Source of the DNA: Nocardiaceae bacterium
GTDB lineage: Bacteria > Actinomycetota > Actinomycetes > Mycobacteriales > Mycobacteriaceae
NCBI GenBank assembly: GCA_021372355.1
Contig: JAJFUQ010000208.1
Span: 62,001 to 126,000, forward strand
Direction: 5' to 3'
Length of the DNA stretch: 64,000 nucleotides
In this document: positions 1 through 64,000 of the stretch, in pieces
Position numbering within the stretch: the stretch's first letter is position 1
Layout: the number at the start of each line of letters is the position of its first letter
Notes under the pieces: generated by a model
What the model saw: only the letters and a program-made list of their open reading frames with translations
Database searches by the model: none
What the model was told of the DNA's origin: nothing
Made by a program: the position numbers and the translations under genes

Positions 1-2225
1 GACGCCAGCGCCTTCTTGTGCTGGTCGATCGACGCTTTGAGCTGCTTCTGGTCGTTGACCTTGTCGGTGTCGAGAACCGGAACGCCCTCGGCCGTCTCGC
101 CTGGAATCGAACGGTCGCCACGCAACGCCGGCGGCAACTCGCCGGGAATCGTCATCCAGGTGCCGGTCGACCGTGTCGAGGGGAATACCTCGGACACCAC
201 ATGCGGGACGGCCACGACCTCCCACTCGAGGCCCTTTGCCGCGTGAACGGTGAGGATCTGGACCCGGTTCGGACTGACGTCGACCTCGCCGGGCGGCAAC
301 CCGTCCTCGATCGCATCGGCAGCGTCGAGGAAGTCGAGCAATCCACCCAGCGTCGCGCCGGAATCCCGCCAGTAGCTCGCGACGACATCGGCAAAGGCGT
401 CGAGATTCGCGCGGGACTGCAGCCCGGGCTGGGCAAAGGCCATCTCGACAGCGATTCCCGTGAGGCGCTCGGCCTCCGCGACGAGTTCGGGCAGCGGCAG
501 GCCGACCTTGTCCCGCAGATTGCCGAGGAGCCGATTGAAGGACTTCAGTCGGTGCCAACCCTCGACCGAATACCGACTCGCATCGCCGGGGTCGGCGACG
601 GCATCAAGTAGGCACGCGGTTTCCGCCTCATCCTGTGGCAGATCAGCGCGAACGGACTCTTCGAGCGTCATTCCGGCTTTGTCGCGCTTGGGTGGGGGTG
701 CCAGTTCCTTTGCGCGCTTCCACAGTTCGGCGACGTCACGGAGACCGAGTCGCCAACGCGCACCAGTGAGCAGGCGCAACGACGCCGGACCGAACGTCGG
801 GTCGGCGATGAGGCGAAGCCAGGCGATGAGGTCGGCGACCTCGGGCGTGTGGATCAGACCGCCGAGGCCGACGATCTCGACGGGCAGTCCCTTCGCCCGA
901 AGAGCTTCGGCAAGTGGAGCCGAATCCGCATTCCGGCGGACCAGCACCGCCGCGGTCGGGAGGTCGCGATCCGCTGCCCGCGCGGCTTCGTACTCCCCCG
1001 CGATCTGCTCCGCGATCCACTCTCGTTCGCCGGCAACGGTTTCCGTGAGTGCGATGCGCACATCTCCGACCTGTGGGTCGGGTCGGGCGTTCAATTTCGG
1101 GACCGGAACCCCGCGATCACGTAGCGGATCTGTGACCTCGTTTGCCAAAGCGAGAGCTTCGATCGGATTACGCCAACTCGTCGTCAGTGGCAATATCGAG
1201 GCCGGACGTCCGCGGGAATCTGGGAAGTCGTCGGCGAATCGGGGAAGGTTCGCCGCCGACGCCCCGCGCCAGCCATAGATCGACTGCATCGGGTCGCCGA
1301 CTGCGGTCACGGCCATGCCGCCGCCCGCTCGCCCGCCGAAAAGCGACGCCAAGAGAATCCGCTGCGAGTGTCCGGTGTCTTGATACTCGTCGAGCAGAAT
1401 CAGCCGGAACCGTTCACGCTGTGCCTTGCCGACCTCGGCATGATCGGCGGCGAGCCGTGCCGCGAGGGACATGACGCTGCCGAAGTCCATTTCGCCGCGC
1501 GCTTTGAGGCTCTGCGCAAGTCGATCGACGAGCGGCAGCAGTGCGACGCGCTCCTCCTGAGTGGCGACGAGGTTGCGAATGTCGGCAATGGGCACTCCGC
1601 CACGCCCGCCCGGAAGAACCGCGACGAGGTACGCCAGGTCGTTGCACGCTTTGCGCAGGTCATCGGCGGTTACGAGATGTTCGGACAGCTGGCCGTAAAG
1701 CGCCAGCACGGCCGCGGTGATCGACGACGGGACCTTCGGCGTGTCGAGTTCGCCGTCCCAGGTCTGGACGACATGGTGGGCTCGCTGCCAGAGCTGGGTT
1801 TCCGAGAGCAGCTTCGACGACGGCTCCACCGGTAGCAACAGCCCGTATTCCGAGACCAGCCGGCCGGCGTACGAGTGGTACGTACTCACTTCCGGCTCAG
1901 CGGAATTCAACCGCTCGACGAGATCCGGATTGGTGCGCAGCAGGTCCGATCCGGCGAGCCGATGCAGCCGCTTGCGGATGCGCTGGGTCAGCTGCTGGGC
2001 GGCCTTCCGGGTGAACGTCAGGCCGAGGACCTCGTCCGGGTTGGTATAGCCGTTGGCCACCATCCAGACCACGCGCGCCGCCATTGTCTCCGTCTTTCCG
2101 GCACCCGCGCCGGCGATGACGAGCGTCGGAGACGGCGGAGCTTCGATGACCGCGGCCTGCTCGGGCGTCGGTCGCGGCAGGTTGAGTGCCTGCGCGATAA
2201 GCGATGGGGAGAACTGTGCGCTCAC
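1..2225 (-). CDS. adnB: AdnB-type helicase-nuclease subunit, C-terminus cut by window edge
   Basis: This is a UvrD-like SF1A DNA helicase, the second subunit of the AdnAB end-resection motor used in mycobacterial double-strand break repair. About 741 residues are present and the gene runs off the left edge, so the C-terminal nuclease domain is not seen. Reading from GTG at 2225, I see Walker A (IAGAGAGKTETM), motif Ia (LTFTRKAA), the DExx box as LLDEYQDTGHSQ, motif III (GDPMQSIYGWRGAS), SWRNP, and motif V-like LTVHAAKGLEWE. The GTG start is 31 bases after the AdnA stop and is preceded by a good ribosome site (GGGAGAAG), so the pair is one operon. The call is firm; only the missing tail is unknown. 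Confidence 0.93.
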   Translation of the reverse strand, partial: MSAQFSPSLIAQALNLPRPTPEQAAVIEAPPSPTLVIAGAGAGKTETMAARVVWMVANGYTNPDEVLGLTFTRKAAQQLTQRIRKRLHRLAGSDLLRTNPDLVERLNSAEPEVSTYHSYAGRLVSEYGLLLPVEPSSKLLSETQLWQRAHHVVQTWDGELDTPKVPSSITAAVLALYGQLSEHLVTADDLRKACNDLAYLVAVLPGGRGGVPIADIRNLVATQEERVALLPLVDRLAQSLKARGEMDFGSVMSLAARLAADHAEVGKAQRERFRLILLDEYQDTGHSQRILLASLFGGRAGGGMAVTAVGDPMQSIYGWRGASAANLPRFADDFPDSRGRPASILPLTTSWRNPIEALALANEVTDPLRDRGVPVPKLNARPDPQVGDVRIALTETVAGEREWIAEQIAGEYEAARAADRDLPTAAVLVRRNADSAPLAEALRAKGLPVEIVGLGGLIHTPEVADLIAWLRLIADPTFGPASLRLLTGARWRLGLRDVAELWKRAKELAPPPKRDKAGMTLEESVRADLPQDEAETACLLDAVADPGDASRYSVEGWHRLKSFNRLLGNLRDKVGLPLPELVAEAERLTGIAVEMAFAQPGLQSRANLDAFADVVASYWRDSGATLGGLLDFLDAADAIEDGLPPGEVDVSPNRVQILTVHAAKGLEWEVVAVPHVVSEVFPSTRSTGTWMTIPGELPPALRGDRSIPGETAEGVPVLDTDKVNDQKQLKASIDQHKKALA

Positions 2226-2256
2226 TGGGTCTTCTCCCTCGCTCCGCTCAGCCTGC

Positions 2257-5200
2257 TCACTGGCCCACCTGCCGGCCGCAGTCTTGAGCCGGGCACGAAT
2301 TCTGTACCGGGCAGTGTCGGCACTTGTCGCTGACGACCGCCCGGAAAGTCGGTCCGAGGGTCGACTTCGCTGCTTCGCGCACGGTGATGCGCCACTGCGC
2401 GGCCGCGAATTCATCGAGCGCCGGCTGCTCGCGTTGCGTGGCGCCGTCCTTGTTGTGCGAATTGCTGACGTAGACGAGCCGCGCCCCACCTGGTTCCTGC
2501 GGGCCACCCTCGATCCCGCCCTCGGCGATCGCCAGCTGATACGTCGCCAACTGTGCATGCGACTTGGCTTCGTCGTTGGACACGGGGTTCTTCCCGGTCT
2601 TGATGTCCACAACGACGAGCCGGCCCAGCGGGTCCTTCTCGAGACGGTCGATACGACCCGTGATGAGAACGTCGGGATCGTCGGGTCCCTCCGCTCCGAC
2701 CTCGCACTTCACCGGCTCCTCGACGGCCACGAGTGTCAGATCGGTGCGCGTCACCTGGTGCCAGGCGGCGAAGTTCTCGAGCATCTTCGCCGTGCGCGTC
2801 AGTTCCGCACGGGAATACCAACCCGCCCCCATGTCGAGCTCTGACCAGGCACTTTCCAGGCAGCGACGAGCTTCGTCAGGTGACTGGTGCTCGGCGAGGG
2901 CCTGTACGAGTGTGTGCACCATGGTTCCAGTGGTCGCCGCGGTCGCGCCCTGCTTGTCTCCACCGACGCGCTGAAGCACCCACCGAAGTGGGCACTCGAT
3001 GAGCTGCTCGACCGCCGACGGCGACAGCGCGATCGGCTGGCTGCTGTCGCCGAGCGGATCGCGCGTGCTGACGTTCGCGAGGCCGAACCACTCGTCGGGA
3101 TGCGCTCCGGGAGCGCCGGCAGCCGCGAGCCGGGCGAGGTGTCGGGCCGCCTGCTCACGCCGCTGCGGATCGGTCGTCGGATCGCACACGACCCGGCGCA
3201 ATTGCCCAACCAGCGCCGGCCCCTGCAACGACCGCTCCGCGCGACTGTCGAACCGCATCGGATCGACGTCGTCAGGGAGCAGTTCCGCAAGAAAGCGGGA
3301 CCGCATCGTCTCCTGGTCCGCGGACTCCGACGCGGTCACAACCAGGGTCCGGCGAGCCCGTGAGCACGCCGAATAGAACAGCCGGCGCTCTTCCGCGAGA
3401 ACGGGCGCCATGCGCGAGAGGGTTCCGGAACCGTCGCCCGTACCGTCGAGAACATCGAGCATCTCCGGGGTGTGCAGCAGACTGCCGCGAACCTGAAGGT
3501 TCGGCCACACTCCTTCCTCGACCCCGGCAACCGCAACAACGTCCCATTCCCGGCCGCCGGCAGCGTGCGCGCTGATCAACGTCACCGCGTCGGGAACGAC
3601 GGCTGGGTCCTTTGGACTCGCCGGAACCTCTTGCGCCGTAATAAATCCCACGAACCCGGACAGTGTCGGCCGCAGGAGGCGGTCGGTGTAGGCGGCAGCC
3701 TCGTCGAAGAGCGCGACCATCGCGTCGAGGTCGCGGTTCGCCTGGTCGGCGACGACGCCTTGTCGAATACTCGCCCTGACCCAGCCAGATTCCAGACCGC
3801 AGGCGCGCCACACCGCCCACAGGACCGGTTCGACGCCGCCCTCCGCGGCAAGGGCTGCATGGCCGGCGGCGAGCACCTTCTGTACGCGACGCAACGGCGC
3901 CGACTCATTGTCGGTCAGCTCCGCGATCAACTCATCCGCGTGACCGAGCACCGCGATACGAAGAAGTTCGCCCGAATCATGCTGCTTCCGATCGGCTCGC
4001 CGCAGACCACGACGCAGGCGGCGAAGCGCGACCGCGTCGGCACCGCCGATCGGTCCGCTGACCAGCTCAATCGCATCATCGGCGGTGATCCGATTCGGCT
4101 CGCCGATAGCACGAAGAACTCCGAGAATCGCCGACACCGCGCGTTGCCGCGGAAGTGGCAGATCGGCCGCGTGTGTGCGGACCGGAATTCCGGCCGCGGA
4201 GAGCGCTCGGCGCATCGTGATCGCCGAACGCGGGACCGATCGAACGATGACCGCCATGTCCCGCCAATCGGTCTGGCGCGTGGTCCGCTCACGACGCAAG
4301 ACGTCGGCAACGTAAGCGGCTTCCTGCGCGGGGCTTGGCAAGACGCCGAACCGAACTACACCGGCGTCCGTCGAAAGAGGTTCGAGCGGCACCCGCGCCG
4401 GCCCTGGGAAGCGCGATGCGATCGAGGTGAGTGTCTCGGTGATGGCGTCGTTGGCGCGAAACGACTGTGTCAGCACGATGCGTCGCGTGCGGTCGTCGTC
4501 GCCAAGCGAGCTGAGAAAGCGTGCGTCCGCACCACGGAACCCGTAGACCGCCTGGTCGGGATCTCCCGCAACGACGGTCATGTGCGTGCCCGCACCGACC
4601 GTCTCGATGAGCTCTGCGGCCTGCGGGTCGAGATGCTGGGCGTCGTCGATGTAGAGGTAGCGCACGCGCGACTGCTCACGACGAAGCAACTCGTCGTCGT
4701 TGAGCAGGGCAGACAATGCGGCTCCGACCAACTCCGCGGCGTCGAGTGCCGGCGCCGATGCCTCCGGGACCGCCATGCCGACCGACCAGCGCAACAGCAT
4801 CGCCTGCTCATAGCGGAGCGAGAACTTGCCCGCGGCCGTCCATTCCGGCCGGTTGAACTTCTTGCCGAGCTTCACCAACAGTTCGGGTCCGACGCCGCGC
4901 TCCTTCGCACGAGCGAGCAGGTCTCGCAGCGTCGCCGCGAATGCGTACGTGTTCAGGGCACCGCGGAGGTGTTGGGGCCACTGCGCCCCATCGTCGTCCT
5001 CGAGTTCGCCGAGAAGCATCTCGCGGATGACCGCGTCGTGTTCGGCACCGGTGAGTAGCCGAGGCGGCGGATTCCCGTGCACACTCGCCTGCAGTCGAAG
5101 AATCGCGAATGCGTAGGAGTGAATCGTCCGGACCAGAGGTTCGCGCGTCGCACCGAAGCCATCCGGGCTACCAGCGAGAAAGCGCTCGGCAATGTCATCG

Positions 5201-5499
5201 CGCAAAGTACGCGCCGCACGCTTGTTCGCCGTCAGGACCAGTACCGACTCCGGGTCAGCTCCGGCCGCGAGCCGGTGAACAGCGAGGTCGGCGATCAGGG
5301 CAGTCTTCCCCGTTCCCGGACCGCCGAGAACCTGCCATGGTCGCCAGCCGGGGCGCACCTCGTGGTCGGCAAACAGTGCGCGCACATCCGGACCCCACTC
5401 GCGAGGCGGAGCCTCCACAAGTCGAGGTCGAACGAGATTGACCGACGGCGCGCTTCCCACAGTGGCTATCCCAACACGAGGGTGCGACAAGTCGCTCAT
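2257..5499 (-). CDS. adnA: AdnA-type helicase-nuclease subunit with C-terminal RecB-like nuclease
   Basis: This 1080-residue protein is the first subunit of the AdnAB helicase-nuclease. Walker A is GGPGTGKT near residues 59-66, followed by YIDDAQHLDP as the Walker B region and AGDPDQAVYGFRGAD as motif III. The C-terminal part carries the RecB-family nuclease signature VVVDIKTGKN. A cysteine near CPLRW and the terminal group CRHCPVQNSCPAQDC are spaced like the iron-sulfur staple of AddB-class nucleases. SF1 motifs are more divergent than in AdnB, as expected for the weaker motor of the pair. It lies upstream of adnB and is divergent from the next small gene, whose start is 21 bases away. Confidence 0.93.
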   Translation of the reverse strand: MSDLSHPRVGIATVGSAPSVNLVRPRLVEAPPREWGPDVRALFADHEVRPGWRPWQVLGGPGTGKTALIADLAVHRLAAGADPESVLVLTANKRAARTLRDDIAERFLAGSPDGFGATREPLVRTIHSYAFAILRLQASVHGNPPPRLLTGAEHDAVIREMLLGELEDDDGAQWPQHLRGALNTYAFAATLRDLLARAKERGVGPELLVKLGKKFNRPEWTAAGKFSLRYEQAMLLRWSVGMAVPEASAPALDAAELVGAALSALLNDDELLRREQSRVRYLYIDDAQHLDPQAAELIETVGAGTHMTVVAGDPDQAVYGFRGADARFLSSLGDDDRTRRIVLTQSFRANDAITETLTSIASRFPGPARVPLEPLSTDAGVVRFGVLPSPAQEAAYVADVLRRERTTRQTDWRDMAVIVRSVPRSAITMRRALSAAGIPVRTHAADLPLPRQRAVSAILGVLRAIGEPNRITADDAIELVSGPIGGADAVALRRLRRGLRRADRKQHDSGELLRIAVLGHADELIAELTDNESAPLRRVQKVLAAGHAALAAEGGVEPVLWAVWRACGLESGWVRASIRQGVVADQANRDLDAMVALFDEAAAYTDRLLRPTLSGFVGFITAQEVPASPKDPAVVPDAVTLISAHAAGGREWDVVAVAGVEEGVWPNLQVRGSLLHTPEMLDVLDGTGDGSGTLSRMAPVLAEERRLFYSACSRARRTLVVTASESADQETMRSRFLAELLPDDVDPMRFDSRAERSLQGPALVGQLRRVVCDPTTDPQRREQAARHLARLAAAGAPGAHPDEWFGLANVSTRDPLGDSSQPIALSPSAVEQLIECPLRWVLQRVGGDKQGATAATTGTMVHTLVQALAEHQSPDEARRCLESAWSELDMGAGWYSRAELTRTAKMLENFAAWHQVTRTDLTLVAVEEPVKCEVGAEGPDDPDVLITGRIDRLEKDPLGRLVVVDIKTGKNPVSNDEAKSHAQLATYQLAIAEGGIEGGPQEPGGARLVYVSNSHNKDGATQREQPALDEFAAAQWRITVREAAKSTLGPTFRAVVSDKCRHCPVQNSCPAQDCGRQVGQ

Positions 5500-5520
5500 C
5501 CGGGAAGGTTAGATGGACGG

Positions 5521-5943
5521 ATGACTGACTGGACGACGGCAGCTGGACTGAAGGCGATTCGGCTCGCGCGCAGCGCGGCGATCCCGGGCTGGCGCGACCC
5601 GCTCACGTATGCCGTCGGCTACCGCGACCAGGGTGAATGGGTCTTTCCGTATATCAACGAGTTGCACGGGATCCACGTCTTGCCTGCCGTTGTCCTCGCC
5701 GAAATCGTCGGACATTCATCGGGTGATCGCGAATACGCGCTGAGCCGTGAGCAGCTTGCCGCCGCGATCGCGAACCTCGCACCCGCAGAAGCCGCCACCG
5801 ACATCGAGCACCCGAACCTCGCCGCGTGGCGCGCGACGGCCGCGGCCGATGCGTCGGTCATCGCCGCAGTCTTCATCGAATCGCTCGACGCGCCGATCTC
5901 CGGCGACGCCGAACAGGCACTACGGAGGCAACTGACTCTCTAG
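5521..5943 (+). CDS. Hypothetical protein, 140 aa
   Basis: I do not recognise this protein. The ATG at 5521 is the first plausible start, just 21 bases from the divergent adnA start. It is a soluble, Ala- and Glu-rich sequence with a tryptophan-rich front (MTDWTT, PGWRDP, GEWVFPY) and no clear membrane segment, signal peptide or metal motif. The open frame continues upstream antisense to adnA, but that extension looks like a shadow. The stop overlaps the stop of the convergent next gene by three bases. Its position between adnA and the LipV-like hydrolase is not part of the mycobacterial order I remember, so it may be lineage-specific. Confidence 0.7.
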   Translation: MTDWTTAAGLKAIRLARSAAIPGWRDPLTYAVGYRDQGEWVFPYINELHGIHVLPAVVLAEIVGHSSGDREYALSREQLAAAIANLAPAEAATDIEHPNLAAWRATAAADASVIAAVFIESLDAPISGDAEQALRRQLTL

Positions 5944-6242
5944 GGCTCGCGACTCTTCCGACCCACCCAGTCGGCGCCCTTGCCGACCGCATCAGCGAGC
6001 AACCCGCCAACGTCGAGGCCGAAACGCGCGATCTTCGCCGCGGTGTCGTCCGCCTTGGATTCGACCTCGGAGGACTTCGCCTGGGCGCGTGATTTGAGGT
6101 CGGCCGCTAGGGAGGCAGCGAAATCCGACCCTTCGGCCACCCGTGGCTTCATCTGTTCCCACACCGGCTTGGCTGCACGCCGGACTTCTTCGACGGTCCG
6201 CTTCAAGTCGTCACTGATCTCGCGCCATTGTTCGTTAGCCAT
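5940..6242 (-). CDS. Hypothetical charged helical protein, 100 aa
   Basis: I do not recognise this short protein. It is rich in Lys, Glu, Ala and Asp and is predicted by eye to be mostly amphipathic helix, with a glycine-containing stretch (FGLDVGGLLADAVGKGAD) near the C-terminus. That pattern is seen in small membrane-associated or stress proteins, but I assign no function. It converges on the 5521-5943 gene with a three-base stop overlap and is divergent from the hydrolase gene at 6315. The ATG at 6242 is preceded by a good GAGGAGGG-like ribosome site, which supports translation. Confidence 0.7.
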   Translation of the reverse strand: MANEQWREISDDLKRTVEEVRRAAKPVWEQMKPRVAEGSDFAASLAADLKSRAQAKSSEVESKADDTAAKIARFGLDVGGLLADAVGKGADWVGRKSREP

Positions 6243-6290
6243 GGTCAGACCCTCCTCGTGCCGCAGCCGACGCCGCCAAACCCCAGTTTA

Positions 6291-6303
6291 GGCAGTAACT
6301 GCC
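6291..6303. promoter_or_regulatory. 13-bp palindrome between divergent genes
   Basis: GGCAGT-A-ACTGCC is a perfect inverted repeat 11 bases before the GTG start of the hydrolase gene and about 50 bases from the divergent small gene. It could be an operator or a hairpin covering the start region. No Shine-Dalgarno is visible before 6315, so the downstream gene may be leaderless. The function is inferred only from symmetry and position. Confidence 0.3.
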
Positions 6304-6314
6304 ACACTGATTCT

Positions 6315-7076
6315 GTGTTGAACGTTCACCGCTTCGGGAACCCCGACAACCCGACGATCCTCGCGCTGCACGGACTGACCGGCCACGGTCGCCGTTGGGA
6401 AGATCTCGCCACGAACCACCTCCCAGACTTCCACGTCATCGCCCCAGACCTCCGAGGGCACGGGCGCTCGCCGTGGACGCCTCCGTGGTGCCTCGAGGAT
6501 GTGGCGGGTGACCTCGTCGAGCTTATCGACGAGCCCGTGATCGTCGTGGGCCACTCGTTCGGCGGCGCCGTTTCGCTGCACCTCGCACATGCGCACCCGG
6601 AGCTGGTGAAGGCCTTGGTTCTCCTGGATCCGGCCATCGGGCTCAGCCCGGACATGATCCTCGACCACGTCACGGGGACGCTCAAGAGCCCCGACTACGC
6701 GGACGAAGCGGAAGCACGCCGCGACAAAACGTCCGGAAGCTGGGGCGAGGTACCGAACCATCTGCTCGACGCGGAGGTTGCCGAGCACCTCATCCCCACG
6801 GATAACGGACGCGTGGGATGGCGCATGTGCATTCCGGCGGTGGCCGCGTTCTACGGCGAACTGGCCCGTCCGCTGGTGCTGCCCAGCTGCCCCACGGCGC
6901 TCGTGCGCGCACTGACGGTCAAGCCTCCCTATGTCACACCGGCGTTGATCAACGGACTACGCGAACGGCTCGGAGCCGACTTCGACCTGCGCGAATGGGA
7001 CTGTGATCACATGGTCGCCCAGGCCCGGCCTGTCGAGGTCGCAGCGCTCATCCGGAAGGTTGCGAGTGCCCACTGA
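6315..7076 (+). CDS. Alpha/beta hydrolase, LipV-like
   Basis: This 253-residue alpha/beta-hydrolase is the positional counterpart of mycobacterial LipV (Rv3203), which follows adnA there. The nucleophile elbow is GHSFGGA, the oxyanion segment is LHGLTGHGRRW, and the catalytic histidine is probably in WDCDHMVA near the end. The fold usually hydrolyses esters; the substrate cannot be read from sequence. I chose GTG 6315 because the protein then begins directly with the first beta strand (VLNVHRFG). An open extension reaches 6228 but would overlap the divergent gene. The last 11 bases overlap the next gene, indicating co-transcription. Confidence 0.85.
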   Translation: MLNVHRFGNPDNPTILALHGLTGHGRRWEDLATNHLPDFHVIAPDLRGHGRSPWTPPWCLEDVAGDLVELIDEPVIVVGHSFGGAVSLHLAHAHPELVKALVLLDPAIGLSPDMILDHVTGTLKSPDYADEAEARRDKTSGSWGEVPNHLLDAEVAEHLIPTDNGRVGWRMCIPAVAAFYGELARPLVLPSCPTALVRALTVKPPYVTPALINGLRERLGADFDLREWDCDHMVAQARPVEVAALIRKVASAH

Positions 7077-7362
7077 TGAACAGATCGAGCGCGTCCGTGA
7101 ACTCGTCCGATCTGTTCCCGAAGGAGAAGTGACCACGTACGGCGACCTCGCCGAGGCGGCCCACTTACCAAGCCCGCGCATGAGCGCCTGGATCATGAAG
7201 CACGACAGCTCCGACCTGCCGTGGCATCGGGTCGTCCGGGCGGACGGGACACCGGCTCCGCACATCGCCGCTAAGCAACTCGAATTGTTGCGGCAGGAGG
7301 GTGCGCCGATCCGCGACGGCCGCGTGGACATGAAGATCGCCCGGGCTACGCTGACCCCATGA
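7066..7362 (+). CDS. Alkyltransferase-like (ATL) DNA-binding protein
   Basis: This 98-residue protein has the DNA-binding domain of O6-alkylguanine-DNA alkyltransferases (VPEGEVTTYGDLAEAA, then DLPWHRVVRADG). The catalytic cysteine of the PCHRV motif is replaced by tryptophan, giving PWHRV. It should therefore bind O6-alkylguanine lesions and flag them for nucleotide excision repair rather than remove the alkyl group, as known for Atl proteins such as Atl1 and E. coli YbaZ. GTG 7066 has an upstream GGAAGG ribosome site. It overlaps the hydrolase by 11 bases and the next gene by four (ATGA). It corresponds to Rv3204 in position. Confidence 0.9.
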   Translation: MPTDEQIERVRELVRSVPEGEVTTYGDLAEAAHLPSPRMSAWIMKHDSSDLPWHRVVRADGTPAPHIAAKQLELLRQEGAPIRDGRVDMKIARATLTP

Positions 7363-9098
7363 CGCCACCGTTGCGCCGCGCCGACGCGATCATCCTCGCG
7401 GGCGGACGCGCGACTCGAATGGGCGGCGTCGACAAGCCCGGCCTCGTCGTCGGTGGTCGCTCGATGCTCGCGACAGCGATCGACGTGGTGTCCGAATGCG
7501 CGACGATCGTCGTGGTCGGGCCGCAGCGAGACCTGCCTTCGGAGATCGTTCAGGTTCAGGAATCGCCTGCCGGGTCGGGACCGGTTTCCGGCATCGCCGC
7601 CGGTCTCGCCGCCCTACCCGACGGCTCGGAAATCGTCGTGGTGCTTGCCGCCGACCTACCGTTCATCTCGCGCGCGTCAATCCAGACATTGATCGATGCC
7701 TGTCAGAACGGTGACGCCGCTTTCGCGTCCGATTCCGACGGCAACCCCCAGTACCTGGCCGCCGCATGGCGCACCGCCGCGCTCCGCGAACAACTCCGGA
7801 GCGTCGGCTCGCTCGAGAACCAGCCGATGAAGCGACTCGTTCCGGCCCACCTGATCACCGTGCCGCTCGCCGACATCACCGACTGTGACACCCCGGCCGA
7901 TGTCACCGCCGCCCGCCGCGCGAGCACTCGTTCGCTCTCGGTCGATGAAGCCCGGGAGACCATCGCGGCGGCACTTCGCCCGCTCGCACCGCGTCCGGTT
8001 CCCGCACCTCACGCACTGGGATCGACCTTGGCGGAACCGCTCGTCGCCGCTTCGCCACTTCCGCGCTTCGACTTGTCCGCGATGGACGGTTACGCGGTCT
8101 CCGGGGACGGTCCGTGGCGGCTGCGGTCCGAGGTCGGATACGCGGGTGGAGTTCGCCCCGACCGCCTCGAGAACGGCGAGGCCGTACGCATCGCAACCGG
8201 CGCACACCTGCCGCCCGGAACCACGAGTGTCCTGCGCGACGAGTTCGCGACGGTCCGGGACGACGTCGTCACTCGAACCGAGGGCACTCCGGTACGGGAC
8301 GATCGCCGCCAGTCGGGCGAGTCGTGGAAGCCCGGCGATGTGCTCGTCGCGTCCGGAACCGTGGTGTCTCCGGCAGTCATCTCGGTGGCCGCGAGCGCCG
8401 AGGTTTCCGAACTCGTGGTCCGCGGTCCGGTTCGAGCACATGTCGTCGTGACCGGCGACGAGATCCGGCGCGAGGGCCCGTTGCGGGACGGCCAAACGCG
8501 CGACTCGATCGGGCCGATCCTGCCGAACTTCCTGCGTTGGTTCGGCGTGCAGACGAAATCCGAAGCGCACCTGCGGGACACCGCGAGCGGATTCGACGCT
8601 GTCCTCGCCGAGGCAGACGCGGACCTCATCGTCGTCATCGGCGCGACCGGTCACGGCGCCGCGGACCAGTTGCGCACCGCTCTAGAGCGGGCGGGCGCTG
8701 ATCTTCTCGTCGAACGAGTCCAGACGCGTCCGGGTGGTTCGCAGATCGTGGCGTGCCTGCCAGACGGCCGCGTCGTCGTCGGGTTGCCCGGAAATCCGTT
8801 CGCGGCGATCGCGACGGCGGGGATCCAGGTCCCCGGTATCGCCGCCGCACTGACCGGCCGTTCCGGGCGCCCCAAAGAGCTGGTTCAGCTCGCGAACGCC
8901 GAGGACGTGAGTGCCGACAGCACGCGCGTGATCCCGGGCAATCCCGACGGATCCGGACGATGGATCGCACATCATCCGAGGTTCCAGACCGCACACCTCG
9001 CGGCGCTCACCGGACAGTCGGGCCTGCTGGTCATCCCACCCGGAACGACCTCCGATGACCTCGTCGAAGTGGTCCGGATACCGTCCGGGGAAATGTAA
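7359..9098 (+). CDS. MobA-MoeA fusion, molybdenum cofactor synthesis
   Basis: This 579-residue protein joins two cofactor enzymes. Residues 1-190 are a MobA-type nucleotidyltransferase that adds GMP to molybdopterin; the signature is LAGGRATRMGGVDKP at about 13-27. Residues from about 195 form a MoeA-type molybdenum insertase, recognised by SAMDGYAVSG, RIATGAHLPPGT, VIGATGHG and VGLPGNPFAA. The MobA part makes the bis-MGD form required by nitrate reductase. narG starts 274 bases downstream on the same strand, so the context fits cofactor supply for NarGHI. The gene overlaps the ATL gene by four bases. In many bacteria these are separate genes. Confidence 0.93.
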   Translation: MTPPLRRADAIILAGGRATRMGGVDKPGLVVGGRSMLATAIDVVSECATIVVVGPQRDLPSEIVQVQESPAGSGPVSGIAAGLAALPDGSEIVVVLAADLPFISRASIQTLIDACQNGDAAFASDSDGNPQYLAAAWRTAALREQLRSVGSLENQPMKRLVPAHLITVPLADITDCDTPADVTAARRASTRSLSVDEARETIAAALRPLAPRPVPAPHALGSTLAEPLVAASPLPRFDLSAMDGYAVSGDGPWRLRSEVGYAGGVRPDRLENGEAVRIATGAHLPPGTTSVLRDEFATVRDDVVTRTEGTPVRDDRRQSGESWKPGDVLVASGTVVSPAVISVAASAEVSELVVRGPVRAHVVVTGDEIRREGPLRDGQTRDSIGPILPNFLRWFGVQTKSEAHLRDTASGFDAVLAEADADLIVVIGATGHGAADQLRTALERAGADLLVERVQTRPGGSQIVACLPDGRVVVGLPGNPFAAIATAGIQVPGIAAALTGRSGRPKELVQLANAEDVSADSTRVIPGNPDGSGRWIAHHPRFQTAHLAALTGQSGLLVIPPGTTSDDLVEVVRIPSGEM

Positions 9099-9372
9099 AC
9101 GGCGCGATAAATCCTCACTACGCCGCTGTATTCAAAAACGCGGTGAAATGTGCCTCGAGCAGCGCACAACGGACCAGCGAAGTGCATCCGTACAGGTCAC
9201 CGCAACAAGGTCACCGGCGGCGATTGTGTCCACCATGTTTCGCCGCACGCACATGCCATTTGCGCAGCATGTGCGCCGTTTCAAGCCGTTTTGAGGCCTG
9301 ATCCAGGCAACTTACAGTCGATCCAAACGATTCCCTACAGCCCGCTGGGATTCGCAGGAAGGGACCTGTTCA
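9099..9372 (+). promoter_or_regulatory. Upstream region of the nar operon
   Basis: No gene is seen in these 274 bases. A direct repeat AGGTCACC occurs at 9194-9201 and 9208-9215, 14 bases apart. An inverted repeat GCGCA-GCATG-TGCGC lies at 9262-9276. It is followed by a weak sigma-70-like pair, TTGAGG at 9291-9296 and TACAGT at 9313-9318 with 16 bases between. A strong ribosome site (GGAAGGGA) precedes the GTG of narG. These elements suggest a regulated promoter; the regulator is unknown. Confidence 0.35.
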
Positions 9373-12300
9373 GTGTCTTCGATCGACTCGCTCGACGATT
9401 CAGGCACGGCGACCAATCTCGCCCGTGCCGACCTGGCCGACTCACTCCTCGGCCTTGGCAAGTATTTCCACAAAGGCGAGATATCGACCGACGAGCGAAC
9501 GCTCCACAAGGTCGGTGGCCGCCAGGCCGACGACTTCTACCGCGACCGCTGGGCCCACGACAAGGTGGTCCGCTCGACGCACGGCGTGAACTGCACCGGA
9601 TCGTGCTCCTGGAAGATCTACGTCAAAGACGGCGTCATCACCTGGGAAGCCCAGCAGACCGACTACCCTTCCGTCGGCACCGACAAGCCCGAGTACGAGC
9701 CGCGTGGATGCCCGCGTGGCGCATCATTCTCTTGGTACACGTACTCCCCGGCGCGCGTGCGCTACCCGTACGTCCGCGGCACCCTGCTCGAGTACTACCG
9801 CGAGGCCAAGGCGCAGAAGAAGGACCCCGTCGACGCCTGGGAGTCCATCGTCGAAGACCCGGCGAAGGCCAAGGCCTACAAGTCTGCCCGCGGCAAGGGC
9901 GGATTCGTCCGCTCCGAGTGGTGGGAAGCGGCTGAAATGGCCGCCGCCGCACACGTTTACACGATTAAGAAGTACGGCCCGGACCGTGTTGCCGGCTTCT
10001 CGCCGATCCCCGCGATGTCCATGGTCAGCCACTCGATCGGTGCGCGATTCATCTCGCTCATCGGTGGCTCGATGCTGTCCTTCTATGACTGGTATGCCGA
10101 CCTTCCGGTCGCCTCGCCGCAGATGTTCGGCGACCAGACCGACGTTCCGGAGTCGGCCGACTGGTTCGACGCGGGCTACCTCATCATGTGGGGCTCGAAC
10201 GTCCCGGTGACCCGGACCCCGGACGCGCACTACATGACCGAGGCGCGCTACCGCGGCCAGAAGGTCGTCGTGGTCTCGCCGGACTACGCGGACAACACGA
10301 AGTTCGCCGACGAGTGGCTCCCCGCCCGTCCGGGCACCGACGCCGCCCTCGCGATGGCGATGGGCCACGTCATCCTCAAGGAGTTCTTCGTCGACCGCAC
10401 GACGAGTCGGTTCGACTCGTACGTCAAGAAGTACACCGACCTCGCCTACCTCATCGAGGTCGAGGAGAAGCACGGTGCGTACGTGCCAGGCAAGTTCCTC
10501 ACCGCCGACCTCCTCGGCGACAAGAGCGAAGGCGCGAAGTCGAAGACGGTCCTGCTCGACCAGGATGGCAACCCGGTCGTCCCGAACGGAAGCCTCGGCG
10601 ACCGCTTCGCGAGCGACGGCGAAGGCAAGTGGAATCTCGACCTAGGGGAAGTGGACCCGCTCCTGACGCTCGGCGCTCTGCCCAATGGTCGCTCCGCAGG
10701 CTCCGCTCCTGGTGAACCTGTAGAGATCCTCCTCCCCCGCTTCGACACCCCGAAGGCGGAGATCCTGCGCCGCGGAGTCCCGACCAAGATCGTCGCCGGC
10801 AAGCGCGTCACGACGGTCTTCGACCTGATGCTTGCCCAATACGGCGTGGGCCGCGAAGGACTTCCGGGCCAGTGGCCGACGGGCTACGACGACGCCGACG
10901 AGCCGTACACCCCGGCTTGGCAGGAGTCGATCACCGGCGTCCCGGCCGCCGCGGCCGAGCGCATCGGACGCGAGTTCGCCGACAACGCAGAGCGTTCGGG
11001 CGGTCGCTCGATGATCCTGATGGGCGCTGGAACCAACCACTGGTTCCACTCTGACCAGATCTACCGCTCATTCCTCGCACTCACGACTCTCACCGGATGT
11101 CAGGGCGTCAACGGCGGCGGTTGGGCGCACTACGTCGGCCAGGAGAAGTGCCGTCCGGTCACCGGTTGGGCGACTCTTGCCTACGCACTGGACTGGCAGC
11201 GCCCCGCACGCCAGATGCAGGGCACGATCTTCTGGTACATGGCCAATGACCAGTGGCGCTACGACCCGTTCACCACGGACGTGTTCCAGTCGCCGCTCGC
11301 CGAGGGCAAGTTCGCCGGCAAGACCGCCGCCGACACCATCGCGCAGTCGGCGCGTATGGGATGGATGCCGAGCTACCCGACGTTCAACAAGAACCCGCTG
11401 GACTTGGCTGACGCAGCCGAGGAAGCCGGCGTTGACGCCGGTCAGTACATCGTCGACGGCCTGCAATCGGGAGACCTCGAATTCGCCGTCGAAGACCCGG
11501 ACGCCCCGGAGAACTTCCCCCGCTGCCTCACCGTGTGGCGAGCGAACCTGCTTGGTTCGTCGGGCAAGGGCAACGAGTACTTCATGAAGCACCTGCTCGG
11601 CACCGACAACAACGTCGAGGCGAAGGATGAGCAGGGCGCCCGCCCCAAGACAGTGAAGTGGCGCGACGAAGCACCGGTCGGAAAGCTCGATCTGCTGGTC
11701 GCCCTCGATTTCCGCATGACCAGCACGACGCTGTTCAGCGACATCATCCTGCCGGCGGCGACGTGGTACGAGAAGCACGACCTGAGCTCGACCGACATGC
11801 ACCCGTTCGTGCACGCGTTCAGTCCCGCGATTTCACCGCCGTGGGAGACCAAGACGGACTTCGAGGCATTCCACCGTATCGCGCGTGGATTCTCGTGGCT
11901 CGCGGAGAAGCACCTCGGCATCCGCAAGGACATCGTGGCGGTCCCGCTGTTCCACGACACCGCGGATGCCCTCGCCCAGACCGGCGGCAAGGTCCTCGAC
12001 TGGAAGGCCGGCGACTGCGAGCCGATCCCCGGCAAGACCATGCCGGGAATCAAGGTCGTCGAGCGTGACTACCCGAACGTCGCAGAGAAGATGGGTGCGC
12101 TCGGCCCGCTCGTCGAGAAGCTCGGCCTCACCACCAAGGCCGTCACGACCTTCCCGGACGAAGAAGTCGAGTACTTGGCCAGGTTCAACGGCACGGTGAA
12201 GGACGGCGTCGCCGCGGGCCGTCCGTTGCTCGTCAAGGACACCCACAACGCCGAGACGATCCTTGCGCTGTCGGGAACCACCAACGGCCGCATGGCAGTC

Positions 12301-13098
12301 GAGGGATTCCGGGCTCTCGAGCGCCGCACCGGTACCCACCTCGCCGATCTCGCCGAGGAGATGGAAGGCAAGCGGATCACGTTCGCGGACACGCAGGCGC
12401 GACCGGTTCCGGTCATCACTTCGCCGGAGTGGTCGGGTTCGGAGACCGGCGGACGTCGCTACTCACCGTTCACGATCAACGTCGAACGTGACAAGCCGTG
12501 GCACACCCTGACCGGTCGCCAGCACTTCTACCTCGATCACGACTGGATGTGCGAACTCGGTGAGCAGATGCCGATGTACAAGCCGCCGTTGGACATGACC
12601 GCGCTGTTCGCCGAGCCTGGCGTCGGCGATTTGGGCGAAGCCGGGATCACCGTGCGCTACCTGACGCCGCACTCGAAGTGGTCGATCCACTCGGCCTACC
12701 AGGACAACCTGTACATGCTGACGCTGTCCCGCGGTGGCCAGAACATCTGGATGTCCGACGTCGACGCCGCCAAGATCGGCGTCAAGGACAACGACTGGAT
12801 CGAGTGCACGAACCGCAACGGTGTCGTCAACGCTCGCGCGGTCGTCAGCCACCGTATGCCCGAGGGGCTGGTGTTCATGTACCACGCCCAGGACCGTGCG
12901 GTGGACGTACCGAGGACCGAGAAGACCGGCAAGCGCGGTGGTATCCACAACGCGCTGACCCGAATCATGATCAAGCCGACGCACCTCATCGGTGGTTACG
13001 CGCAGCAATCCTTCGCGCTCAACTACCACGGTCCGACCGGAAACCAGCGTGACGAAGTGACCACAATCCGTCGCCGTAGCCAGAATGTGGAGTACTAA
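9373..13098 (+). CDS. narG: Respiratory nitrate reductase alpha subunit NarG
   Basis: This 1241-residue bis-MGD molybdoenzyme reduces nitrate to nitrite on the cytoplasmic side of the membrane. The N-terminal iron-sulfur ligands are H70, C74, C78 and C113 (HGVNCTGSCSW, then RGCPRG). The molybdenum aspartate lies in YDWYADLPVASPQ near residue 239, as in E. coli NarG. The protein is full length for the family and has no twin-arginine signal, which agrees with a cytoplasmic-facing enzyme. The GTG start follows GGAAGGGA. It is first in narGHJI; three bases separate it from narH. Confidence 0.98.
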   Translation: MSSIDSLDDSGTATNLARADLADSLLGLGKYFHKGEISTDERTLHKVGGRQADDFYRDRWAHDKVVRSTHGVNCTGSCSWKIYVKDGVITWEAQQTDYPSVGTDKPEYEPRGCPRGASFSWYTYSPARVRYPYVRGTLLEYYREAKAQKKDPVDAWESIVEDPAKAKAYKSARGKGGFVRSEWWEAAEMAAAAHVYTIKKYGPDRVAGFSPIPAMSMVSHSIGARFISLIGGSMLSFYDWYADLPVASPQMFGDQTDVPESADWFDAGYLIMWGSNVPVTRTPDAHYMTEARYRGQKVVVVSPDYADNTKFADEWLPARPGTDAALAMAMGHVILKEFFVDRTTSRFDSYVKKYTDLAYLIEVEEKHGAYVPGKFLTADLLGDKSEGAKSKTVLLDQDGNPVVPNGSLGDRFASDGEGKWNLDLGEVDPLLTLGALPNGRSAGSAPGEPVEILLPRFDTPKAEILRRGVPTKIVAGKRVTTVFDLMLAQYGVGREGLPGQWPTGYDDADEPYTPAWQESITGVPAAAAERIGREFADNAERSGGRSMILMGAGTNHWFHSDQIYRSFLALTTLTGCQGVNGGGWAHYVGQEKCRPVTGWATLAYALDWQRPARQMQGTIFWYMANDQWRYDPFTTDVFQSPLAEGKFAGKTAADTIAQSARMGWMPSYPTFNKNPLDLADAAEEAGVDAGQYIVDGLQSGDLEFAVEDPDAPENFPRCLTVWRANLLGSSGKGNEYFMKHLLGTDNNVEAKDEQGARPKTVKWRDEAPVGKLDLLVALDFRMTSTTLFSDIILPAATWYEKHDLSSTDMHPFVHAFSPAISPPWETKTDFEAFHRIARGFSWLAEKHLGIRKDIVAVPLFHDTADALAQTGGKVLDWKAGDCEPIPGKTMPGIKVVERDYPNVAEKMGALGPLVEKLGLTTKAVTTFPDEEVEYLARFNGTVKDGVAAGRPLLVKDTHNAETILALSGTTNGRMAVEGFRALERRTGTHLADLAEEMEGKRITFADTQARPVPVITSPEWSGSETGGRRYSPFTINVERDKPWHTLTGRQHFYLDHDWMCELGEQMPMYKPPLDMTALFAEPGVGDLGEAGITVRYLTPHSKWSIHSAYQDNLYMLTLSRGGQNIWMSDVDAAKIGVKDNDWIECTNRNGVVNARAVVSHRMPEGLVFMYHAQDRAVDVPRTEKTGKRGGIHNALTRIMIKPTHLIGGYAQQSFALNYHGPTGNQRDEVTTIRRRSQNVEY

Positions 13099-13101
13099 AC
13101 A

Positions 13102-14697
13102 ATGCGCGTAATGGCACAGCTGTGCATGGTCATGAACCTCGACAAGTGCATCGGCTGCCACACCTGTTCGGTCACCTGCAAGCAGGCTTGGACGAACCGT
13201 GGTGGCGTCGAGTACGTGTGGTTCAACAACGTCGAGACCCGGCCCGGCCAGGGTTACCCCCGGCAGTATCAGGATCAGGAGAAGTGGAAGGGCGGCTGGA
13301 CGCTCAACAAGAAGGGCAAGCTGACCCTGAAGTCGGGTTCACGCGCCAAGCGTCTGCTCAACATCTTCGCCAACCCGGTGCTGCCGACGGTGTCGGACTA
13401 CTACGACCCGTGGACGTACGACTACGAGAACATCCTCAATTCGGGCCCGTCGGACACGACGCCGGTCGCGCGCCCGAAGTCGCTCATCACCGGTGAGGAC
13501 ACGAAGGTCACCTGGGGCGCGAACTGGGACGACGACCTCGGCTCAGGCCCCGAGCAGGTCGCGAAGGACCCGATCCTGGCCAAGCTCGAGGACAAGGTCA
13601 AGCTCGAGTTCGAAGAGACCTTCATGTTCTACCTGCCGCGCATCTGCGAGCACTGCCTCAACCCGGCATGTGCCGCATCGTGCCCGTCGGGTGCGATCTA
13701 CAAGCGCTCGGAAGACGGCATCGTGCTCGTCGACCAGGACAAATGCCGCGGTTGGCGCCAGTGCGTCACGGGCTGCCCGTACAAGAAGATCTACTTCAAC
13801 CACAAGACCGGCAAGGCCGAGAAATGCACGTTCTGCTACCCGCGCGTTGAGGTCGGCATTCCGACCGTGTGCTCGGAGACATGCGTCGGGCGTCTGCGCT
13901 ACATCGGCGTCATGCTCTACGACGCGGACGCCGTGCTCGAGGCAGCCTCGGTCAAGGACGACAAGGACCTCTACCCGGCCCAGCTCAATGTCTTCCTGAA
14001 CCCGCACGACGAGCGCGTCATCCAGGCGGCTCAGGATGCGGGCATCACGAGCGAGTGGATCAAGGCCGCGCAGGATTCGCCGTGCTACAAGCTCATCGTC
14101 GACTACCAGGTCGCGCTGCCGCTGCACCCGGAATACCGCACGATGCCGATGGTTTGGTACATCCCGCCGCTGTCCCCCGTCGTCGATGTCCTCAAGGACA
14201 CCGGCCACGACGCCGAGAACGTGGGCAACCTGTTCGGCGCGATCGACGCGCTGCGCATCCCGATCGAGTACCTCGCGGAACTGTTCACCGCGGGCGACGT
14301 CGGCCCGGTTCGCGCTTCGCTCGACCGCCTGGCCGGCATGCGTTCGTTCATGCGCTCGATCAACCTCGGCGAAGAGCCCGACCTCGACATCTGCGAGGCG
14401 ATCCGCCTGCAGCCCGAAGAGATCGAAGCGATGTACCGCCTGCTCGCGATCGCCAAGTACAACGACCGGTACGTCATCCCGAACAACGCCTCGTCGGACG
14501 CGCACCGTCTCGATGCGCTCGCCACTGGTTGCAGTGTCGACGGCCCGGGTACGACCGCTTTCGAGGTCGTGGCGGACAAGTTCCACCTGCTCGATGACGC
14601 CAATGGCGCTGGACCGGAATACAAGCAGGGACGGGTGAACCTGCTGAACTGGGACGGTCGTAACGGATCCGCCGGTGTGGTTCCGGTGAAGCAGTGA
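13102..14697 (+). CDS. narH: Respiratory nitrate reductase beta subunit NarH
   Basis: This 531-residue iron-sulfur protein passes electrons from NarI to NarG. The first cysteine group is DKCIGCHTCSVTCKQ (C16, C19, C22, C26). Later groups are CEHCLNPACAASCPSG, CRGWRQCVTGCPYKK and KCTFCYPR. In the third group tryptophan replaces one cysteine (CRGW), which is the known sign of the [3Fe-4S] cluster in NarH. Length and motif order are normal. Its stop overlaps the GTG of narJ by four bases, so translation of the two is coupled. Confidence 0.98.
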   Translation: MRVMAQLCMVMNLDKCIGCHTCSVTCKQAWTNRGGVEYVWFNNVETRPGQGYPRQYQDQEKWKGGWTLNKKGKLTLKSGSRAKRLLNIFANPVLPTVSDYYDPWTYDYENILNSGPSDTTPVARPKSLITGEDTKVTWGANWDDDLGSGPEQVAKDPILAKLEDKVKLEFEETFMFYLPRICEHCLNPACAASCPSGAIYKRSEDGIVLVDQDKCRGWRQCVTGCPYKKIYFNHKTGKAEKCTFCYPRVEVGIPTVCSETCVGRLRYIGVMLYDADAVLEAASVKDDKDLYPAQLNVFLNPHDERVIQAAQDAGITSEWIKAAQDSPCYKLIVDYQVALPLHPEYRTMPMVWYIPPLSPVVDVLKDTGHDAENVGNLFGAIDALRIPIEYLAELFTAGDVGPVRASLDRLAGMRSFMRSINLGEEPDLDICEAIRLQPEEIEAMYRLLAIAKYNDRYVIPNNASSDAHRLDALATGCSVDGPGTTAFEVVADKFHLLDDANGAGPEYKQGRVNLLNWDGRNGSAGVVPVKQ

Positions 14698-15371
14698 AGC
14701 TGCTTCAGCGGCGCGGCACCATCGCGGTTGAACCCGACCGCGACCAGCGGTTGACGTGGCGCATCGCAGCATTCTTGCTCGATTATCCGAACGAGCAGAC
14801 GCTCGCGATGCTGCCCGATCTTCGTGCGTCGGCCGAATCGATGGTTCCGCACCTCGGTGGGCCGTTGCTGAAGTTCATCGACTACGCGCTGGCGCAGAAC
14901 CAGATCAGTCTCGGCCAGGAGTACGTCGCCACGTTCGACCTCAAGCGCCGAAGCTGCCTGCATCTGACGTATTACGCGTGCGGCGACACCCGCAAGCGCG
15001 GGATGGCGTTGCTGCGGTTCAAGCATGCGTACAAGGCGGCCGGGACACCTTTCGGCGAGGACTCCGGCGAGCTCCCCGATCACATTACCGTGGTTCTCGA
15101 GTTCGCCGCCACGGTCGCGCCAGTAGTCGGGGCGCGCCTTCTCGGCGAGCACTTGCCCCCGCTCGAACTGCTTCGGCTCTCGCTCGAGGAGAACGAGTCG
15201 CCCTACCAGCACGTGATTGCGGCGATCCTTGCGACGCTTCCGCCCATCACGAACGCCGACCGGCGCCGGATCGAGCAGCTCGCCGCCGAGGGTCCGCCCG
15301 AGGAAGAGGTCGGCCTCGAGCCGTTCGCGATGGACCCGACTCTGTACAACGACCAAGGAGGCCGTCGATGA
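14694..15371 (+). CDS. narJ: Nitrate reductase assembly chaperone NarJ
   Basis: This 225-residue protein is the TorD/NarJ-type chaperone that holds apo-NarGH until the molybdenum cofactor is inserted; it is not part of the final complex. It shows the typical pattern of an all-helical protein (WRIAAFLLDYPNEQTL near the front; KRRSCLHLTYYACGDTRKRG in the middle, a conserved NarJ segment). The GTG start overlaps the narH stop, and its stop overlaps the narI ATG, both by four bases. The position in narGHJI confirms the assignment. Confidence 0.95.
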   Translation: MKLLQRRGTIAVEPDRDQRLTWRIAAFLLDYPNEQTLAMLPDLRASAESMVPHLGGPLLKFIDYALAQNQISLGQEYVATFDLKRRSCLHLTYYACGDTRKRGMALLRFKHAYKAAGTPFGEDSGELPDHITVVLEFAATVAPVVGARLLGEHLPPLELLRLSLEENESPYQHVIAAILATLPPITNADRRRIEQLAAEGPPEEEVGLEPFAMDPTLYNDQGGRR

Positions 15372-16111
15372 CCAACTTGTTGTGGACGACATTCCCGTAC
15401 ATCGCACTCACCGTGTTCGCCGTCGGACACGTGTGGCGCTACAAGAACGACCAGTTCGGCTGGACCACGCGCTCGTCGCAGATCTACGAGTCGAAGCTGC
15501 TGCGCCTCGGTAGCCCGCTGTTCCACTTCGGAATCCTCGGTGTGTTCGCCGGTCACGTGATGGGCATCGCGATCCCTTCGAGCTGGACCGATGCCGTGGG
15601 CGTCGACGACCACATCTATCACTACGTTTCGCTGGTCGGCGGTGTCGTCACCGGCGTGATGACCTGCGCCGGTATCGCCATCCTGCTGTACCGACGTGCG
15701 ACGGTCAGCATGGTCCGAAAGGCCACCACCACCAACGACAAGGCGATGTACCTCGTGTTCATCGCGGTGCTGATCACCGGAATGATGAACACGATCGGCG
15801 TCAACTTGTTCGGGCCGGGATACAACTACCGCGAGACGATCTCCCCGTGGTTCCGGAGCCTGTTCACGCTGAACCCCAAGCCGGAGCTCATGGTCGGTGT
15901 CCCGATCACCTTCCAGGTCCACGCGCTCCTGGTGCTGCTGCTCTTCGCGATGTGGCCATTCACGCGCCTCGTTCACATGTTCAGCGCACCGGTCGGCTAC
16001 CTGGTGCGCCCGTACGTCGTGTACCGCAGCAAGGAGCCGGTCGGTGCCGGTCGCAAGTACGGAAAGGCCTGGGAGGTTCCGGCCCGCCCGCAACCACGGA
16101 AGTGGCTGTAG
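15368..16111 (+). CDS. narI: Respiratory nitrate reductase gamma subunit NarI (cytochrome b)
   Basis: This 247-residue membrane protein is the di-heme cytochrome b that oxidises menaquinol and feeds NarGH. About five membrane segments are visible. Candidate heme histidines include those in AVGHVWRYKND, LFHFGILGVFAGHVMG and QVHALLVLLLFAMWPFTRLVHMFSAP. The length is normal for NarI. It ends the nar operon; the convergent aldehyde dehydrogenase gene stops 29 bases away. No obvious terminator hairpin was found in that short gap. Confidence 0.96.
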   Translation: MTNLLWTTFPYIALTVFAVGHVWRYKNDQFGWTTRSSQIYESKLLRLGSPLFHFGILGVFAGHVMGIAIPSSWTDAVGVDDHIYHYVSLVGGVVTGVMTCAGIAILLYRRATVSMVRKATTTNDKAMYLVFIAVLITGMMNTIGVNLFGPGYNYRETISPWFRSLFTLNPKPELMVGVPITFQVHALLVLLLFAMWPFTRLVHMFSAPVGYLVRPYVVYRSKEPVGAGRKYGKAWEVPARPQPRKWL

Positions 16112-16140
16112 GGAGCCTTCAATAGAGACGGTGGACGGGA

Positions 16141-17799
16141 CTAGCGCCAGCGGACCCTCTTCAGCAGGTCGAGAGACATCATGATTCCGGTCTCGAACTG
16201 TTCGTGAGTCATCGGGCCGGGCGGCTGCAAGGTGAGAACCCGCTGGCGGGCAATGGTCTGCGATGACGTGTATTTGAGCAAGCCATACGTGCCGTGCCGA
16301 CTCCCCATGCCCGAGTCGCCGAGCCCACCCATGGGTGCGTCGACACTGCCCCACGCGGCGATGTAGTCCTCGTTGATCGTGACGATTCCGGCGTGGATGC
16401 GAGCCGCAATCTCGTCCACTTCGGTGCCGCCCCAGACGCTGGCAGCCAGCCCGTACTCGGTGTCGTTGGCCAAAGCCACGCCCTCGTCTACCGTCTTGAA
16501 GCGATATACCGAAACGACTGGCCCGAACGTCTCGTTGCGACAAAGCGTCATGTCGTCGGTAACGCCTTCGAGCAGCGTGGGCTCATAGAACAGCGGACCG
16601 AGGTCCGGTCGAGCCTTCGCGCCGGCGAGAACCGTTGCTCCCTTGGAGACGGCGTCATCGACGTGGCTGGAAATGACTTCGAGCTGCTCCTGGCTCGTGA
16701 GCGAGCCCATCTCCATACCGAACTCGTAGGTCGCACCAAGAGCAAGGTTTCTCACGCGCTCAGTCAGCGCACCGACGAACTCGTCGTAGATCTTGTCCTG
16801 TACGTACAAGCGCTCGATCGACACGCAAACCTGGCCGGCGCCGCCGTAACACGAGCGCAGCGAGCCTTCCACCGTGCGTTCGATATCGGCGTCATTGAGA
16901 ACCAGCATCGGATTCTTGCCACCGAGTTCCATGGAGGAAGCGATCAAGCGCTTACCAGCTTCGGCTGCCAGGTACCGTCCGGTCTTGGTCGAGCCGGTGA
17001 ACATCAGGTAATTCGCGTTGTCGAGAAGCGGCGTGCCGATCTGGCTGGATCTGCCCAGCGCGATCTGCCAAAGTCCCTCCGGCAGACCGGCCTGCAGTGC
17101 GAGGTCCAGGCCGTACAGCGCACAGAGGGCGGCTTGGTTGTCCGGCTTCTGAACGACCGCGTTGCCGGCGATGAGCGCGGGGATGGTGTCGCAGACGCTC
17201 AGGATGAACGGGAAGTTCCAGGGCGAGATGACGGACACCACACCTTTGGGTATGTGGATCTCCTTCACCGCGGTGAGCACGGGCGTGACGCCGGTGCGCC
17301 CCTGCGGCCCGAGGAGGTCGGGCGCGACCCGCGCGTAGTAGCGCGCGGTATTCATGATGTCCATGACTTCACGGAAGGCGTCGCGTCGCGTCTTGCCGTT
17401 CTCGATCTGGACTAGATCCATGATCGTTTCGCGATTGTCTTTGACCAGGTCGTGGTACTTCAGGAAGACCTTGGCGCGATCTTTGACCGACTTAGCCGCC
17501 CAGGCGGTTTGGGCTGCGCGGGCCGTAGCGAAGACCGTGTCTATCTCCTCCGCGGAGACCTGCGGGATGTCCGCAAGAGGCAGGCCGTTGTAGGGGGCGT
17601 AGGTGGTCACTGTCCCGCTGGCAGGGACTGCGCGCGAGAGCAGTCGGGCCACGAGATCCGGAGTCAGACTCTTGGGCATAGGCGCGAAGCCCGGGCCTGC
17701 GGCCGCCGCCTTTGCGGCTGCAGCGGCCGCCTTAGCAGCCGCCGTCGACTTCGGAGCCTTGGCGCCCTTCTCGACCGTGCCAGGTTTTGTGTTCGCCAT
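16141..17799 (-). CDS. Aldehyde dehydrogenase (succinate-semialdehyde type) with Lys/Ala-rich N-terminus
   Basis: This NAD(P)-dependent aldehyde dehydrogenase has ISPWNFPF, FTGSTKTGR, the catalytic glutamate in ELGGKNP and the catalytic cysteine in GAGQVCVSIERLYV. The core resembles the GabD2/succinate-semialdehyde branch. Ahead of the core lies an unusual stretch rich in Ala and Lys (KAPKSTAAAKAAAAAAK) of unknown role. ATG 17799 is preferred; GTG 17808 and an upstream start at 17880 are open. It is divergent from the copper monooxygenase operon across 372 bases. It could oxidise aldehydes from alkane oxidation, but this is inferred from position only. Confidence 0.92.
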   Translation of the reverse strand: MANTKPGTVEKGAKAPKSTAAAKAAAAAAKAAAAGPGFAPMPKSLTPDLVARLLSRAVPASGTVTTYAPYNGLPLADIPQVSAEEIDTVFATARAAQTAWAAKSVKDRAKVFLKYHDLVKDNRETIMDLVQIENGKTRRDAFREVMDIMNTARYYARVAPDLLGPQGRTGVTPVLTAVKEIHIPKGVVSVISPWNFPFILSVCDTIPALIAGNAVVQKPDNQAALCALYGLDLALQAGLPEGLWQIALGRSSQIGTPLLDNANYLMFTGSTKTGRYLAAEAGKRLIASSMELGGKNPMLVLNDADIERTVEGSLRSCYGGAGQVCVSIERLYVQDKIYDEFVGALTERVRNLALGATYEFGMEMGSLTSQEQLEVISSHVDDAVSKGATVLAGAKARPDLGPLFYEPTLLEGVTDDMTLCRNETFGPVVSVYRFKTVDEGVALANDTEYGLAASVWGGTEVDEIAARIHAGIVTINEDYIAAWGSVDAPMGGLGDSGMGSRHGTYGLLKYTSSQTIARQRVLTLQPPGPMTHEQFETGIMMSLDLLKRVRWR

Positions 17800-18171
17800 C
17801 GCGCTCACCGCTCTCTGAACATCGCTCAACAGGATCTGCGCACTCGAGCGTTGTCGAATCTGGCTAACCGAGCCCGTCAAGCAAGAACAACAAGCCGTGA
17901 GCCTCTCCGATGCTCACGGTATCGCGCGCGGTTCGCATCCACGACCTGTTAGGGCGGAACCGGTAACGACTGGTCACCTATGGTGACCAGACTCCACGGA
18001 CCAGAAATTCACAGCGAAATCTTCGTTGCCAGTGCAGCGTCACCGTGTTAATGCTTGACTTCGTTTAGGTTTACAATGAAAGCTATCTGTCAAGCAACGG
18101 CACAAATCTGTGCCAACTGTCCACCAGCAGGTGACAGGTCAACAGTGACGGAACACAAGGGAGTGGGTCAC
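17800..18171. promoter_or_regulatory. Divergent control region, aldehyde dehydrogenase / copper monooxygenase
   Basis: These 372 bases hold no convincing gene. Three inverted repeats stand out: CCGTGAGC/GCTCACGG at 17895-17919, the perfect CTGGTCACC-TAT-GGTGACCAG at 17970-17990, and GGCACA-AATC-TGTGCC at 18099-18114. A TACAAT hexamer at 18072-18077 may be a -10 box, but no good -35 is correctly spaced. The ribosome site AAGGGAG precedes ATG 18172. An open frame from 18055 reads into pmoC but has no ribosome site, so I treat it as leader. Confidence 0.45.
17970..17990. promoter_or_regulatory. Perfect 9+3+9 palindrome, candidate operator
   Basis: CTGGTCACC and its exact reverse complement GGTGACCAG flank TAT. 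The element lies 182 bases before pmoC and 171 bases before the divergent aldehyde dehydrogenase. Long perfect symmetry in a shared control region is typical of a dimeric repressor or activator site. The regulator is not in the immediate neighbourhood. The half-site GGTCACC also occurs as a direct repeat before narG at 9195 and 9209. Confidence 0.45.
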
Positions 18172-19062
18172 ATGGTTGCAGTACTCGACCGGGCTCAGAA
18201 GATCTGGGAGTCCTCGGTTTCAGGTCCGCCGGTACCCGCCCCCAAGGGCGAAAAGTCCGTGATGTCGGTTGGCAGCATGTGGAGCATCCCGCTCGCGATC
18301 GCGCCTGTCATCGCAATGGCCGTCTTCTGGCGCACCTGGCAGCAACTCTTTGCGTTCGACAAGGGCCTGGACTCGACGATGCCGGGCTTCAACGAGTACT
18401 GGCTCTCGATCTTCGGCTTCAACATGTTCGGCCTGCCGCTGATCGCTGCGGTCGTCTTCGCCGCCATCATCATCACCGGCATCAAGGCCTCGGCCACTCC
18501 CCTCACCCCGCACGAGGAGATGAAGCGGCACTGGCGCCTGATGCTCGGCATGGCAGCCTTCGCGATCGCTTCGTTCTTCGGCGCGCATTTCGGCGAGGAG
18601 GACGGCGCCTGGCACCAGGTCACGCTGCGTGACACCGCGTTCACCCCGAGCCACGTCGCGCTCTTCTACGGCTCGTTCCCGATGATGTTCTACGTCATCT
18701 TCGGCGTGTACCTCTATGGCCGCACGCGTCTGCCACACATGTGGGGCGGCAAGGCTGTGCCGCTCGGATTCGCGATCGTCATCGGCGGCACGACCCTGCT
18801 CGTGTTCCAGGTCGCCTTCAACGAGTTCGGCCACACCTACTGGCAGACCGAGGAAGTCTTCTCGGCACCGCTGCACTGGCCGTTCGTGTTCTTCGCGTGG
18901 ATGCTCATCGGCGTCGCTGCCATCTGGCTCCCGACCCTGCTGCGCATCACCGAGCTGGTCAAGAACGAGGTTCTGGCCAAGGAAGCGGCGGACGAAGACG
19001 CACAGTGGCACGGCATCACCGCCCAGCTGTCGCAGCCGGCCGGTGGAGACCAGACCGCATGA
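18172..19062 (+). CDS. pmoC: Copper membrane monooxygenase subunit C (AMO/pMMO/HMO family)
   Basis: This 296-residue integral membrane protein is the C subunit of the ammonia/methane/hydrocarbon copper monooxygenase superfamily. The copper site residues known from pMMO, one Asp and two His spaced by 4 and 13, are present as D144, H148 and H161 in EEDGAWHQ and DTAFTPSH. The glutamate two residues before the Asp is also kept (E142). About six membrane segments are visible. ATG 18172 was chosen for its AAGGGAG ribosome site. It is the first gene of a C-A-B operon, the usual order, and overlaps subunit A by ATGA. The best-studied actinobacterial relatives oxidise C2-C4 alkanes; substrate here is inferred. 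Confidence 0.95.
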   Translation: MVAVLDRAQKIWESSVSGPPVPAPKGEKSVMSVGSMWSIPLAIAPVIAMAVFWRTWQQLFAFDKGLDSTMPGFNEYWLSIFGFNMFGLPLIAAVVFAAIIITGIKASATPLTPHEEMKRHWRLMLGMAAFAIASFFGAHFGEEDGAWHQVTLRDTAFTPSHVALFYGSFPMMFYVIFGVYLYGRTRLPHMWGGKAVPLGFAIVIGGTTLLVFQVAFNEFGHTYWQTEEVFSAPLHWPFVFFAWMLIGVAAIWLPTLLRITELVKNEVLAKEAADEDAQWHGITAQLSQPAGGDQTA

Positions 19063-19832
19063 CCAACGGAGTCACCACCGAGGTACGCAACACAGACGCG
19101 GTCCTCAAGGCCTGGGAGGCGATCCCACGTCACTGGAAGTGGGTGCTGCTGGTCGGAGTGCTGGGAATCGTCACCGCCGCCGTGCATCTCGAGAGCATGC
19201 TCATGGCGGGTGACTGGTCCTTCTGGGTCGACTGGAAGGATCGCCAATGGTGGCCGCTCTTGACGCCGCCGGTGAACCTCGTCTTCACGGTCGTCGTTCA
19301 GTACATCCTGTGGACCAAGCTGCGTCTCCCGATCGGTGCCACCGTCGGTGCCACTCTGCTGGTGGTCGGCCAGTGGATTTCTCGCGTGTCGAGCTTCCAC
19401 TTCTGGGCTGACCTGCCGCTGAACTTCACGTGGCCGGAGACCCTGATCTTCGGCGCCATCATCATGGACGCGATCCTGCTGCTGAGCCGCAGCCTGATCC
19501 TGACGTCGATTTTCGGCAGCCTCGCCTGGGGTGGTCTCTTCTGGTGGGAGAACTACCCGATGATGTCCGCTTTCCTGCAGCCGCTCGTCTACCACGATCA
19601 CCTCATGACCGTGGCTGACTATCTCAAGTTCCAGCTCCCGATGTCGCAGGGACCGGAGTACTTGCGCATGGTCGAGGAAGGGCACCTCCGCGCACTCGTC
19701 AGCGACACCGTCGCGATCGTCGGATTCTTCTCGGCGATGGTCTGCGTCGGCGCGTACTGGTTCGGCGTGTTCCTCGGAAAGATGCTCGGTCTCGTTCCAG
19801 CCGGCAAGTTCCTGAAGCTGCAGTCGGACTAG
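19059..19832 (+). CDS. pmoA: Copper membrane monooxygenase subunit A
   Basis: This 257-residue membrane protein is the A subunit, the usual marker gene of the AMO/pMMO superfamily. The family segment GDWxFWxDWKDRxWW is visible at residues 51-65 as GDWSFWVDWKDRQWW. The second Asp of the common GDWDFW form is Ser54 here. WADLPLNFTWPE is another family match. About six to seven membrane segments are present. The ATG overlaps the subunit C stop, and 11 bases separate its end from subunit B. By gene order and length this is a complete subunit. Confidence 0.96.
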   Translation: MTNGVTTEVRNTDAVLKAWEAIPRHWKWVLLVGVLGIVTAAVHLESMLMAGDWSFWVDWKDRQWWPLLTPPVNLVFTVVVQYILWTKLRLPIGATVGATLLVVGQWISRVSSFHFWADLPLNFTWPETLIFGAIIMDAILLLSRSLILTSIFGSLAWGGLFWWENYPMMSAFLQPLVYHDHLMTVADYLKFQLPMSQGPEYLRMVEEGHLRALVSDTVAIVGFFSAMVCVGAYWFGVFLGKMLGLVPAGKFLKLQSD

Positions 19833-19843
19833 GAGACCTCAGC

Positions 19844-21061
19844 ATGATTTCGCGAAGCCGCGCAGGCGGCCAGATTTGCCGTGTCCTGCTCTTGCTCGTC
19901 GTCGCTCTACTCGGCGGCCTCATCTCGGCGCCGGTGGCGAACGCACATGGCGAGCAGACGCAGGAGGCTTTCCTCCGGGCGTCGACGGTGCTGATCTACG
20001 ACGTCAAGTTCGACAAGACCAAGGTCAAGGTCGGCGAAGACCTCACGATCACCGGCGTCGTCCGCATCATGGACTCCTGGCCGGACCACACGATCAAGGA
20101 GCCGAAGACCGGCTTCCTGTCGATCGTTGCGCCTGGCCCGAAGTTCCTCGTGCGGGAGCGCTGGCTCAACGGTCAGTTCACGCCGCAGTCGGTCAACATT
20201 CACAAGGGCGAGACGTTCCCGTTCAAGATGGTGGTCACCGCGCGGACGGAAGGCCACTGGCACGTTCACCCGTCGTTCGCCATCGAGGGCACGGGAACAC
20301 TCGTCGGCCGCGGTGAGTGGATCGACGTCGAGCCGGGCACGCTCAGCAACGACGTGACGCTCGCCAGCGGGGAGGTCGTCAACGCCTCGACCTACGGATT
20401 CACCCGGGTGGCCGCCTGGCACCTGATCGCTGTCGGCCTTGCGGTCTTCTGGTTGATCTTCTGGCTGCGCCGCCCGATCATCGCCCGACTGGCGCGCGTC
20501 GAAAGCGGAGAAACCCAGCTGATCACCCCCCTGGACCGCAAGGTCGCCGGTGGACTGATCGTCGTCGTTCTCGCCGTACTGGTCGCTGGAAACATCTACG
20601 CGAACACGTCCGCCGGGGTCGACCCGATGCCGTTGCAGATCGACCGCATCACGCCGGTTCCCGCCGCGGAAGTTGCGCCGCTCGTCGAATCGAAGATCAC
20701 CAAGGCGGAGTACAACAAGAGCACCGACAGCCTGGACTTCACGCTCCATGTGAAGAACACCTCCGCGTCGCCGGTCAAGCTGTCGCAGCTGCAGATCGCC
20801 GAGGTCACCTTCGTTCCGGTCGGCAAACCTGAAACCGGAATGGTCGAGGGCCTGACGATCACCGGCAACGAAGTCGCCCCCGGGCAGGAGGCAGACCTCA
20901 AGGTGTCGGTCAACGGAGCGGTCATGCGCGAGCACAACCTGCTCCCACTCAAGGAGCCACAGGTTCGCCTGACCGGTCTGATGTTCTTCACCGACGCGGC
21001 CGGCCACCGTCAGGTGTCGGAGATCGACGAAGTCACCTCGCCGATCTTCCCCGGCAAGTGA
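19844..21061 (+). CDS. pmoB: Copper membrane monooxygenase subunit B
   Basis: This 405-residue protein is the B subunit, with two periplasmic cupredoxin-like domains joined by membrane helices. An N-terminal signal segment (residues 12-34, LLLLVVALLGGLISAPVANA) leaves H35 at the mature N-terminus (AHGEQ). With H140 and H142 in GHWHVHPSF it matches the CuB ligands H33, H137 and H139 of Methylococcus PmoB. Two helices are near residues 195-213 and 232-250. Length is close to pMMO PmoB. A GGAGA ribosome site precedes the ATG. Its stop overlaps the start of the next small gene. Confidence 0.96.
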   Translation: MISRSRAGGQICRVLLLLVVALLGGLISAPVANAHGEQTQEAFLRASTVLIYDVKFDKTKVKVGEDLTITGVVRIMDSWPDHTIKEPKTGFLSIVAPGPKFLVRERWLNGQFTPQSVNIHKGETFPFKMVVTARTEGHWHVHPSFAIEGTGTLVGRGEWIDVEPGTLSNDVTLASGEVVNASTYGFTRVAAWHLIAVGLAVFWLIFWLRRPIIARLARVESGETQLITPLDRKVAGGLIVVVLAVLVAGNIYANTSAGVDPMPLQIDRITPVPAAEVAPLVESKITKAEYNKSTDSLDFTLHVKNTSASPVKLSQLQIAEVTFVPVGKPETGMVEGLTITGNEVAPGQEADLKVSVNGAVMREHNLLPLKEPQVRLTGLMFFTDAAGHRQVSEIDEVTSPIFPGK

Positions 21062-21291
21062 CCAATACGATTGTCGCCATGACGACTGGAATCCCCCTTG
21101 CACACATCGGCGGGATTCCAGTCGTCGAGGGCGCGGCCCTGGTCTTGATCGTTGCCGTGCCGGTCATCGCGATCATTCTGGCTGTCGTTCTCGGCGGTCG
21201 CATGCTCGCGAAGGTCGAGGCGCAGCAGGCGGCTCAGGACGCGGAGAACGCGGCCGCAGAGGGCGAGACAACGTCAGATCACGAGACTTAG
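21058..21291 (+). CDS. Small single-pass membrane protein of the monooxygenase operon, 77 aa
   Basis: The GTG at 21058 overlaps the pmoB stop by four bases (GTGA), so this gene is translationally coupled; ATG 21079 is an alternative start. The protein has one strong membrane helix (residues about 23-48, VEGAALVLIVAVPVIAIILA) and an acidic, Ala-rich tail. It has no cysteine and only two histidines, so it does not resemble the copper-binding PmoD. It may be a small accessory or stabilising subunit specific to this operon type. I assign no biochemical function. Its end overlaps the convergent pirin gene by four bases. Confidence 0.75.
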   Translation: MTNTIVAMTTGIPLAHIGGIPVVEGAALVLIVAVPVIAIILAVVLGGRMLAKVEAQQAAQDAENAAAEGETTSDHET

Positions 21292-22022
21292 CGCAATCCC
21301 GCGTGCATCTCCCACACCATCACCTCGGCGGACTCCGTCGAGGTGATTTTTTGTCCGCCGCTCGACGTCAGGCGGACCGCGTCACCAGCGTGAAGTCCCC
21401 CGACGGTTTCGAAGTCGACCGCTCCGCGACTCACGAAGACGTGCCCGAACAACGCTTCCGGAACATCGACCGACTGGCCTGGCTCGAGGCGGGCGACGTG
21501 CAGCGCCGCAAACCGGTTGCCGATGCGGATCGCCGAGTCGTGCTTCGGCATCCCCGACGCCAGCGTCACCAAACGATTGGATTCCAGCTCAGACGAGATG
21601 TCGAGTTGTTCGTAACTGGGCGTCCGACCGAGTTCGTCCGGTGGGATCCACATCTGAACGACTCGCAGGGACTCGCCTTGGGCACGTAGCGAACCGTTCT
21701 TCTCCGAATGGCGGATGCCCGTACCGGCGCTCATCCGCTGCGCCAGGCCAGGATGGATCAAGCCCGAGTGGCCCATCGAATCCTGATGGACGACAGAGCC
21801 TTCGAGTACCCAGGTGATGATCTCCATGTTCTGGTGCTGGTGCGAGTCGAAGCCCTCCCCGGGGTCGACTCGGTCCTCGTTGTGGATGAGCAGCAGACCG
21901 TGTGCATTGGCTTCGAGATCGAAGTTGCCGGTCGCCGGAAACGACTGCCGGGAATCGAGCCACTCGTTCCACCAGTGGATTCGATCGTTTCCACGAACGA
22001 CCTTGATCGCTTCACCCAACAT
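21288..22022 (-). CDS. Pirin family protein
   Basis: This 244-residue bicupin is a pirin. The metal ligands of the N-terminal cupin are visible in DSHQHQNMEIITW (two His) and in AGTGIRHSEKNG (His and Glu). Bacterial pirins include quercetin dioxygenase-like enzymes and redox-linked regulators of metabolic enzymes; which applies here is not known. ATG 22022 has a strong CAGGAGG ribosome site. It lies 66 bases downstream of lysX on the same strand and converges on the copper monooxygenase operon with a four-base overlap. Confidence 0.93.
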   Translation of the reverse strand: MLGEAIKVVRGNDRIHWWNEWLDSRQSFPATGNFDLEANAHGLLLIHNEDRVDPGEGFDSHQHQNMEIITWVLEGSVVHQDSMGHSGLIHPGLAQRMSAGTGIRHSEKNGSLRAQGESLRVVQMWIPPDELGRTPSYEQLDISSELESNRLVTLASGMPKHDSAIRIGNRFAALHVARLEPGQSVDVPEALFGHVFVSRGAVDFETVGGLHAGDAVRLTSSGGQKITSTESAEVMVWEMHAGLR

Positions 22023-22088
22023 GCTTGCCTCCTGAAGGTTTCAAGGACCCAGTGCAGCTTTTTGTTCCCTTGGCAACCTTTTACTGCC

Positions 22089-25000
22089 CTAGCCGCGCAC
22101 GCTGGGCTTGACCAGTGGGAACGCCAGCGTGTCTCGGATGCTCTTGCCCGTCACGAGCATGACGATGCGATCGACACCGAGCCCGAGGCCCCCGGTCGGC
22201 GGCATTGCGTGCTCGAGTCCGCGCAGGAAGTCCTCGTCGAGTTCCATGGCATCCGCGTCGCCACCGGCCGCGAGCAACGACTGCTCTGTCAGCGTGCGTC
22301 GTTGTTCGATCGGATCGGTGAGTTCGCTGTAGGCCGTCCCGAGTTCGACACCCCAGGCCACCAGATCCCACCGCTCGGCCAGACCCGCGATCGAGCGATG
22401 CGGACGCGTCAGCGGCGAGATCTCGGCCGGGAAGTCGATGTAGAACGTCGGGGCCTCGGTTCGCGCCTCGACGAGGCGTTCGTAGATCTCCAGCGCAATC
22501 TGCGCCGCGGTCCAGTTCGCGAGATACGGAACACCGGATCGGTCTGCCGCCGCGCGCATTTCGCTGAGCGTCGAGGTGACGCCGAGGGGTTCGCCGGCCG
22601 CCTCCGAAACGGCGTCATAGAAACTGACCACGGGCCAGTCCCCCGAGATGTCGACGGCAGCCAACTCGCCGTCCGCGTTCGGGCGGAGGACCACCGGCGT
22701 TCCGTGCACGGCGACCGCCGCCCGCACGATGAGGTCCTGGCACCGGGACAGCATGCCGCGATAGTCCGTGTACGCCTCGTACGCTTCGAGCAGCGTGAAC
22801 TCCGGGTTGTGCGACGAGTCCGCACCCTCGTTGCGGAACGTGCGGCCGATTTCGAACACCTTCTCGACACCACCGACCATGAGGCGCTTGAGGTACAACT
22901 CGGGCGCAATCCGCAGGTAGAGGTCGACGTCGTAGGCGTTGATGTGAGTGACGAACGGTCTTGCCGCCGCGCCACCGTGGATGGGCTGGAGAATCGGCGT
23001 CTCGACTTCGAGGTACTTCCACTCCCGGAAGCCGTCGCGCAGCGCCGACACGACTGCGCTGCGCGCGATGAGCGTTGATCGCACCTCAGGATTGATCGCG
23101 AGGTCGAGGTAGCGCGCCCGCACGCGCGCCTCGGGGTCGACGAAGCCGCGCCACTTGTCCGGCATCGGGTGCAACGACTTTCCGTTCATCCGCCAGGCGC
23201 GAGCGTCGACCGACTTCTCCCCTGATCGACTCGTCGTCGTGACGCCGGCCACCTCGAGGAGGTCGCCGAGATCGACGGAGGCCATGAACCTGGCCAGGTC
23301 GTCGGCATCGAGTCGATCGCGTTCGAGGATGACCTGAACATCGCCGGACCAGTCGCGCAGCAGCGCGAAACACACACCGCCGTGATCGCGCAGACGCAGC
23401 ACGCGTCCGGCGATTCGAACATCGGTACCGATCGGCGCAGCGAGGGTGTGCGCGATCGAATCCATGCGGACCGTCGTGTCCGCGACCGGATACGCCTCGA
23501 TGTTCTCCGCGGCCATGCGGGCGACCTTGTCGATGCGGACCTGGACCTGCTCGGGGCGGCGGCTGACCTTCGGTGTCGCCTGCTGCGACAGGATCTCGGC
23601 GACCAGTTCGGGGACGGACGCGGCCACGCCCGTATGGGCACTCGCGTCAACCGGGCCGATCCGGGGGATGAAGCCTTCGGCGATGGCCCCGGCGATACCG
23701 ACCTTCAGCAGCTGACGCCGGTCGTCGAACGCGATGTACCGCGGCACCCATTCGGGCTGGTACTTCGTATTCGATCGATACATCGCCTCGAGCTGCCACC
23801 AGCGCGAGAAGAAGATCAGAACCGTGCGCCACGTGCGCAGAATCGGGCCGGCACCGATGCGTCCACCCTCTTCGAACACGGTCCGCATGACCGCGAAGTT
23901 CAGCGAGATCCGGCTGATGCCGTGGCGTCCGGCATCGAGCACGAGGTGCGACACCATGAGTTCCATGACGCCGTTGGGACCGGACTTGTCGCGGCGCATG
24001 AGGTCGAGCGACGCGCCATTGTTGCCCCACGGAACCAGTGACAGCATGCCGAGCGGAGTGCCCTGTGCATCGAGCGCTTCGACGAGCAGGCAGTCACCGT
24101 CGAGCGGGTCGCCGAGGCGGCCCAGCGCCATCGAGAATCCGCGTTCGACTTCGGTGTCGCGCCAACGATCCGCCCGCTCCATGACCTCGGCCATCTCGTC
24201 TTCGGCGAGTTCCCGGTGGCGACGGATACGCACGCTGAAGCCCTGGCGCAGCAGTCGGTTGGCGGCCTGCCGCACCGGCTTCATTTCCGGGCCCTTCAAC
24301 GTGAAGCGATCCGGGTGCAGGATCGCCTCGTCACCGAGTTGGAGGATCGACAATCCGGCGCGCTGATAAGCCCGTGCACCGATCTCGCTCGCGCCCATGA
24401 CGCCCGGAGCCCAGCCATACTTCGCCGCTACCTCGAGCCAGGCCTCGATGGCGTGTGGCCACGCCTCTCGAATTCCGATCGGGTCACCACTGGCGATGAT
24501 GACGCCCATTTCCACGCGATACGTGACGCACGCTTTTCCACTCGGCGCGAAAACGACGGCCTTGTCGCGTCGGGTGGCGAAATAGGCCAGCGAGTCGGCG
24601 ACGTCAGAACGTTCGATGAGCGCCCGAATTGCTTGTTCGTCTTCGGTCGTCAACGCATTTCGGGAACGCTGCGAGCGAAACAGGATCAGGGCGGCACCCA
24701 GAAGTGCCATCGCACCGAACAAGCCGAGGGTGAAATTGATGATCGAACGGGGGTGACCGCTGAACTCCGCATTTCCGGCGACAAAGACGGCCGTCACGCG
24801 ATTCAGCGAATACAACAGTCGTTCGTCGCCGGGAAGAGTTCCCGGGAAAAGTTCGACAAGTCCCCAGCCGAGCAGCGACCCGACGGTCAATCCGGCCGCG
24901 AGTGCGCCGACTGCTTTCCATGGCGCACCGGGACGGACGCGTGTGTAGAACGCATTCCGAGAGGCAGCGAGCAGTGCGAGGACCACGACCTGAACGGCGA

Positions 25001-25373
25001 GCGCAACACCGGCGCTGACGTCGCCCTTGGTGTACGCCCAGTAGGCGTTGTGCACGGCATAGCCGAGGACGTAGGCGCCCAGGAACCACCACGCGATCCG
25101 TTTTCGACTTGCCACCGCACCGGCGACGAGCGCCAGGACGACGGCCCAGGCGAGCGAGGTGTCCGGCGCGTCGAAATAGTACGTATCGACGTAGGCCCGA
25201 ATTCCCCGGGTCACATGCCGCAGGGTCGGCGAAATACTCCAGAATCCGCACAGGATTGCCAGCACACCAATAAATGAACCGGCGATATGCGGAAATTCAG
25301 ACAATCCGCCGCGCACGTGCTGCCACGGACGGATCGCTTTCTTCCGGGTGGCGTTCGCTGAATTTGAAAGCAC
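22089..25373 (-). CDS. lysX: LysX: lysyl-phosphatidylglycerol synthase fused to lysyl-tRNA synthetase
   Basis: This two-part protein matches mycobacterial LysX. The N-terminal third has several membrane helices followed by an MprF-type DUF2156 transfer domain ([30 protein letters not shown]). The C-terminal part is a class II lysyl-tRNA synthetase with an OB fold ([21 protein letters not shown]) and catalytic motifs ([23 protein letters not shown]). It adds lysine to phosphatidylglycerol using Lys-tRNA made by its own synthetase. The open frame reaches 25493 but would overlap the upstream gene. GTG 25373 is preferred, although no strong ribosome site is seen; TTG 25394 is also possible. Confidence 0.93.
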
Positions 25374-25456
25374 CCCAGAAGCTTCGAACGTCAAACTGTG
25401 AGAATGCTGAGCGACGCGCCCTTCGGTGGTGTGTATTACTTCAAAGGCGCGACAAA

Positions 25457-26179
25457 TCAGGCGCTTCGGACGCGCTTGGCGAGTTCCCGGCAACCCGAGA
25501 GATAACGCGCCACGATGAGGGCGGCCACGTCTTCGTGCGGGCCGATCGGATCGGCAACACCGTCCGCGCCCGCTTCGTGCAGACGCTGCTGGAAGAGTCC
25601 GTGCGCGAGCAGGTACGACGCAATGAACACTCGGCGGTGTCCCTGCGTGCGAAGAGCCTCGACGACATCGACGACCTTCGGCGTCCCGGTGGCGACATTG
25701 GCGAGGTGAACGCGCTGGCCGATGACTTCGGACAGCATCGCGGACGCCTTTCGCGCGTCCTGACGGGCCCGGCGATCGCTCGATCCGGCCACCGCCATGA
25801 CGACGGTGTCCCCCGGGCGCCAGCCGGCAGACCGGAGACGACGACCGACGACTCCGGCCAGAACCGGATCCGGACCGAGTGCGCGGGTGACCGCGACCGT
25901 CTCGTGGCCGCTCTCTTCGACATCACGCGGCACGTCCGTATACACGTGGTAGCCCGACGCGAGGAACGCCGGAACGAGCACGGCATCGTCACCGCAATCC
26001 CGCAGCACCTCGACCGGGCTGGGGCCGATGACGTCGACGAACGCGACACGAACATCGGGGACATGTTTGCGCACCTCGTCGGCCAGCGCCGAGATCATGT
26101 CGATCCCGTGCCGGCTACGAGTTCCGTGCGCAACGAGGACAAGAGTCGTTCCGGTGCCGTCCGCACTTCGGCCGAGCAT
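25457..26179 (-). CDS. Sirohydrochlorin chelatase (CbiX/SirB type)
   Basis: This 240-residue chelatase inserts a metal into sirohydrochlorin. The first domain has the active-site [11 protein letters not shown] and [11 protein letters not shown]; a second half continues with [12 protein letters not shown] and [14 protein letters not shown], giving a long two-domain CbiX. In this cluster iron insertion to make siroheme for NirB is the likely role, though cobalt chelation for cobalamin is possible. ATG 26179 was chosen over 26203 because of the GAGGAG ribosome site and its two-base gap from the upstream stop. M. tuberculosis has the same pair as Rv0259c/Rv0260c. Confidence 0.9.
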
Positions 26180-26181
26180 CG

Positions 26182-27333
26182 TCACTCCTCTCCGTCCGCG
26201 CATTCCGCGTGGTCAACCGCCAATCGGTAACCGCGCTTGACCACTGTCTGAATAATTTTCGGCGCACCGAGAGACGAGCGCAAACGAGCGATCGCCGTCT
26301 CCACCGCGTGGGTGTCGTCTCCGCCGCCCGGAAGTGTCGCCAGAAGCTCCTCGCGAGCCACCACTCGACCGGGGTGACGTGACAGCGCACGCATGAGCGA
26401 CATCGCGGCCGGCGGGAGGTTCTTCACCTCCGAATCGACGACGACGCAGCCTCCGCGGACACTGAGCGTGTGCCCGGCGGCCCGAATCCGGTTCGCCCGG
26501 CGGGGCAGCTCCTCGGCGACGTGTCGAGCGAGCGCACCGAGGCGCGATCGCTGCGGAGCCGTGGTGTGAACGCTCAGCTCGTCGAGCGGAGCCGACGTGA
26601 TCGGTCCGACGACGGCGGCGAGAACCCGCGTACGGAGCGCGTACAGCAGCGGCTCGATGAGACCGAGTTCCTTGGCCCGCGTCAGGATCGATGCGACGGC
26701 CGGAGCGCTCGTGAACGTGACGCAGTCGAGGGCGCCGGTCACGATCATCTCGATCATGCGGTCGATCTGCGTCAGGTCCTGCGGCGGTACCCAGCGGTAC
26801 ACCGGAACCGGGATGACGATGGCGCCGGCCTCCCGGAGAACCTCGCAGACGTCAGCCTGCGGCTCCCATTCGGTCGTCGCACCATGCAGCTGCACCGCGA
26901 TTCGCACACCTTCGACGCCCTCTTCGAGGAGCCGGTCGAGCACCTCGGCCGACGACTCCGAGGCCGGGGACCATTCTTCGCGCAGGTCAGCTGCGCGAAT
27001 CGCGCCCATGACCTTGGGGCCGCGGGCGAGCAGTCGCGCCGATCCCATGACCTCTTTGAGCTCCTCGGCGAGGCCCCATCCCTCGGCCGCCTCCATCCAG
27101 CCGCGGAAACCGATACCGGTGGTACCGACGACGACCTTGGGCGGGTTGACGATGATCTCGCGGGTGACGCGCTCGAGTTCGGTGTCGTCGGAGAGCGGAA
27201 TGATCCGGATTGCCGGAGCATTCACCACCGTCGCGCCACGGCGAGTCAGCAACGTGCCGAATTCCTCGGCACGTCGCGCTGCCGTCACACCGATGGTGAA
27301 TCCCGCCAGCGGTGTGGTGTCTTCCTCGGTCAC
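26182..27333 (-). CDS. Uroporphyrinogen-III synthase fused to an OmpR-type DNA-binding domain
   Basis: Residues 1-265 are a HemD-like uroporphyrinogen-III synthase domain (TGIGFRGWMEAA; VQLHGATTEWEP; CVTFTSAPAVAS). Residues about 285-378 are a winged-helix transcription domain (AMSLMRALSRHPGRVVAREELL; VETAIARLRSSLG; VVKRGYRL). The fusion is known in actinobacteria next to nitrite reductase genes, for example Rv0260c. It may regulate the nir genes in response to tetrapyrrole supply, with or without HemD activity; this is inference. The ATG overlaps the nirD stop by four bases and the stop sits two bases from the chelatase start. Confidence 0.9.
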   Translation of the reverse strand: MTEEDTTPLAGFTIGVTAARRAEEFGTLLTRRGATVVNAPAIRIIPLSDDTELERVTREIIVNPPKVVVGTTGIGFRGWMEAAEGWGLAEELKEVMGSARLLARGPKVMGAIRAADLREEWSPASESSAEVLDRLLEEGVEGVRIAVQLHGATTEWEPQADVCEVLREAGAIVIPVPVYRWVPPQDLTQIDRMIEMIVTGALDCVTFTSAPAVASILTRAKELGLIEPLLYALRTRVLAAVVGPITSAPLDELSVHTTAPQRSRLGALARHVAEELPRRANRIRAAGHTLSVRGGCVVVDSEVKNLPPAAMSLMRALSRHPGRVVAREELLATLPGGGDDTHAVETAIARLRSSLGAPKIIQTVVKRGYRLAVDHAECADGEE

Positions 27334-27740
27334 GCCGTGCTGCTTTCGCGCGTTCGCATCATTGAAGCCACTTCCACCATGCCATTGACGACGCGAACGT
27401 CGTACACCGGCAGGGACTTGGTGTCGTCGTCGAGGCAGCGGCCGTCGATGAGCGAGAAGACTTGCTTCAGCAGCGGCGAGGCGACGGTCGGCTCGCCCTT
27501 GCGGTCACCGACGAGGCCACGCGACATCACTGCCGCCCGACCGAACGGGTCGATGTTGCCGACCGCGTAGAGCCGGTCGCCCGGCAGGCGGAACAGCGCA
27601 GCCTGCTTGCCGCCCGGCAGCAGCACGGCGACGCCGCGGTTCGGGATGAGGAAATCGAGCGCGCACGCCTTGATCCAAGCGCTATCCATCGGAACACTCC
27701 CGGTCGTTTCGACAGTGGTCATCTGAACTGAGGTGGTCAT
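27330..27740 (-). CDS. nirD: Nitrite reductase small subunit NirD
   Basis: This 136-residue protein is the Rieske-fold small subunit of NAD(P)H-dependent assimilatory nitrite reductase. The family segment GGKQAALFRLPGDRLYAVGNIDPFGRAAVMSRG is present in its usual form, lacking the iron-sulfur ligands, as normal for NirD. ATG 27740 overlaps the nirB stop (TAATG), which is strong evidence for this start; a longer open frame upstream is a shadow inside nirB. It overlaps the next gene by four bases. Confidence 0.95.
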   Translation of the reverse strand: MTTSVQMTTVETTGSVPMDSAWIKACALDFLIPNRGVAVLLPGGKQAALFRLPGDRLYAVGNIDPFGRAAVMSRGLVGDRKGEPTVASPLLKQVFSLIDGRCLDDDTKSLPVYDVRVVNGMVEVASMMRTRESSTA

Positions 27741-30253
27741 TACTGCCCCCATCCGGCTGGCTGAATTTCTGGCATTCCGAGAAGAACTGGCACCTTGCGC
27801 GGTCCCGAAGCGTCGAATCCGACGGTCGGGTCGTGCTCGGTCGGTGCGTTGACGAACGAAACGAAGCGAGCGAGCTTGTCCGGGTCGTTGACGACGTCGG
27901 CCCACTCGTCGGTGTAGCTGTCGACGTGGATGGCCATGGCCTTGTCGAGGTCGCCGGCGATCCCCAGGCTGTCGTCGATGACGACCTCCTTGATGTGATC
28001 GAGGCCGACGCTCTCCTGCCATGGCGCGGTGCGCTGCAGGCGGTCCGCGGTGCGGATGTAGAACATCAGGTAGCGGTCGATGTACTTGATGAGCGTCTCG
28101 TCATCGAGGTCGGTGGCGAGCAGTTCGGCGTGCTTCGGCGACTGTCCACCGTTTCCACCGACGTACAGGCCCCAACCGCGCTCGGTGGCGATGACACCGA
28201 CATCCTTGCCACGCGCCTCGGCGCACTCACGTGCACAACCCGACACCGCGAGCTTGAGCTTGTGCGGCGAACGCAGACCCTTGTAGCGGTTCTCCAGGAG
28301 GACGGCCATGCCGACCGAGTCCTGGACGCCGTAGCGGCACCACGTCTGGCCGACGCAGCTCTTGACCGTACGAAGCGACTTTCCGTAAGCGTGGCCCGAC
28401 TCCATGCCGGCGTCGATGAGGCGCTTCCAGATGAGCGGGAGCTCCTCGACGCGGGCACCGAAGAGGTCGATGCGCTGACCGCCGGTGACCTTGACGTACA
28501 GATCGAAGTCCTTAGCGATCTGGCCGATGACGATCAACTGCTCGGCGGTGACTTCACCACCGGGCATACGCGGAACGACCGAGTAGGTGCCGTTCTTCTG
28601 TAGGTTCGCCAGGAAGTGGTCGTTGGTGTCCTGCAGCGAGGCCTGCTCGCCGTCGAGAACGCTCTGCTTGGTGTCCTTGAGCGACGCGAAGATCGACGCT
28701 GCGGTCGGCTTGCACAGGTCGCAACCCGTGCCGGTGCCATGCTGCGCGATGAGTTCGGAGAAGGTGCGGATGCCCGTGACCTGGATGATCTCGAACAGTT
28801 CGGCACGCGACTGCGTGAAGTGCTCACAGAGCGACTTGGAGATCTCGACACCGGACTGGGCGAGGATCTTCTTCACGAGCGGCAGGCAGCCACCGCACGA
28901 CGTGCCGGCCTTGCTGCACTTCTTGACCTCGGCGAGGTCGGTGACGCCGTCGTGGATGACCTCGCAGATCGCACCCTTGGTGACGTTGTTGCAGGTACAC
29001 ACGACTGCGCTGTCCGGCATCGCGTCGGCCCCCAGCTCGGCACCTGCCGGGCTGATGAGTGCGGCCGGGTCTGCCGGCAGCGGACCGCCGACGAGCGGAC
29101 GCAGGGACGCGTACAGGCTCGCGTCGCCGACGAAGATGCCGCCGAGCAGCGTCTTCGCGTCGTCGGACACGACGAGCTTGGCGTAGGTGCCCTTGGCCGC
29201 GTCCATGAGGACGACCTCGAGGGCATTCTCGCTGTGCGCGTGGGCGTCACCGAAGCTGGCGACGTCGACACCGAGCAGCTTGAGCTTGGTCGACAGGTCA
29301 GCACCCGGGAACTCGGCTTCGCCGCCGAGCAGGCGATCGGCGATGACCTCAGCCTGCGCGTATCCGGGAGCGACGAGTCCGTAGCAGACTCCCTCGACCG
29401 CGGCGACCTCACCGACGGCGTAGATCGCCGGGTCGGAGGTGATCATCGACAGGTCGGTGATGACACCGCCACGCGGGCCGACCTCGAGGCCAGCCTCACG
29501 GGCGATCTTGTCCTGCGGGCGGATACCGGCAGACCAGACGAGCAGCGCAGCGTCGATCGTGCTGCCGTCCGACAGCTCGACGATCAGGCCCCCCGGGCCT
29601 TCCTTGATCGCCGCGGTGGAAACGCCAGTGTGCACGTTGACGCCGAGGTCGCTGATGAGCTTCTTGAGGACAGCGCCACCACCCTCGTCGACCTGAATCG
29701 GCATCAGGCGCGGAGCGAGCTCGATGACGTGCGGCTCCATGCCCATGAGCTTGAGCGCGTTCGCGGCTTCGAGGCCGAGAAGACCGCCACCGACGACGAC
29801 ACCGGTCGCGCCTGGGCCGGCCGCCTCAGCGGTGGCGCGGATGCCGTCGAGGTCCGCGAGCGTGCGGTAGACGAAGCACTTGTCGAGATCGTGGCCCGGA
29901 GCGGGCGGAACGAACGGGTACGAGCCCGTTGCCAGGACGACCGTGTCGTAGGCCAGGACCTCACCGGTGTTGGTGGTGACCGTCTTGGCTTCGCGGTCGA
30001 TCGAATCGGCGCGGACGCCGAGACGGAGCTCGACTGCCTCGTCACCGTCGTAGGTGTTGCCGGCGAGCGCGAGTTCCTTGTGGTCCCAGGTGCCGACGTA
30101 AGACGACAGACCGACACGGTCGTATGCGGGCAGTGGCTCTTCGCAGAGGACCGTGATGCGCCACTGGCCGGCCTCATCGCGGGCCCGCATGGCCTCGACG
30201 AATCGGTGTCCGACCATGCCATGTCCGATGACAATGGCAGTTTTCGGGCTCAT
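27740..30253 (-). CDS. nirB: Nitrite reductase large subunit NirB
   Basis: This 837-residue enzyme reduces nitrite to ammonium with NAD(P)H. An FAD/NAD-binding domain comes first (VIGHGMVGHRFVEA; VVGGGLLGLEAANAL). Next is a BFD-like [2Fe-2S] domain (VCTCNNVTKGAI and GTSCGGCLPLV). The C-terminal siroheme/[4Fe-4S] domain carries GQTWCRYGVQDS and LAVSGCARECAEARG. All segments are intact and length is normal. An AAGGAG ribosome site precedes ATG 30253. It is co-directional with narK upstream (175-base gap) and overlaps nirD. Confidence 0.97.
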   Translation of the reverse strand: MSPKTAIVIGHGMVGHRFVEAMRARDEAGQWRITVLCEEPLPAYDRVGLSSYVGTWDHKELALAGNTYDGDEAVELRLGVRADSIDREAKTVTTNTGEVLAYDTVVLATGSYPFVPPAPGHDLDKCFVYRTLADLDGIRATAEAAGPGATGVVVGGGLLGLEAANALKLMGMEPHVIELAPRLMPIQVDEGGGAVLKKLISDLGVNVHTGVSTAAIKEGPGGLIVELSDGSTIDAALLVWSAGIRPQDKIAREAGLEVGPRGGVITDLSMITSDPAIYAVGEVAAVEGVCYGLVAPGYAQAEVIADRLLGGEAEFPGADLSTKLKLLGVDVASFGDAHAHSENALEVVLMDAAKGTYAKLVVSDDAKTLLGGIFVGDASLYASLRPLVGGPLPADPAALISPAGAELGADAMPDSAVVCTCNNVTKGAICEVIHDGVTDLAEVKKCSKAGTSCGGCLPLVKKILAQSGVEISKSLCEHFTQSRAELFEIIQVTGIRTFSELIAQHGTGTGCDLCKPTAASIFASLKDTKQSVLDGEQASLQDTNDHFLANLQKNGTYSVVPRMPGGEVTAEQLIVIGQIAKDFDLYVKVTGGQRIDLFGARVEELPLIWKRLIDAGMESGHAYGKSLRTVKSCVGQTWCRYGVQDSVGMAVLLENRYKGLRSPHKLKLAVSGCARECAEARGKDVGVIATERGWGLYVGGNGGQSPKHAELLATDLDDETLIKYIDRYLMFYIRTADRLQRTAPWQESVGLDHIKEVVIDDSLGIAGDLDKAMAIHVDSYTDEWADVVNDPDKLARFVSFVNAPTEHDPTVGFDASGPRKVPVLLGMPEIQPAGWGQ

Positions 30254-30428
30254 GGTGCTCCTTACTCCTGATCCTGCGGAGGGTGTCCCTTGTTGGGACG
30301 TTCTCCGTTTTCGGATGCCGGCGACTTGACTCCCGTGGGCTGCACGCGGTCAAACCGTGGTCCGGCTGTTGTTCTCAAGACTGCTTGTCGGTTGTTGCGC
30401 CTGTGTTTCCGAGCGTTGTCCGTGGCGT
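30254..30428 (-). promoter_or_regulatory. Gap between narK and nirB with small hairpin
   Basis: These 175 bases separate two co-directional genes. A short hairpin, GTCCC-TTGTT-GGGAC, lies at 30285-30299, about 32 bases before nirB. It could be an attenuator, an RNA processing site or part of a nirB promoter region. No strong sigma-70 boxes were recognised. Confidence 0.25.
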
Positions 30429-31859
30429 TTAAAAAGCGCCTGCGACGGCCAATTTCGCGCCAAATGGCGTGCGATGGACCACACCGACCGGCTTCGGGTC
30501 CGCACGGCGGATGAAGAACCACCATGTGACGACGGCACAGATCACGTAGAACGTGAGGAACACATAGAAGGCATGGGTGCCCGAGTGTGCCGGCCCGGTG
30601 TAGGACTGCCGAAGGGTCATGTTGATCAGCACGCCACCGAGCGATCCGATCGCACCCGCGAAGCCGAGCATCGCACCTGCGACCGACCGCGACCACATGG
30701 CTTTTTCGGCCACCGAAAGTCCCTCGAGTTCGTGCGACTTGGTCTCGAAAACGACGGGGATCATCTTGTACGTCGACCCGTTGCCGATTCCGGCGAGCAT
30801 GAACAGGATCAAGAATCCGACGATGTAGGTCGTCATCTGGCCGGGTGTGGAAGCGCCGGGCTGTCCGTCGTCAGCGTGACTGGTGAACGCAAGCAGGCCA
30901 CCCGCGGCGAACATGCCCAGGAAGACCGCGAAGGTCACCCTGCCGCCGCCGACGCGGTCGGCGAACTTGCCGCCGATCGGACGGAACAGCGCACCGAGCA
31001 ATGGCCCGAGCCACGCGATCTGTGCGGCATGCAGCGCAGCCTGCGCGGCGGTTTCGCCGGCGGCCTTGTAGTTGAGCTGCATGATCTGGCCGAACGCAAA
31101 GCTGAAGCCGATGAACGACCCGAAGGAACCGATGTAGAGGAGGCTCAGGATCCACGAGTGCTTGAACCGCAGCGCTTCGAGCATGCGCTTGAGGCTCGCG
31201 TGCTGGCCGGAGATGTTGTCCATCATCACCGCGGCGCACACCGCCGCAGCCGCGATCAGCACGAGATAGATCGAGCACACGATTTCCGGGCGCCGATTAC
31301 CGACCGTCGCGATGACGAAGAGGCTGAGCAACTGGATGACGGTGACGCCGAGGTTTCCACCGCCGGCGTTGAGGCCGAGCGCAAGCCCCTTGAGCCGCTG
31401 CGGATAGAAGAGGTTGATGTTCGCCATCGACGACGCGAAGTTGCCGCCGCCAACGCCCGCCACCGCAGCCACGAGGAGGTAGGTCCCGTACGACGCGGGG
31501 TGAAGCATGAAATACGTCGTCAGTATCGCGGGGATGAACAACAGCAATGCGGAGACGATCGTGAAGTTGCGGCCCCCGAACGCCGCCGGCGCGATGCTGT
31601 ACGGAATGCGAAGGCTCGCACCGACGAGGATCGGGACGGCCATGAGGATGAACTTGTCACCCGCATTGATGCCGTAGACCTCTTCGGGCATGAAGAGGAC
31701 CATCACCGACCAGATCGACCACACCGAGAAGCCGATGTGCTCGGCGAAGATCGAGGCGATCAGGTTGCGACGAGCAACCTTCTTGTTGCCGGCCTCCCAA
31801 GCTTCGCTGTCTTCTGGATCCCAGTGGTCGATCCATCGCGAACGCAACAGTGCGTGCAC
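30429..31859 (-). CDS. narK: NarK-type nitrate/nitrite transporter 1
   Basis: This 476-residue major-facilitator protein has about 12 membrane helices and the nitrate-porter signatures GVGGGNFASSMANINLF and GIGNGSTYKMIPVVF. The conserved arginine segments (SLRIPYS) are also present. It imports nitrate and/or exports nitrite. GTG 31859 has a GGGGAGG ribosome site. It is upstream of nirBD on the same strand and divergent from a second, longer narK at 32449, which suggests different roles for nitrate assimilation and respiration. Which is which cannot be told from sequence. Confidence 0.94.
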   Translation of the reverse strand: MHALLRSRWIDHWDPEDSEAWEAGNKKVARRNLIASIFAEHIGFSVWSIWSVMVLFMPEEVYGINAGDKFILMAVPILVGASLRIPYSIAPAAFGGRNFTIVSALLLFIPAILTTYFMLHPASYGTYLLVAAVAGVGGGNFASSMANINLFYPQRLKGLALGLNAGGGNLGVTVIQLLSLFVIATVGNRRPEIVCSIYLVLIAAAAVCAAVMMDNISGQHASLKRMLEALRFKHSWILSLLYIGSFGSFIGFSFAFGQIMQLNYKAAGETAAQAALHAAQIAWLGPLLGALFRPIGGKFADRVGGGRVTFAVFLGMFAAGGLLAFTSHADDGQPGASTPGQMTTYIVGFLILFMLAGIGNGSTYKMIPVVFETKSHELEGLSVAEKAMWSRSVAGAMLGFAGAIGSLGGVLINMTLRQSYTGPAHSGTHAFYVFLTFYVICAVVTWWFFIRRADPKPVGVVHRTPFGAKLAVAGAF

Positions 31860-32448
31860 TCTGCCTCCCCGTCGAAGTGGTGAGACTTCACGTTAGGAAG
31901 CGAGTGTTGCCACCGTGGTGACAGCACATGACCCGCACGTCACTAGCTCCTCACCGGCCCGTGGATTTGGCGGTGAGGCGCGGCAGGCTATTCAGTTCCG
32001 CGCGAACGCGTAAGAGCAATTTATCGGGCGTGTGTTGCGCTGATCTTTCGCAATGTGAAGCACAGATGACAATGCTTTCCGCATGTGGCACGACCAATTG
32101 TGCGGAGTTAATGTCGAAATCGGAGCACCTCGACGACCGCCAGCCACAGGCTTCTGACCTGCGGTTTTGTTCGTATGTTTCGGCTGCGTTGCCCGCTTGT
32201 TGCGTCACCTATTTGACCGAAACGGCGCCCGGCAATCGCAGCTTTCCGGCCTGACCTGCACTTATCCGGAGGGAGTCGCAAAGACTTCTCACAATGCCGG
32301 GAGCGGGATCGTGAGAAGGTGTTGCTCAATGCGTCATTGGCTGGCACGGGCAGGTAACAACCGCTCCGTAATGTCTCCTCCAGATCGAGTGAGTTCGCGA
32401 AAAACACTTACTAAAGCGAGCTCCTCCCTCACGAAGAGAGGACAGACG
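31860..32448. promoter_or_regulatory. Long divergent control region between two narK genes
   Basis: This 589-base stretch has lower GC than its neighbours and no convincing gene; short open frames in it lack ribosome sites and family features. An imperfect palindrome TGCCACC-GT-GGTGACA is at about 31907-31922. A hairpin CCTCACCG/CGGTGAGG lies at 31949-31978 and TTGCG/CGCAA at 32035-32053. The second half may be a long 5' leader for the rightward gene, ending in a GAGAGGA ribosome site close to a pyrimidine-rich CTCCTCCCTC that could pair with it. Confidence 0.35.
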
Positions 32449-33939
32449 ATGACTGCAACCATCGACAGCACGCCTGCCAAGGCGGCGTTCGAATACGAGC
32501 GCAAGGGCCGCTGGATTGAAGACTGGCACCCCGAGAACGACGAGTTCTGGGAGAACGGCGGAAAGAAAACCGCCAACAAGAACCTGATCTTCTCTGTGTG
32601 GGCCGAGCACCTGGGCTTCTGCGTGTGGGTCATCTGGGCGGTCTTCGTGACGCAGATGGGCAACGCCGGATTTGCTTTCCTCGCCGGCCTCGGAAAGGAC
32701 GCCCACCCGAACCACTTGGCGGCCGTCAGCAACGCACTGTTGCTGACCTCCATCCCGGTTCTGGTCGGTTCCGCACTGCGTATCCCTTACACCTTCGCAA
32801 TCCCGAAGTTCGGTGGCCGCGCGTTCACGACCTTCAGCGCGACGATGCTGTTGGTCCCGACCCTGGGCCTCGCATACTTCATCAACGACCCGACCACTCC
32901 GATGTGGGTGTTCGTGGTTCTCGCCGGCCTCGCCGGTGTCGGTGGCGGTAACTTCTCGTCGTCGATGGCCAACATCTCGTTCTTCTTCCCCGAGGGCAAG
33001 AAGGGTGCCGCCCTGGGCATCAACGCCGCTGGTGGAAACCTCGGTGTCGCCGTCACGCAGCTGTTCCTGCCGATGATCGTCGTGCTCGGCACCACGATCG
33101 CTGCCAAGGACCCGGCCGGCTACCGCCTCGGCCTGACGATTGCCGCACTGTTCTTCGTGCCGCAGATCCTCATCGCCGCTGCCTGCGCCTACCGCTTCAT
33201 GGACAGCCTCACCGCTGCCAAGCCGGACGGAAAGTCGTACAAGGCCGCGCTGACCAGCAAGCACACCGCGATCATGTCGTTCCTGTACATCGGTACCTTC
33301 GGTTCGTTCATCGGCTTCTCGTTCGCGTTCCCGACGCTCATCAAGGCGAACTTCCCCGACCTGGCCAAGGTCGAGCTCATGGTTCTCGTCGGTAACCTCG
33401 CGTTCCTCGGTGCGCTCGTCGGTTCGATGTCACGTCCGTTCGGTGGCTGGCTCGCCGACAAGATCGGTAGCGGCGCGAAGCTCACGCTCGGCGTCTTCGT
33501 CGGTATGGCCGGTTCAGTCGGACTGATCGTCATGTCGCTCGACGTCAAGAGCTTCCCGATGTTCCTCATCTCGTTCCTGCTGCTGTTCGTCCTTGCTGGT
33601 GCCGGCAACGGTACGACCTACCGCATGATCCCGATGATCTACAGCGCCGAGGCTCGCAAGAAGGCTTCGGAGACCGGTACGGACATCAGCGAGGCCATCG
33701 CGGGTGCCAAGCGCCAGGCTGGTGCGGCAATCGGTGTCATCGGTGCGGTCGGAGCGTTCGGTGGCTTCATCGTCCAGCAGGCACTGCGTATCTCGAACAA
33801 GGAGCTCGGCAGCATGGTCCCGGCCTTCTGGACCTACGCGGTCGTCTTCCTGGTCATGGGTGCGGTCACCTGGTTCGTCTACCTGCGCAGCAGCTTCGCA
33901 GTGGACAAGGTCCCGTCGCTCGCTTACGCAAGCGTCTAA
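32449..33939 (+). CDS. narK: NarK-type nitrate/nitrite transporter 2
   Basis: This 496-residue major-facilitator transporter is paralogous to the one at 30429-31859 and shares the family front end (WIEDWHPENDEFWE; NLIFSVWAEHLGF). Nitrate signatures are GVGGGNFSSSMANISFF and GAGNGTTYRMIPMIYS. About 12 helices are visible. ATG 32449 was chosen because of the GAGAGGA ribosome site; an open extension back to 32167 is part of the leader. A strong terminator hairpin starts 15 bases after the stop, so the gene is monocistronic. Confidence 0.95.
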   Translation: MTATIDSTPAKAAFEYERKGRWIEDWHPENDEFWENGGKKTANKNLIFSVWAEHLGFCVWVIWAVFVTQMGNAGFAFLAGLGKDAHPNHLAAVSNALLLTSIPVLVGSALRIPYTFAIPKFGGRAFTTFSATMLLVPTLGLAYFINDPTTPMWVFVVLAGLAGVGGGNFSSSMANISFFFPEGKKGAALGINAAGGNLGVAVTQLFLPMIVVLGTTIAAKDPAGYRLGLTIAALFFVPQILIAAACAYRFMDSLTAAKPDGKSYKAALTSKHTAIMSFLYIGTFGSFIGFSFAFPTLIKANFPDLAKVELMVLVGNLAFLGALVGSMSRPFGGWLADKIGSGAKLTLGVFVGMAGSVGLIVMSLDVKSFPMFLISFLLLFVLAGAGNGTTYRMIPMIYSAEARKKASETGTDISEAIAGAKRQAGAAIGVIGAVGAFGGFIVQQALRISNKELGSMVPAFWTYAVVFLVMGAVTWFVYLRSSFAVDKVPSLAYASV

Positions 33940-33953
33940 TCCCCTCCCCTGCG

Positions 33954-33987
33954 AGAATGGCTCCCAGCTTCGGCTGGGAGCCATTCT
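33954..33987 (+). terminator. 14-15 bp hairpin with TTCG loop after narK2
   Basis: GAATGGCTCCCAGC at 33955-33968 pairs perfectly with 33973-33986 around a TTCG tetraloop, one of the most stable RNA loops. One more A-T pair closes the base. The tail is only weakly T-rich. It marks the end of narK2 transcription. Confidence 0.8.
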
Positions 33988-34021
33988 TCGTTTGCCGGCT
34001 CATCCCGCGCCCTCGGCATTA

Positions 34022-34315
34022 ATGTCGCTTGTTGTGAATGAACGGCCGTTTCTCGCAAGTGGGCTCGTGCTGCAGGCGGTCGGCATTCTCGGGGCCTGGC
34101 AGGCGTGGCCCGGATACGCCGACTGGGCATCGGAGACCGCGGTGATGGTCGTGTTCATCTGCGCCGTCGGCCTGGTCTGGATCGGCGCTCTGCTGTGCCT
34201 GGTCTGGGCGGTTGCCGGCGGAGTTCGCCGAGGGTTGCAGGGCACGGTTGCGACGATCAAGGTGCCAGGACTCACGCCGAAGCGCCGGCAAGTGTTTCTC
34301 AACCGGGAGCCCTGA
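34022..34315 (+). CDS. Small two-helix membrane protein, 97 aa
   Basis: I do not recognise this protein. It has two membrane segments (about residues 10-28 and 38-64, with GLVLQAVGILGAWQAW and VMVVFICAVGLVWIGALLCLV) and a basic C-terminal tail (TPKRRQVFLNREP). ATG 34022 is the likely start; no strong ribosome site is visible because the gene follows the narK2 terminator closely. It is followed by a symmetric hairpin shared with the convergent monooxygenase gene. Function unknown. Confidence 0.65.
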   Translation: MSLVVNERPFLASGLVLQAVGILGAWQAWPGYADWASETAVMVVFICAVGLVWIGALLCLVWAVAGGVRRGLQGTVATIKVPGLTPKRRQVFLNREP

Positions 34316-34319
34316 GCGA

Positions 34320-34358
34320 GTGGGCGATTTTCGCTGATCAGGAACCAAAATCGCCCAC
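34320..34358. terminator. Bidirectional terminator hairpin
   Basis: GTGGGCGATTTT at 34320-34331 pairs perfectly with AAAATCGCCCAC at 34347-34358, loop 15 bases. The T run inside one arm and the A run inside the other give U-rich RNA on both strands. It sits between the convergent genes ending at 34315 and 34366. Confidence 0.75.
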
Positions 34359-34365
34359 ACAACTG

Positions 34366-35532
34366 TCAGTTCCCGCCGGGTCGTCTCCCTCTCGTCTTCA
34401 GCCAACGGATCGCCTGGTCAACGCGGTAATACAGCCGCGGCGGGACGAACGGGAGAAGCACAGAACGCCGACGACCGAAGAGCGCGATCAGGATTTCGGG
34501 CGGGAGATCGACATAGCGCGGCAGATGTTCGTACCACCGGGCGCTGCGACTCGCCGATCTGCTGGCTCCCCGGGTCGTGGCCTTGCGTTGCCGTTCGTAA
34601 AGGTCGAGGGCCTCGGCGAGCGGCAGGTCGAGGTTCAGAGCGCGAACCAGGACGGCGGCATCGCCGAACGCCAGTCGAGTACCCACGCCCAGCGAGTAAT
34701 GGGTCGTATGCGCGGCATCCCCAGCCAGGACGAGGTTGTCGTGGTGCCACGTGCGGTTGGTCAGCGTTCGGAACCGCAGCCAGTTTGCCGTGTTGCCGGG
34801 AACCGCCCGGCCGATGAGGTGGTGGCCGTCCAGGATGTCGGCGAAGAGCTTCTCCAGCATCGCGAGGCTGGCCGCCTCGCTGGCCTGGTCAAACCCGAGG
34901 CCACGCCAGGTAGCCGGGGCGCACTCGACGACGCAGGTGCTGCAATCCTCGTTGTGCTTGTAGCCGTAGGCCCAGATCCAGCCGTGCTCGGTCTCGACGA
35001 ACGAGTACGTGAACGACTCGAAGACTTTCGTGGTGCCGAGCCAGAGGTAGAAGTTTCGCCCGACCGCGAATCTCTCGCCGAAATGGTCGGCGTAGCGATG
35101 ACGGAGCACGCTGTTGACGCCGTCCCCGGCAAAGATGAGGTCGGCGTCGGCCACCTCTTCCTCCGACGTGATCTCGTGCTCGTACTCGATGCGCACGCCG
35201 AGGCCACGGGCGCGCTCGGCCAGGATCTCGAGCAGTTGGCGACGGCCGATTCCGATCCCCGTGTTCCGCCCTTGTTTCAGCGTCGCGCGGTCGCGGACGC
35301 CGAAGAACCAGCTATCCCAGCGCACCGAACTTTTCTCGATCGTCAGCGCGGACTCGGGATCGACTCGTCGCAACTTTTTCAGCAGGCCGTTGGACATGGT
35401 CACGCCCCAGCCGTACGTGGAGCCGGCCGGATTCCGCTCATAGACGGTGACGACGTGGGAAGGGTCGCGTTGCTTCATCAGGATCGAGAAGTACAGACCG
35501 GCGGGTCCGCCGCCGACGCAGGCGACCTTCAC
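34366..35532 (-). CDS. FAD-dependent monooxygenase, paralogue 1
   Basis: This 388-residue flavoprotein has the FAD motif VGGGPAGLYFSILM at the N-terminus, a DG motif (LIFAGDGVNSVLRHR) and a second flavin motif (LVLAGDAAHTTHYSLGVGTRLAFGD split across this segment). It resembles the flavin domain of salicylyl-CoA 5-hydroxylase and 2-aminobenzoyl-CoA monooxygenase, so an aromatic acyl-CoA substrate is possible; the actual substrate is unknown. It is in tandem with a close paralogue 93 bases upstream on the same strand. The C-terminal tail differs most between the two copies. Confidence 0.88.
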   Translation of the reverse strand: MKVACVGGGPAGLYFSILMKQRDPSHVVTVYERNPAGSTYGWGVTMSNGLLKKLRRVDPESALTIEKSSVRWDSWFFGVRDRATLKQGRNTGIGIGRRQLLEILAERARGLGVRIEYEHEITSEEEVADADLIFAGDGVNSVLRHRYADHFGERFAVGRNFYLWLGTTKVFESFTYSFVETEHGWIWAYGYKHNEDCSTCVVECAPATWRGLGFDQASEAASLAMLEKLFADILDGHHLIGRAVPGNTANWLRFRTLTNRTWHHDNLVLAGDAAHTTHYSLGVGTRLAFGDAAVLVRALNLDLPLAEALDLYERQRKATTRGASRSASRSARWYEHLPRYVDLPPEILIALFGRRRSVLLPFVPPRLYYRVDQAIRWLKTRGRRPGGN

Positions 35533-35625
35533 AGGAGCCCCCTGACGTGACGCAGGGTTAGTTCTTCTTACGACAAAGCGTAGTCCCGGACAGACGCCAC
35601 CGATATCGACGTATCCGACAAATCG

Positions 35626-36795
35626 TCAGGCTCGCCGGGCGAACTTCTTCCCCTTCAATCCGAGCCGGCGGCTCGCCTGGTCGAAGCGGTAGTACAGCTT
35701 CGGCGGGACGACGGTCAGTACCGCGGAACGTCTCAGGCCGAGCAGCGCGATCATGATCTCGGGCGGGAGGTCGACATAGCGCGGCAGGTGTTCGTACCAC
35801 CGCGCACTGCGATAAGCCGCTCTACCGGTGCTCTGGAGCGCGGATTTGCGTTGCCGCTCGTAGAGCTCGAGAACCTCGGCCAGCGGCAGGTCCTGATGCA
35901 GTAGATGGGCGAGAACCGCGGCATCGCCGAACGCCAGCCGAGTGCCCGCCCCGATGGAGTAATGCGTGGTGTGGGCGGCATCTCCGGCCAGGACGAGATT
36001 GCCGCGGTGCCACGTGCGATTTCTCAACGTGCGGAAGTTCAGCCAGTTCGCGGTGCTGCCCGGGGTGGCGCGGCCCATGAGCGGGTGACCGTCGAGAATG
36101 CCGGCGAACAACTTCTCGAGCATCCGCAGACTGTCCGTCTCGTTCATCTGATCGAACCCGAGAGCGTGCCAGGTTTTGGGGGCACATTCGATGATGCACG
36201 TGCTGCGGTCGTCGCTGTACTTGTAGCCGTAAGCCCAGATCCAGCCGTGCTCGGTCTCGACGAACAGGTACGTGAATGGCTCGAAGACTTTGCTCGTGCC
36301 GAGCCAGACGTAGTAGTTCTGCCCAACCACGAAGTTCTCGCCGAAGTGGTCGGCATGACGCTGGCGAAGCGCGCTGTTGACACCGTCCGAAGCGAGGATG
36401 AGGTCGGCGTCGGCCAATTCCTCCTCCGACGTGATCTCGTGCTCGAACTCGATGCGGACGCCGAGGTCGCGGGCACGGTCGGCGAGGATGTCGAGCAGCT
36501 GGCGACGACCGATTCCGGAGCCGGGGTCCCATCCCTGTTTGACCGTCGTGCAATCGCGCACGCCGATGGAGTAGGAATCCCAGCGAGCCGCACTCGCCTC
36601 GAGGGCGGCGGCCGACTCGGGATCTGCGCGGTGAAGTTTCTTGAACAGTCCCTTCGACATCGTCACGCCCCAGCCGTACGTGGAACCGGCCGCATTCCGC
36701 TCATAGACGGTGACGTCGTGAGACGGGTCGCGTTTCTTCATCAGGATCGAGAAGTACAGGCCGGCGGGTCCACCGCCGACGCAGGCGACCTTCAT
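35626..36795 (-). CDS. FAD-dependent monooxygenase, paralogue 2
   Basis: This 389-residue flavoprotein is a close paralogue of the one just downstream: the first 20 residues differ at only one position, and FETEHGWIWAYGYK-like and LAGDAAHTTHYS segments are shared. It keeps the FAD motif VGGGPAGLYFSILM, the DG motif SDGVNSALRQR and the GD motif. Both intact copies point to a duplication followed by divergence in substrate-facing segments. No CoA ligase or ring-cleavage gene is nearby to suggest a pathway. It ends the accessory block; the Rv3205c-like gene follows upstream. Confidence 0.88.
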   Translation of the reverse strand: MKVACVGGGPAGLYFSILMKKRDPSHDVTVYERNAAGSTYGWGVTMSKGLFKKLHRADPESAAALEASAARWDSYSIGVRDCTTVKQGWDPGSGIGRRQLLDILADRARDLGVRIEFEHEITSEEELADADLILASDGVNSALRQRHADHFGENFVVGQNYYVWLGTSKVFEPFTYLFVETEHGWIWAYGYKYSDDRSTCIIECAPKTWHALGFDQMNETDSLRMLEKLFAGILDGHPLMGRATPGSTANWLNFRTLRNRTWHRGNLVLAGDAAHTTHYSIGAGTRLAFGDAAVLAHLLHQDLPLAEVLELYERQRKSALQSTGRAAYRSARWYEHLPRYVDLPPEIMIALLGLRRSAVLTVVPPKLYYRFDQASRRLGLKGKKFARRA

Positions 36796-36876
36796 CAGAG
36801 CCTCCCGTGCGTCACAGGCTGATCTACTTGCGACCCAGACTATTCGAGCAGACTCGATCGCGTTGCCGGATGCTTA

Positions 36877-37770
36877 CTAGAGCATCAACCGCACGAGATC
36901 CGCAGTGCGCTGCAGGCCCGGGAACGCCTCCGGCGTCGAGCGCGGATGCATCGCGTGGACCGCCAGACGGAACATGACCGCACGCAGGAGCATCTGCGGC
37001 CACTCCGGCAGCTCTTCCCAACGCTCGAGCAGACCGTCGTCGGCGCCTCCCCACGACAGCGCATCGACCACGGAGACGGCGGCCGCCCACGGCGCAGGTC
37101 GCCAGTACGGCGTGATGTCGGTGATTCCGGGGGTGCCCATGCCAGTGAACAGCACGGTGCCGAAGAGGTCGCCGTGCACGAGCTGCGGCGGTGTCTTGAC
37201 CGGCTTGCGAAGGGACGCCAAGCGAACGATCGCGTCGACGCTGCGGGCAGTGTCCGGCGAGCGCGTCTCCGGCGGCGCGATTCCACGCATCACTCGCATC
37301 GGTTGGCTGTCCCAGGCAGCGCGATCCGCGGCCACGAACGTGTCGACCTGAATCCACGGCGCCAGCGGGCCCTGCGCTAGGAAGCGCGGACGCTCGAGGC
37401 CAGCGGTCGCGGCGTGCAGGCGATTCGCGACCGAGACGACCTCGTCGTAGCGAGGCTCGGGCGTGCCCTCGATGAAGGTGTCGCAGCGCCAACCCGAGGC
37501 CACATACCGACCATCAGTCGAACGGACCGGTCGAGCCAGGCGAACTCCGTCGAGCTGCAGTGTCTCGCGAACCTTCGCCGACCACGCCGCGCGAGCGTGG
37601 TCCGCGACCGGCGTCAGTACGACATCGCCACATCGCCAGCCGCCGTCCCAGTCGAGCCCCAAGGGCTCCGGTTCGACGCCGCGCAGCCCGAAGGTCGACC
37701 GCACGTGCTCCGGCGGTGCAACTGTCGTCGAAAGGCTTGCTGCTGTGGTCACGAAATCCCAACCCCTCAT
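36877..37770 (-). CDS. Kinase-like conserved actinobacterial protein (Rv3205c-like, TIGR02569 type)
   Basis: This 297-residue protein matches the conserved mycobacterial Rv3205c family as I remember it (GLDWDGGWRCGDVVLTPVAD; RLARPVRSTDGRYVASGW). The segments LVHGDLFGTVLF and DITPYWRP are laid out like the HGDxxxxN and D-xx-P-xxR elements of aminoglycoside-phosphotransferase-like kinases, but the catalytic asparagine is not evident, so activity is uncertain. ATG 37770 is listed; GTG 37752 after a GGGGTTGGGA stretch is an alternative. It restarts the conserved gene order after the accessory block. Confidence 0.82.
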   Translation of the reverse strand: MRGWDFVTTAASLSTTVAPPEHVRSTFGLRGVEPEPLGLDWDGGWRCGDVVLTPVADHARAAWSAKVRETLQLDGVRLARPVRSTDGRYVASGWRCDTFIEGTPEPRYDEVVSVANRLHAATAGLERPRFLAQGPLAPWIQVDTFVAADRAAWDSQPMRVMRGIAPPETRSPDTARSVDAIVRLASLRKPVKTPPQLVHGDLFGTVLFTGMGTPGITDITPYWRPAPWAAAVSVVDALSWGGADDGLLERWEELPEWPQMLLRAVMFRLAVHAMHPRSTPEAFPGLQRTADLVRLML

Positions 37771-37878
37771 GCTCGGATGCGATGCAGCAGGGGGCCGGGA
37801 TCACCGGACCTGCTGTCGGCATGCATGAAAACGTAAGAGTCCGCGAGACCACACCCGCCCGGAGACGCGCGAAGGTGA

Positions 37879-39051
37879 CTAATAAACAGGCAGAGTGTTA
37901 TCGACCTGTTTTGCCCACGCAATCACGCCACCTTGCAGGTGCGATGCGTTCGAGAAGCCCGCCTTCTTCACCGCGGCGAGCACCTCCGCCGACCGGATAC
38001 CCGTTTTGCAGTGCAGCACAATGGGTTTGTCGAGAGGCAGTTCCGCGAGGGCCTCACCCGACAGGATGCGGTCCTTCGGAATGAGCGTCGCGCCCGGGAT
38101 CCGGACGATGTCCCACTCGACGGGCTCGCGCACGTCGATGATCGCGATGTCCTTGCCGGAGCGAACCATTTCGTCGAGCTCGCGGGCCGTGATCGTGGAT
38201 TCGGCTGCCGCGGCCTGTCCCTCCTCCGAGACCACACCGCAGAACTCCTCGTAGTCGATGAGTTCGGTGATGGGCTGACGGTCGGGATCGCGGCGCAACC
38301 GGATGGTGCGGTAACTCATCTCGAGCGCGTCATAGACCATGAGCCGGCCGAGCAAAGGCTCGCCGGTGCCGGTGATGAGCTTGATCGCCTCGGTGACCAT
38401 GATCGAGCCGATCGATGCGCACAGCACGCCCAGTACGCCACCCTCGGCGCACGACGGGACCATGCCGGGCGGCGGCGGCTCCGGGTAGAGGTCGCGGTAG
38501 TTCAGCCCCTGCTCGTCCGGCGCGGCTTCCCAGAAGACCGATGCCTGGCCCTCGAACCGGTAGATCGAGCCCCACACGTAGGGCTTTCCGGCGAGAACGG
38601 CAGCGTCGTTGACGAGGTAGCGCGTCGCGAAGTTGTCGGTGCCGTCGAGGATGAGGTCGTACTGCTGGAACAACCCGACCGCGTTCTCGGGCTCGAGGCG
38701 GTCGGTGTGCAGCACGACGTTGACGAGCGAGTTGATGTTCCGGATCGAGTCGCGAGCCGATTCGGCCTTCGGACGACCCACGTCCGGCTCGCCGTGGATG
38801 ACCTGGCGCTGGAGGTTCGACTCGTCGACGACGTCGAACTCGACGATTCCGATCGTGCCGACACCAGCCGCAGCCAAGTACAGCAGAGCGGGCGAACCGA
38901 GACCGCCCGCGCCGATGACGAGCACCTTGGCGTTCTTGAGCCTCTTCTGCCCCACCACGCCGATGTCCGGAATGATGAGGTGACGGCTGTAGCGGGCGAT
39001 TTCCTCCCGCGTCAGCTCGGCAGCTGGCTCCACCAACGGTGGCAATGACAT
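37879..39051 (-). CDS. moeZ: MoeZ/MoeB-type adenylyltransferase-sulfurtransferase
   Basis: This 390-residue protein has an E1-like ThiF/MoeB domain (VIGAGGLGSPALLYLAAAG, then LILDGTDNFATRYLVNDAA) and a C-terminal rhodanese domain whose active cysteine is in LHCKTGIRSAE. It activates and sulfurates sulfur-carrier proteins for molybdopterin and thiamine-type pathways and cysteine synthesis in mycobacteria. Zinc-binding cysteines expected in this family are only partly evident (CAEGGVLGVLCAS). ATG 39051 was chosen for its GAGGAG ribosome site. It corresponds to Rv3206c. Confidence 0.93.
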   Translation of the reverse strand: MSLPPLVEPAAELTREEIARYSRHLIIPDIGVVGQKRLKNAKVLVIGAGGLGSPALLYLAAAGVGTIGIVEFDVVDESNLQRQVIHGEPDVGRPKAESARDSIRNINSLVNVVLHTDRLEPENAVGLFQQYDLILDGTDNFATRYLVNDAAVLAGKPYVWGSIYRFEGQASVFWEAAPDEQGLNYRDLYPEPPPPGMVPSCAEGGVLGVLCASIGSIMVTEAIKLITGTGEPLLGRLMVYDALEMSYRTIRLRRDPDRQPITELIDYEEFCGVVSEEGQAAAAESTITARELDEMVRSGKDIAIIDVREPVEWDIVRIPGATLIPKDRILSGEALAELPLDKPIVLHCKTGIRSAEVLAAVKKAGFSNASHLQGGVIAWAKQVDNTLPVY

Positions 39052-39183
39052 TGAGGGCTCCTCACAGCGATGTCGCAACGCCCATACGGGTGACCGCGCG
39101 TTTCACCTGAGATCAACGCATTAGTGCGACGCAAACTTCCCGGTCATTGTCACGCAGCGGTCGGCACGCGCCAAAACCGAGTG

Positions 39184-40074
39184 CTAATCGCGGGGATACG
39201 GCCACTCGTTCGCCTTGCATTCCTTGCCGTCCTTGGGAACGACGCCCGCCGGGTCGAGGTTGTAGACCTCGTTGTTGGCGGTGCCGAACGTCTGCTGCAT
39301 CATGACCGGCGCGAGGCCGCCGTCGCTTTCACAAGCGGCGTGCTGATGGAAGCCGATCGCGTGTCCGACCTCGTGGTTGATGACCCACTCGCGGTACGAG
39401 GTGATGTCCCCGTCGAAGGCGACGGCGCCGCGAACCCATCGTGGCGTCGTCACGACGACGCGGTTGTTGTCTTGGTCGTAGCACGAGGTGTCGACCGGAA
39501 GGCTGTCGAATCCGCAGATCTTGCGTGCAGTGGTTTGTGCGGCGAGCGAGATACGGAAGTCGGGCGTCCCGCTGTCGATGCGCTGGAATCCGAACTTCTT
39601 GTCCTTGGTCCAGCCCTTGGAACTCGCCAGAGTGTCGTCGATGAGCTTCGCGAATGCGGCGTCGCCACCGAGCGCCTTGGTGTCGTTACCGTCTTCGACC
39701 TCGACCAGGTACGTAAAGACGTGTCCACCGCCGACTTGCTTCGTGGTGCCCGGAACGGTGTGCCAGGTGCCATCACCCATCACCTCGAACGGCGCTCCGT
39801 CCGGTAAGGCATACGACGGCGTCGAGGGATCGAAGTTGCCGTCTTTCTTCGGACCGATGATGCCGGTTTCCTTGGCCGCGGCAACGGTCGGCGGCGGCGC
39901 CGTGCCCTTCTTTGTGTCCGTGCTGCCCCACAGCGTGTCGGCGAGAACCAAGATCGTCACCACGGCGAGAACCGGGATCGCGTAGATGCGCCAGCCGTAC
40001 AAATCGATGTTCCGGCGCAGCCATCCCTTTCGCGGCGTCTCAGTCGGCGACGGGTCGAGGTCGGTCACCCACAC
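39184..40074 (-). CDS. DUF3152 membrane-anchored zinc-metalloprotease-like protein
   Basis: This 296-residue protein corresponds to Rv3207c. One membrane helix near residues 29-50 (WRIYAIPVLAVVTILVLADTLW) anchors an extracytoplasmic domain. The domain has the zinc motif HEVGHAIGFHQH, and three cysteines that could form disulfides (KICGFDS, TSCYDQ, AACESD). An archaemetzincin-like or related protease activity is suggested by the motif but is not shown. The GTG at 40074 lacks a clear ribosome site; GTG 40068 is equally possible and the mRNA may be leaderless. Confidence 0.88.
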   Translation of the reverse strand: MWVTDLDPSPTETPRKGWLRRNIDLYGWRIYAIPVLAVVTILVLADTLWGSTDTKKGTAPPPTVAAAKETGIIGPKKDGNFDPSTPSYALPDGAPFEVMGDGTWHTVPGTTKQVGGGHVFTYLVEVEDGNDTKALGGDAAFAKLIDDTLASSKGWTKDKKFGFQRIDSGTPDFRISLAAQTTARKICGFDSLPVDTSCYDQDNNRVVVTTPRWVRGAVAFDGDITSYREWVINHEVGHAIGFHQHAACESDGGLAPVMMQQTFGTANNEVYNLDPAGVVPKDGKECKANEWPYPRD

Positions 40075-40179
40075 AGAATGTCATGTCGCTGCCCGAACCG
40101 GACCACCAGCCACGCGGTTATCATGGACAAACCCCGCTCCAAGAGTCGCGAGCGGCCTTAGTCGACGGGACGATCGCGC

Positions 40180-40836
40180 GTGACAGAGCTAGGCAGCCGA
40201 ATGTTTTCGGAGCCGGGGAACTCGCAACGCAAGGGCGGTCGTCTTCCTCGCGAGGAGCGTCGCAGCCAATTATTGGCCGCCGCCAGCGAGATTTTCGTGA
40301 TGCGGGGCTACCACGCCGCCCAGATGGATGAGATCTCCGAACGCGCCGGAGTCAGCAAGCCTGTTCTCTACCAACACTTTCCCGGCAAGCTCGACCTGTA
40401 CATCGCGGTCCAGGAGCGCTACCTCGATAGCCTGCTGAGCGGCGTGCGCAATGCCCTCGCCTCGACGACGGACAACCGCGAGCGGATTCGTGCCGCAATC
40501 GCGGCGTACTACGAGTTCGTCGACCACGAGTCGGAGGGATTCCGCCTGGTCTTCGAGTCCGATATTCGAAGCGAACCAACGGTGTCCAAGCGGGTCGATG
40601 AAACGCTCAACGCCTGTGGCGACGAGATCTTCCGGCTGATCTCGGAAGACTCGGGCCTCGACGCCGCCCGTTCTCGCATCATCGCCGAGGCGCTCGTGGG
40701 AATGAGCCAGCAGACCGCCCGGTGGTGGCTCGACGCGGACCGCCCCATCACCAAGGACGAAGCGGTCGACATGACGGTCCTGCTGGCCTGGGGTGGCATG
40801 GCGAGGGTGCCGTTACAGCACCCAGGCCAGGCCTAG
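40180..40836 (+). CDS. TetR-family transcriptional regulator (Rv3208-like)
   Basis: This 218-residue regulator has the TetR helix-turn-helix in residues about 25-70 (RRSQLLAAASEIFVMRGY; MDEISERAGVSKPVLYQHF). The rest is an all-helical ligand domain ending in MTVLLAWGGMARVPLQ. GTG 40180 is listed; ATG 40201 is possible. Rv3208 (TetR) is followed by the DUF3107 gene in M. tuberculosis as here, although in convergent arrangement here with six bases between the genes. The target genes are not evident. Confidence 0.9.
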   Translation: MTELGSRMFSEPGNSQRKGGRLPREERRSQLLAAASEIFVMRGYHAAQMDEISERAGVSKPVLYQHFPGKLDLYIAVQERYLDSLLSGVRNALASTTDNRERIRAAIAAYYEFVDHESEGFRLVFESDIRSEPTVSKRVDETLNACGDEIFRLISEDSGLDAARSRIIAEALVGMSQQTARWWLDADRPITKDEAVDMTVLLAWGGMARVPLQHPGQA

Positions 40837-40842
40837 CAGTAA

Positions 40843-41076
40843 CTAGGAGACGGGCGCGAAGCCGACGCGGCCACCGTGCGTAGGTCCGATCTCGACATAC
40901 GAGATCTTTCCGGCCTGGATGAGGTACTTGCGACCCTTTTCATCGGTCAGCGACAGCACGCCCTCGCCCGAGCCGGACAGCGCCTCGGTGACGATCTTCT
41001 CGACTTCTTCGGGAGTCTGGACGCTCGAGATGACAAGCTCCCGCGGGCTCTCCGAAATACCGACCTTGACCTCCAC
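40843..41076 (-). CDS. DUF3107 protein (TB9.4-like), 77 aa
   Basis: This 77-residue protein matches the small actinobacterial DUF3107 family, TB9.4/Rv3208A in M. tuberculosis, as I recall it: MEVKVGISESPRELVI, then LTDEKGRKYLIQAGKISYVEIG and a final GGRVGFAPV. It is likely a soluble beta-rich protein of unknown function. ATG 41076 has a GGAGGGG-like ribosome site. Neighbours on both sides are also in the mycobacterial order. Confidence 0.9.
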   Translation of the reverse strand: MEVKVGISESPRELVISSVQTPEEVEKIVTEALSGSGEGVLSLTDEKGRKYLIQAGKISYVEIGPTHGGRVGFAPVS

Positions 41077-41134
41077 GAGAAGCCCCTCCTGACGACGTTG
41101 GTGTGTTCGGAAGTCAGGCTATCCCAGGAGTGGG

Positions 41135-41809
41135 TCAGCCCAACCCAAGCGTGACCATACGTTCGCTATGGGCCGATTCCATGCGGTCGAACAGCCGAAC
41201 GATGTTGTTGAGGTCGCCTGTAGCGCTGACGAGGAGTTCAGTCAGCTCTATCCGCTGCGCCATGATCATCTGCGCCTGCGTGACGGCCTCGCCGAGCAGA
41301 CGCCGTCCCCACAGGACGAGGCGATCGCGCTCGGCGGTGTCGTTCTCGACGAGGGCTCGTACTTCATCGACGACGAACTGCGAGCTCGCCGTGCTTTCGA
41401 GGACCTCGCGCACGATGGCGGCGACCTTCTTCGGCAGCGCGGATGCGATCTCGGCGTAGAAGTCGGCAGCGAGTCCGTCGGCAACGTAGAACTTGACGAG
41501 CGATTCGCCCCACGTCGAAGGGTTGGTCGCGGCGTGATAGTCGTCGATCGCCGCCACGAACGGTTCCATCGCCGACAGAACGTCGCCACCGCGATCGGCG
41601 ATAGCCCTCTCGAGCAGGTTGAAGTGCGACAACTCCGAGGCCGCCATCTTCGCGACCGCCACTCGGCCACGCAGCGAGGGGGCTTGCTGCGCCTCCTCAG
41701 CCAGGCGATAGAAAGCAGAAACCTCGCCGTAGGCAAGGACAGCAAAGAGGTCCGCGATTCCCGGATGTTCGGTCGAAATCTGCGTGCCGGTCGCCTGTTC
41801 AGCTGTCAT
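41135..41809 (-). CDS. Ferritin-like fold protein (Rv3210c-like)
   Basis: This 224-residue all-helical protein belongs to the ferritin-like superfamily with a diiron-type layout. Candidate ligands are Glu in AYGEVSAFYRLAEEA, the ExxH of AASELSHFNLLER, and Glu/Asp in the second half (ALVENDTAERDRL). It resembles tRNA hydroxylase (MiaE-like) folds and corresponds to Rv3210c. The substrate is not known. It is divergent from the helicase gene across a 257-base gap. Confidence 0.8.
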   Translation of the reverse strand: MTAEQATGTQISTEHPGIADLFAVLAYGEVSAFYRLAEEAQQAPSLRGRVAVAKMAASELSHFNLLERAIADRGGDVLSAMEPFVAAIDDYHAATNPSTWGESLVKFYVADGLAADFYAEIASALPKKVAAIVREVLESTASSQFVVDEVRALVENDTAERDRLVLWGRRLLGEAVTQAQMIMAQRIELTELLVSATGDLNNIVRLFDRMESAHSERMVTLGLG

Positions 41810-42066
41810 GGTGAGTGAGCCTATCGGGTCTCTGCGAAGTTCCAGACAATGGCACGATAGGATGTAAGCGGGGTTACGCTGCGGTTTTCCTGCATTTCAC
41901 CTGGCCTGTTTTCCTGCGGTCGGAAAGTTGAGATTCGCGGATCACTCAGCGCGCCCCACGTCATTGCGCGCGCACGCCTTTTCTTCGATGCTGCGAACGG
42001 TGAGTTCCCGAGCTGGAGCCCCGTTCTATCGCCAGCGAGCGCGCACCCATAGGAAGGCCAGGAACG
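41810..42066. other. Gap before the DEAD-box helicase
   Basis: These 257 bases lie between the divergent ferritin-like gene and the helicase. I see no gene or clear repeat. AGGAAGG at 42051-42057, close to 42067, fits a ribosome site for the helicase and is the main support for the unusual start proposed there. Confidence 0.3.
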
Positions 42067-43677
42067 CTGAGCAAGATCGCCATTTCGACCGAGGTTCTGG
42101 ACGCAACGCCAGACGCCGAGGGAACTCCGGTTCTCGAAGCAGAGTTCGATGAAACACACACCACCCCCACATTCGCTGAGCTGGGCGTTCGCGAGGAAAT
42201 CGTGCGCGCGCTATCCGACATGCGCATCGAGCGCACGTTCGCGATCCAAGAACTGACGCTCCCGCTCGCACTCGCGGGCGAGGACCTCATCGGCCAGGCC
42301 CGTACGGGTATGGGCAAGACGTTCGGATTCGCGGTTCCGCTGCTGCATCGGGTCAGCACCGCGAGCGGCTCCCTCGCCCCGATGGATGGCACGCCGCGCG
42401 CGATCATCATCGTGCCGACGCGTGAACTGTGCCTGCAGGTCAGCGAAGACATCGTCAACGCGACCAAGCACCTGCCGGAAGTTCGCAGCCTCGCGATCTA
42501 CGGCGGCCGGCCGTACGAGCAGCAGATCGCGGCACTCAAGTCCGGCGTCGATGTCGTCATCGGTACCCCGGGCCGCCTCCTCGACCTCGCCAACCAGGGC
42601 CATCTGATCCTCGGCAAGATCGGCGTCCTCGTACTCGACGAGGCCGACGAGATGCTCGACCTCGGATTCCTTCCGGATATCGAGCGCATCCTCAACATGG
42701 TTCCGGACAAGCGGCAGACGATGCTGTTCTCGGCGACCATGCCGGGCCCGATCATCACGCTCGCGCGAACGTTCCTCACCAAGCCGACCCACATCCGGGC
42801 CGAAGAGGCACACGAGTCCTCGGTTCACGACCGGACCGAGCAGTTCATCTACCGCGCACACTCGCTCGACAAGGCCGAGCTCGTCGCTCGCGTCCTGCAG
42901 GCCGAGGGCCGGGGCGCGACGATGATCTTCACCCGGACGAAGCGCACCGCGCAGAGCGTTGCCGACGACCTTGCCGATCGCGGTTTCTCGGTCGGTGCCG
43001 TGCACGGTGATCTGAACCAGGTCGCACGTGAGAAGGCGCTGAACCGCTTCCGGGACGGCAAGATCGACGTCCTCGTCTGCACCGATGTCGCCGCCCGCGG
43101 AATCGACATCGACGACGTCACGCACGTCATCAACTACCAGTGCCCGGAGGACGACAAGACCTTCGTCCACCGCATCGGTCGTACCGGCCGCGCCGGCCGC
43201 ACCGGTGTCGCGATCACGCTCGTCGACTGGGATGACATCCCCCGCTGGCAGTCGATCGACCACGCCCTCAAGCTCGATATCCCAGACCCGGTCGAGACCT
43301 ACTCGAGCTCGCCGCACCTGTTCAGCGACCTCGGTATTCCGGCCGACGCCAAGGGACGGCTCCGCAAGTCCGTATCGGAGGCTCCGAAGTCCGAGGGAGA
43401 GAAGACCGAAAAGGCCGAGCGCCCCGCACGTAACCGCAACCGCACCCGACAGCGCACGCGTGCCGGGAAGCCGATCGAAGCCGGCACCGAGGAAGCACCA
43501 GCCACCACGGAAGCGACCACCACGGAAGCACCCGTCGCGGAAGAAACCGCCTCGGACGCACCTGCGGTGGAGGGCGAGGGTGCCACCGGGCCGAAGCGCC
43601 GCCGTCGCCGACGTGGGCGCGGCAAGGGAACCGGCGCAGCGGCCTCGGCGGAATCGGTTGCCGCGTCGGCAGAGTAG
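42067..43677 (+). CDS. DEAD-box RNA helicase (RhlE-like)
   Basis: This ATP-dependent RNA helicase has ARTGMGKT (motif I), PTRELC (Ia), VLDEADEML (II), SATMP (III) and HRIGRTGRAGRTG (VI). The C-terminal 110 residues are a low-complexity basic/acidic tail (RNRNRTRQRTR; KRRRRRRGRG). The Q motif begins TFAELGVREEIV, upstream of the first ordinary start, GTG 42202. No ATG, GTG or TTG lies in frame between the stop at 42001 and 42202. CTG 42067, ten bases after AGGAAGG, is my proposed start, giving 536 residues. It corresponds to Rv3211. Confidence 0.88.
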   Translation: MSKIAISTEVLDATPDAEGTPVLEAEFDETHTTPTFAELGVREEIVRALSDMRIERTFAIQELTLPLALAGEDLIGQARTGMGKTFGFAVPLLHRVSTASGSLAPMDGTPRAIIIVPTRELCLQVSEDIVNATKHLPEVRSLAIYGGRPYEQQIAALKSGVDVVIGTPGRLLDLANQGHLILGKIGVLVLDEADEMLDLGFLPDIERILNMVPDKRQTMLFSATMPGPIITLARTFLTKPTHIRAEEAHESSVHDRTEQFIYRAHSLDKAELVARVLQAEGRGATMIFTRTKRTAQSVADDLADRGFSVGAVHGDLNQVAREKALNRFRDGKIDVLVCTDVAARGIDIDDVTHVINYQCPEDDKTFVHRIGRTGRAGRTGVAITLVDWDDIPRWQSIDHALKLDIPDPVETYSSSPHLFSDLGIPADAKGRLRKSVSEAPKSEGEKTEKAERPARNRNRTRQRTRAGKPIEAGTEEAPATTEATTTEAPVAEETASDAPAVEGEGATGPKRRRRRRGRGKGTGAAASAESVAASAE

Positions 43678-43686
43678 CCTGCATTC

Positions 43687-44895
43687 GTGCTGGCACCGGA
43701 ACGACGGACTCGGACCGATCTCGCAGTAGCGCTTGCGATCGGAGTTGTGGTCGCGCTCTTCGTCGGGTTGATGTGGTGGACGAGCGATTCGCGGAACACC
43801 ACCTCGACCCCGATGGAGACGACTCTCCCCCCGCTGCCGTCGGCCTCGGCGGTACCCGGCGCGGTTTCCGAGCTGTGGCATGCGAAGAGCACCCGCACCC
43901 CGGCGGCCATCGCCGTGCGGGGTTCGGTCGTCACCGCGGACGGCAGCACGATTATCGGCCACGACGCAGTCACCGGACGTGAGCTGTGGCGGTATGCCGG
44001 CCCGGAGCCGCTCTGCGACGTCATCGGCACCTGGTCGTCGACGCTCGCCGTCTACCGAAACTCGCTCGGCTGCGGCGACGTCATCGTGCTCAAGGGCGCC
44101 GACGGGTCGCGCGATGTCACGCGGAACAGCGACGCCGATGATCAGGTGGAACTGACGGCCGACGGCACCTACGTCGTATCCCGCGGCAGCACGCGGATGG
44201 AAGTGTGGCGCAGCGACCTCGTCCGCACGCTCGAATACGGCCGAGTCGATGATCAGAACGTGGCGAACGCGCAGCCACGCACCGGTTGTGCTCTGGTGTC
44301 GGCGGTGTCGTCGAGCACGAAACTCGCGATTGTCGAGGACTGCGCGACCGACGCCGGACTGCGCCTGAGCATCCTCGATCCCGCGCCGAAGGATGCGGCG
44401 AAGCCGGAGGAGTTGGCGTCGACGATCATCCCGAACGTCGACCCCGATGACGCGACGGTTCGGCTCCTGGCGGCCGGCTCGGATCGATTCGCCGCCTACA
44501 TCGCCGAGCCTGGCAAGCCCACGCGGATTGCCTACTTCGATGAGAAGGGCGAGCCGGACGGCGAGAAGGTGCTGCCCTCGGCATTCACCGCCGATCCCGT
44601 CACCTCGAAAGTCGGATCGGTTGTCATGGTCTGGGGTGGCTCGGCCGTTTACGCCCTCGACACAATCACCCTGGACGTTCGCTGGTTCCGTGCCGGCGCC
44701 CTCGGACCAGGCGCGTTGATGGCTCACGACCTGCTGCTCCCGGTCAAGGATGGGATCGCGGTCCTCGACCCTGACACGGGCAAAGAAAACCGGATCATCC
44801 GCGTCAAGCGCGATTCGGACGCGCTCGTCACGACCGCGGTGTCCGGGGACGTGATCGTCGAGCAGCGGGGTACGGACGTGGTGGCGCTGCGTTGA
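43687..44895 (+). CDS. Membrane-anchored beta-propeller-like protein (Rv3212-like)
   Basis: This 402-residue protein has one membrane helix (about residues 11-30, DLAVALAIGVVVALFVGLMWW) followed by a Pro/Thr/Ser linker and an extracytoplasmic domain. Repeated segments such as GHDAVTGRELWRY and LDPDTGKENRI are typical of PQQ-like beta propellers, though no cofactor ligands are clear. The GTG start lies nine bases after the helicase stop, so the two genes are probably co-transcribed, as Rv3211-Rv3212 appear to be. Function unknown. Confidence 0.82.
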   Translation: MLAPERRTRTDLAVALAIGVVVALFVGLMWWTSDSRNTTSTPMETTLPPLPSASAVPGAVSELWHAKSTRTPAAIAVRGSVVTADGSTIIGHDAVTGRELWRYAGPEPLCDVIGTWSSTLAVYRNSLGCGDVIVLKGADGSRDVTRNSDADDQVELTADGTYVVSRGSTRMEVWRSDLVRTLEYGRVDDQNVANAQPRTGCALVSAVSSSTKLAIVEDCATDAGLRLSILDPAPKDAAKPEELASTIIPNVDPDDATVRLLAAGSDRFAAYIAEPGKPTRIAYFDEKGEPDGEKVLPSAFTADPVTSKVGSVVMVWGGSAVYALDTITLDVRWFRAGALGPGALMAHDLLLPVKDGIAVLDPDTGKENRIIRVKRDSDALVTTAVSGDVIVEQRGTDVVALR

Positions 44896-44914
44896 TTTCG
44901 GACGGAACGATTCG

Positions 44915-45793
44915 CTAGGCGGAGCGTTGCGTCCGGGATTCCAGCGCATTCCGAATCTCGCTGATGACTCCTTCGGGGTCGCCGACCAACCGGTGCCAGT
45001 CGAAACGGAGAACGCGCCAACCGGCGTTCTCGAGCACGTTGTGCCGACGAAGGTCCTTGTGGTGACGCCGGGCATCGCCGTGAAATGCCCAACCGTCGAC
45101 TTCGATCGCGATTCGCGCGTTCGGAAAGGCCATGTCTGCCGCATACCGGTCGATCCGAAACTGCGCTTCCCAACCCTGAATCTCGGCTCCCTGCAGTAGG
45201 CGGTGCAGCAACCTCTCGGCCTCGCTCCGTCCACCGCTCGTCGCGGATGCGAGCAATCTGCCTGCGGCCGCCGAGCCCGTCCGGCCGAGATTGTCGCGGT
45301 GCGCGACTTCCAGGTCAGCAAGCTTCACCCCGGTTTGCAACGCCCGGTCCATCAACATCGATCCGTCCGTGAGTTCGACGGCTGCTTCCAGCACCGTGAG
45401 CGGCAGTGTCGTCACGGCCAGCGACCGTAGTTCCGTGAGATAGACAGCGGGGATATCCCGTCTCCGCACCTCGTGTGCGGTGTTTCGCAGGGTCCGCTGA
45501 ACAGCGGGAACTGTCACCCAGCATCGACTCGGCGCGCGATCGAGGAGTCCATGCCACCAGGCTGCGCTCGGTCCGTACGCAACCGCATCCTTGCCTGCTT
45601 GGAGAACAACCCCCCGAAGACGAGCTGCATGCGTCGGCGGATGTTGCGCCGAACGAAAGACACCACGACCGGTGCGCACCAACGCTCCGCACTTCACCCG
45701 GCGCTGGATGCTCGAGCGGCTCAAGCCCAGTTCAGCCAACTGCTCTGCCGAGACCACACCATCTTGGAGAGCGATGAGCTCGTCGAGTTTCAC
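44915..45793 (-). CDS. DUF559 endonuclease-fold protein with N-terminal helix-turn-helix
   Basis: This 292-residue protein has an N-terminal winged-helix-like segment (GVVSAEQLAELGLSRSSIQRRV) similar to AbiEi antitoxin N-termini. Its C-terminal DUF559 domain is related to very-short-patch-repair endonucleases. Candidate metal-binding residues are in DMAFPNARIAIEVDGWAFHGD, with conserved HHKDLRRHNVLENAGWRVLRFDW after it. Such proteins are common in actinobacteria, with no settled role. It marks the start of the second block that breaks the mycobacterial gene order. It is 96 bases downstream of the gluconate permease on the same strand. Confidence 0.85.
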   Translation of the reverse strand: MKLDELIALQDGVVSAEQLAELGLSRSSIQRRVKCGALVRTGRGVFRSAQHPPTHAARLRGVVLQAGKDAVAYGPSAAWWHGLLDRAPSRCWVTVPAVQRTLRNTAHEVRRRDIPAVYLTELRSLAVTTLPLTVLEAAVELTDGSMLMDRALQTGVKLADLEVAHRDNLGRTGSAAAGRLLASATSGGRSEAERLLHRLLQGAEIQGWEAQFRIDRYAADMAFPNARIAIEVDGWAFHGDARRHHKDLRRHNVLENAGWRVLRFDWHRLVGDPEGVISEIRNALESRTQRSA

Positions 45794-45888
45794 GCCCTAT
45801 GGACGCGCGGTGGGCCAATTGGTTCCCTACACCCCGGTTACCGGACGGAATGTCCCGCTCAGCGAACACTTCCGTCCAGAATCGCCGC

Positions 45889-47277
45889 CTAGATGAACAC
45901 GTCGAGCAACATGACCATCCCAAGCCCGAATATCGACAACACCGTCTCCATAAGCGACCACGTCTTGATCGTCTGCCCGACGCCGAGGCGGAAGTACTCC
46001 TTGACCAGCCAGAATCCGGCGTCGTTGACGTGCGAGAAGAACAGCGAGCCAGCGCCGATCGCGAGGACGACGAGCGACACCTGACCGCTCTCCATCCCGC
46101 CGACGAGGCCGAGAATGAGTGAGGATGCGGTGATCGTGGCGACGGTCGCCGAACCGGTCGCGAGGCGGATGAGCACGGCCAGCACCCACGCCAACAGGAT
46201 CACCGAGATCGAGACGCCTTCGGCCCAGCGAGCGAGCATCGTGCCGATTCCGCTGTCGACGAGGACCTGCTTGAATCCTCCGCCGGCTGCGACGATGAGG
46301 ATGATCCCGGCGACTGCGGGCAGGCCGGATTCGACCGACTTCATGATGGCCTGGCGACTGAGCCCCGCACCTCGGCCCAGCGTGAACATCCCGACAACCA
46401 CGGCGATGAGCAGCGCGATCAGCGGCGTGCCCAGAGCGTCGAAAACCTGTCGCACCAGGTTCTTCTGGTCGTCGATGAAGATGTCGACGATGGCCTTGCC
46501 GAGCATCAGTGCAACCGGCAGCAGTACCGAGAACATCGTCATCACGAACGACGGGCGCTTCTGCTCGGCTCGTTCGGCGTCGGTTGCGTCGAACGTGTCC
46601 GGCGCCGAGACGACGACCCACTTGCCGGCCAGACGTCCGAACAGCGGGCCGGCCACGATGATCGTCGGAATCGCGACGACCACACCCAGCGCCAGGGTGA
46701 CGCCGAGGTCGGCACCCAGGAGTCCGACCGCGGTCAGTGGTCCGGGGTGCGGCGGCACGAATCCGTGCATCGCAGACAGGCCGGCGAGTGCCGGGATACC
46801 GATCGTGATGAGCGACTGCTGCGAACGCCGGGACACGAGATAGATGACCGGCATCAACAGCACGAGGCCGATCTCGAAGAACATCGGCAACCCGATGATG
46901 GCTCCGACCAGTGCCATCGCCCATGGCAAAGCCCGCGGTGACGCCGCCCCCACGATGGTGTCGACGATCTCGTCCGCACCACCGGAGTCGGCGAGCAACT
47001 TGGCGAACATCGCACCGAGCGCGATGAGGATGCCGACGCTGGCCGCAGTTGACCCGAAGCCATCGGTAAACGACTTCAGGACCGTCGTCAGGTTCTCCCC
47101 GGCCACGACTCCGACCGTCAGCCCACCGAACATCAGCGCCAGGAACGGGTGCAATTTGGCGATCGTGATGAGCACGACGATGACCGCGATGCCGGCCAGA
47201 AAAGCCGCGATGAGCTGCCACGATGACGCCACCGGCTCGACGATCTTCGGGGCGTCGGCGGCCAGAATGAGGTTCAT
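45889..47277 (-). CDS. gntT: Gluconate:H+ symporter (GntP family)
   Basis: This 462-residue membrane protein has about 12-14 helices and the GntP-family segments LIALGAMFAKLLADSGGAD, GLPMFFEIGLVLLMPVIY and SAMHGFVPPHPGPLTA. It imports gluconate with protons. ATG 47277 overlaps the stop of the gluconate kinase gene by four bases, so uptake and phosphorylation are encoded together. No regulator gene of the GntR type is adjacent. Confidence 0.95.
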   Translation of the reverse strand: MNLILAADAPKIVEPVASSWQLIAAFLAGIAVIVVLITIAKLHPFLALMFGGLTVGVVAGENLTTVLKSFTDGFGSTAASVGILIALGAMFAKLLADSGGADEIVDTIVGAASPRALPWAMALVGAIIGLPMFFEIGLVLLMPVIYLVSRRSQQSLITIGIPALAGLSAMHGFVPPHPGPLTAVGLLGADLGVTLALGVVVAIPTIIVAGPLFGRLAGKWVVVSAPDTFDATDAERAEQKRPSFVMTMFSVLLPVALMLGKAIVDIFIDDQKNLVRQVFDALGTPLIALLIAVVVGMFTLGRGAGLSRQAIMKSVESGLPAVAGIILIVAAGGGFKQVLVDSGIGTMLARWAEGVSISVILLAWVLAVLIRLATGSATVATITASSLILGLVGGMESGQVSLVVLAIGAGSLFFSHVNDAGFWLVKEYFRLGVGQTIKTWSLMETVLSIFGLGMVMLLDVFI

Positions 47278-47774
47278 CGGGTCTCCCGTTCGGTCTTCGA
47301 CACGTATTCCTCGACGATCGCGTCGATGGATTGATCGACGTCGACGACAACGCCGCGTTCATCGGCATCGAGCGGTTCGAGCGTCGCGAACTGCGAAGCG
47401 AGCAGGGACGCCGGCATGAAGTGACCGGGCCGACTGGCCTGGCGCGCCGCAATGATTTCCTGCGTGCCACTCAGGTGCAATATCTCGAGGCCTGGGCAGT
47501 GCCGCCGCAGCTGATCCCGGTACTTCCGCTTGAGCGCCGAGCAGCTCATCACGCCGCCATCCGGGTGGTCGGCGAGCCACTGCCCGACCTTTTCGAGCCA
47601 GGGACGGCGATCGTCATCGTCGAGCGGATGCCCGGCCGACATCTTCGCGATATTGGCCGCCGGATGAAGGTCGTCGGCGTCTTCGAACGGCACCCGCAAA
47701 CGTTGCGCCAACGCCGCTCCGACGGCCGACTTCCCGGATCCGGAAACCCCCATGACCACGATCTGCGACGCCAT
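47274..47774 (-). CDS. gntK: Gluconokinase
   Basis: This 166-residue P-loop kinase phosphorylates gluconate to 6-phosphogluconate for the pentose phosphate pathway. Walker A is GVSGSGKS near residues 9-16, and family segments FEDADDLHP, MSAGHPLDDDDRRPWL, SCSALKRKYRDQLR and RPGHFMP are intact. It is the first gene of a gntK-gntT operon and is divergent from a response regulator 105 bases away. Confidence 0.96.
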   Translation of the reverse strand: MASQIVVMGVSGSGKSAVGAALAQRLRVPFEDADDLHPAANIAKMSAGHPLDDDDRRPWLEKVGQWLADHPDGGVMSCSALKRKYRDQLRRHCPGLEILHLSGTQEIIAARQASRPGHFMPASLLASQFATLEPLDADERGVVVDVDQSIDAIVEEYVSKTERETR

Positions 47775-47879
47775 CTATCAATCATTTCCCTTGGAGGCCA
47801 ACCCAAACAGCGAAACTCTTCACGACTTCTCCACAAGTTCTCCCCGAAGCCTTCGCGCCCCGCCTCATAGGCTTCTCGT

Positions 47880-48590
47880 ATGCCTCCAGCAACCGTGCTC
47901 GTCGTCGAGGACGACCCCACGATCAACCAGGCGCTCAGCGATCGCCTGACCGCCGAGGGCTTCGTCGTCCATCAGGCCTTCGACGGGCCGGCCGCGGTGG
48001 CGGCGGCTGCCACGCACCATCCGGATGCGGTGATTCTCGACGTCATGCTGCCCGGATTCGACGGGCTCGAAGCGTGCCGACGCATCCAGGCCACGCGTCC
48101 GGTGCCGGTTCTCATGCTGACCGCTCGCGACGACGAGACCGACATGATCATCGGACTCGGCGTCGGGGCCGACGACTACGTGACCAAACCCTTCCGCATG
48201 CGCGAAGTCGTCGCCCGAGTGCATGCACTGCTTCGACGCGTCGAACGGGCGCGAACCATGTCGTCGACCGGCGACACGGTGACGATCGACGGCCTCACCG
48301 TCGATCGGAACAGCCGTCGCGTGCAGGTCGACGGCACGCCGGTGCACCTCACTCCCCTCGAGTTCGATCTTCTCGTGGCGCTCATCGAGGAACCCGGCGC
48401 CGTGCGGACCCACGACGACCTCATGCGCGACGTGTGGGGCTGGCCGGACACGTCCGGCACGCGCACGCTGGCGAGCCACATCAAGGCTTTGCGCGCGAAG
48501 ATCGGGCCGCAGCGAGTCCGCACGGTGCATGGCGTGGGGTACGCGTTCGAGTTGGCACCGGGCGAGCGCAGCGACGGGAAGACCCGATGA
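47880..48590 (+). CDS. OmpR-family response regulator
   Basis: This 236-residue regulator has a receiver domain (acidic pair ED in VVEDDP, phospho-acceptor Asp in VILDVMLPGFDG, T in LMLTARDD, K in VTKPF) and a winged-helix DNA-binding domain (LTPLEFDLLVALIEEPG; SHIKALRAKIGPQRVRTVHGVGY). It is coupled to the kinase gene by an ATGA overlap. The partner kinase lacks a sizeable sensor loop, so the signal is unknown. Confidence 0.96.
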   Translation: MPPATVLVVEDDPTINQALSDRLTAEGFVVHQAFDGPAAVAAAATHHPDAVILDVMLPGFDGLEACRRIQATRPVPVLMLTARDDETDMIIGLGVGADDYVTKPFRMREVVARVHALLRRVERARTMSSTGDTVTIDGLTVDRNSRRVQVDGTPVHLTPLEFDLLVALIEEPGAVRTHDDLMRDVWGWPDTSGTRTLASHIKALRAKIGPQRVRTVHGVGYAFELAPGERSDGKTR

Positions 48591-51127
48591 AAACCGATCG
48601 GCCGCTCGACGGCTTCCGCTCGATCAAGGTCAAACTCGGCATCCTCGTGGGCGCGAGCATCGTCGCCGCGGCGCTGATCGCCGAAGCCGCCGATCGCTCT
48701 GGGGTCTCCGCGTTGCTGACGATCCCCGTGACGGTAGCCATCGCTCTCTTCGTCACGCAGTGGTTGGCCCGGGGAATGACCTCGCCGTTGCGCGAGATGA
48801 CCGAAGCGACCTCGGTGATGGCGACGGGTGACTACTCGCGGCGAGTGGCTGCGACGTCCCTCGATGAGGTCGGTGAACTTGGCCGGGCGTTCAACGCGAT
48901 GGCGGCCGAACTCGCCGCGTCCGACCAACAACGCCGCCAACTCGTCGCAACGGTGTCGCACGAGCTTCGCACCCCGTTGACCGCCCAGCAGGCATTGCTC
49001 GAGAACCTCGTCGACGGCGTCATATCGCCGGATTCGGCGGCGCTCCACACCGCCCTCGCACAAGCCGAGCGACTCAGTTCGCTCGTCTCGGACCTTCTCG
49101 ACCTCAGCCGGGTCGACGGTGGATTGACCCGACTGCACCTGGTCCCGGTGTCCATCGAGGCGATCGTCGAGCAGGGAGTCGCCGAGGCGCGCACCGGCGG
49201 TGCGCAGAGTCGCGGGGTGGAATTCACGGTCGACGTGGAGCCCTCGCTCGAGGTGACCGCTGATGCCGGCCGCCTCGCCCAGGTCGTCGCGAACCTGCTC
49301 GACAACGCGGTTCGCCATTCGCCGCCGGGCGGCGTCGTGATCGTGCGCGCCGGCCGCAGGAACGGAGACCGCTGGGTGCTTGAGGTCCAGGACCAGGGCG
49401 CCGGAATCCCGCCCGATCGCACCGAACACGTCTTCACCCGCTTCGGATCGTGGACGGAATCCGGTGGCAGCACCGGACTCGGTCTCGCGATCGCCAGTTG
49501 GGTGTGTGAACTGCACGGCGGCTCCATTGCCGTAGCGCCGAGCGAAACCGGCGCACTGCTGCGCGCAGTACTGCCGATCAACCCCGCGCCCGTGGCGCAG
49601 ACCCCGAAGGAGGAACCGGCGATGCAAGTTGCCGTCACCACACCGCCCACTCCACCGCCGGCCGAGCCGGAACACGACGCTGCGATGGATTCGTTGTTCG
49701 GCGATTTGTGGCCCGAGACCGATCGCCGGGTGCGCCCCGGCGTCCTGCTGGCCGCCGCGTCTGTCGGCCTGCTTGCCGCGATCCTCTACCCGCTCCGAAA
49801 CAGCCTCGGCTTGACCGACATCATCGTGTTCCTCGCCGCCGGGGCGACCGTGTTGACCGTCGCCAAGCGGCGGCGCGAAAAGTGGACGCTCGTTCTCACT
49901 GCCATCTGCCTGGCACTCGGCTCCTTGGTGGCCCTGCGCGCCGCCGAGTGGGTCGCGGTCCTATCGATCTTCATCGTGCTCATCCTGACGACCTCCGGGC
50001 TCACCGCAGCCCGCTCGGTTCCCGGGATGGTGGCCGCCTTCTTCTCCTGGGGCCTCGGCGGTATCCGCGGTCTGCCACTTCTGGGCCGCACGCTGGGATC
50101 GCTGTCCAAGCACTCGTCGCTGTGGCCTGTGGTCCGCACCGTCGCGATCTCGCTGTTGCTGCTTGTCGTCTTCGGCGGCCTGTTCGCCTCGGGTGACGCG
50201 GTGTTCGGATCGTGGACGGACGCGATCATCCCCGACGTCAACGTCGACGGCTTCGTCCAGCGTGCCTTCATCTGGTTCTTCATCAGCGGCATCGTGCTCG
50301 CGGCGACCTACGTCGCGATCAACCCGCCGAACGTCGACAAGCTGTCGCTCGGCAACGGCAAGCCACTGAGCCGGACGTTCGAATGGGCGGTACCGCTGGG
50401 ATTCGTGATCGCGGTGTTCGCCGCGTTCGTCGCCGCGCAGGCCACGGCGATGTGGGGTGGCCACGACTACGTGCAGCGCACCACAGGCCTCACCTACGCC
50501 GATTATGTGCATCAGGGGTTCGGACAGCTCACCGCGGCGACGTTCCTGACGCTCGTCACGGTCGCGCTCATCAGCCGCAAGGCACCGCGGGACCTGGCGC
50601 TGCTGCGCGGTGGCATCGGACTGTTGTGCACCCTGGCGCTTGCGGTTGTCGCGTCAGCGCTGTTCCGGATGCACGTCTACCAGCAGGCCTACGGCTGGAC
50701 GGTGATGCGGATGCTCGTCGACGCCTTCGAGCTGTGGATGGGCCTCATCCTGGTCTTCGTCATCGTCACGCGCGTCATCCAGCACGAGAGTGCAGCCTGG
50801 CTGCCGCGGGCAGCCTTGCTCTCGGGTGCGATGTTTGTCCTGGTCATGGGCGCAGCGAACCCCGAGGCGTGGGTCGCGCAGCAGAACATCGACCGATACC
50901 ACGAAACCGGCAAGCTCGACGTCGACTACCTGCGGTCACTCGGTGCCGATGCGATACCGACGATCGTCGATGGCCTGCCGCTCGACATAGCCAAGTGCAT
51001 CGTGAGCAAGCCGGAACCAGCCAAGTCCATCCTGGACTGGAACCTTGCCCACGAGCGTGCCGTCGACGCGACGAGGGATTTCCCCGCAGAGCCGACGACC
51101 TGCCCGGTTATTTCGCGGTCGAGGTAA
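48587..51127 (+). CDS. Histidine kinase fused in frame to a DUF4153-type membrane domain
   Basis: The 846-residue frame has two halves. Residues 1-335 are a complete kinase: two N-terminal helices with almost no outside loop, HAMP (65-115), phospho-acceptor H125 in VSHELRTPL, and ATPase boxes NLLDNAVRHS, DQGAGIP and GLGLAI. Residues from about 395 have many helices and the DUF4153-like SWTDAIIPDVNVDGFVQR and ATYVAINPPN. There is no stop between the halves. An in-frame ATG at 49622, codon 346, has a perfect AAGGAGG ribosome site, so a separate 501-residue membrane protein may also be made. The tail overlaps the convergent parA gene by 20 bases. Confidence 0.9.
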   Translation: MKTDRPLDGFRSIKVKLGILVGASIVAAALIAEAADRSGVSALLTIPVTVAIALFVTQWLARGMTSPLREMTEATSVMATGDYSRRVAATSLDEVGELGRAFNAMAAELAASDQQRRQLVATVSHELRTPLTAQQALLENLVDGVISPDSAALHTALAQAERLSSLVSDLLDLSRVDGGLTRLHLVPVSIEAIVEQGVAEARTGGAQSRGVEFTVDVEPSLEVTADAGRLAQVVANLLDNAVRHSPPGGVVIVRAGRRNGDRWVLEVQDQGAGIPPDRTEHVFTRFGSWTESGGSTGLGLAIASWVCELHGGSIAVAPSETGALLRAVLPINPAPVAQTPKEEPAMQVAVTTPPTPPPAEPEHDAAMDSLFGDLWPETDRRVRPGVLLAAASVGLLAAILYPLRNSLGLTDIIVFLAAGATVLTVAKRRREKWTLVLTAICLALGSLVALRAAEWVAVLSIFIVLILTTSGLTAARSVPGMVAAFFSWGLGGIRGLPLLGRTLGSLSKHSSLWPVVRTVAISLLLLVVFGGLFASGDAVFGSWTDAIIPDVNVDGFVQRAFIWFFISGIVLAATYVAINPPNVDKLSLGNGKPLSRTFEWAVPLGFVIAVFAAFVAAQATAMWGGHDYVQRTTGLTYADYVHQGFGQLTAATFLTLVTVALISRKAPRDLALLRGGIGLLCTLALAVVASALFRMHVYQQAYGWTVMRMLVDAFELWMGLILVFVIVTRVIQHESAAWLPRAALLSGAMFVLVMGAANPEAWVAQQNIDRYHETGKLDVDYLRSLGADAIPTIVDGLPLDIAKCIVSKPEPAKSILDWNLAHERAVDATRDFPAEPTTCPVISRSR
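49607..49624 (+). promoter_or_regulatory. Internal ribosome site and ATG inside the kinase fusion
   Basis: AAGGAGGA at 49607-49614 is followed after seven bases by ATG 49622-49624. It is in the frame of the kinase gene, at the hinge between kinase and membrane domain. This is the strongest Shine-Dalgarno sequence I noticed in the operon, which suggests real internal initiation and an originally separate DUF4153 gene. Confidence 0.6.
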
Positions 51128-51884
51128 GCCCGAACTGACCCAGCAGCGATCCCGCCACGTCGAAGTACGCCTGCGCACCCTTGTTCTTCCGTCCCGCGAG
51201 GACGGTCGCACCAGACGCGCTGGCCTCTGCGAATCGCACCGTGCGCGGGATCGGTGGCGTCAGGACGGGCAGTCCGTAGCGATCGGTCACGTCCGCGAGT
51301 ACGTCACGCGTGTGCAGCGAGCGGGCGTCATACAGCGTCGGAAGCGCACCGAGGATCTTGAGATCCGGGTTGGTGATCTCCTTGACTTCGTTGACCGTCC
51401 GCATCAGCTGGCCGACGCCGCGGTGTGCCAGGGTCTCGCACTGCATCGGCACGAGCACGGCGTCCGCGGCGGTGAGGCCGTTGAGCGTCATGATGCCGAG
51501 CGACGGCGGGCAGTCGATGATGATGACGTCGAACTGGTCCTTGACCTTCGCGAGCGCGCGCTTGAGGCTGTATTCGCGGCCCGGACGCATGAGGAGCACC
51601 GCGTCCGCGCCGGCCAGGTCGATGGTCGCCGGCAGCAATGTGACGCCGTCCGCGGTGTCGAGGAGAACCTCCTTGGCTTCCACACCAGCCGTCAGCACGT
51701 CGTGTACGGACTTCGTGATTCGATCGGGGTTATGTCCGAGGGAGAAGGTCAAGCATCCCTGCGGATCGAGGTCGACGACCAGGACGCGCTGGCCGTGCGC
51801 GACAAACGCCGCACCGAGAGACGCCACCGTGGTGGTCTTGGCGACTCCGCCTTTTTGATTTGCGACAGCAAGTACCGTGGTCAC
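51108..51884 (-). CDS. ParA/Soj-family ATPase (Rv3213c-like)
   Basis: This 258-residue ATPase has the deviant Walker A NQKGGVAKTTT, Walker B FDVIIIDCPPS and VDLDPQG. It belongs to the orphan Soj group (Rv3213c) rather than to the chromosomal parAB pair near the origin, because no ParB gene is beside it. GTG 51884 puts the P-loop ten residues in, as in the mycobacterial protein I remember; an ORF start at 51914 is possible. The 3' end overlaps the convergent kinase fusion by 20 bases. Confidence 0.92.
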   Translation of the reverse strand: MTTVLAVANQKGGVAKTTTVASLGAAFVAHGQRVLVVDLDPQGCLTFSLGHNPDRITKSVHDVLTAGVEAKEVLLDTADGVTLLPATIDLAGADAVLLMRPGREYSLKRALAKVKDQFDVIIIDCPPSLGIMTLNGLTAADAVLVPMQCETLAHRGVGQLMRTVNEVKEITNPDLKILGALPTLYDARSLHTRDVLADVTDRYGLPVLTPPIPRTVRFAEASASGATVLAGRKNKGAQAYFDVAGSLLGQFGLTSTAK

Positions 51885-52035
51885 GGGCTTGATCTTCGCG
51901 CAGATGAGCGACACATGCGATGACCGTCACACTGCGTGTCCGCCTCGTTAGACACTTCTGAACCAAATATTTCACGAAAGTGGTCTTCCGGGCAAAGGCC
52001 CACTACACGCCGTCATCGACCGGCATCATTGGCGC

Positions 52036-52632
52036 ATGGCGCGTTCGAAACCCCGATTGATCCTTTTACGCCACGGCGAAACCGAGTGGTCGAAGTCCGG
52101 ACAACACACCGGGCGCACCGACCTGCCGCTCACCGCTGAGGGCATCGAACAGGCCCGTGCCACGGGACTCGCAGTGAGCAAGCTGAACCTGCACAACCCG
52201 ATCGTGTTCACCAGTCCTCGGCAGCGCGCAATCGTGACTGCCGAACTCGCCGGCCTGGTCCCGGACCACACGACGGAACTGCTCGCCGAATGGGATTACG
52301 GCGACTATGAAGGCATCACCACCAAGGAGATTCGCAAGACCGTTCCGGGTTGGACGGTGTGGACCCACCCGTGCCCGGGCGGCGAAACCCACGAGGAGGT
52401 GGCGGCTCGGGCGGATGATGCCCTGACGTTGTTCGAGCCGATGATGGAGGAACGGGACGTCGTGCTCGTCGGCCACGGTCACTTCTCGCGCGTTCTCGTC
52501 GCACGCTGGACCGGAATGCCGCCCGCTGGGGGCGTCGCCTTTGCCATGTCACCCGCGGGTTGCACGATCCTGGGCTACGAGCGGAAGTCGCGCCAGATCC
52601 ACACCCTCAACGCAATCTTCTACGGTCACTAG
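52036..52632 (+). CDS. Histidine phosphatase family acid phosphatase (Gpm2-like)
   Basis: This 198-residue enzyme has the family motif LLRHGETEWS at the front, with the phospho-histidine, and GHGHFSR for the second active histidine. It corresponds to Rv3214, annotated gpm2 but shown to be an acid phosphatase. Substrate cannot be read from sequence. The ATG at 52036 gives the normal N-terminus. The next gene on the opposite strand overlaps it by four bases. Confidence 0.93.
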   Translation: MARSKPRLILLRHGETEWSKSGQHTGRTDLPLTAEGIEQARATGLAVSKLNLHNPIVFTSPRQRAIVTAELAGLVPDHTTELLAEWDYGDYEGITTKEIRKTVPGWTVWTHPCPGGETHEEVAARADDALTLFEPMMEERDVVLVGHGHFSRVLVARWTGMPPAGGVAFAMSPAGCTILGYERKSRQIHTLNAIFYGH

Positions 52633-53039
52633 ATCTCGGCAGCCCAACGGGTCGACGCCGGCAGGAACAGCAGGACGAGTGTGGCTGCGGCGGCGAGCCC
52701 CAACGGAATGCCGTACAGCAGCTGCTGTGACGAGATGACCATCCACGCGACCGGCAACACCACGATCTGGCTGACCACGGCGATTCCTCGGCCCCACCGA
52801 TGACCGAGGAGCAGCGCTACCCCGGCCGCCGCGACGCCGCCCCCGAGGACGATGAACCACACTGCCTCGGCAACCCCGTTCGCGATCGTCTGATCAGCAC
52901 CGAACGCGGCACGAAGGACGAGCACCAACGCGAGGACGACGCCGACGACTCCCTCGAGCGCAACGAGTCCGCCGGCCACCTTGACGGTGTTCGGCGTCGA
53001 CGTCACGACGGAATCGGTGAGTTCACGATCATCTGGCAC
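52629..53039 (-). CDS. Four-helix integral membrane protein (Rv3217c-like)
   Basis: This 136-residue protein has four membrane segments (VAGGLVALEGVVGVVLALVL; AEAVWFIVLGGGVAAAGVAL; VVSQIVVLPVAWMVI; LGLAAAATLVLLFLP). Position and length match Rv3217c, but the entC gene of mycobacteria (Rv3215) is missing here. Function unknown. It is convergent with the phosphatase gene and divergent from the kinase gene at 53120. Confidence 0.82.
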   Translation of the reverse strand: MPDDRELTDSVVTSTPNTVKVAGGLVALEGVVGVVLALVLVLRAAFGADQTIANGVAEAVWFIVLGGGVAAAGVALLLGHRWGRGIAVVSQIVVLPVAWMVISSQQLLYGIPLGLAAAATLVLLFLPASTRWAAEI

Positions 53040-53119
53040 GACTCAAGGGTAATAGCGTCGATCCGGAGCGCAGCGCTCGAAGCGACCAAACCGCGCTGCT
53101 GACGCTAGGCTGATGCCCC

Positions 53120-54073
53120 GTGCGCGCTCTGCTGATCGTCAACCCCTTCGCGACCACGACCGTGGCGAAGTGCGGTGAAATCCTGGCGCACGCCTTCGGC
53201 GACAAGGTCCACTTCGAGGTCCGCACGACCTCCCACCGCGGGCACGCCTCAGAGATCGCGGCGGAGGCGGCGAAGGCAGGCATCGACCTCGTTGTCGTCC
53301 ATGGCGGTGACGGCACGATCAACGAAGTCATCAACGGTCTGGTGCCCGCCCCGGTCGACGGCAAAGTCCCGCCCACTTCGATCCCCAAACTCGCGATCAT
53401 GCCCGGCGGCTCGGCCAACGTGTTCGCCCGCTCGCTCGGCATCCCGAGTTCACCCGCGAAGGCCGCACAACAGCTGGCGCAGCTGCTCGCGGCCGGCCAA
53501 GACCGTCGGGTGGGCCTCGGCTGGGCCGAGACGCAGTGGTTCACGTTCGCGGCCGGACTCGGATTCGACGCCGCGGTCTGCGAACTCATCGACGAACAGC
53601 GCGCCCACGGAAAGTCCGCGAATCCGCTTCGCTACGTCCGAACCGCGTTCCGAGCGTTCTTCGCCTCCGACCGCGAGAAGCCCGCGCTGACCGTCTACCG
53701 GCCGGGCCATCCGCCCGCGCAGGACCTGTTCTTCGCATTCATCTCCAACACCTCGCCGTGGACGTACTTCGGGCTGCTGCCGGTCCACACCAACGCCAAG
53801 ACGCGCATCGAGGGCGGGCTGGGCGTCTTTGCGCTCCGGACGATGGATCTGTTCCCGATTCTCGCGACGGCGGGGCAGATGCTCGCGCTTCCAGGCGGCC
53901 CGGCGACGAAACAGATCCTGCGTGACGACAACGTGGACAGTGTTCGCCTGTCGTCCACTCGGCCGTTGCCGTACCAACTCGACGGGGACTTCATCGATAA
54001 CCGCACCGAAATCGAGTTTTTTGCGGTCCCCGACACACTGACGGTGGTGGCTCCACCCAAAGCCGCAGGTTAG
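53120..54073 (+). CDS. Diacylglycerol/lipid kinase family protein (Rv3218-like)
   Basis: This 317-residue protein has the lipid kinase catalytic motif VVHGGDGTINEVINGL and the downstream PGGSANVFARSLG and FAAGLGFDAAV segments of the DAGK/sphingosine-kinase family. It likely phosphorylates a membrane lipid or similar hydroxyl. GTG 53120 starts directly at the first strand (MRALLIVNPFA). It precedes whiB1 by 229 bases, as in mycobacteria. Confidence 0.93.
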   Translation: MRALLIVNPFATTTVAKCGEILAHAFGDKVHFEVRTTSHRGHASEIAAEAAKAGIDLVVVHGGDGTINEVINGLVPAPVDGKVPPTSIPKLAIMPGGSANVFARSLGIPSSPAKAAQQLAQLLAAGQDRRVGLGWAETQWFTFAAGLGFDAAVCELIDEQRAHGKSANPLRYVRTAFRAFFASDREKPALTVYRPGHPPAQDLFFAFISNTSPWTYFGLLPVHTNAKTRIEGGLGVFALRTMDLFPILATAGQMLALPGGPATKQILRDDNVDSVRLSSTRPLPYQLDGDFIDNRTEIEFFAVPDTLTVVAPPKAAG

Positions 54074-54110
54074 AGCGTCGCCGTTATCATTTTGTAGGCA
54101 AACCTAACTT

Positions 54111-54126
54111 AGTGAGCTTCTTCACC
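54111..54126 (+). promoter_or_regulatory. CRP-like box 1 upstream of whiB1
   Basis: AGTGA-GCTTCT-TCACC is a near match to the cAMP receptor protein consensus TGTGA-N6-TCACA, with the central GTGA/TCAC exact. It lies about 30 bases upstream of a TTGACT box at 54143-54148, a good activator position. The whiB1 promoter of M. tuberculosis is known to be controlled by the CRP homologue Rv3676 through two sites. Confidence 0.6.
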
Positions 54127-54159
54127 TCGCGCCGTTTTCCTCTTGACTTCTCCCTGGTT

Positions 54160-54175
54160 CGTGAAAGCATTCACA
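54160..54175 (+). promoter_or_regulatory. CRP-like box 2 upstream of whiB1
   Basis: CGTGA-AAGCAT-TCACA matches the CRP consensus except for the first base. It overlaps the place expected for the -10 of a promoter with TTGACT at 54143-54148, so binding here would tend to repress. With box 1 it recreates the activator-plus-repressor layout reported for mycobacterial whiB1. The start site itself is inferred. Confidence 0.6.
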
Positions 54176-54302
54176 AGCAACCGCGTGGAAACGTGGGCTA
54201 ACCAGGATGTAAACAAACACCCTCTAGCCCCATCCACACGATGAACGACAAACCCTCGTCGCATAAGGCTGGCGCCCGCGCGCGCAAATAAGGAGCATTT
54301 GG

Positions 54303-54557
54303 ATGGACTGGCGTCACAAAGCAATCTGTCGCGACGAAGACCCCGAGCTGTTCTTCCCGGTTGGAACCTCGGGTCCGGCGATCGCGCAGATCGCCGAGGC
54401 GAAGCTGGTGTGCAACCGCTGCCCCGTGACCGCTGAGTGCCTCTCGTGGGCCCTCAAGTCGGGTCAGGATGCAGGTGTTTGGGGCGGCATGAGCGAGGAC
54501 GAGCGTCGCGCTCTCAAGCGTCGCACCTCCCGCACCCGGGCACGCAGCACCGTCTAA
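54303..54557 (+). CDS. whiB1: WhiB1 iron-sulfur transcription factor
   Basis: This 84-residue protein has the WhiB [4Fe-4S] ligands C9, C37, C40 and C46, the turn GVWGG at 58-62 and a basic DNA-binding tail (RRALKRRTSRTRARS). WhiB1 is an essential nitric oxide-responsive regulator that partners the primary sigma factor in mycobacteria. The start ATG follows AAGGAGC. The long leader (about 125 bases after the inferred promoter) is usual for the gene. A hairpin terminator follows. Confidence 0.97.
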   Translation: MDWRHKAICRDEDPELFFPVGTSGPAIAQIAEAKLVCNRCPVTAECLSWALKSGQDAGVWGGMSEDERRALKRRTSRTRARSTV

Positions 54558-54569
54558 CTGACGACAAAC

Positions 54570-54608
54570 AGAAGAGCTCGGCACTCGGATGAAGTGCCGG
54601 GCTCTTCT
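54570..54608. terminator. 16-bp hairpin between whiB1 and pdtaS
   Basis: AGAAGAGC-T-CGGCACT at 54570-54585 pairs with 54593-54608 with a single G-T wobble and a seven-base loop. AAACAGAAG on one side and CTTCTGTTGT on the other give a weak U-run on each strand, so it can end transcription of both convergent genes. Confidence 0.75.
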
Positions 54609-54639
54609 GTTGTGTCTGGAGGTCTGTCGCGCCTGGAGG

Positions 54640-56133
54640 CTACCGCCCCGAGCGTCGGCCCAACGGCACCCGCACGACGGCATCCGTTCCGCCGTCTTCG
54701 GCCGGATGCAGGCCGATCGACCCGCCGAGTTCGGCGGTCACCAGCGTGCGAACGATTTGGAGTCCGAGTCGGTCCGAGCGCTCCAAGCTGAATCCCACCG
54801 GCAAGCCGCGGCCGTCGTCATGCACGACGACGTCGAGCCACCGCGCCGAACGTTCCGCACGCATCGTCACGGTGCCGGTCACGCCCGGTTCGAAAGCATG
54901 CTCGATCGCGTTCTGAACGAGTTCGGTCAACACCATGACCAACGGGGTCGCGCGCTCCGCGCTGAACACGCCGAGGCTGCCGAGTCGTCGGATCTTGACG
55001 GGGGTACTGACCGTCGCGACGTCGGACATCATCGGGACGAGTCGATCGACGACCTCGTCGAGGTTGACGTCTTCGTCCACGGACATCGACAAGACGTCGT
55101 GGACCGCGGCAATCGACTGAACGCGAGCGACGGACTCAGCGAGCGCCACGCGCGCTTCTTCGTTCTCGGTGCGCCGGGCCTGAAGTCGAAGCAAGGCCGC
55201 CACCGTCTGGAGATTGTTCTTCACCCGGTGGTGGATCTCGCGGATCGTGGCGTCCTTCGACAACAGGGCGCGGTCACGTCGCTTGACCTCGGTGACGTCA
55301 CGGACGAGTACGGCGGCACCAGCCGGTTCTTCCGCGAGCCGAAGAACGAGCGTCCGCAGCAGAACCGTCGCACCGTGCGCGTCCACTTCCATCCGGCGGC
55401 CGGTGCGGCCGGCGAGGGCAGCGCGAATGTCGTTGGCGACTTCCTGGGCGTCGAACGGGTCGGTCACCAGCGCTCGGGTCAGCGCGGCAAGATCCTGACC
55501 GGTCAGGTCGCTCGTGAATCCCATTCGGTGATAAGCAGACTGAGCGTTCGGGCTCGCGTAGCTGACCAGTCCGTCGTCGTCGAGACGGATGAAACCGTCG
55601 CCCGGACGGGGGCTGGAGTGCGTCGCGGCCCGGTCCTCCGGCGTCGGGAACGTGCCCTCGCCGATCATCTGACACAAGTCGTCGGCACACCGCAGGTACG
55701 CAGATTCGAGCGGGCTGTTCATGCGGCCGCGGACGATCGCGGAGTCGCGACTGATCACCGCGATGACGTCACCGTCGCATCGGACCGGGATCGCGATGCA
55801 GGTCGTGCAGTCTTGGCAGCGCTTGCAATCGGCGCCGAGAAACTCGACTTCGTGACTCACCAATGCGCGAATGACGTGCGGATGCTCGCTCGAGTGGGCG
55901 ATCGAACCGACCGCGTCTTCCGGGATCACGGTCGGTGCGGTGGTAGGCCGACATTGAGCGACACACACGACGTCACTGCCCGCCGTCACCGGACCCACGC
56001 CGACCCACAACAGCAAGTCGGCGAATGCCAGGTCAGCGAGGAGCTGCCAGTCGCCGACGACGCGTTGAAGGTGGTCAACGGCCTTACCCGGTAGGTCAGT
56101 GTGTTCGGCGAGGAGCTCACTCAGTGTCGCCAT
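54640..56133 (-). CDS. pdtaS: PdtaS-type cytoplasmic sensor histidine kinase
   Basis: This 497-residue soluble kinase corresponds to Rv3220c. It has an N-terminal GAF-like domain (about 1-150), a PAS domain (175-285, GDGFIRLDDDGLVSYASPNAQSAYHRMG) and a HisKA_2 kinase (H-box IREIHHRVKNNLQTVAALLRL; ELVQNAIEHAF; GLQIVRTLV). Its partner, the antiterminator PdtaR, is elsewhere in mycobacteria. The GAF region has CKRCQDCTTC at 103-112 plus C57, C61 and C118, which may bind a metal or iron-sulfur cluster. It converges on whiB1. Confidence 0.94.
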   Translation of the reverse strand: MATLSELLAEHTDLPGKAVDHLQRVVGDWQLLADLAFADLLLWVGVGPVTAGSDVVCVAQCRPTTAPTVIPEDAVGSIAHSSEHPHVIRALVSHEVEFLGADCKRCQDCTTCIAIPVRCDGDVIAVISRDSAIVRGRMNSPLESAYLRCADDLCQMIGEGTFPTPEDRAATHSSPRPGDGFIRLDDDGLVSYASPNAQSAYHRMGFTSDLTGQDLAALTRALVTDPFDAQEVANDIRAALAGRTGRRMEVDAHGATVLLRTLVLRLAEEPAGAAVLVRDVTEVKRRDRALLSKDATIREIHHRVKNNLQTVAALLRLQARRTENEEARVALAESVARVQSIAAVHDVLSMSVDEDVNLDEVVDRLVPMMSDVATVSTPVKIRRLGSLGVFSAERATPLVMVLTELVQNAIEHAFEPGVTGTVTMRAERSARWLDVVVHDDGRGLPVGFSLERSDRLGLQIVRTLVTAELGGSIGLHPAEDGGTDAVVRVPLGRRSGR

Positions 56134-56294
56134 CCGCGCTCCCTCTTCTTACGCAAAACTGCTCGCGACGCTCGAGCCGCTGGCGCCTAGAACACTAACC
56201 GAACGGGGCGACAAGATGGCCGATGCCGGTCCAGCCAACCACACATGAAAAGATGGTGTGCAACGCAGGTAGACCGAGACGCGAGGAGGACCTC

Positions 56295-56369
56295 ATGGGC
56301 AAGCGTGGCCGCAAGAAGAAGGCACGTAAGGGAAACGCAGCCAACCACGGCAAGCGACCAAACAGCTAA
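56295..56369 (+). CDS. Ribosomal protein bL37, 24 aa
   Basis: The ATG at 56295, preceded by GAGGAGG, opens a 24-residue strongly basic protein, MGKRGRKKKARKGN then AANHGKRPNS. It matches the mycobacterial large-subunit protein bL37 that was found by ribosome structures and is missed by many gene callers. It is known to lie near sigH/rsrA genes in actinobacteria. The stop is TAA 56367-56369 and a strong terminator follows ten bases later. The short length is normal. Confidence 0.88.
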   Translation: MGKRGRKKKARKGNAANHGKRPNS

Positions 56370-56378
56370 GACATCAAG

Positions 56379-56411
56379 ACGCCGGCCTCCCCTTGGGAGA
56401 CCGGCGTTTTT
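56379..56411 (+). terminator. Intrinsic terminator after bL37
   Basis: ACGCCGG-C-CTCCC at 56379-56391 pairs with GGGAG-A-CCGGCGT at 56395-56407 around a three-base loop, with one C/A mismatch. A TTTTT run at 56407-56411 and TTT after one base follow. This is a textbook rho-independent terminator. Confidence 0.92.
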
Positions 56412-56423
56412 CTTTGCAAGAAT

Positions 56424-56687
56424 TCAGCTTTCGCCGCGAATGGTCAGCGACCGGATGTTGATCTGAAGTCGGGCACGCAAACCTTCCGGCGCGCGCTCAC
56501 CACCGCACTTGCGTCCGATCAGGCGTTTGACCTGCTCTTCGATTCCGTACGCCTCGAGGCACGGCCCGCAATGATCCATGTGATGCCGAAGCGTGTCGCG
56601 AATGGACTCGCTGCACTCGTTGTCGAGCAATTGCGAGATGTCGGCCAGGACCGCAGCACAGTCGATGTCATCGTGGTCGCCGCTCAT
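56424..56687 (-). CDS. rsrA: RsrA-type zinc anti-sigma factor
   Basis: This 87-residue anti-sigma factor binds SigH and releases it on disulfide stress. The zinc ligands H36, C40 and C43 form H-x3-C-x2-C (HMDHCGPC), and C10 may be the fourth or the redox partner. The ATG overlaps the sigH stop by four bases, with GGAG before it, so the two are made together. Confidence 0.96.
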
Positions 56688-57340
56688 CGGGTTACTCCTT
56701 GCTCCGAGCGTCCGTGGAAGCCGCGCTCGCGCGCGACATCGGCGAGAAGTTCACGCAATTGTTTGCGGCCGCGGTGCAACCGCGACATGACGGTTCCGAT
56801 CGGGGTTCCCATGATTTCGGCGATCTCCTTGTACGGGAATCCTTCGACGTCGGCGTAATACACCGCCATTCGGAATTCCTCCGGCAGTGCCTGCAACGCG
56901 GCCTTGATCTCCTCGTCGGGCAGGGCGTCGAGCGCCTCCACCTCAGCCGAACGCAGCCCTTGCGACGTGTGCTCCGCAGCAGCTGCGAGCTGCCAGTCAG
57001 TGATCTCGTCGGTCGGGTACTGGGCAGGCTGACGCTGCTTCTTCCGGTATGTGTTGATGTAGGTGTTGGTGAGGATGCGGTAGAGCCAGGCACGGAGGTT
57101 CGTGCCCTCGGTGAACGAGGCGAACGCCGAGTAGGCCTTCGCATACGTTTCCTGGACCAGATCTTCCGCATCAGCGGGGTTGCGCGTCATGCGCAGAGCC
57201 GCGCCATAGAGCTGATCGAGCAAAGGCAGAGCCTCGGTCTCGAACCGCGTGGCAAGATCTGCCGACGCACTCTTGGACGGACGACCGGAATCGTCGACAG
57301 CGTCTTCTGGTTGCTCCGCAGGCTGCGCTCCGCTAGTCAA
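56684..57340 (-). CDS. sigH: ECF sigma factor SigH/SigR
   Basis: This sigma factor controls the disulfide and heat stress response. Region 2 ([39 protein letters not shown]) and region 4 ([39 protein letters not shown]) are intact. TTG 57340 has a very good GGAGGAA ribosome site and gives 218 residues, matching mycobacterial SigH. A second in-frame start, ATG 57448, with GGAGG before it, would add 36 residues and lies downstream of a sigma-H-type promoter at 57484-57509. Both forms may be made. Confidence 0.95.
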
Positions 57341-57483
57341 ACTATTTCCTCCGGTTGGCGTGGTCTTCAAATCTACTCGGACAACCACACGCGGAATCAC
57401 CGAAGGACGGCTTGCCGCCAACGTCGTCGCTGTCATCACGCCCTGCATCGCGCTCCGCCTCCCCTTCCGTGGACAGGTAGTGC

Positions 57484-57509
57484 AACGCCGCAATGTCCGA
57501 CCCTGTTCC
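57484..57509 (-). promoter_or_regulatory. Sigma-H-type promoter upstream of sigH
   Basis: On the minus strand GGAACA (57509-57504) and CGTT (57487-57484) are separated by 16 bases, matching the SigH/SigR consensus GGAAY-N16-19-CGTT. It lies just after the stop of the SRAP gene. The expected start site near 57477 is upstream of both possible sigH starts, indicating autoregulation. Confidence 0.75.
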
Positions 57510-57516
57510 CCGCCGT

Positions 57517-58275
57517 TCAGAAAAGTGTGTCGTGACCTGCGTCATCCGCCGGGAGCAGCAGGTCAGGCGAGTTGTTCTTCACGCTGTTGACCGCGGGCGA
57601 GACGTCCCGGATCTCGATCCGGGCGACCAACTCCGGGTCGATTCCGGCGACCAACCGCTTGTCCGGCCGCTGGTCCGGGTCGAGCCACGCGGCCCACTCC
57701 GATTCCGCGAGCAGCAGCGGCATCCGGTCGTGCACCGCGGTCAGCCCGTCGATGGCATCCGTCGTCAGGATCGTGCAGCTGAGTACGGGCTTGCCGGCAC
57801 CGCCTCGCCATACCGACCACAGTCCCGCCGCATATAACCGACCGTCGTCCACGCGGTGCATGTAATGCGGGATTTTCTTGCCGGAATTCGAAACGGTCCA
57901 TTCGTACCAACCGTCCATCGGAACCAGACATCGACGCGAAGTAAACGAATCCCGAAATGCGGCAGTTGTCGCGGCCGCTTCCGCACGTGCATTGAACAAC
58001 GGTTTTCCGCGTTCGGGAACGCCCGGAGACGACTCCTTGGTCCAGTGCGGAATCAGCCCCCAACGCATTCGCCGAATCCGGCGCGAGGCCGGATCGTCCG
58101 GATGGTCGTGATCGTGCCGATCGACGATCGTGAGGACCTTCGTCGTCGGCGCAACGTTGTAGTTGGGCCCAGATTCGACGTCGAGGAGCTCTTCGGACGG
58201 GTCCGTCTCGTCGATCGCGCCGAGTTCGGCAGCCAAATCCGCAGGTCCGACCGTTGTTGCATACCGTCCGCACAC
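57517..58275 (-). CDS. SRAP-domain DNA-protein crosslink protein (HMCES/YedK-like)
   Basis: This 252-residue protein corresponds to Rv3226c. The catalytic Cys2 is exposed after Met removal (MCGRYAT). Other family residues are N in NYNVAPT, Glu in NARAEAAAT and His in AVHDRMP. SRAP proteins form a stable crosslink with abasic sites in single-stranded DNA, shielding them from cleavage. The ATG at 58275 is fixed by the required Cys2. It is upstream of sigH on the same strand but ends before the sigH promoter. Confidence 0.94.
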
Positions 58276-58467
58276 GCCTCAATCGTGCCATGTTCACTAC
58301 CGGACGGCTGTGACGTATCCCACTGAACTCGTGTAACCAGTGATAAAGCTGTTATCAACTTGTGAGAATTGTGATCATTCCGCGACATATCTCGACGCGG
58401 TTGCGAGATGATCATGAAACGATCAAACGACTTCGAGTTCAACGGGCTCGATGAAGGGCGGTTCACA
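58276..58467. other. Gap with long inverted repeat before CAP gene
   Basis: These 192 bases are divergent between SRAP and the CAP-domain gene. TGATCAT at 58372-58378 and ATGATCA at 58408-58414 form an inverted repeat, with CTCG/CGAG inside. The sequence TGTGAGAATTG before it is only half of a CRP-like box. A structured leader or operator is possible. Confidence 0.25.
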
Positions 58468-58998
58468 ATGTTTGCCTCAGTTCTTCGCGTCAATTCCCGT
58501 CGTGCGCTTGCCGCTGCCGGAGCATGCGTCGCGGTCGCAACTGGAGCTCTTCTGGCCCCTGGTCAGGCCTTGGGTGACACGCCATTCGATATGGATTCCT
58601 TCATGTCATCGGCTGGCGGAAACCAATTGAAGGTTGTCTCCCTCACCAACGACGAGCGCGCCAAAGCCGGCTGCGGAGCGTTGGCGACCAACACGAATCT
58701 CAACGTCGTCGCTCAGGAGCACGCGAGCGACATGGCTGTGAACAACTACTTCAGCCACAACTCCCAGAACGGTGACACTCCGTTCGACCGCATGCGCGCG
58801 GCCGGCGCCTCCGGTTCGGGCTATATGGCCGAGAACATCGCGTGGGGTCAGACCTCGCCGGAGCAGGTTGTTCAGGCCTGGATGAACAGCGCCGGCCACC
58901 GCAAGAACATCCTGAACTGCAACCTCAAGCGCATCGGCATCGGTTATGCCGTCGGACCGGGCGGCAAGACTTACTGGGTTCAGGACTTCAACGGCTAG
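58468..58998 (+). CDS. Secreted CAP-domain (SCP/PR-1) protein
   Basis: This 176-residue protein has a signal peptide (RRALAAAGACVAVATGALLAPGQALG) and a CAP domain: LTNDERAKAGCGALATN, VAQEHASDMA, YFSHNSQNGDTPFDRM, GYMAENIAWG and WMNSAGHRKNIL. CAP proteins have varied roles, from lipid binding to proteolysis-like activities, and no substrate is known here. ATG 58468 was chosen because it opens the signal peptide and has GAAGGG before it; 58408 is possible. It is not in the mycobacterial order I remember. Confidence 0.9.
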   Translation: MFASVLRVNSRRALAAAGACVAVATGALLAPGQALGDTPFDMDSFMSSAGGNQLKVVSLTNDERAKAGCGALATNTNLNVVAQEHASDMAVNNYFSHNSQNGDTPFDRMRAAGASGSGYMAENIAWGQTSPEQVVQAWMNSAGHRKNILNCNLKRIGIGYAVGPGGKTYWVQDFNG

Positions 58999-59119
58999 CG
59001 CATGGAGGAGCACCCGAGCATCGCAGCGAGGAGCGGAAGGTGCGACGGTGCGCTCATCGAGCACAGTCAAGGACCTCTCCTCGGTTGATTAGTTGTGCCA
59101 GTCACGCAAGGATCGGTGC

Positions 59120-60385
59120 GTGAGTTTGTGGAGCGCGCCCGTGGCCGCCGAATCCATCGTTGCCACGGTCGAACTCCCCGGTTCGAAATCGATCACCAAC
59201 CGTGCGCTCGTCCTAGCGGCTCTTGCCGACGGCGAGTCGACGGTTCGGGGCACTCTTCGTAGTCGCGATACCGATCTCATGCTCGGGGCCTTGGCCGCGA
59301 TGGGGATCGGTATCGATTACGTTGGTGCGCCCGAGAGTGCAACCACCGTAATCGTTCGGCCCAATCCCCTGCGGGGTGGCCATGTCGACTGCGGCCTCGC
59401 GGGCACCGTGATGCGCTTCGTTCCTCCGGTCGCCGTGCTTGCGGACGGAGTCGTCACCTTCGATGCCGACGAGCAGGCCTACAAGCGACCGATGGGCACC
59501 GTCATCGGCGCACTGCGTGAACTCGGCGCCCTCATCGACAGCGACCACCTGCCGTTCTCGGTTCACGGCCACGGCCGCTTGCTCGGTGGCAATGTCACGA
59601 TCGACGCGTCGAGCTCGTCGCAGTTCGTCTCGGCACTGCTGCTGGCCGGAGCGCGTTACGACCTCGGCGTCAACGTCAAGCACGTTGGCCCGCAGGTCCC
59701 GTCGCAACCCCACATCGACATGACGGTCGAGATGCTGCGCGACGCGGGTGTCTCAGTCGACGTCAATGGTTCGAATTGGCGCGTCTCCCCCGGCCCCATC
59801 AAGGCACGCGAATGGGTCATCGAGCCGGACCTCTCGAACGCCACCTCGTTCCTCGCCGCCGCCGCGGTGACCGGCGGTCGCATGACCGTTCCGCACTGGC
59901 CCGCGAAGACAACGCAGGCCGGTGACGCGATTCGCGGCATTCTCGCGGACATGGGCGCAGAGGTCAGCCTGGGATCAGACGGTCGCCTGTCGGTTGTGGG
60001 TACCGCGCTTCACGGAATCGACGCCGACCTGCATGACGTCGGCGAACTGACCCCCACCGTCGCCGCCCTCGCCGCGCTCGCCGACGGTCCGACGACGCTG
60101 CGCGGCATCGCCCACCTGCGCGGGCACGAGACCGACCGGCTCGCCGCGCTATGCACCGAGATCAACGCGCTCGGCGGTGACTGCACCCAAACCGACGACG
60201 GCCTGCACATCAAGCCACAGCCACTCCATGGCGGCGTCTGGCACAGCTACGCCGATCATCGGATGGCCACCGCCGGCGCGATCATCGGCCTCCGGGTCCC
60301 GGACGTCAACGTCGAGAACATCGAGACGACCAGCAAGACCCTGCCGACCTTCGTCGACCTGTGGACGGGAATGTTCCAGGGATGA
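59120..60385 (+). CDS. aroA: 3-phosphoshikimate 1-carboxyvinyltransferase (EPSP synthase)
   Basis: This 421-residue enzyme condenses shikimate-3-phosphate and phosphoenolpyruvate in aromatic amino acid synthesis. Substrate-binding segments [44 protein letters not shown] and [15 protein letters not shown] are intact. GTG 59120 after AAGGATCG is preferred to the frame start at 59093. The next gene, rsgA, starts 10 bases after the stop. It corresponds to Rv3227. Confidence 0.96.
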
Positions 60386-60395
60386 CCGCACGCCG

Positions 60396-61388
60396 ATGAG
60401 AGGTCGCGACTACGACGAATCCGATGTCCGGGTCCGCCCGGGCAAGAGTTCACGTCCGCGTACCAAGGTTCGGCCGACCCATGACAGCGCCGAGTCGGCG
60501 ATGGTGGTGTCCGTCGACCGCGGACGATGGGGCTGCGTTCTCGGCGGTGATCCAGATCGCGCCGTCGTCGCGATGCGCGCCCGCGAACTCGGCCGCACGC
60601 CGATCGTCGTCGGCGACCGCGTGGACATCGTTGGTGACCTCAGCGGCAAATCCGACACCCTCGCTCGCATCATTCGCGTCGCCGATCGGACGAGCGTTTT
60701 GCGCCGCACCGCCGACGACACCGATCCGTTCGAGCGCATCGTCGTCGCCAACGCCCAGCAGTTGTTGATCGTGGTGGCTCTCGCCGATCCGCCGCCGCGG
60801 TCGGGATTCGTCGAACGCACGCTGATCGCCGCGTACACCGGCGGACTGACGCCGGTTCTCGCGCTGACGAAGGGCGACCTCGCGGACGCCGCGGAATTCG
60901 CCCAGCTGTTCGAGGACCTCGGTCTGACCGTCGTCAACGCCGGTATCGAAGACCCGATCGAGCCGATCAACGACCTCCTCGACGGCAAAGTGACGGCATT
61001 GATCGGCCACTCCGGGGTCGGTAAATCGACCATGGTCAACCGGATCATTCCGGACGCCTTCCGACCGGTCGGAGACGTCACCGGCGTGGGCAAAGGCCGG
61101 CACACGTCGACGCAGTCGGTCGCCTTCCCACTGCCGAGCGGACGCGGCTGGGTCATCGACACACCGGGCGTTCGGTCGTTCGGCCTCGCACACATCTCCT
61201 CGAACGACGTCATCACGCCGTTCGCCGACCTCGCCGAGGCAATCGAGAACTGCCCGCGGGGCTGCACCCATCTCGGTCCCCCGGCTGACCCGGAATGCGA
61301 ACTCGACAAACTCGAAGGTCAGTCCGCGCGCCGCGTGATCGCCGTCCGGCTCATGCTGACGAGCCTCATCGCGAACGAAACCTACTGA
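60396..61388 (+). CDS. rsgA: Ribosome small-subunit GTPase RsgA
   Basis: This 330-residue circularly permuted GTPase acts in late 30S subunit assembly. The G motifs occur in the order G4 (ALTKGDLAD), G1 (GHSGVGKSTMVN), G2 (VGKGRHTST) and G3 (DTPGVRSFG), as expected. A zinc finger follows (CPRGCTHLGPPADPEC). The ATG at 60396 gives exactly the length I remember for Rv3228. The stop overlaps the convergent gene by seven bases. Confidence 0.95.
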   Translation: MRGRDYDESDVRVRPGKSSRPRTKVRPTHDSAESAMVVSVDRGRWGCVLGGDPDRAVVAMRARELGRTPIVVGDRVDIVGDLSGKSDTLARIIRVADRTSVLRRTADDTDPFERIVVANAQQLLIVVALADPPPRSGFVERTLIAAYTGGLTPVLALTKGDLADAAEFAQLFEDLGLTVVNAGIEDPIEPINDLLDGKVTALIGHSGVGKSTMVNRIIPDAFRPVGDVTGVGKGRHTSTQSVAFPLPSGRGWVIDTPGVRSFGLAHISSNDVITPFADLAEAIENCPRGCTHLGPPADPECELDKLEGQSARRVIAVRLMLTSLIANETY

Positions 61389-62218
61389 GTCGCCAGGAAC
61401 TCGCGAAAGCTGCGCGGCGCTTTGCCGGTCAGCGTTTCGACGTCATTCGTGACCAGTGCCGTTTCCCCGTTCGCGATCGACGCATACGAACTGACCCAGC
61501 CTTCGACCTCCCACGCCTGCGCGCCGTACTGCGCACGTGAGTCATACGCTTCGTCGAAAGTCTCTGCCTTGTAGGTCGTCGGCGTGCCCGTCACCTCGGT
61601 GATCAGGGCGGCAACCTCGGCCATCGTGAGCGCCTCAGGCCCGGTGAGCGTGTAGGTCTGCCCGGTTTTGCTCTCATCGAGGGCCGCCGCAGCGATCGCC
61701 GCGGCACTGTCGTCCCGGGCCACGGCGGCGACTCGGCCCTGTGCGGCCGGACCCGCGATCACGCCGTCCGGACCGGCGAAGTGCACGAGAAGGTCCTGGT
61801 AGAAGTTGTTGCGCAGGATGACGTACTCCATCCCACTGCCGACGATCGCCTGCTCGGTGTGCCAGTGGTCGCGTCCGAAAGTGAAGGTGCAGTCCGGGGC
61901 CGCGCCCACGAAGCTGACGTAGACGACGCGCTGGACACCGGCCGCCGCTGCCGCCTCGATCACCGAGACCTGCTGCCGCGCTCGATACTTCGACTCCGGC
62001 AGCGAAACGAACACAAAGGTGTCGACGCCGGCGAGCTGATGCCTGGTTCCAGTCGCGCCGGTCAGGTCGACGACTTCGGTCTGAGCACCCGGCAGCCGTG
62101 GAGCCCGCGCCGGCTCGCGAACGAGAAGTCGTTGATGGGCGCCGCTCGCCGCGATCAGACGCGCAATGCGCCCGCCAAGCTGACCAGTAGAACCGTTGAC
62201 TGCGATGAGTCCGCCCAT
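61382..62218 (-). CDS. NmrA-like NAD(P)-binding protein
   Basis: This 278-residue protein is an NmrA/SDR-like oxidoreductase: the cofactor motif is NGSTGQLGGRIARLI, followed by RVVYVSFVGA and YVILRNNFYQDLL. The canonical Tyr-Lys catalytic pair is not evident, as in NmrA-like sensors and quinone oxidoreductases of the QorB type. ATG 62218 places the Rossmann motif at the front and leaves 10 bases after the desaturase stop; 62260 would overlap it. No partner was found for its role. Confidence 0.85.
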   Translation of the reverse strand: MGGLIAVNGSTGQLGGRIARLIAASGAHQRLLVREPARAPRLPGAQTEVVDLTGATGTRHQLAGVDTFVFVSLPESKYRARQQVSVIEAAAAAGVQRVVYVSFVGAAPDCTFTFGRDHWHTEQAIVGSGMEYVILRNNFYQDLLVHFAGPDGVIAGPAAQGRVAAVARDDSAAAIAAAALDESKTGQTYTLTGPEALTMAEVAALITEVTGTPTTYKAETFDEAYDSRAQYGAQAWEVEGWVSSYASIANGETALVTNDVETLTGKAPRSFREFLATQ

Positions 62219-62228
62219 GCCGCGGAGT

Positions 62229-63452
62229 CTAGCGAGAAACGCGGTGCCCGCGACGCTCACTCAGTGCAGTCCGGAGACCGCGTCGCCGGCCGGTCCGCGG
62301 GTTCACCACTCCCCGCTCGATCTGGCCGAACATCCGCTCGGAATGCGTCTCGGGCGCATTGTCGGCAGAGTCCTTGAGGTACTTGTTCGGCACCGACAGC
62401 TTGAAGATCGTGCGCCAGGCCTTCCCGTACTGCACGAGCAGCGGTCCGGTCGTGTACGGCAGGTCGTACTTCTCGGCGAGTGCGCGAACGCGCACCGCGA
62501 CCTCGCGGTACCGGTTGCTCGGGATGTCCGGAAAAAGATGGTGCTCGATCTGGTGGTCGAGGTTGCCGGTCATGAACGTCATCAACGGGCCACCGCTGAT
62601 ATTGGCGCTGCCGAGCATCTGGCGGAGGTACCACTGCCCCTTGGTCTCGTTCCGCAGGTCGTGGCGGGTGAACTTCTCGGCGCCGTCCGGGAAGTGACCA
62701 CAGAAGATCACCATGTTCGACCACACGTTGCGGATGACGTTGGCCAGAAGATTCGCGGTCATCGTCGTCCGCCACGCCGGACCGGTCAGCGCCGGGTAGA
62801 TGACGTAGTCCTTGGCGATCTGCTTGCTCGCCTTCGAGAGGACGGCCGTCCGCCGCTGCTCGAACTCGACTTGGTCTCGACGTCGCATGTTGACGTTGTG
62901 CAACTGCAGATACTGAATCGCGACGCCGTATTCGAAGAGCAGCTGCAGCACCAGGTTGTAAACAGGATTCCCCAGGTGGAAGCGTTTCCACGGCTGGTCG
63001 CGCGTGACGCGGAGGACGCCGTAACCGACGTCGTCGTCCATCCCCAGAACGTTCGTGAACTTGTGATGGATATGGTTGTGGACCTGCTTCCAGTGGGCCG
63101 AGGGGTCCGGGTTGTCCCACTCCCACGTCGAAGAATGGATCTCGGGATCGTTCATCCAATCCCATTGACCGTGCATGACGTTATGCCCGATCTCCATGTT
63201 CTCGACGATCTTCGAGACGCCGAGCGCCCCGGCGCCGAGCCACCATGCACCGCGACGACGACTGCCGAACAGCAGGAGTCGAGCAGAAACCTCGAGTCCC
63301 CGCTGGAAGCGAATGACCGATCGGATGTAGCGCGCGTCCCGATCCCCACGATCGGATTCGACATCTCGACGGATTTGGTCGAGCTCGACCGCCAACGCCT
63401 CGACGTCGTCATTGGTCAGGTGCGCAAAGGCCCGAATGTTGGTGATCGCCAT
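62229..63452 (-). CDS. desA3: Acyl-CoA/acyl fatty acid desaturase (DesA3-like)
   Basis: This 407-residue membrane desaturase has the three histidine boxes HNVMH, HNHIHH and HQIEHH, and long helices between them. It corresponds to Rv3229c, a stearoyl-CoA delta-9 desaturase. The usual partner reductase (Rv3230c-like) is not in this window. A second desaturase gene begins 80 bases upstream on the same strand, so the two are in tandem. The C-terminus is basic (RTGRRRGLRTALSERRG). Confidence 0.94.
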   Translation of the reverse strand: MAITNIRAFAHLTNDDVEALAVELDQIRRDVESDRGDRDARYIRSVIRFQRGLEVSARLLLFGSRRRGAWWLGAGALGVSKIVENMEIGHNVMHGQWDWMNDPEIHSSTWEWDNPDPSAHWKQVHNHIHHKFTNVLGMDDDVGYGVLRVTRDQPWKRFHLGNPVYNLVLQLLFEYGVAIQYLQLHNVNMRRRDQVEFEQRRTAVLSKASKQIAKDYVIYPALTGPAWRTTMTANLLANVIRNVWSNMVIFCGHFPDGAEKFTRHDLRNETKGQWYLRQMLGSANISGGPLMTFMTGNLDHQIEHHLFPDIPSNRYREVAVRVRALAEKYDLPYTTGPLLVQYGKAWRTIFKLSVPNKYLKDSADNAPETHSERMFGQIERGVVNPRTGRRRGLRTALSERRGHRVSR

Positions 63453-63532
63453 GTAAACCCCTCGAGGAACGTGCCGTCCCTCGAATGGCTAGGGCTCCGT
63501 TCCCGCTTCGTTGAAGGGTAAACAGATCAAGG

Positions 63533-64000
63533 TCAATGCCGCAGGGATTCGGCCCGACTCTTGAACTCGGCCTTCTTGTCCTTGGCCTGCGCCTTCAGGG
63601 ACGCCTTCTTTTCGCGTGCCTGCTGCTTGACCTTCTCCATCGCCGACCGCAGTCCCTCGCGACGATCGTTGTCCGGATCGAGGCGATTGGCCATATTGGT
63701 CAGCACGTCGGCGAATTTCCGCTCCGACGACGTCTCCGGGGCGTCGTCGGCAGTGCGCTTGAGCCACTGATCGGGCAACGCGAGCTTGTGAATCGTCCGG
63801 AACGACAGAAGGTACTGCTTCATGAACGAGCCGGTCGTGTACGGCAGGTCGTACTTGTCGCAGAGCTCCTGCACACGCACCGAGATCTCGGCGTAGCGAT
63901 TGCTCGGCAGGTCCGGAAACATGTGGTGCTCGATCTGGTAGCTCAGATTGCCACTGAGGAACGCCAGCGCCGGCCCGGACTTGAAGTTGGCGCTGCCGAG
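63533..64000 (-). CDS. Second desaturase, N-terminus beyond window edge
   Basis: About 155 C-terminal residues are present. The last histidine box appears as YQIEHHMF, followed by PDLPSNRYAEISVRVQELCDKYDLPYTTG, very close to the same region of the desaturase next to it. The C-terminal 50 residues are unusual: a Lys/Glu/Ala-rich helix (KVKQQAREKKASLKAQAKDK) absent from the neighbour. It is a tandem paralogue; start and first histidine boxes cannot be seen. Confidence 0.9.
   Translation of the reverse strand, partial: LGSANFKSGPALAFLSGNLSYQIEHHMFPDLPSNRYAEISVRVQELCDKYDLPYTTGSFMKQYLLSFRTIHKLALPDQWLKRTADDAPETSSERKFADVLTNMANRLDPDNDRREGLRSAMEKVKQQAREKKASLKAQAKDKKAEFKSRAESLRH

Follow-up and report, generated by a model that had tools for sequence, protein, structure and literature searches.

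The window analysed here, a 64,000-nucleotide stretch from the genome of a Nocardiaceae bacterium, carries a complete hmoCAB operon in the order C-A-B, in which all three frames are open and the start of hmoA overlaps the stop of hmoC by four bases (ATGA) (Table 1). Each of the three products matched its Pfam family and solved structures of copper membrane monooxygenases (CuMMOs), and the presence of C, A and B subunits (PF04896, PF02461 and PF04744) within one operon places the locus among the CuMMOs. A single PF02461 match was found in the source genome, which is a draft of 281 contigs. The 70-aa ORF that follows hmoB occupies the position of the small gene found after hmoB in Mycolicibacterium chubuense NBB4, is present in Smaragdicoccus niigatensis too, and gave no match in a Pfam profile search. 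The divergent aldehyde dehydrogenase gene upstream of the operon possibly encodes a handler of the oxidised product. The surrounding region also contains nitrate and nitrite genes, with narGHJI just upstream (9937-16111) and a NirB-type nitrite reductase (27740-30253) and a NarK/NarU-like transporter (32329-33939) downstream, and, at 7359-9098, MobA-like and MoeA-like domains of molybdenum cofactor synthesis joined in one open frame, with scores under the curated cut-offs.

Table 1. Features of the hmoCAB locus (positions in the window)
Feature	Position	Strand	Evidence or remark
Aldehyde dehydrogenase, divergent, upstream of operon	16141..17799	-	PF00171, E 8e-131
hmoC, 296 aa	18172..19062	+	PF04896, E 3.2e-56
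HmoC Phe219 codon, replacing Trp229 inside the CuD motif (NEWGH to NEFGH)	18826..18828	+	Phe in 17/17 clade rows, Trp in 62 other rows
hmoA, PmoA/AmoA-type subunit, 257 aa	19059..19832	+	PF02461, E 6.3e-64; relatives in PDB
GDWSFW motif of HmoA and A189f primer site	19209..19226	+	2 A189f mismatches
Ser54 codon TCC, equivalent of M. capsulatus PmoA Asp49	19218..19220	+	ungapped alignment to 1yew_B
Gln105 codon CAG, equivalent of M. capsulatus PmoA Glu100	19371..19373	+	alignment to 1yew_B
hmoB, 405 aa	19844..21061	+	PF04744, E 7e-101
70-aa ORF, one hydrophobic stretch, 3' of hmoB	21079..21291	+	hmoD-like by position only

The original prediction held that the classical GDWDFW motif of PmoA is changed to GDWSFW in this gene and that the changed residue aligns with Asp49 of Methylococcus, one of the residues of older tricopper models. 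Both points were borne out. The motif bases ggtgactggtccttctgg, read as GGT GAC TGG TCC TTC TGG, translate to GDWSFW within an intact hmoA, and residues 22-242 of HmoA aligned to residues 17-237 of M. capsulatus PmoA (1yew_B) without gaps (phmmer, PDB sequences), so that H43, M47, D52 and S54 correspond to H38, M42, D47 and D49 at the Methylococcus spacing, and Q105 aligns with E100. The tricopper residues proposed for PmoA are His38, Met42, Asp47, Asp49 and Glu100 (PMC9145241), and the prediction had not included the replacement of the last of these. Thus, two of the five residues of the proposed tricopper (CuE) site are lost, Asp49 to Ser54 and Glu100 to Gln105. The customary GDWDFW motif does not define CuMMOs, since NBB4-type hydrocarbon monooxygenases (HMOs) also lack it, and the residues beside Ser54, namely Asp52, Trp53, Phe55 and Trp56, are strictly kept.

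Comparison with the particulate methane monooxygenase (pMMO) of M. capsulatus (1yew, 7ev9), a member of the same protein family, revealed that the ligands of the other copper sites are shared, including H35, H140 and H142 of HmoB at CuB (His33, His137 and His139), D144, H148 and H161 of HmoC at CuC (Asp156, His160 and His173), and N217, H221 and H235 of HmoC at CuD (Asn227, His231 and His245). In contrast, the CuA histidines are absent, with HmoB Arg74 in the place of the CuA ligand His72, and Trp229 of PmoC is replaced by Phe in addition to the loss of Asp49 and Glu100. Three phenylalanines, Phe177, Phe240 and Phe248, surround CuD (PMC11194816); at the same offset these are F165, F230 and F238 of HmoC here.

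To place Ser54 among its relatives, PmoA sequences were collected from genome contigs, from whole genomes grouped by phylum, family and genus, and from plasmids, giving a 98-row alignment in which the residue at this position was Ser in 15 rows, Gly in two and Asp in 81. None of the 17 members identified in the Mycobacterium/Rhodococcus-type HMO clade had Asp, in contrast to 81 of 81 other rows, which were drawn mainly through peptide matches to this HmoA, are biased towards proteobacteria and do not include archaeal, verrucomicrobial, SAR324 and several other lineages. Two of the Ser rows are Smaragdicoccus genomes and two are Rhodococcus plasmids; M. chubuense NBB4, M. dioxanotrophicus and one Propionibacteriales MAG also have Ser, and the rest are other mycobacterial genomes, some of which nearly duplicate the plasmid records. 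In a maximum-likelihood tree the 17 Ser and Gly rows, the window's HmoA and that of NBB4 among them, formed one clade with support of 99/98, with both Gly rows nested inside it; the tree columns include position 54, and the single-origin count is to that extent slightly favoured by the trait itself. The two Gly rows come from mycobacterial genomes (G852 and G997) that have GDWGFW, carry Met or Val instead of Glu100, and encode C and B subunits in the operon. In the Propionibacteriales MAG (Dino_bin33, ORF around 6001-6711), hmoC and hmoA share a single 551-codon frame uninterrupted by a stop, which reflects either a true HmoC-HmoA fusion or an error in the MAG, and a family search around this MAG found no further member.

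Across the alignment, the residues of the proposed tricopper site and the ligands of the other copper sites behaved differently. Outside the clade, H38 gives way in some rows to Asp or Asn, and the commonest residues are Ala at M42 and Thr at E100, whereas CuB, CuC and CuD ligands hardly vary; within it, none of the 17 members departs from the CuB histidines, the CuC Asp/His/His or the CuD Asn/His/His, and the Glu100 place is Gln in 14 of the 17. Residues found only in the clade include T124, E127 and H209 of HmoA, F219 of HmoC and R74 of HmoB.

The nearest relative of the window's operon is the CuMMO of S. niigatensis DSM 44881, listed as of unknown function (PMC8630023), whose PmoA is 96% identical and whose locus is collinear with the window over 12.7 kb at 91-93% DNA identity, although S. 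niigatensis is a species separate from the window's source. Because the PmoA values of another genome of the same genus (G396; 95.7% to the window) equal those of the S. niigatensis locus, the window most likely represents a second Smaragdicoccus species. The HmoCAB of NBB4, encoded on plasmid pMYCCH.01, resembles that of the window in its C-A-B order with a small gene downstream, in GDWSFW, in having Gln for Glu100 and NEFGH in HmoC, and in lying within the same supported clade, but its PmoA is only 54% identical, and its operon lies near an NDMA-dependent methanol dehydrogenase rather than beside narGHJI and an aldehyde dehydrogenase. The NBB4 HMO is reported to act on C2-C4 hydrocarbons, namely ethane, propane, butane and ethylene (PMC4678205).

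A second group of actinobacterial enzymes, the Nocardioides-type CuMMOs (L012 and L104-L106), has the same C-A-B order and 37% PmoA identity to the window. CF8, a reported butane oxidiser, belongs to Nocardioides. L012 fell outside the HMO clade, in a group with Chloroflexi and other sequences, and three further Nocardioides genomes, outside the 98-row alignment (L104-L106), retain GDWDFW but have H38, M42 and E100 replaced by Asp, Leu and Ser, respectively; the Trp of NEWGH is also retained in this type. The proposal that Ser is common to actinobacterial HMOs thus stands throughout the Mycobacterium/Rhodococcus/Smaragdicoccus clade, with Gly in the two mycobacterial genomes, but does not extend to the Nocardioides type, and the statement that all actinobacterial HMOs have Ser is rejected. 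By these alignments, actinobacterial CuMMOs are of two separate types, which have lost different residues of the proposed tricopper site. No prior statement of the Ser/Gly signature was found in the literature searched; an earlier mention is possible, with some key HMO papers lying outside that search.

We also compared the motif with the primers used in pmoA surveys, as the change in these bases had been predicted to alter the A189 site, so that such surveys could miss the lineage. The site is indeed altered: A189f (GGNGACTGGGACTTCTGG) mismatches the window gene at two of its 18 bases, positions 10 and 11, and the seven bases nearest its 3' end all match. Within the clade the number of mismatches was two (6 rows), three (10 rows) or four (1 row), and in the 81 other rows it was zero (26), one (27), two (25) or three (3). 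For A682r, the closest site in the window gene had four mismatches, and the mb661 site had six to nine mismatches in every group and was uninformative. The A189f/A682r set is therefore poorly suited to the HMO clade, but the Ser codon is not decisive alone, and the idea that Ser by itself makes A189 fail is weakened, since 28 of the 81 other rows also carry two or three mismatches. Biases of 189f/682r have been reported (PMC6215863), and current pmoA primers rarely retrieve such genes (PMC4678205); the A189f mismatches help to explain this already published low PCR detection of the HMO clade in A189f-based surveys.

Taken together, we propose, with a probability of roughly 0.86, that hmoCAB encodes a CuMMO of the Mycobacterium/Rhodococcus-type HMO clade, that residue 54 is no copper ligand and that the Asp to Ser change had a single origin. 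An HMO acting at the HmoC copper, with residue 54 a non-ligand, is the simplest account. The NBB4 HMO is reported to be active and has Ser and Gln at these places, and quantum refinement of 7ev9 left copper at the proposed trinuclear PmoA site unsupported (PMC12576850); recent work places catalysis at the single-copper PmoC site (PMC12576850; PMC11194816). If Asp is assumed to be ancestral, the tree suggests that Asp most likely changed to Ser once, at or before the base of the clade, and that Ser would have changed to Gly later in one mycobacterial branch. The most likely role of residue 54, next to its conserved neighbours, is a structural one or one in hydrogen bonding. A PDB sequence search found no HMO structure from this clade, and the geometry around Ser54 is accordingly extrapolated. 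Relatedness to NBB4 suggests that the operon most likely would hydroxylate short-chain alkanes or alkenes at the single-copper HmoC site, and its substrates would be expected to fall in the C2-C4 range.

The sequence data weigh differently on the other explanations of Ser54. That Ser54 reflects gene decay or a mistake in sequencing or assembly has a negligible probability: beyond the draft state of the genome nothing speaks for it, whereas the TCC codon is two bases away from GAC, Ser recurs in 13 loci beyond those of the window and S. niigatensis, and the decay of a gene is at odds with three open frames and retained ligands. The original prediction named Asp in close relatives as the observation that would point to an error, but S. 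niigatensis has the identical TCC, next to a Gly codon that differs synonymously, and sequencing error is rejected on the same codon in this sister species. It is very improbable that the PmoA tricopper site is real and reshaped here, with Ser54, Asp52, His43, Met47 and Gln105 still holding copper. The equivalents of H38, M42 and D47 are kept and Ser and Gln are possible weak ligands, but the two relatives with Gly for Ser have Val or Met for Glu100, the variability of H38, M42 and E100 across rows is not matched by the CuB, CuC and CuD ligands, and the 7ev9 refinement gave no support for copper at that site.

Another explanation is that Ser54 is part of a functional switch, in which the loss of D49 and E100, together with T124, E127 and H209 of HmoA and F219 and H189 of HmoC, rebuilds a pocket that sets specificity for C2-C4 substrates over methane and ammonia. 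Every clade member carries these five residues, which other rows lack entirely or almost entirely, and the clade holds an enzyme with reported C2-C4 activity. We nevertheless consider a switch unlikely, as Nocardioides-type enzymes keep Asp49 and Trp229, so that the change looks unnecessary for the lifestyle of CF8, as fixed differences on a long shared branch require no functional link, and as Gly occupies position 54 in two clade members. It is similarly doubtful, and a little more so, that the loss of D49 and E100 with HmoA Glu127 and His209 and the Trp229 to Phe change beside CuD constitutes a remodelled substrate or proton path giving C2-C4 preference. Because other CuMMOs also differ widely at E100, M42 and H38, little follows for catalysis from the loss of D49 and E100 here.

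On the reading of hmoCAB as an HMO-clade enzyme with a non-ligand at residue 54, Ser54, in the place of the Asp of methane and ammonia oxidisers, is a lineage-fixed change at a residue dispensable as a copper ligand, in agreement with structural work against a PmoA tricopper site. A CuMMO clade that includes an active enzyme does without two of the five proposed tricopper residues while all CuB, CuC and CuD ligands are kept. The distribution of Ser54 and Gln105 provides independent sequence evidence against the tricopper cluster as a general active site and gives targets for mutagenesis. For this soil actinobacterium, the Ser in its enzyme is a shared mark of the group to which its known alkane-oxidising relatives belong.
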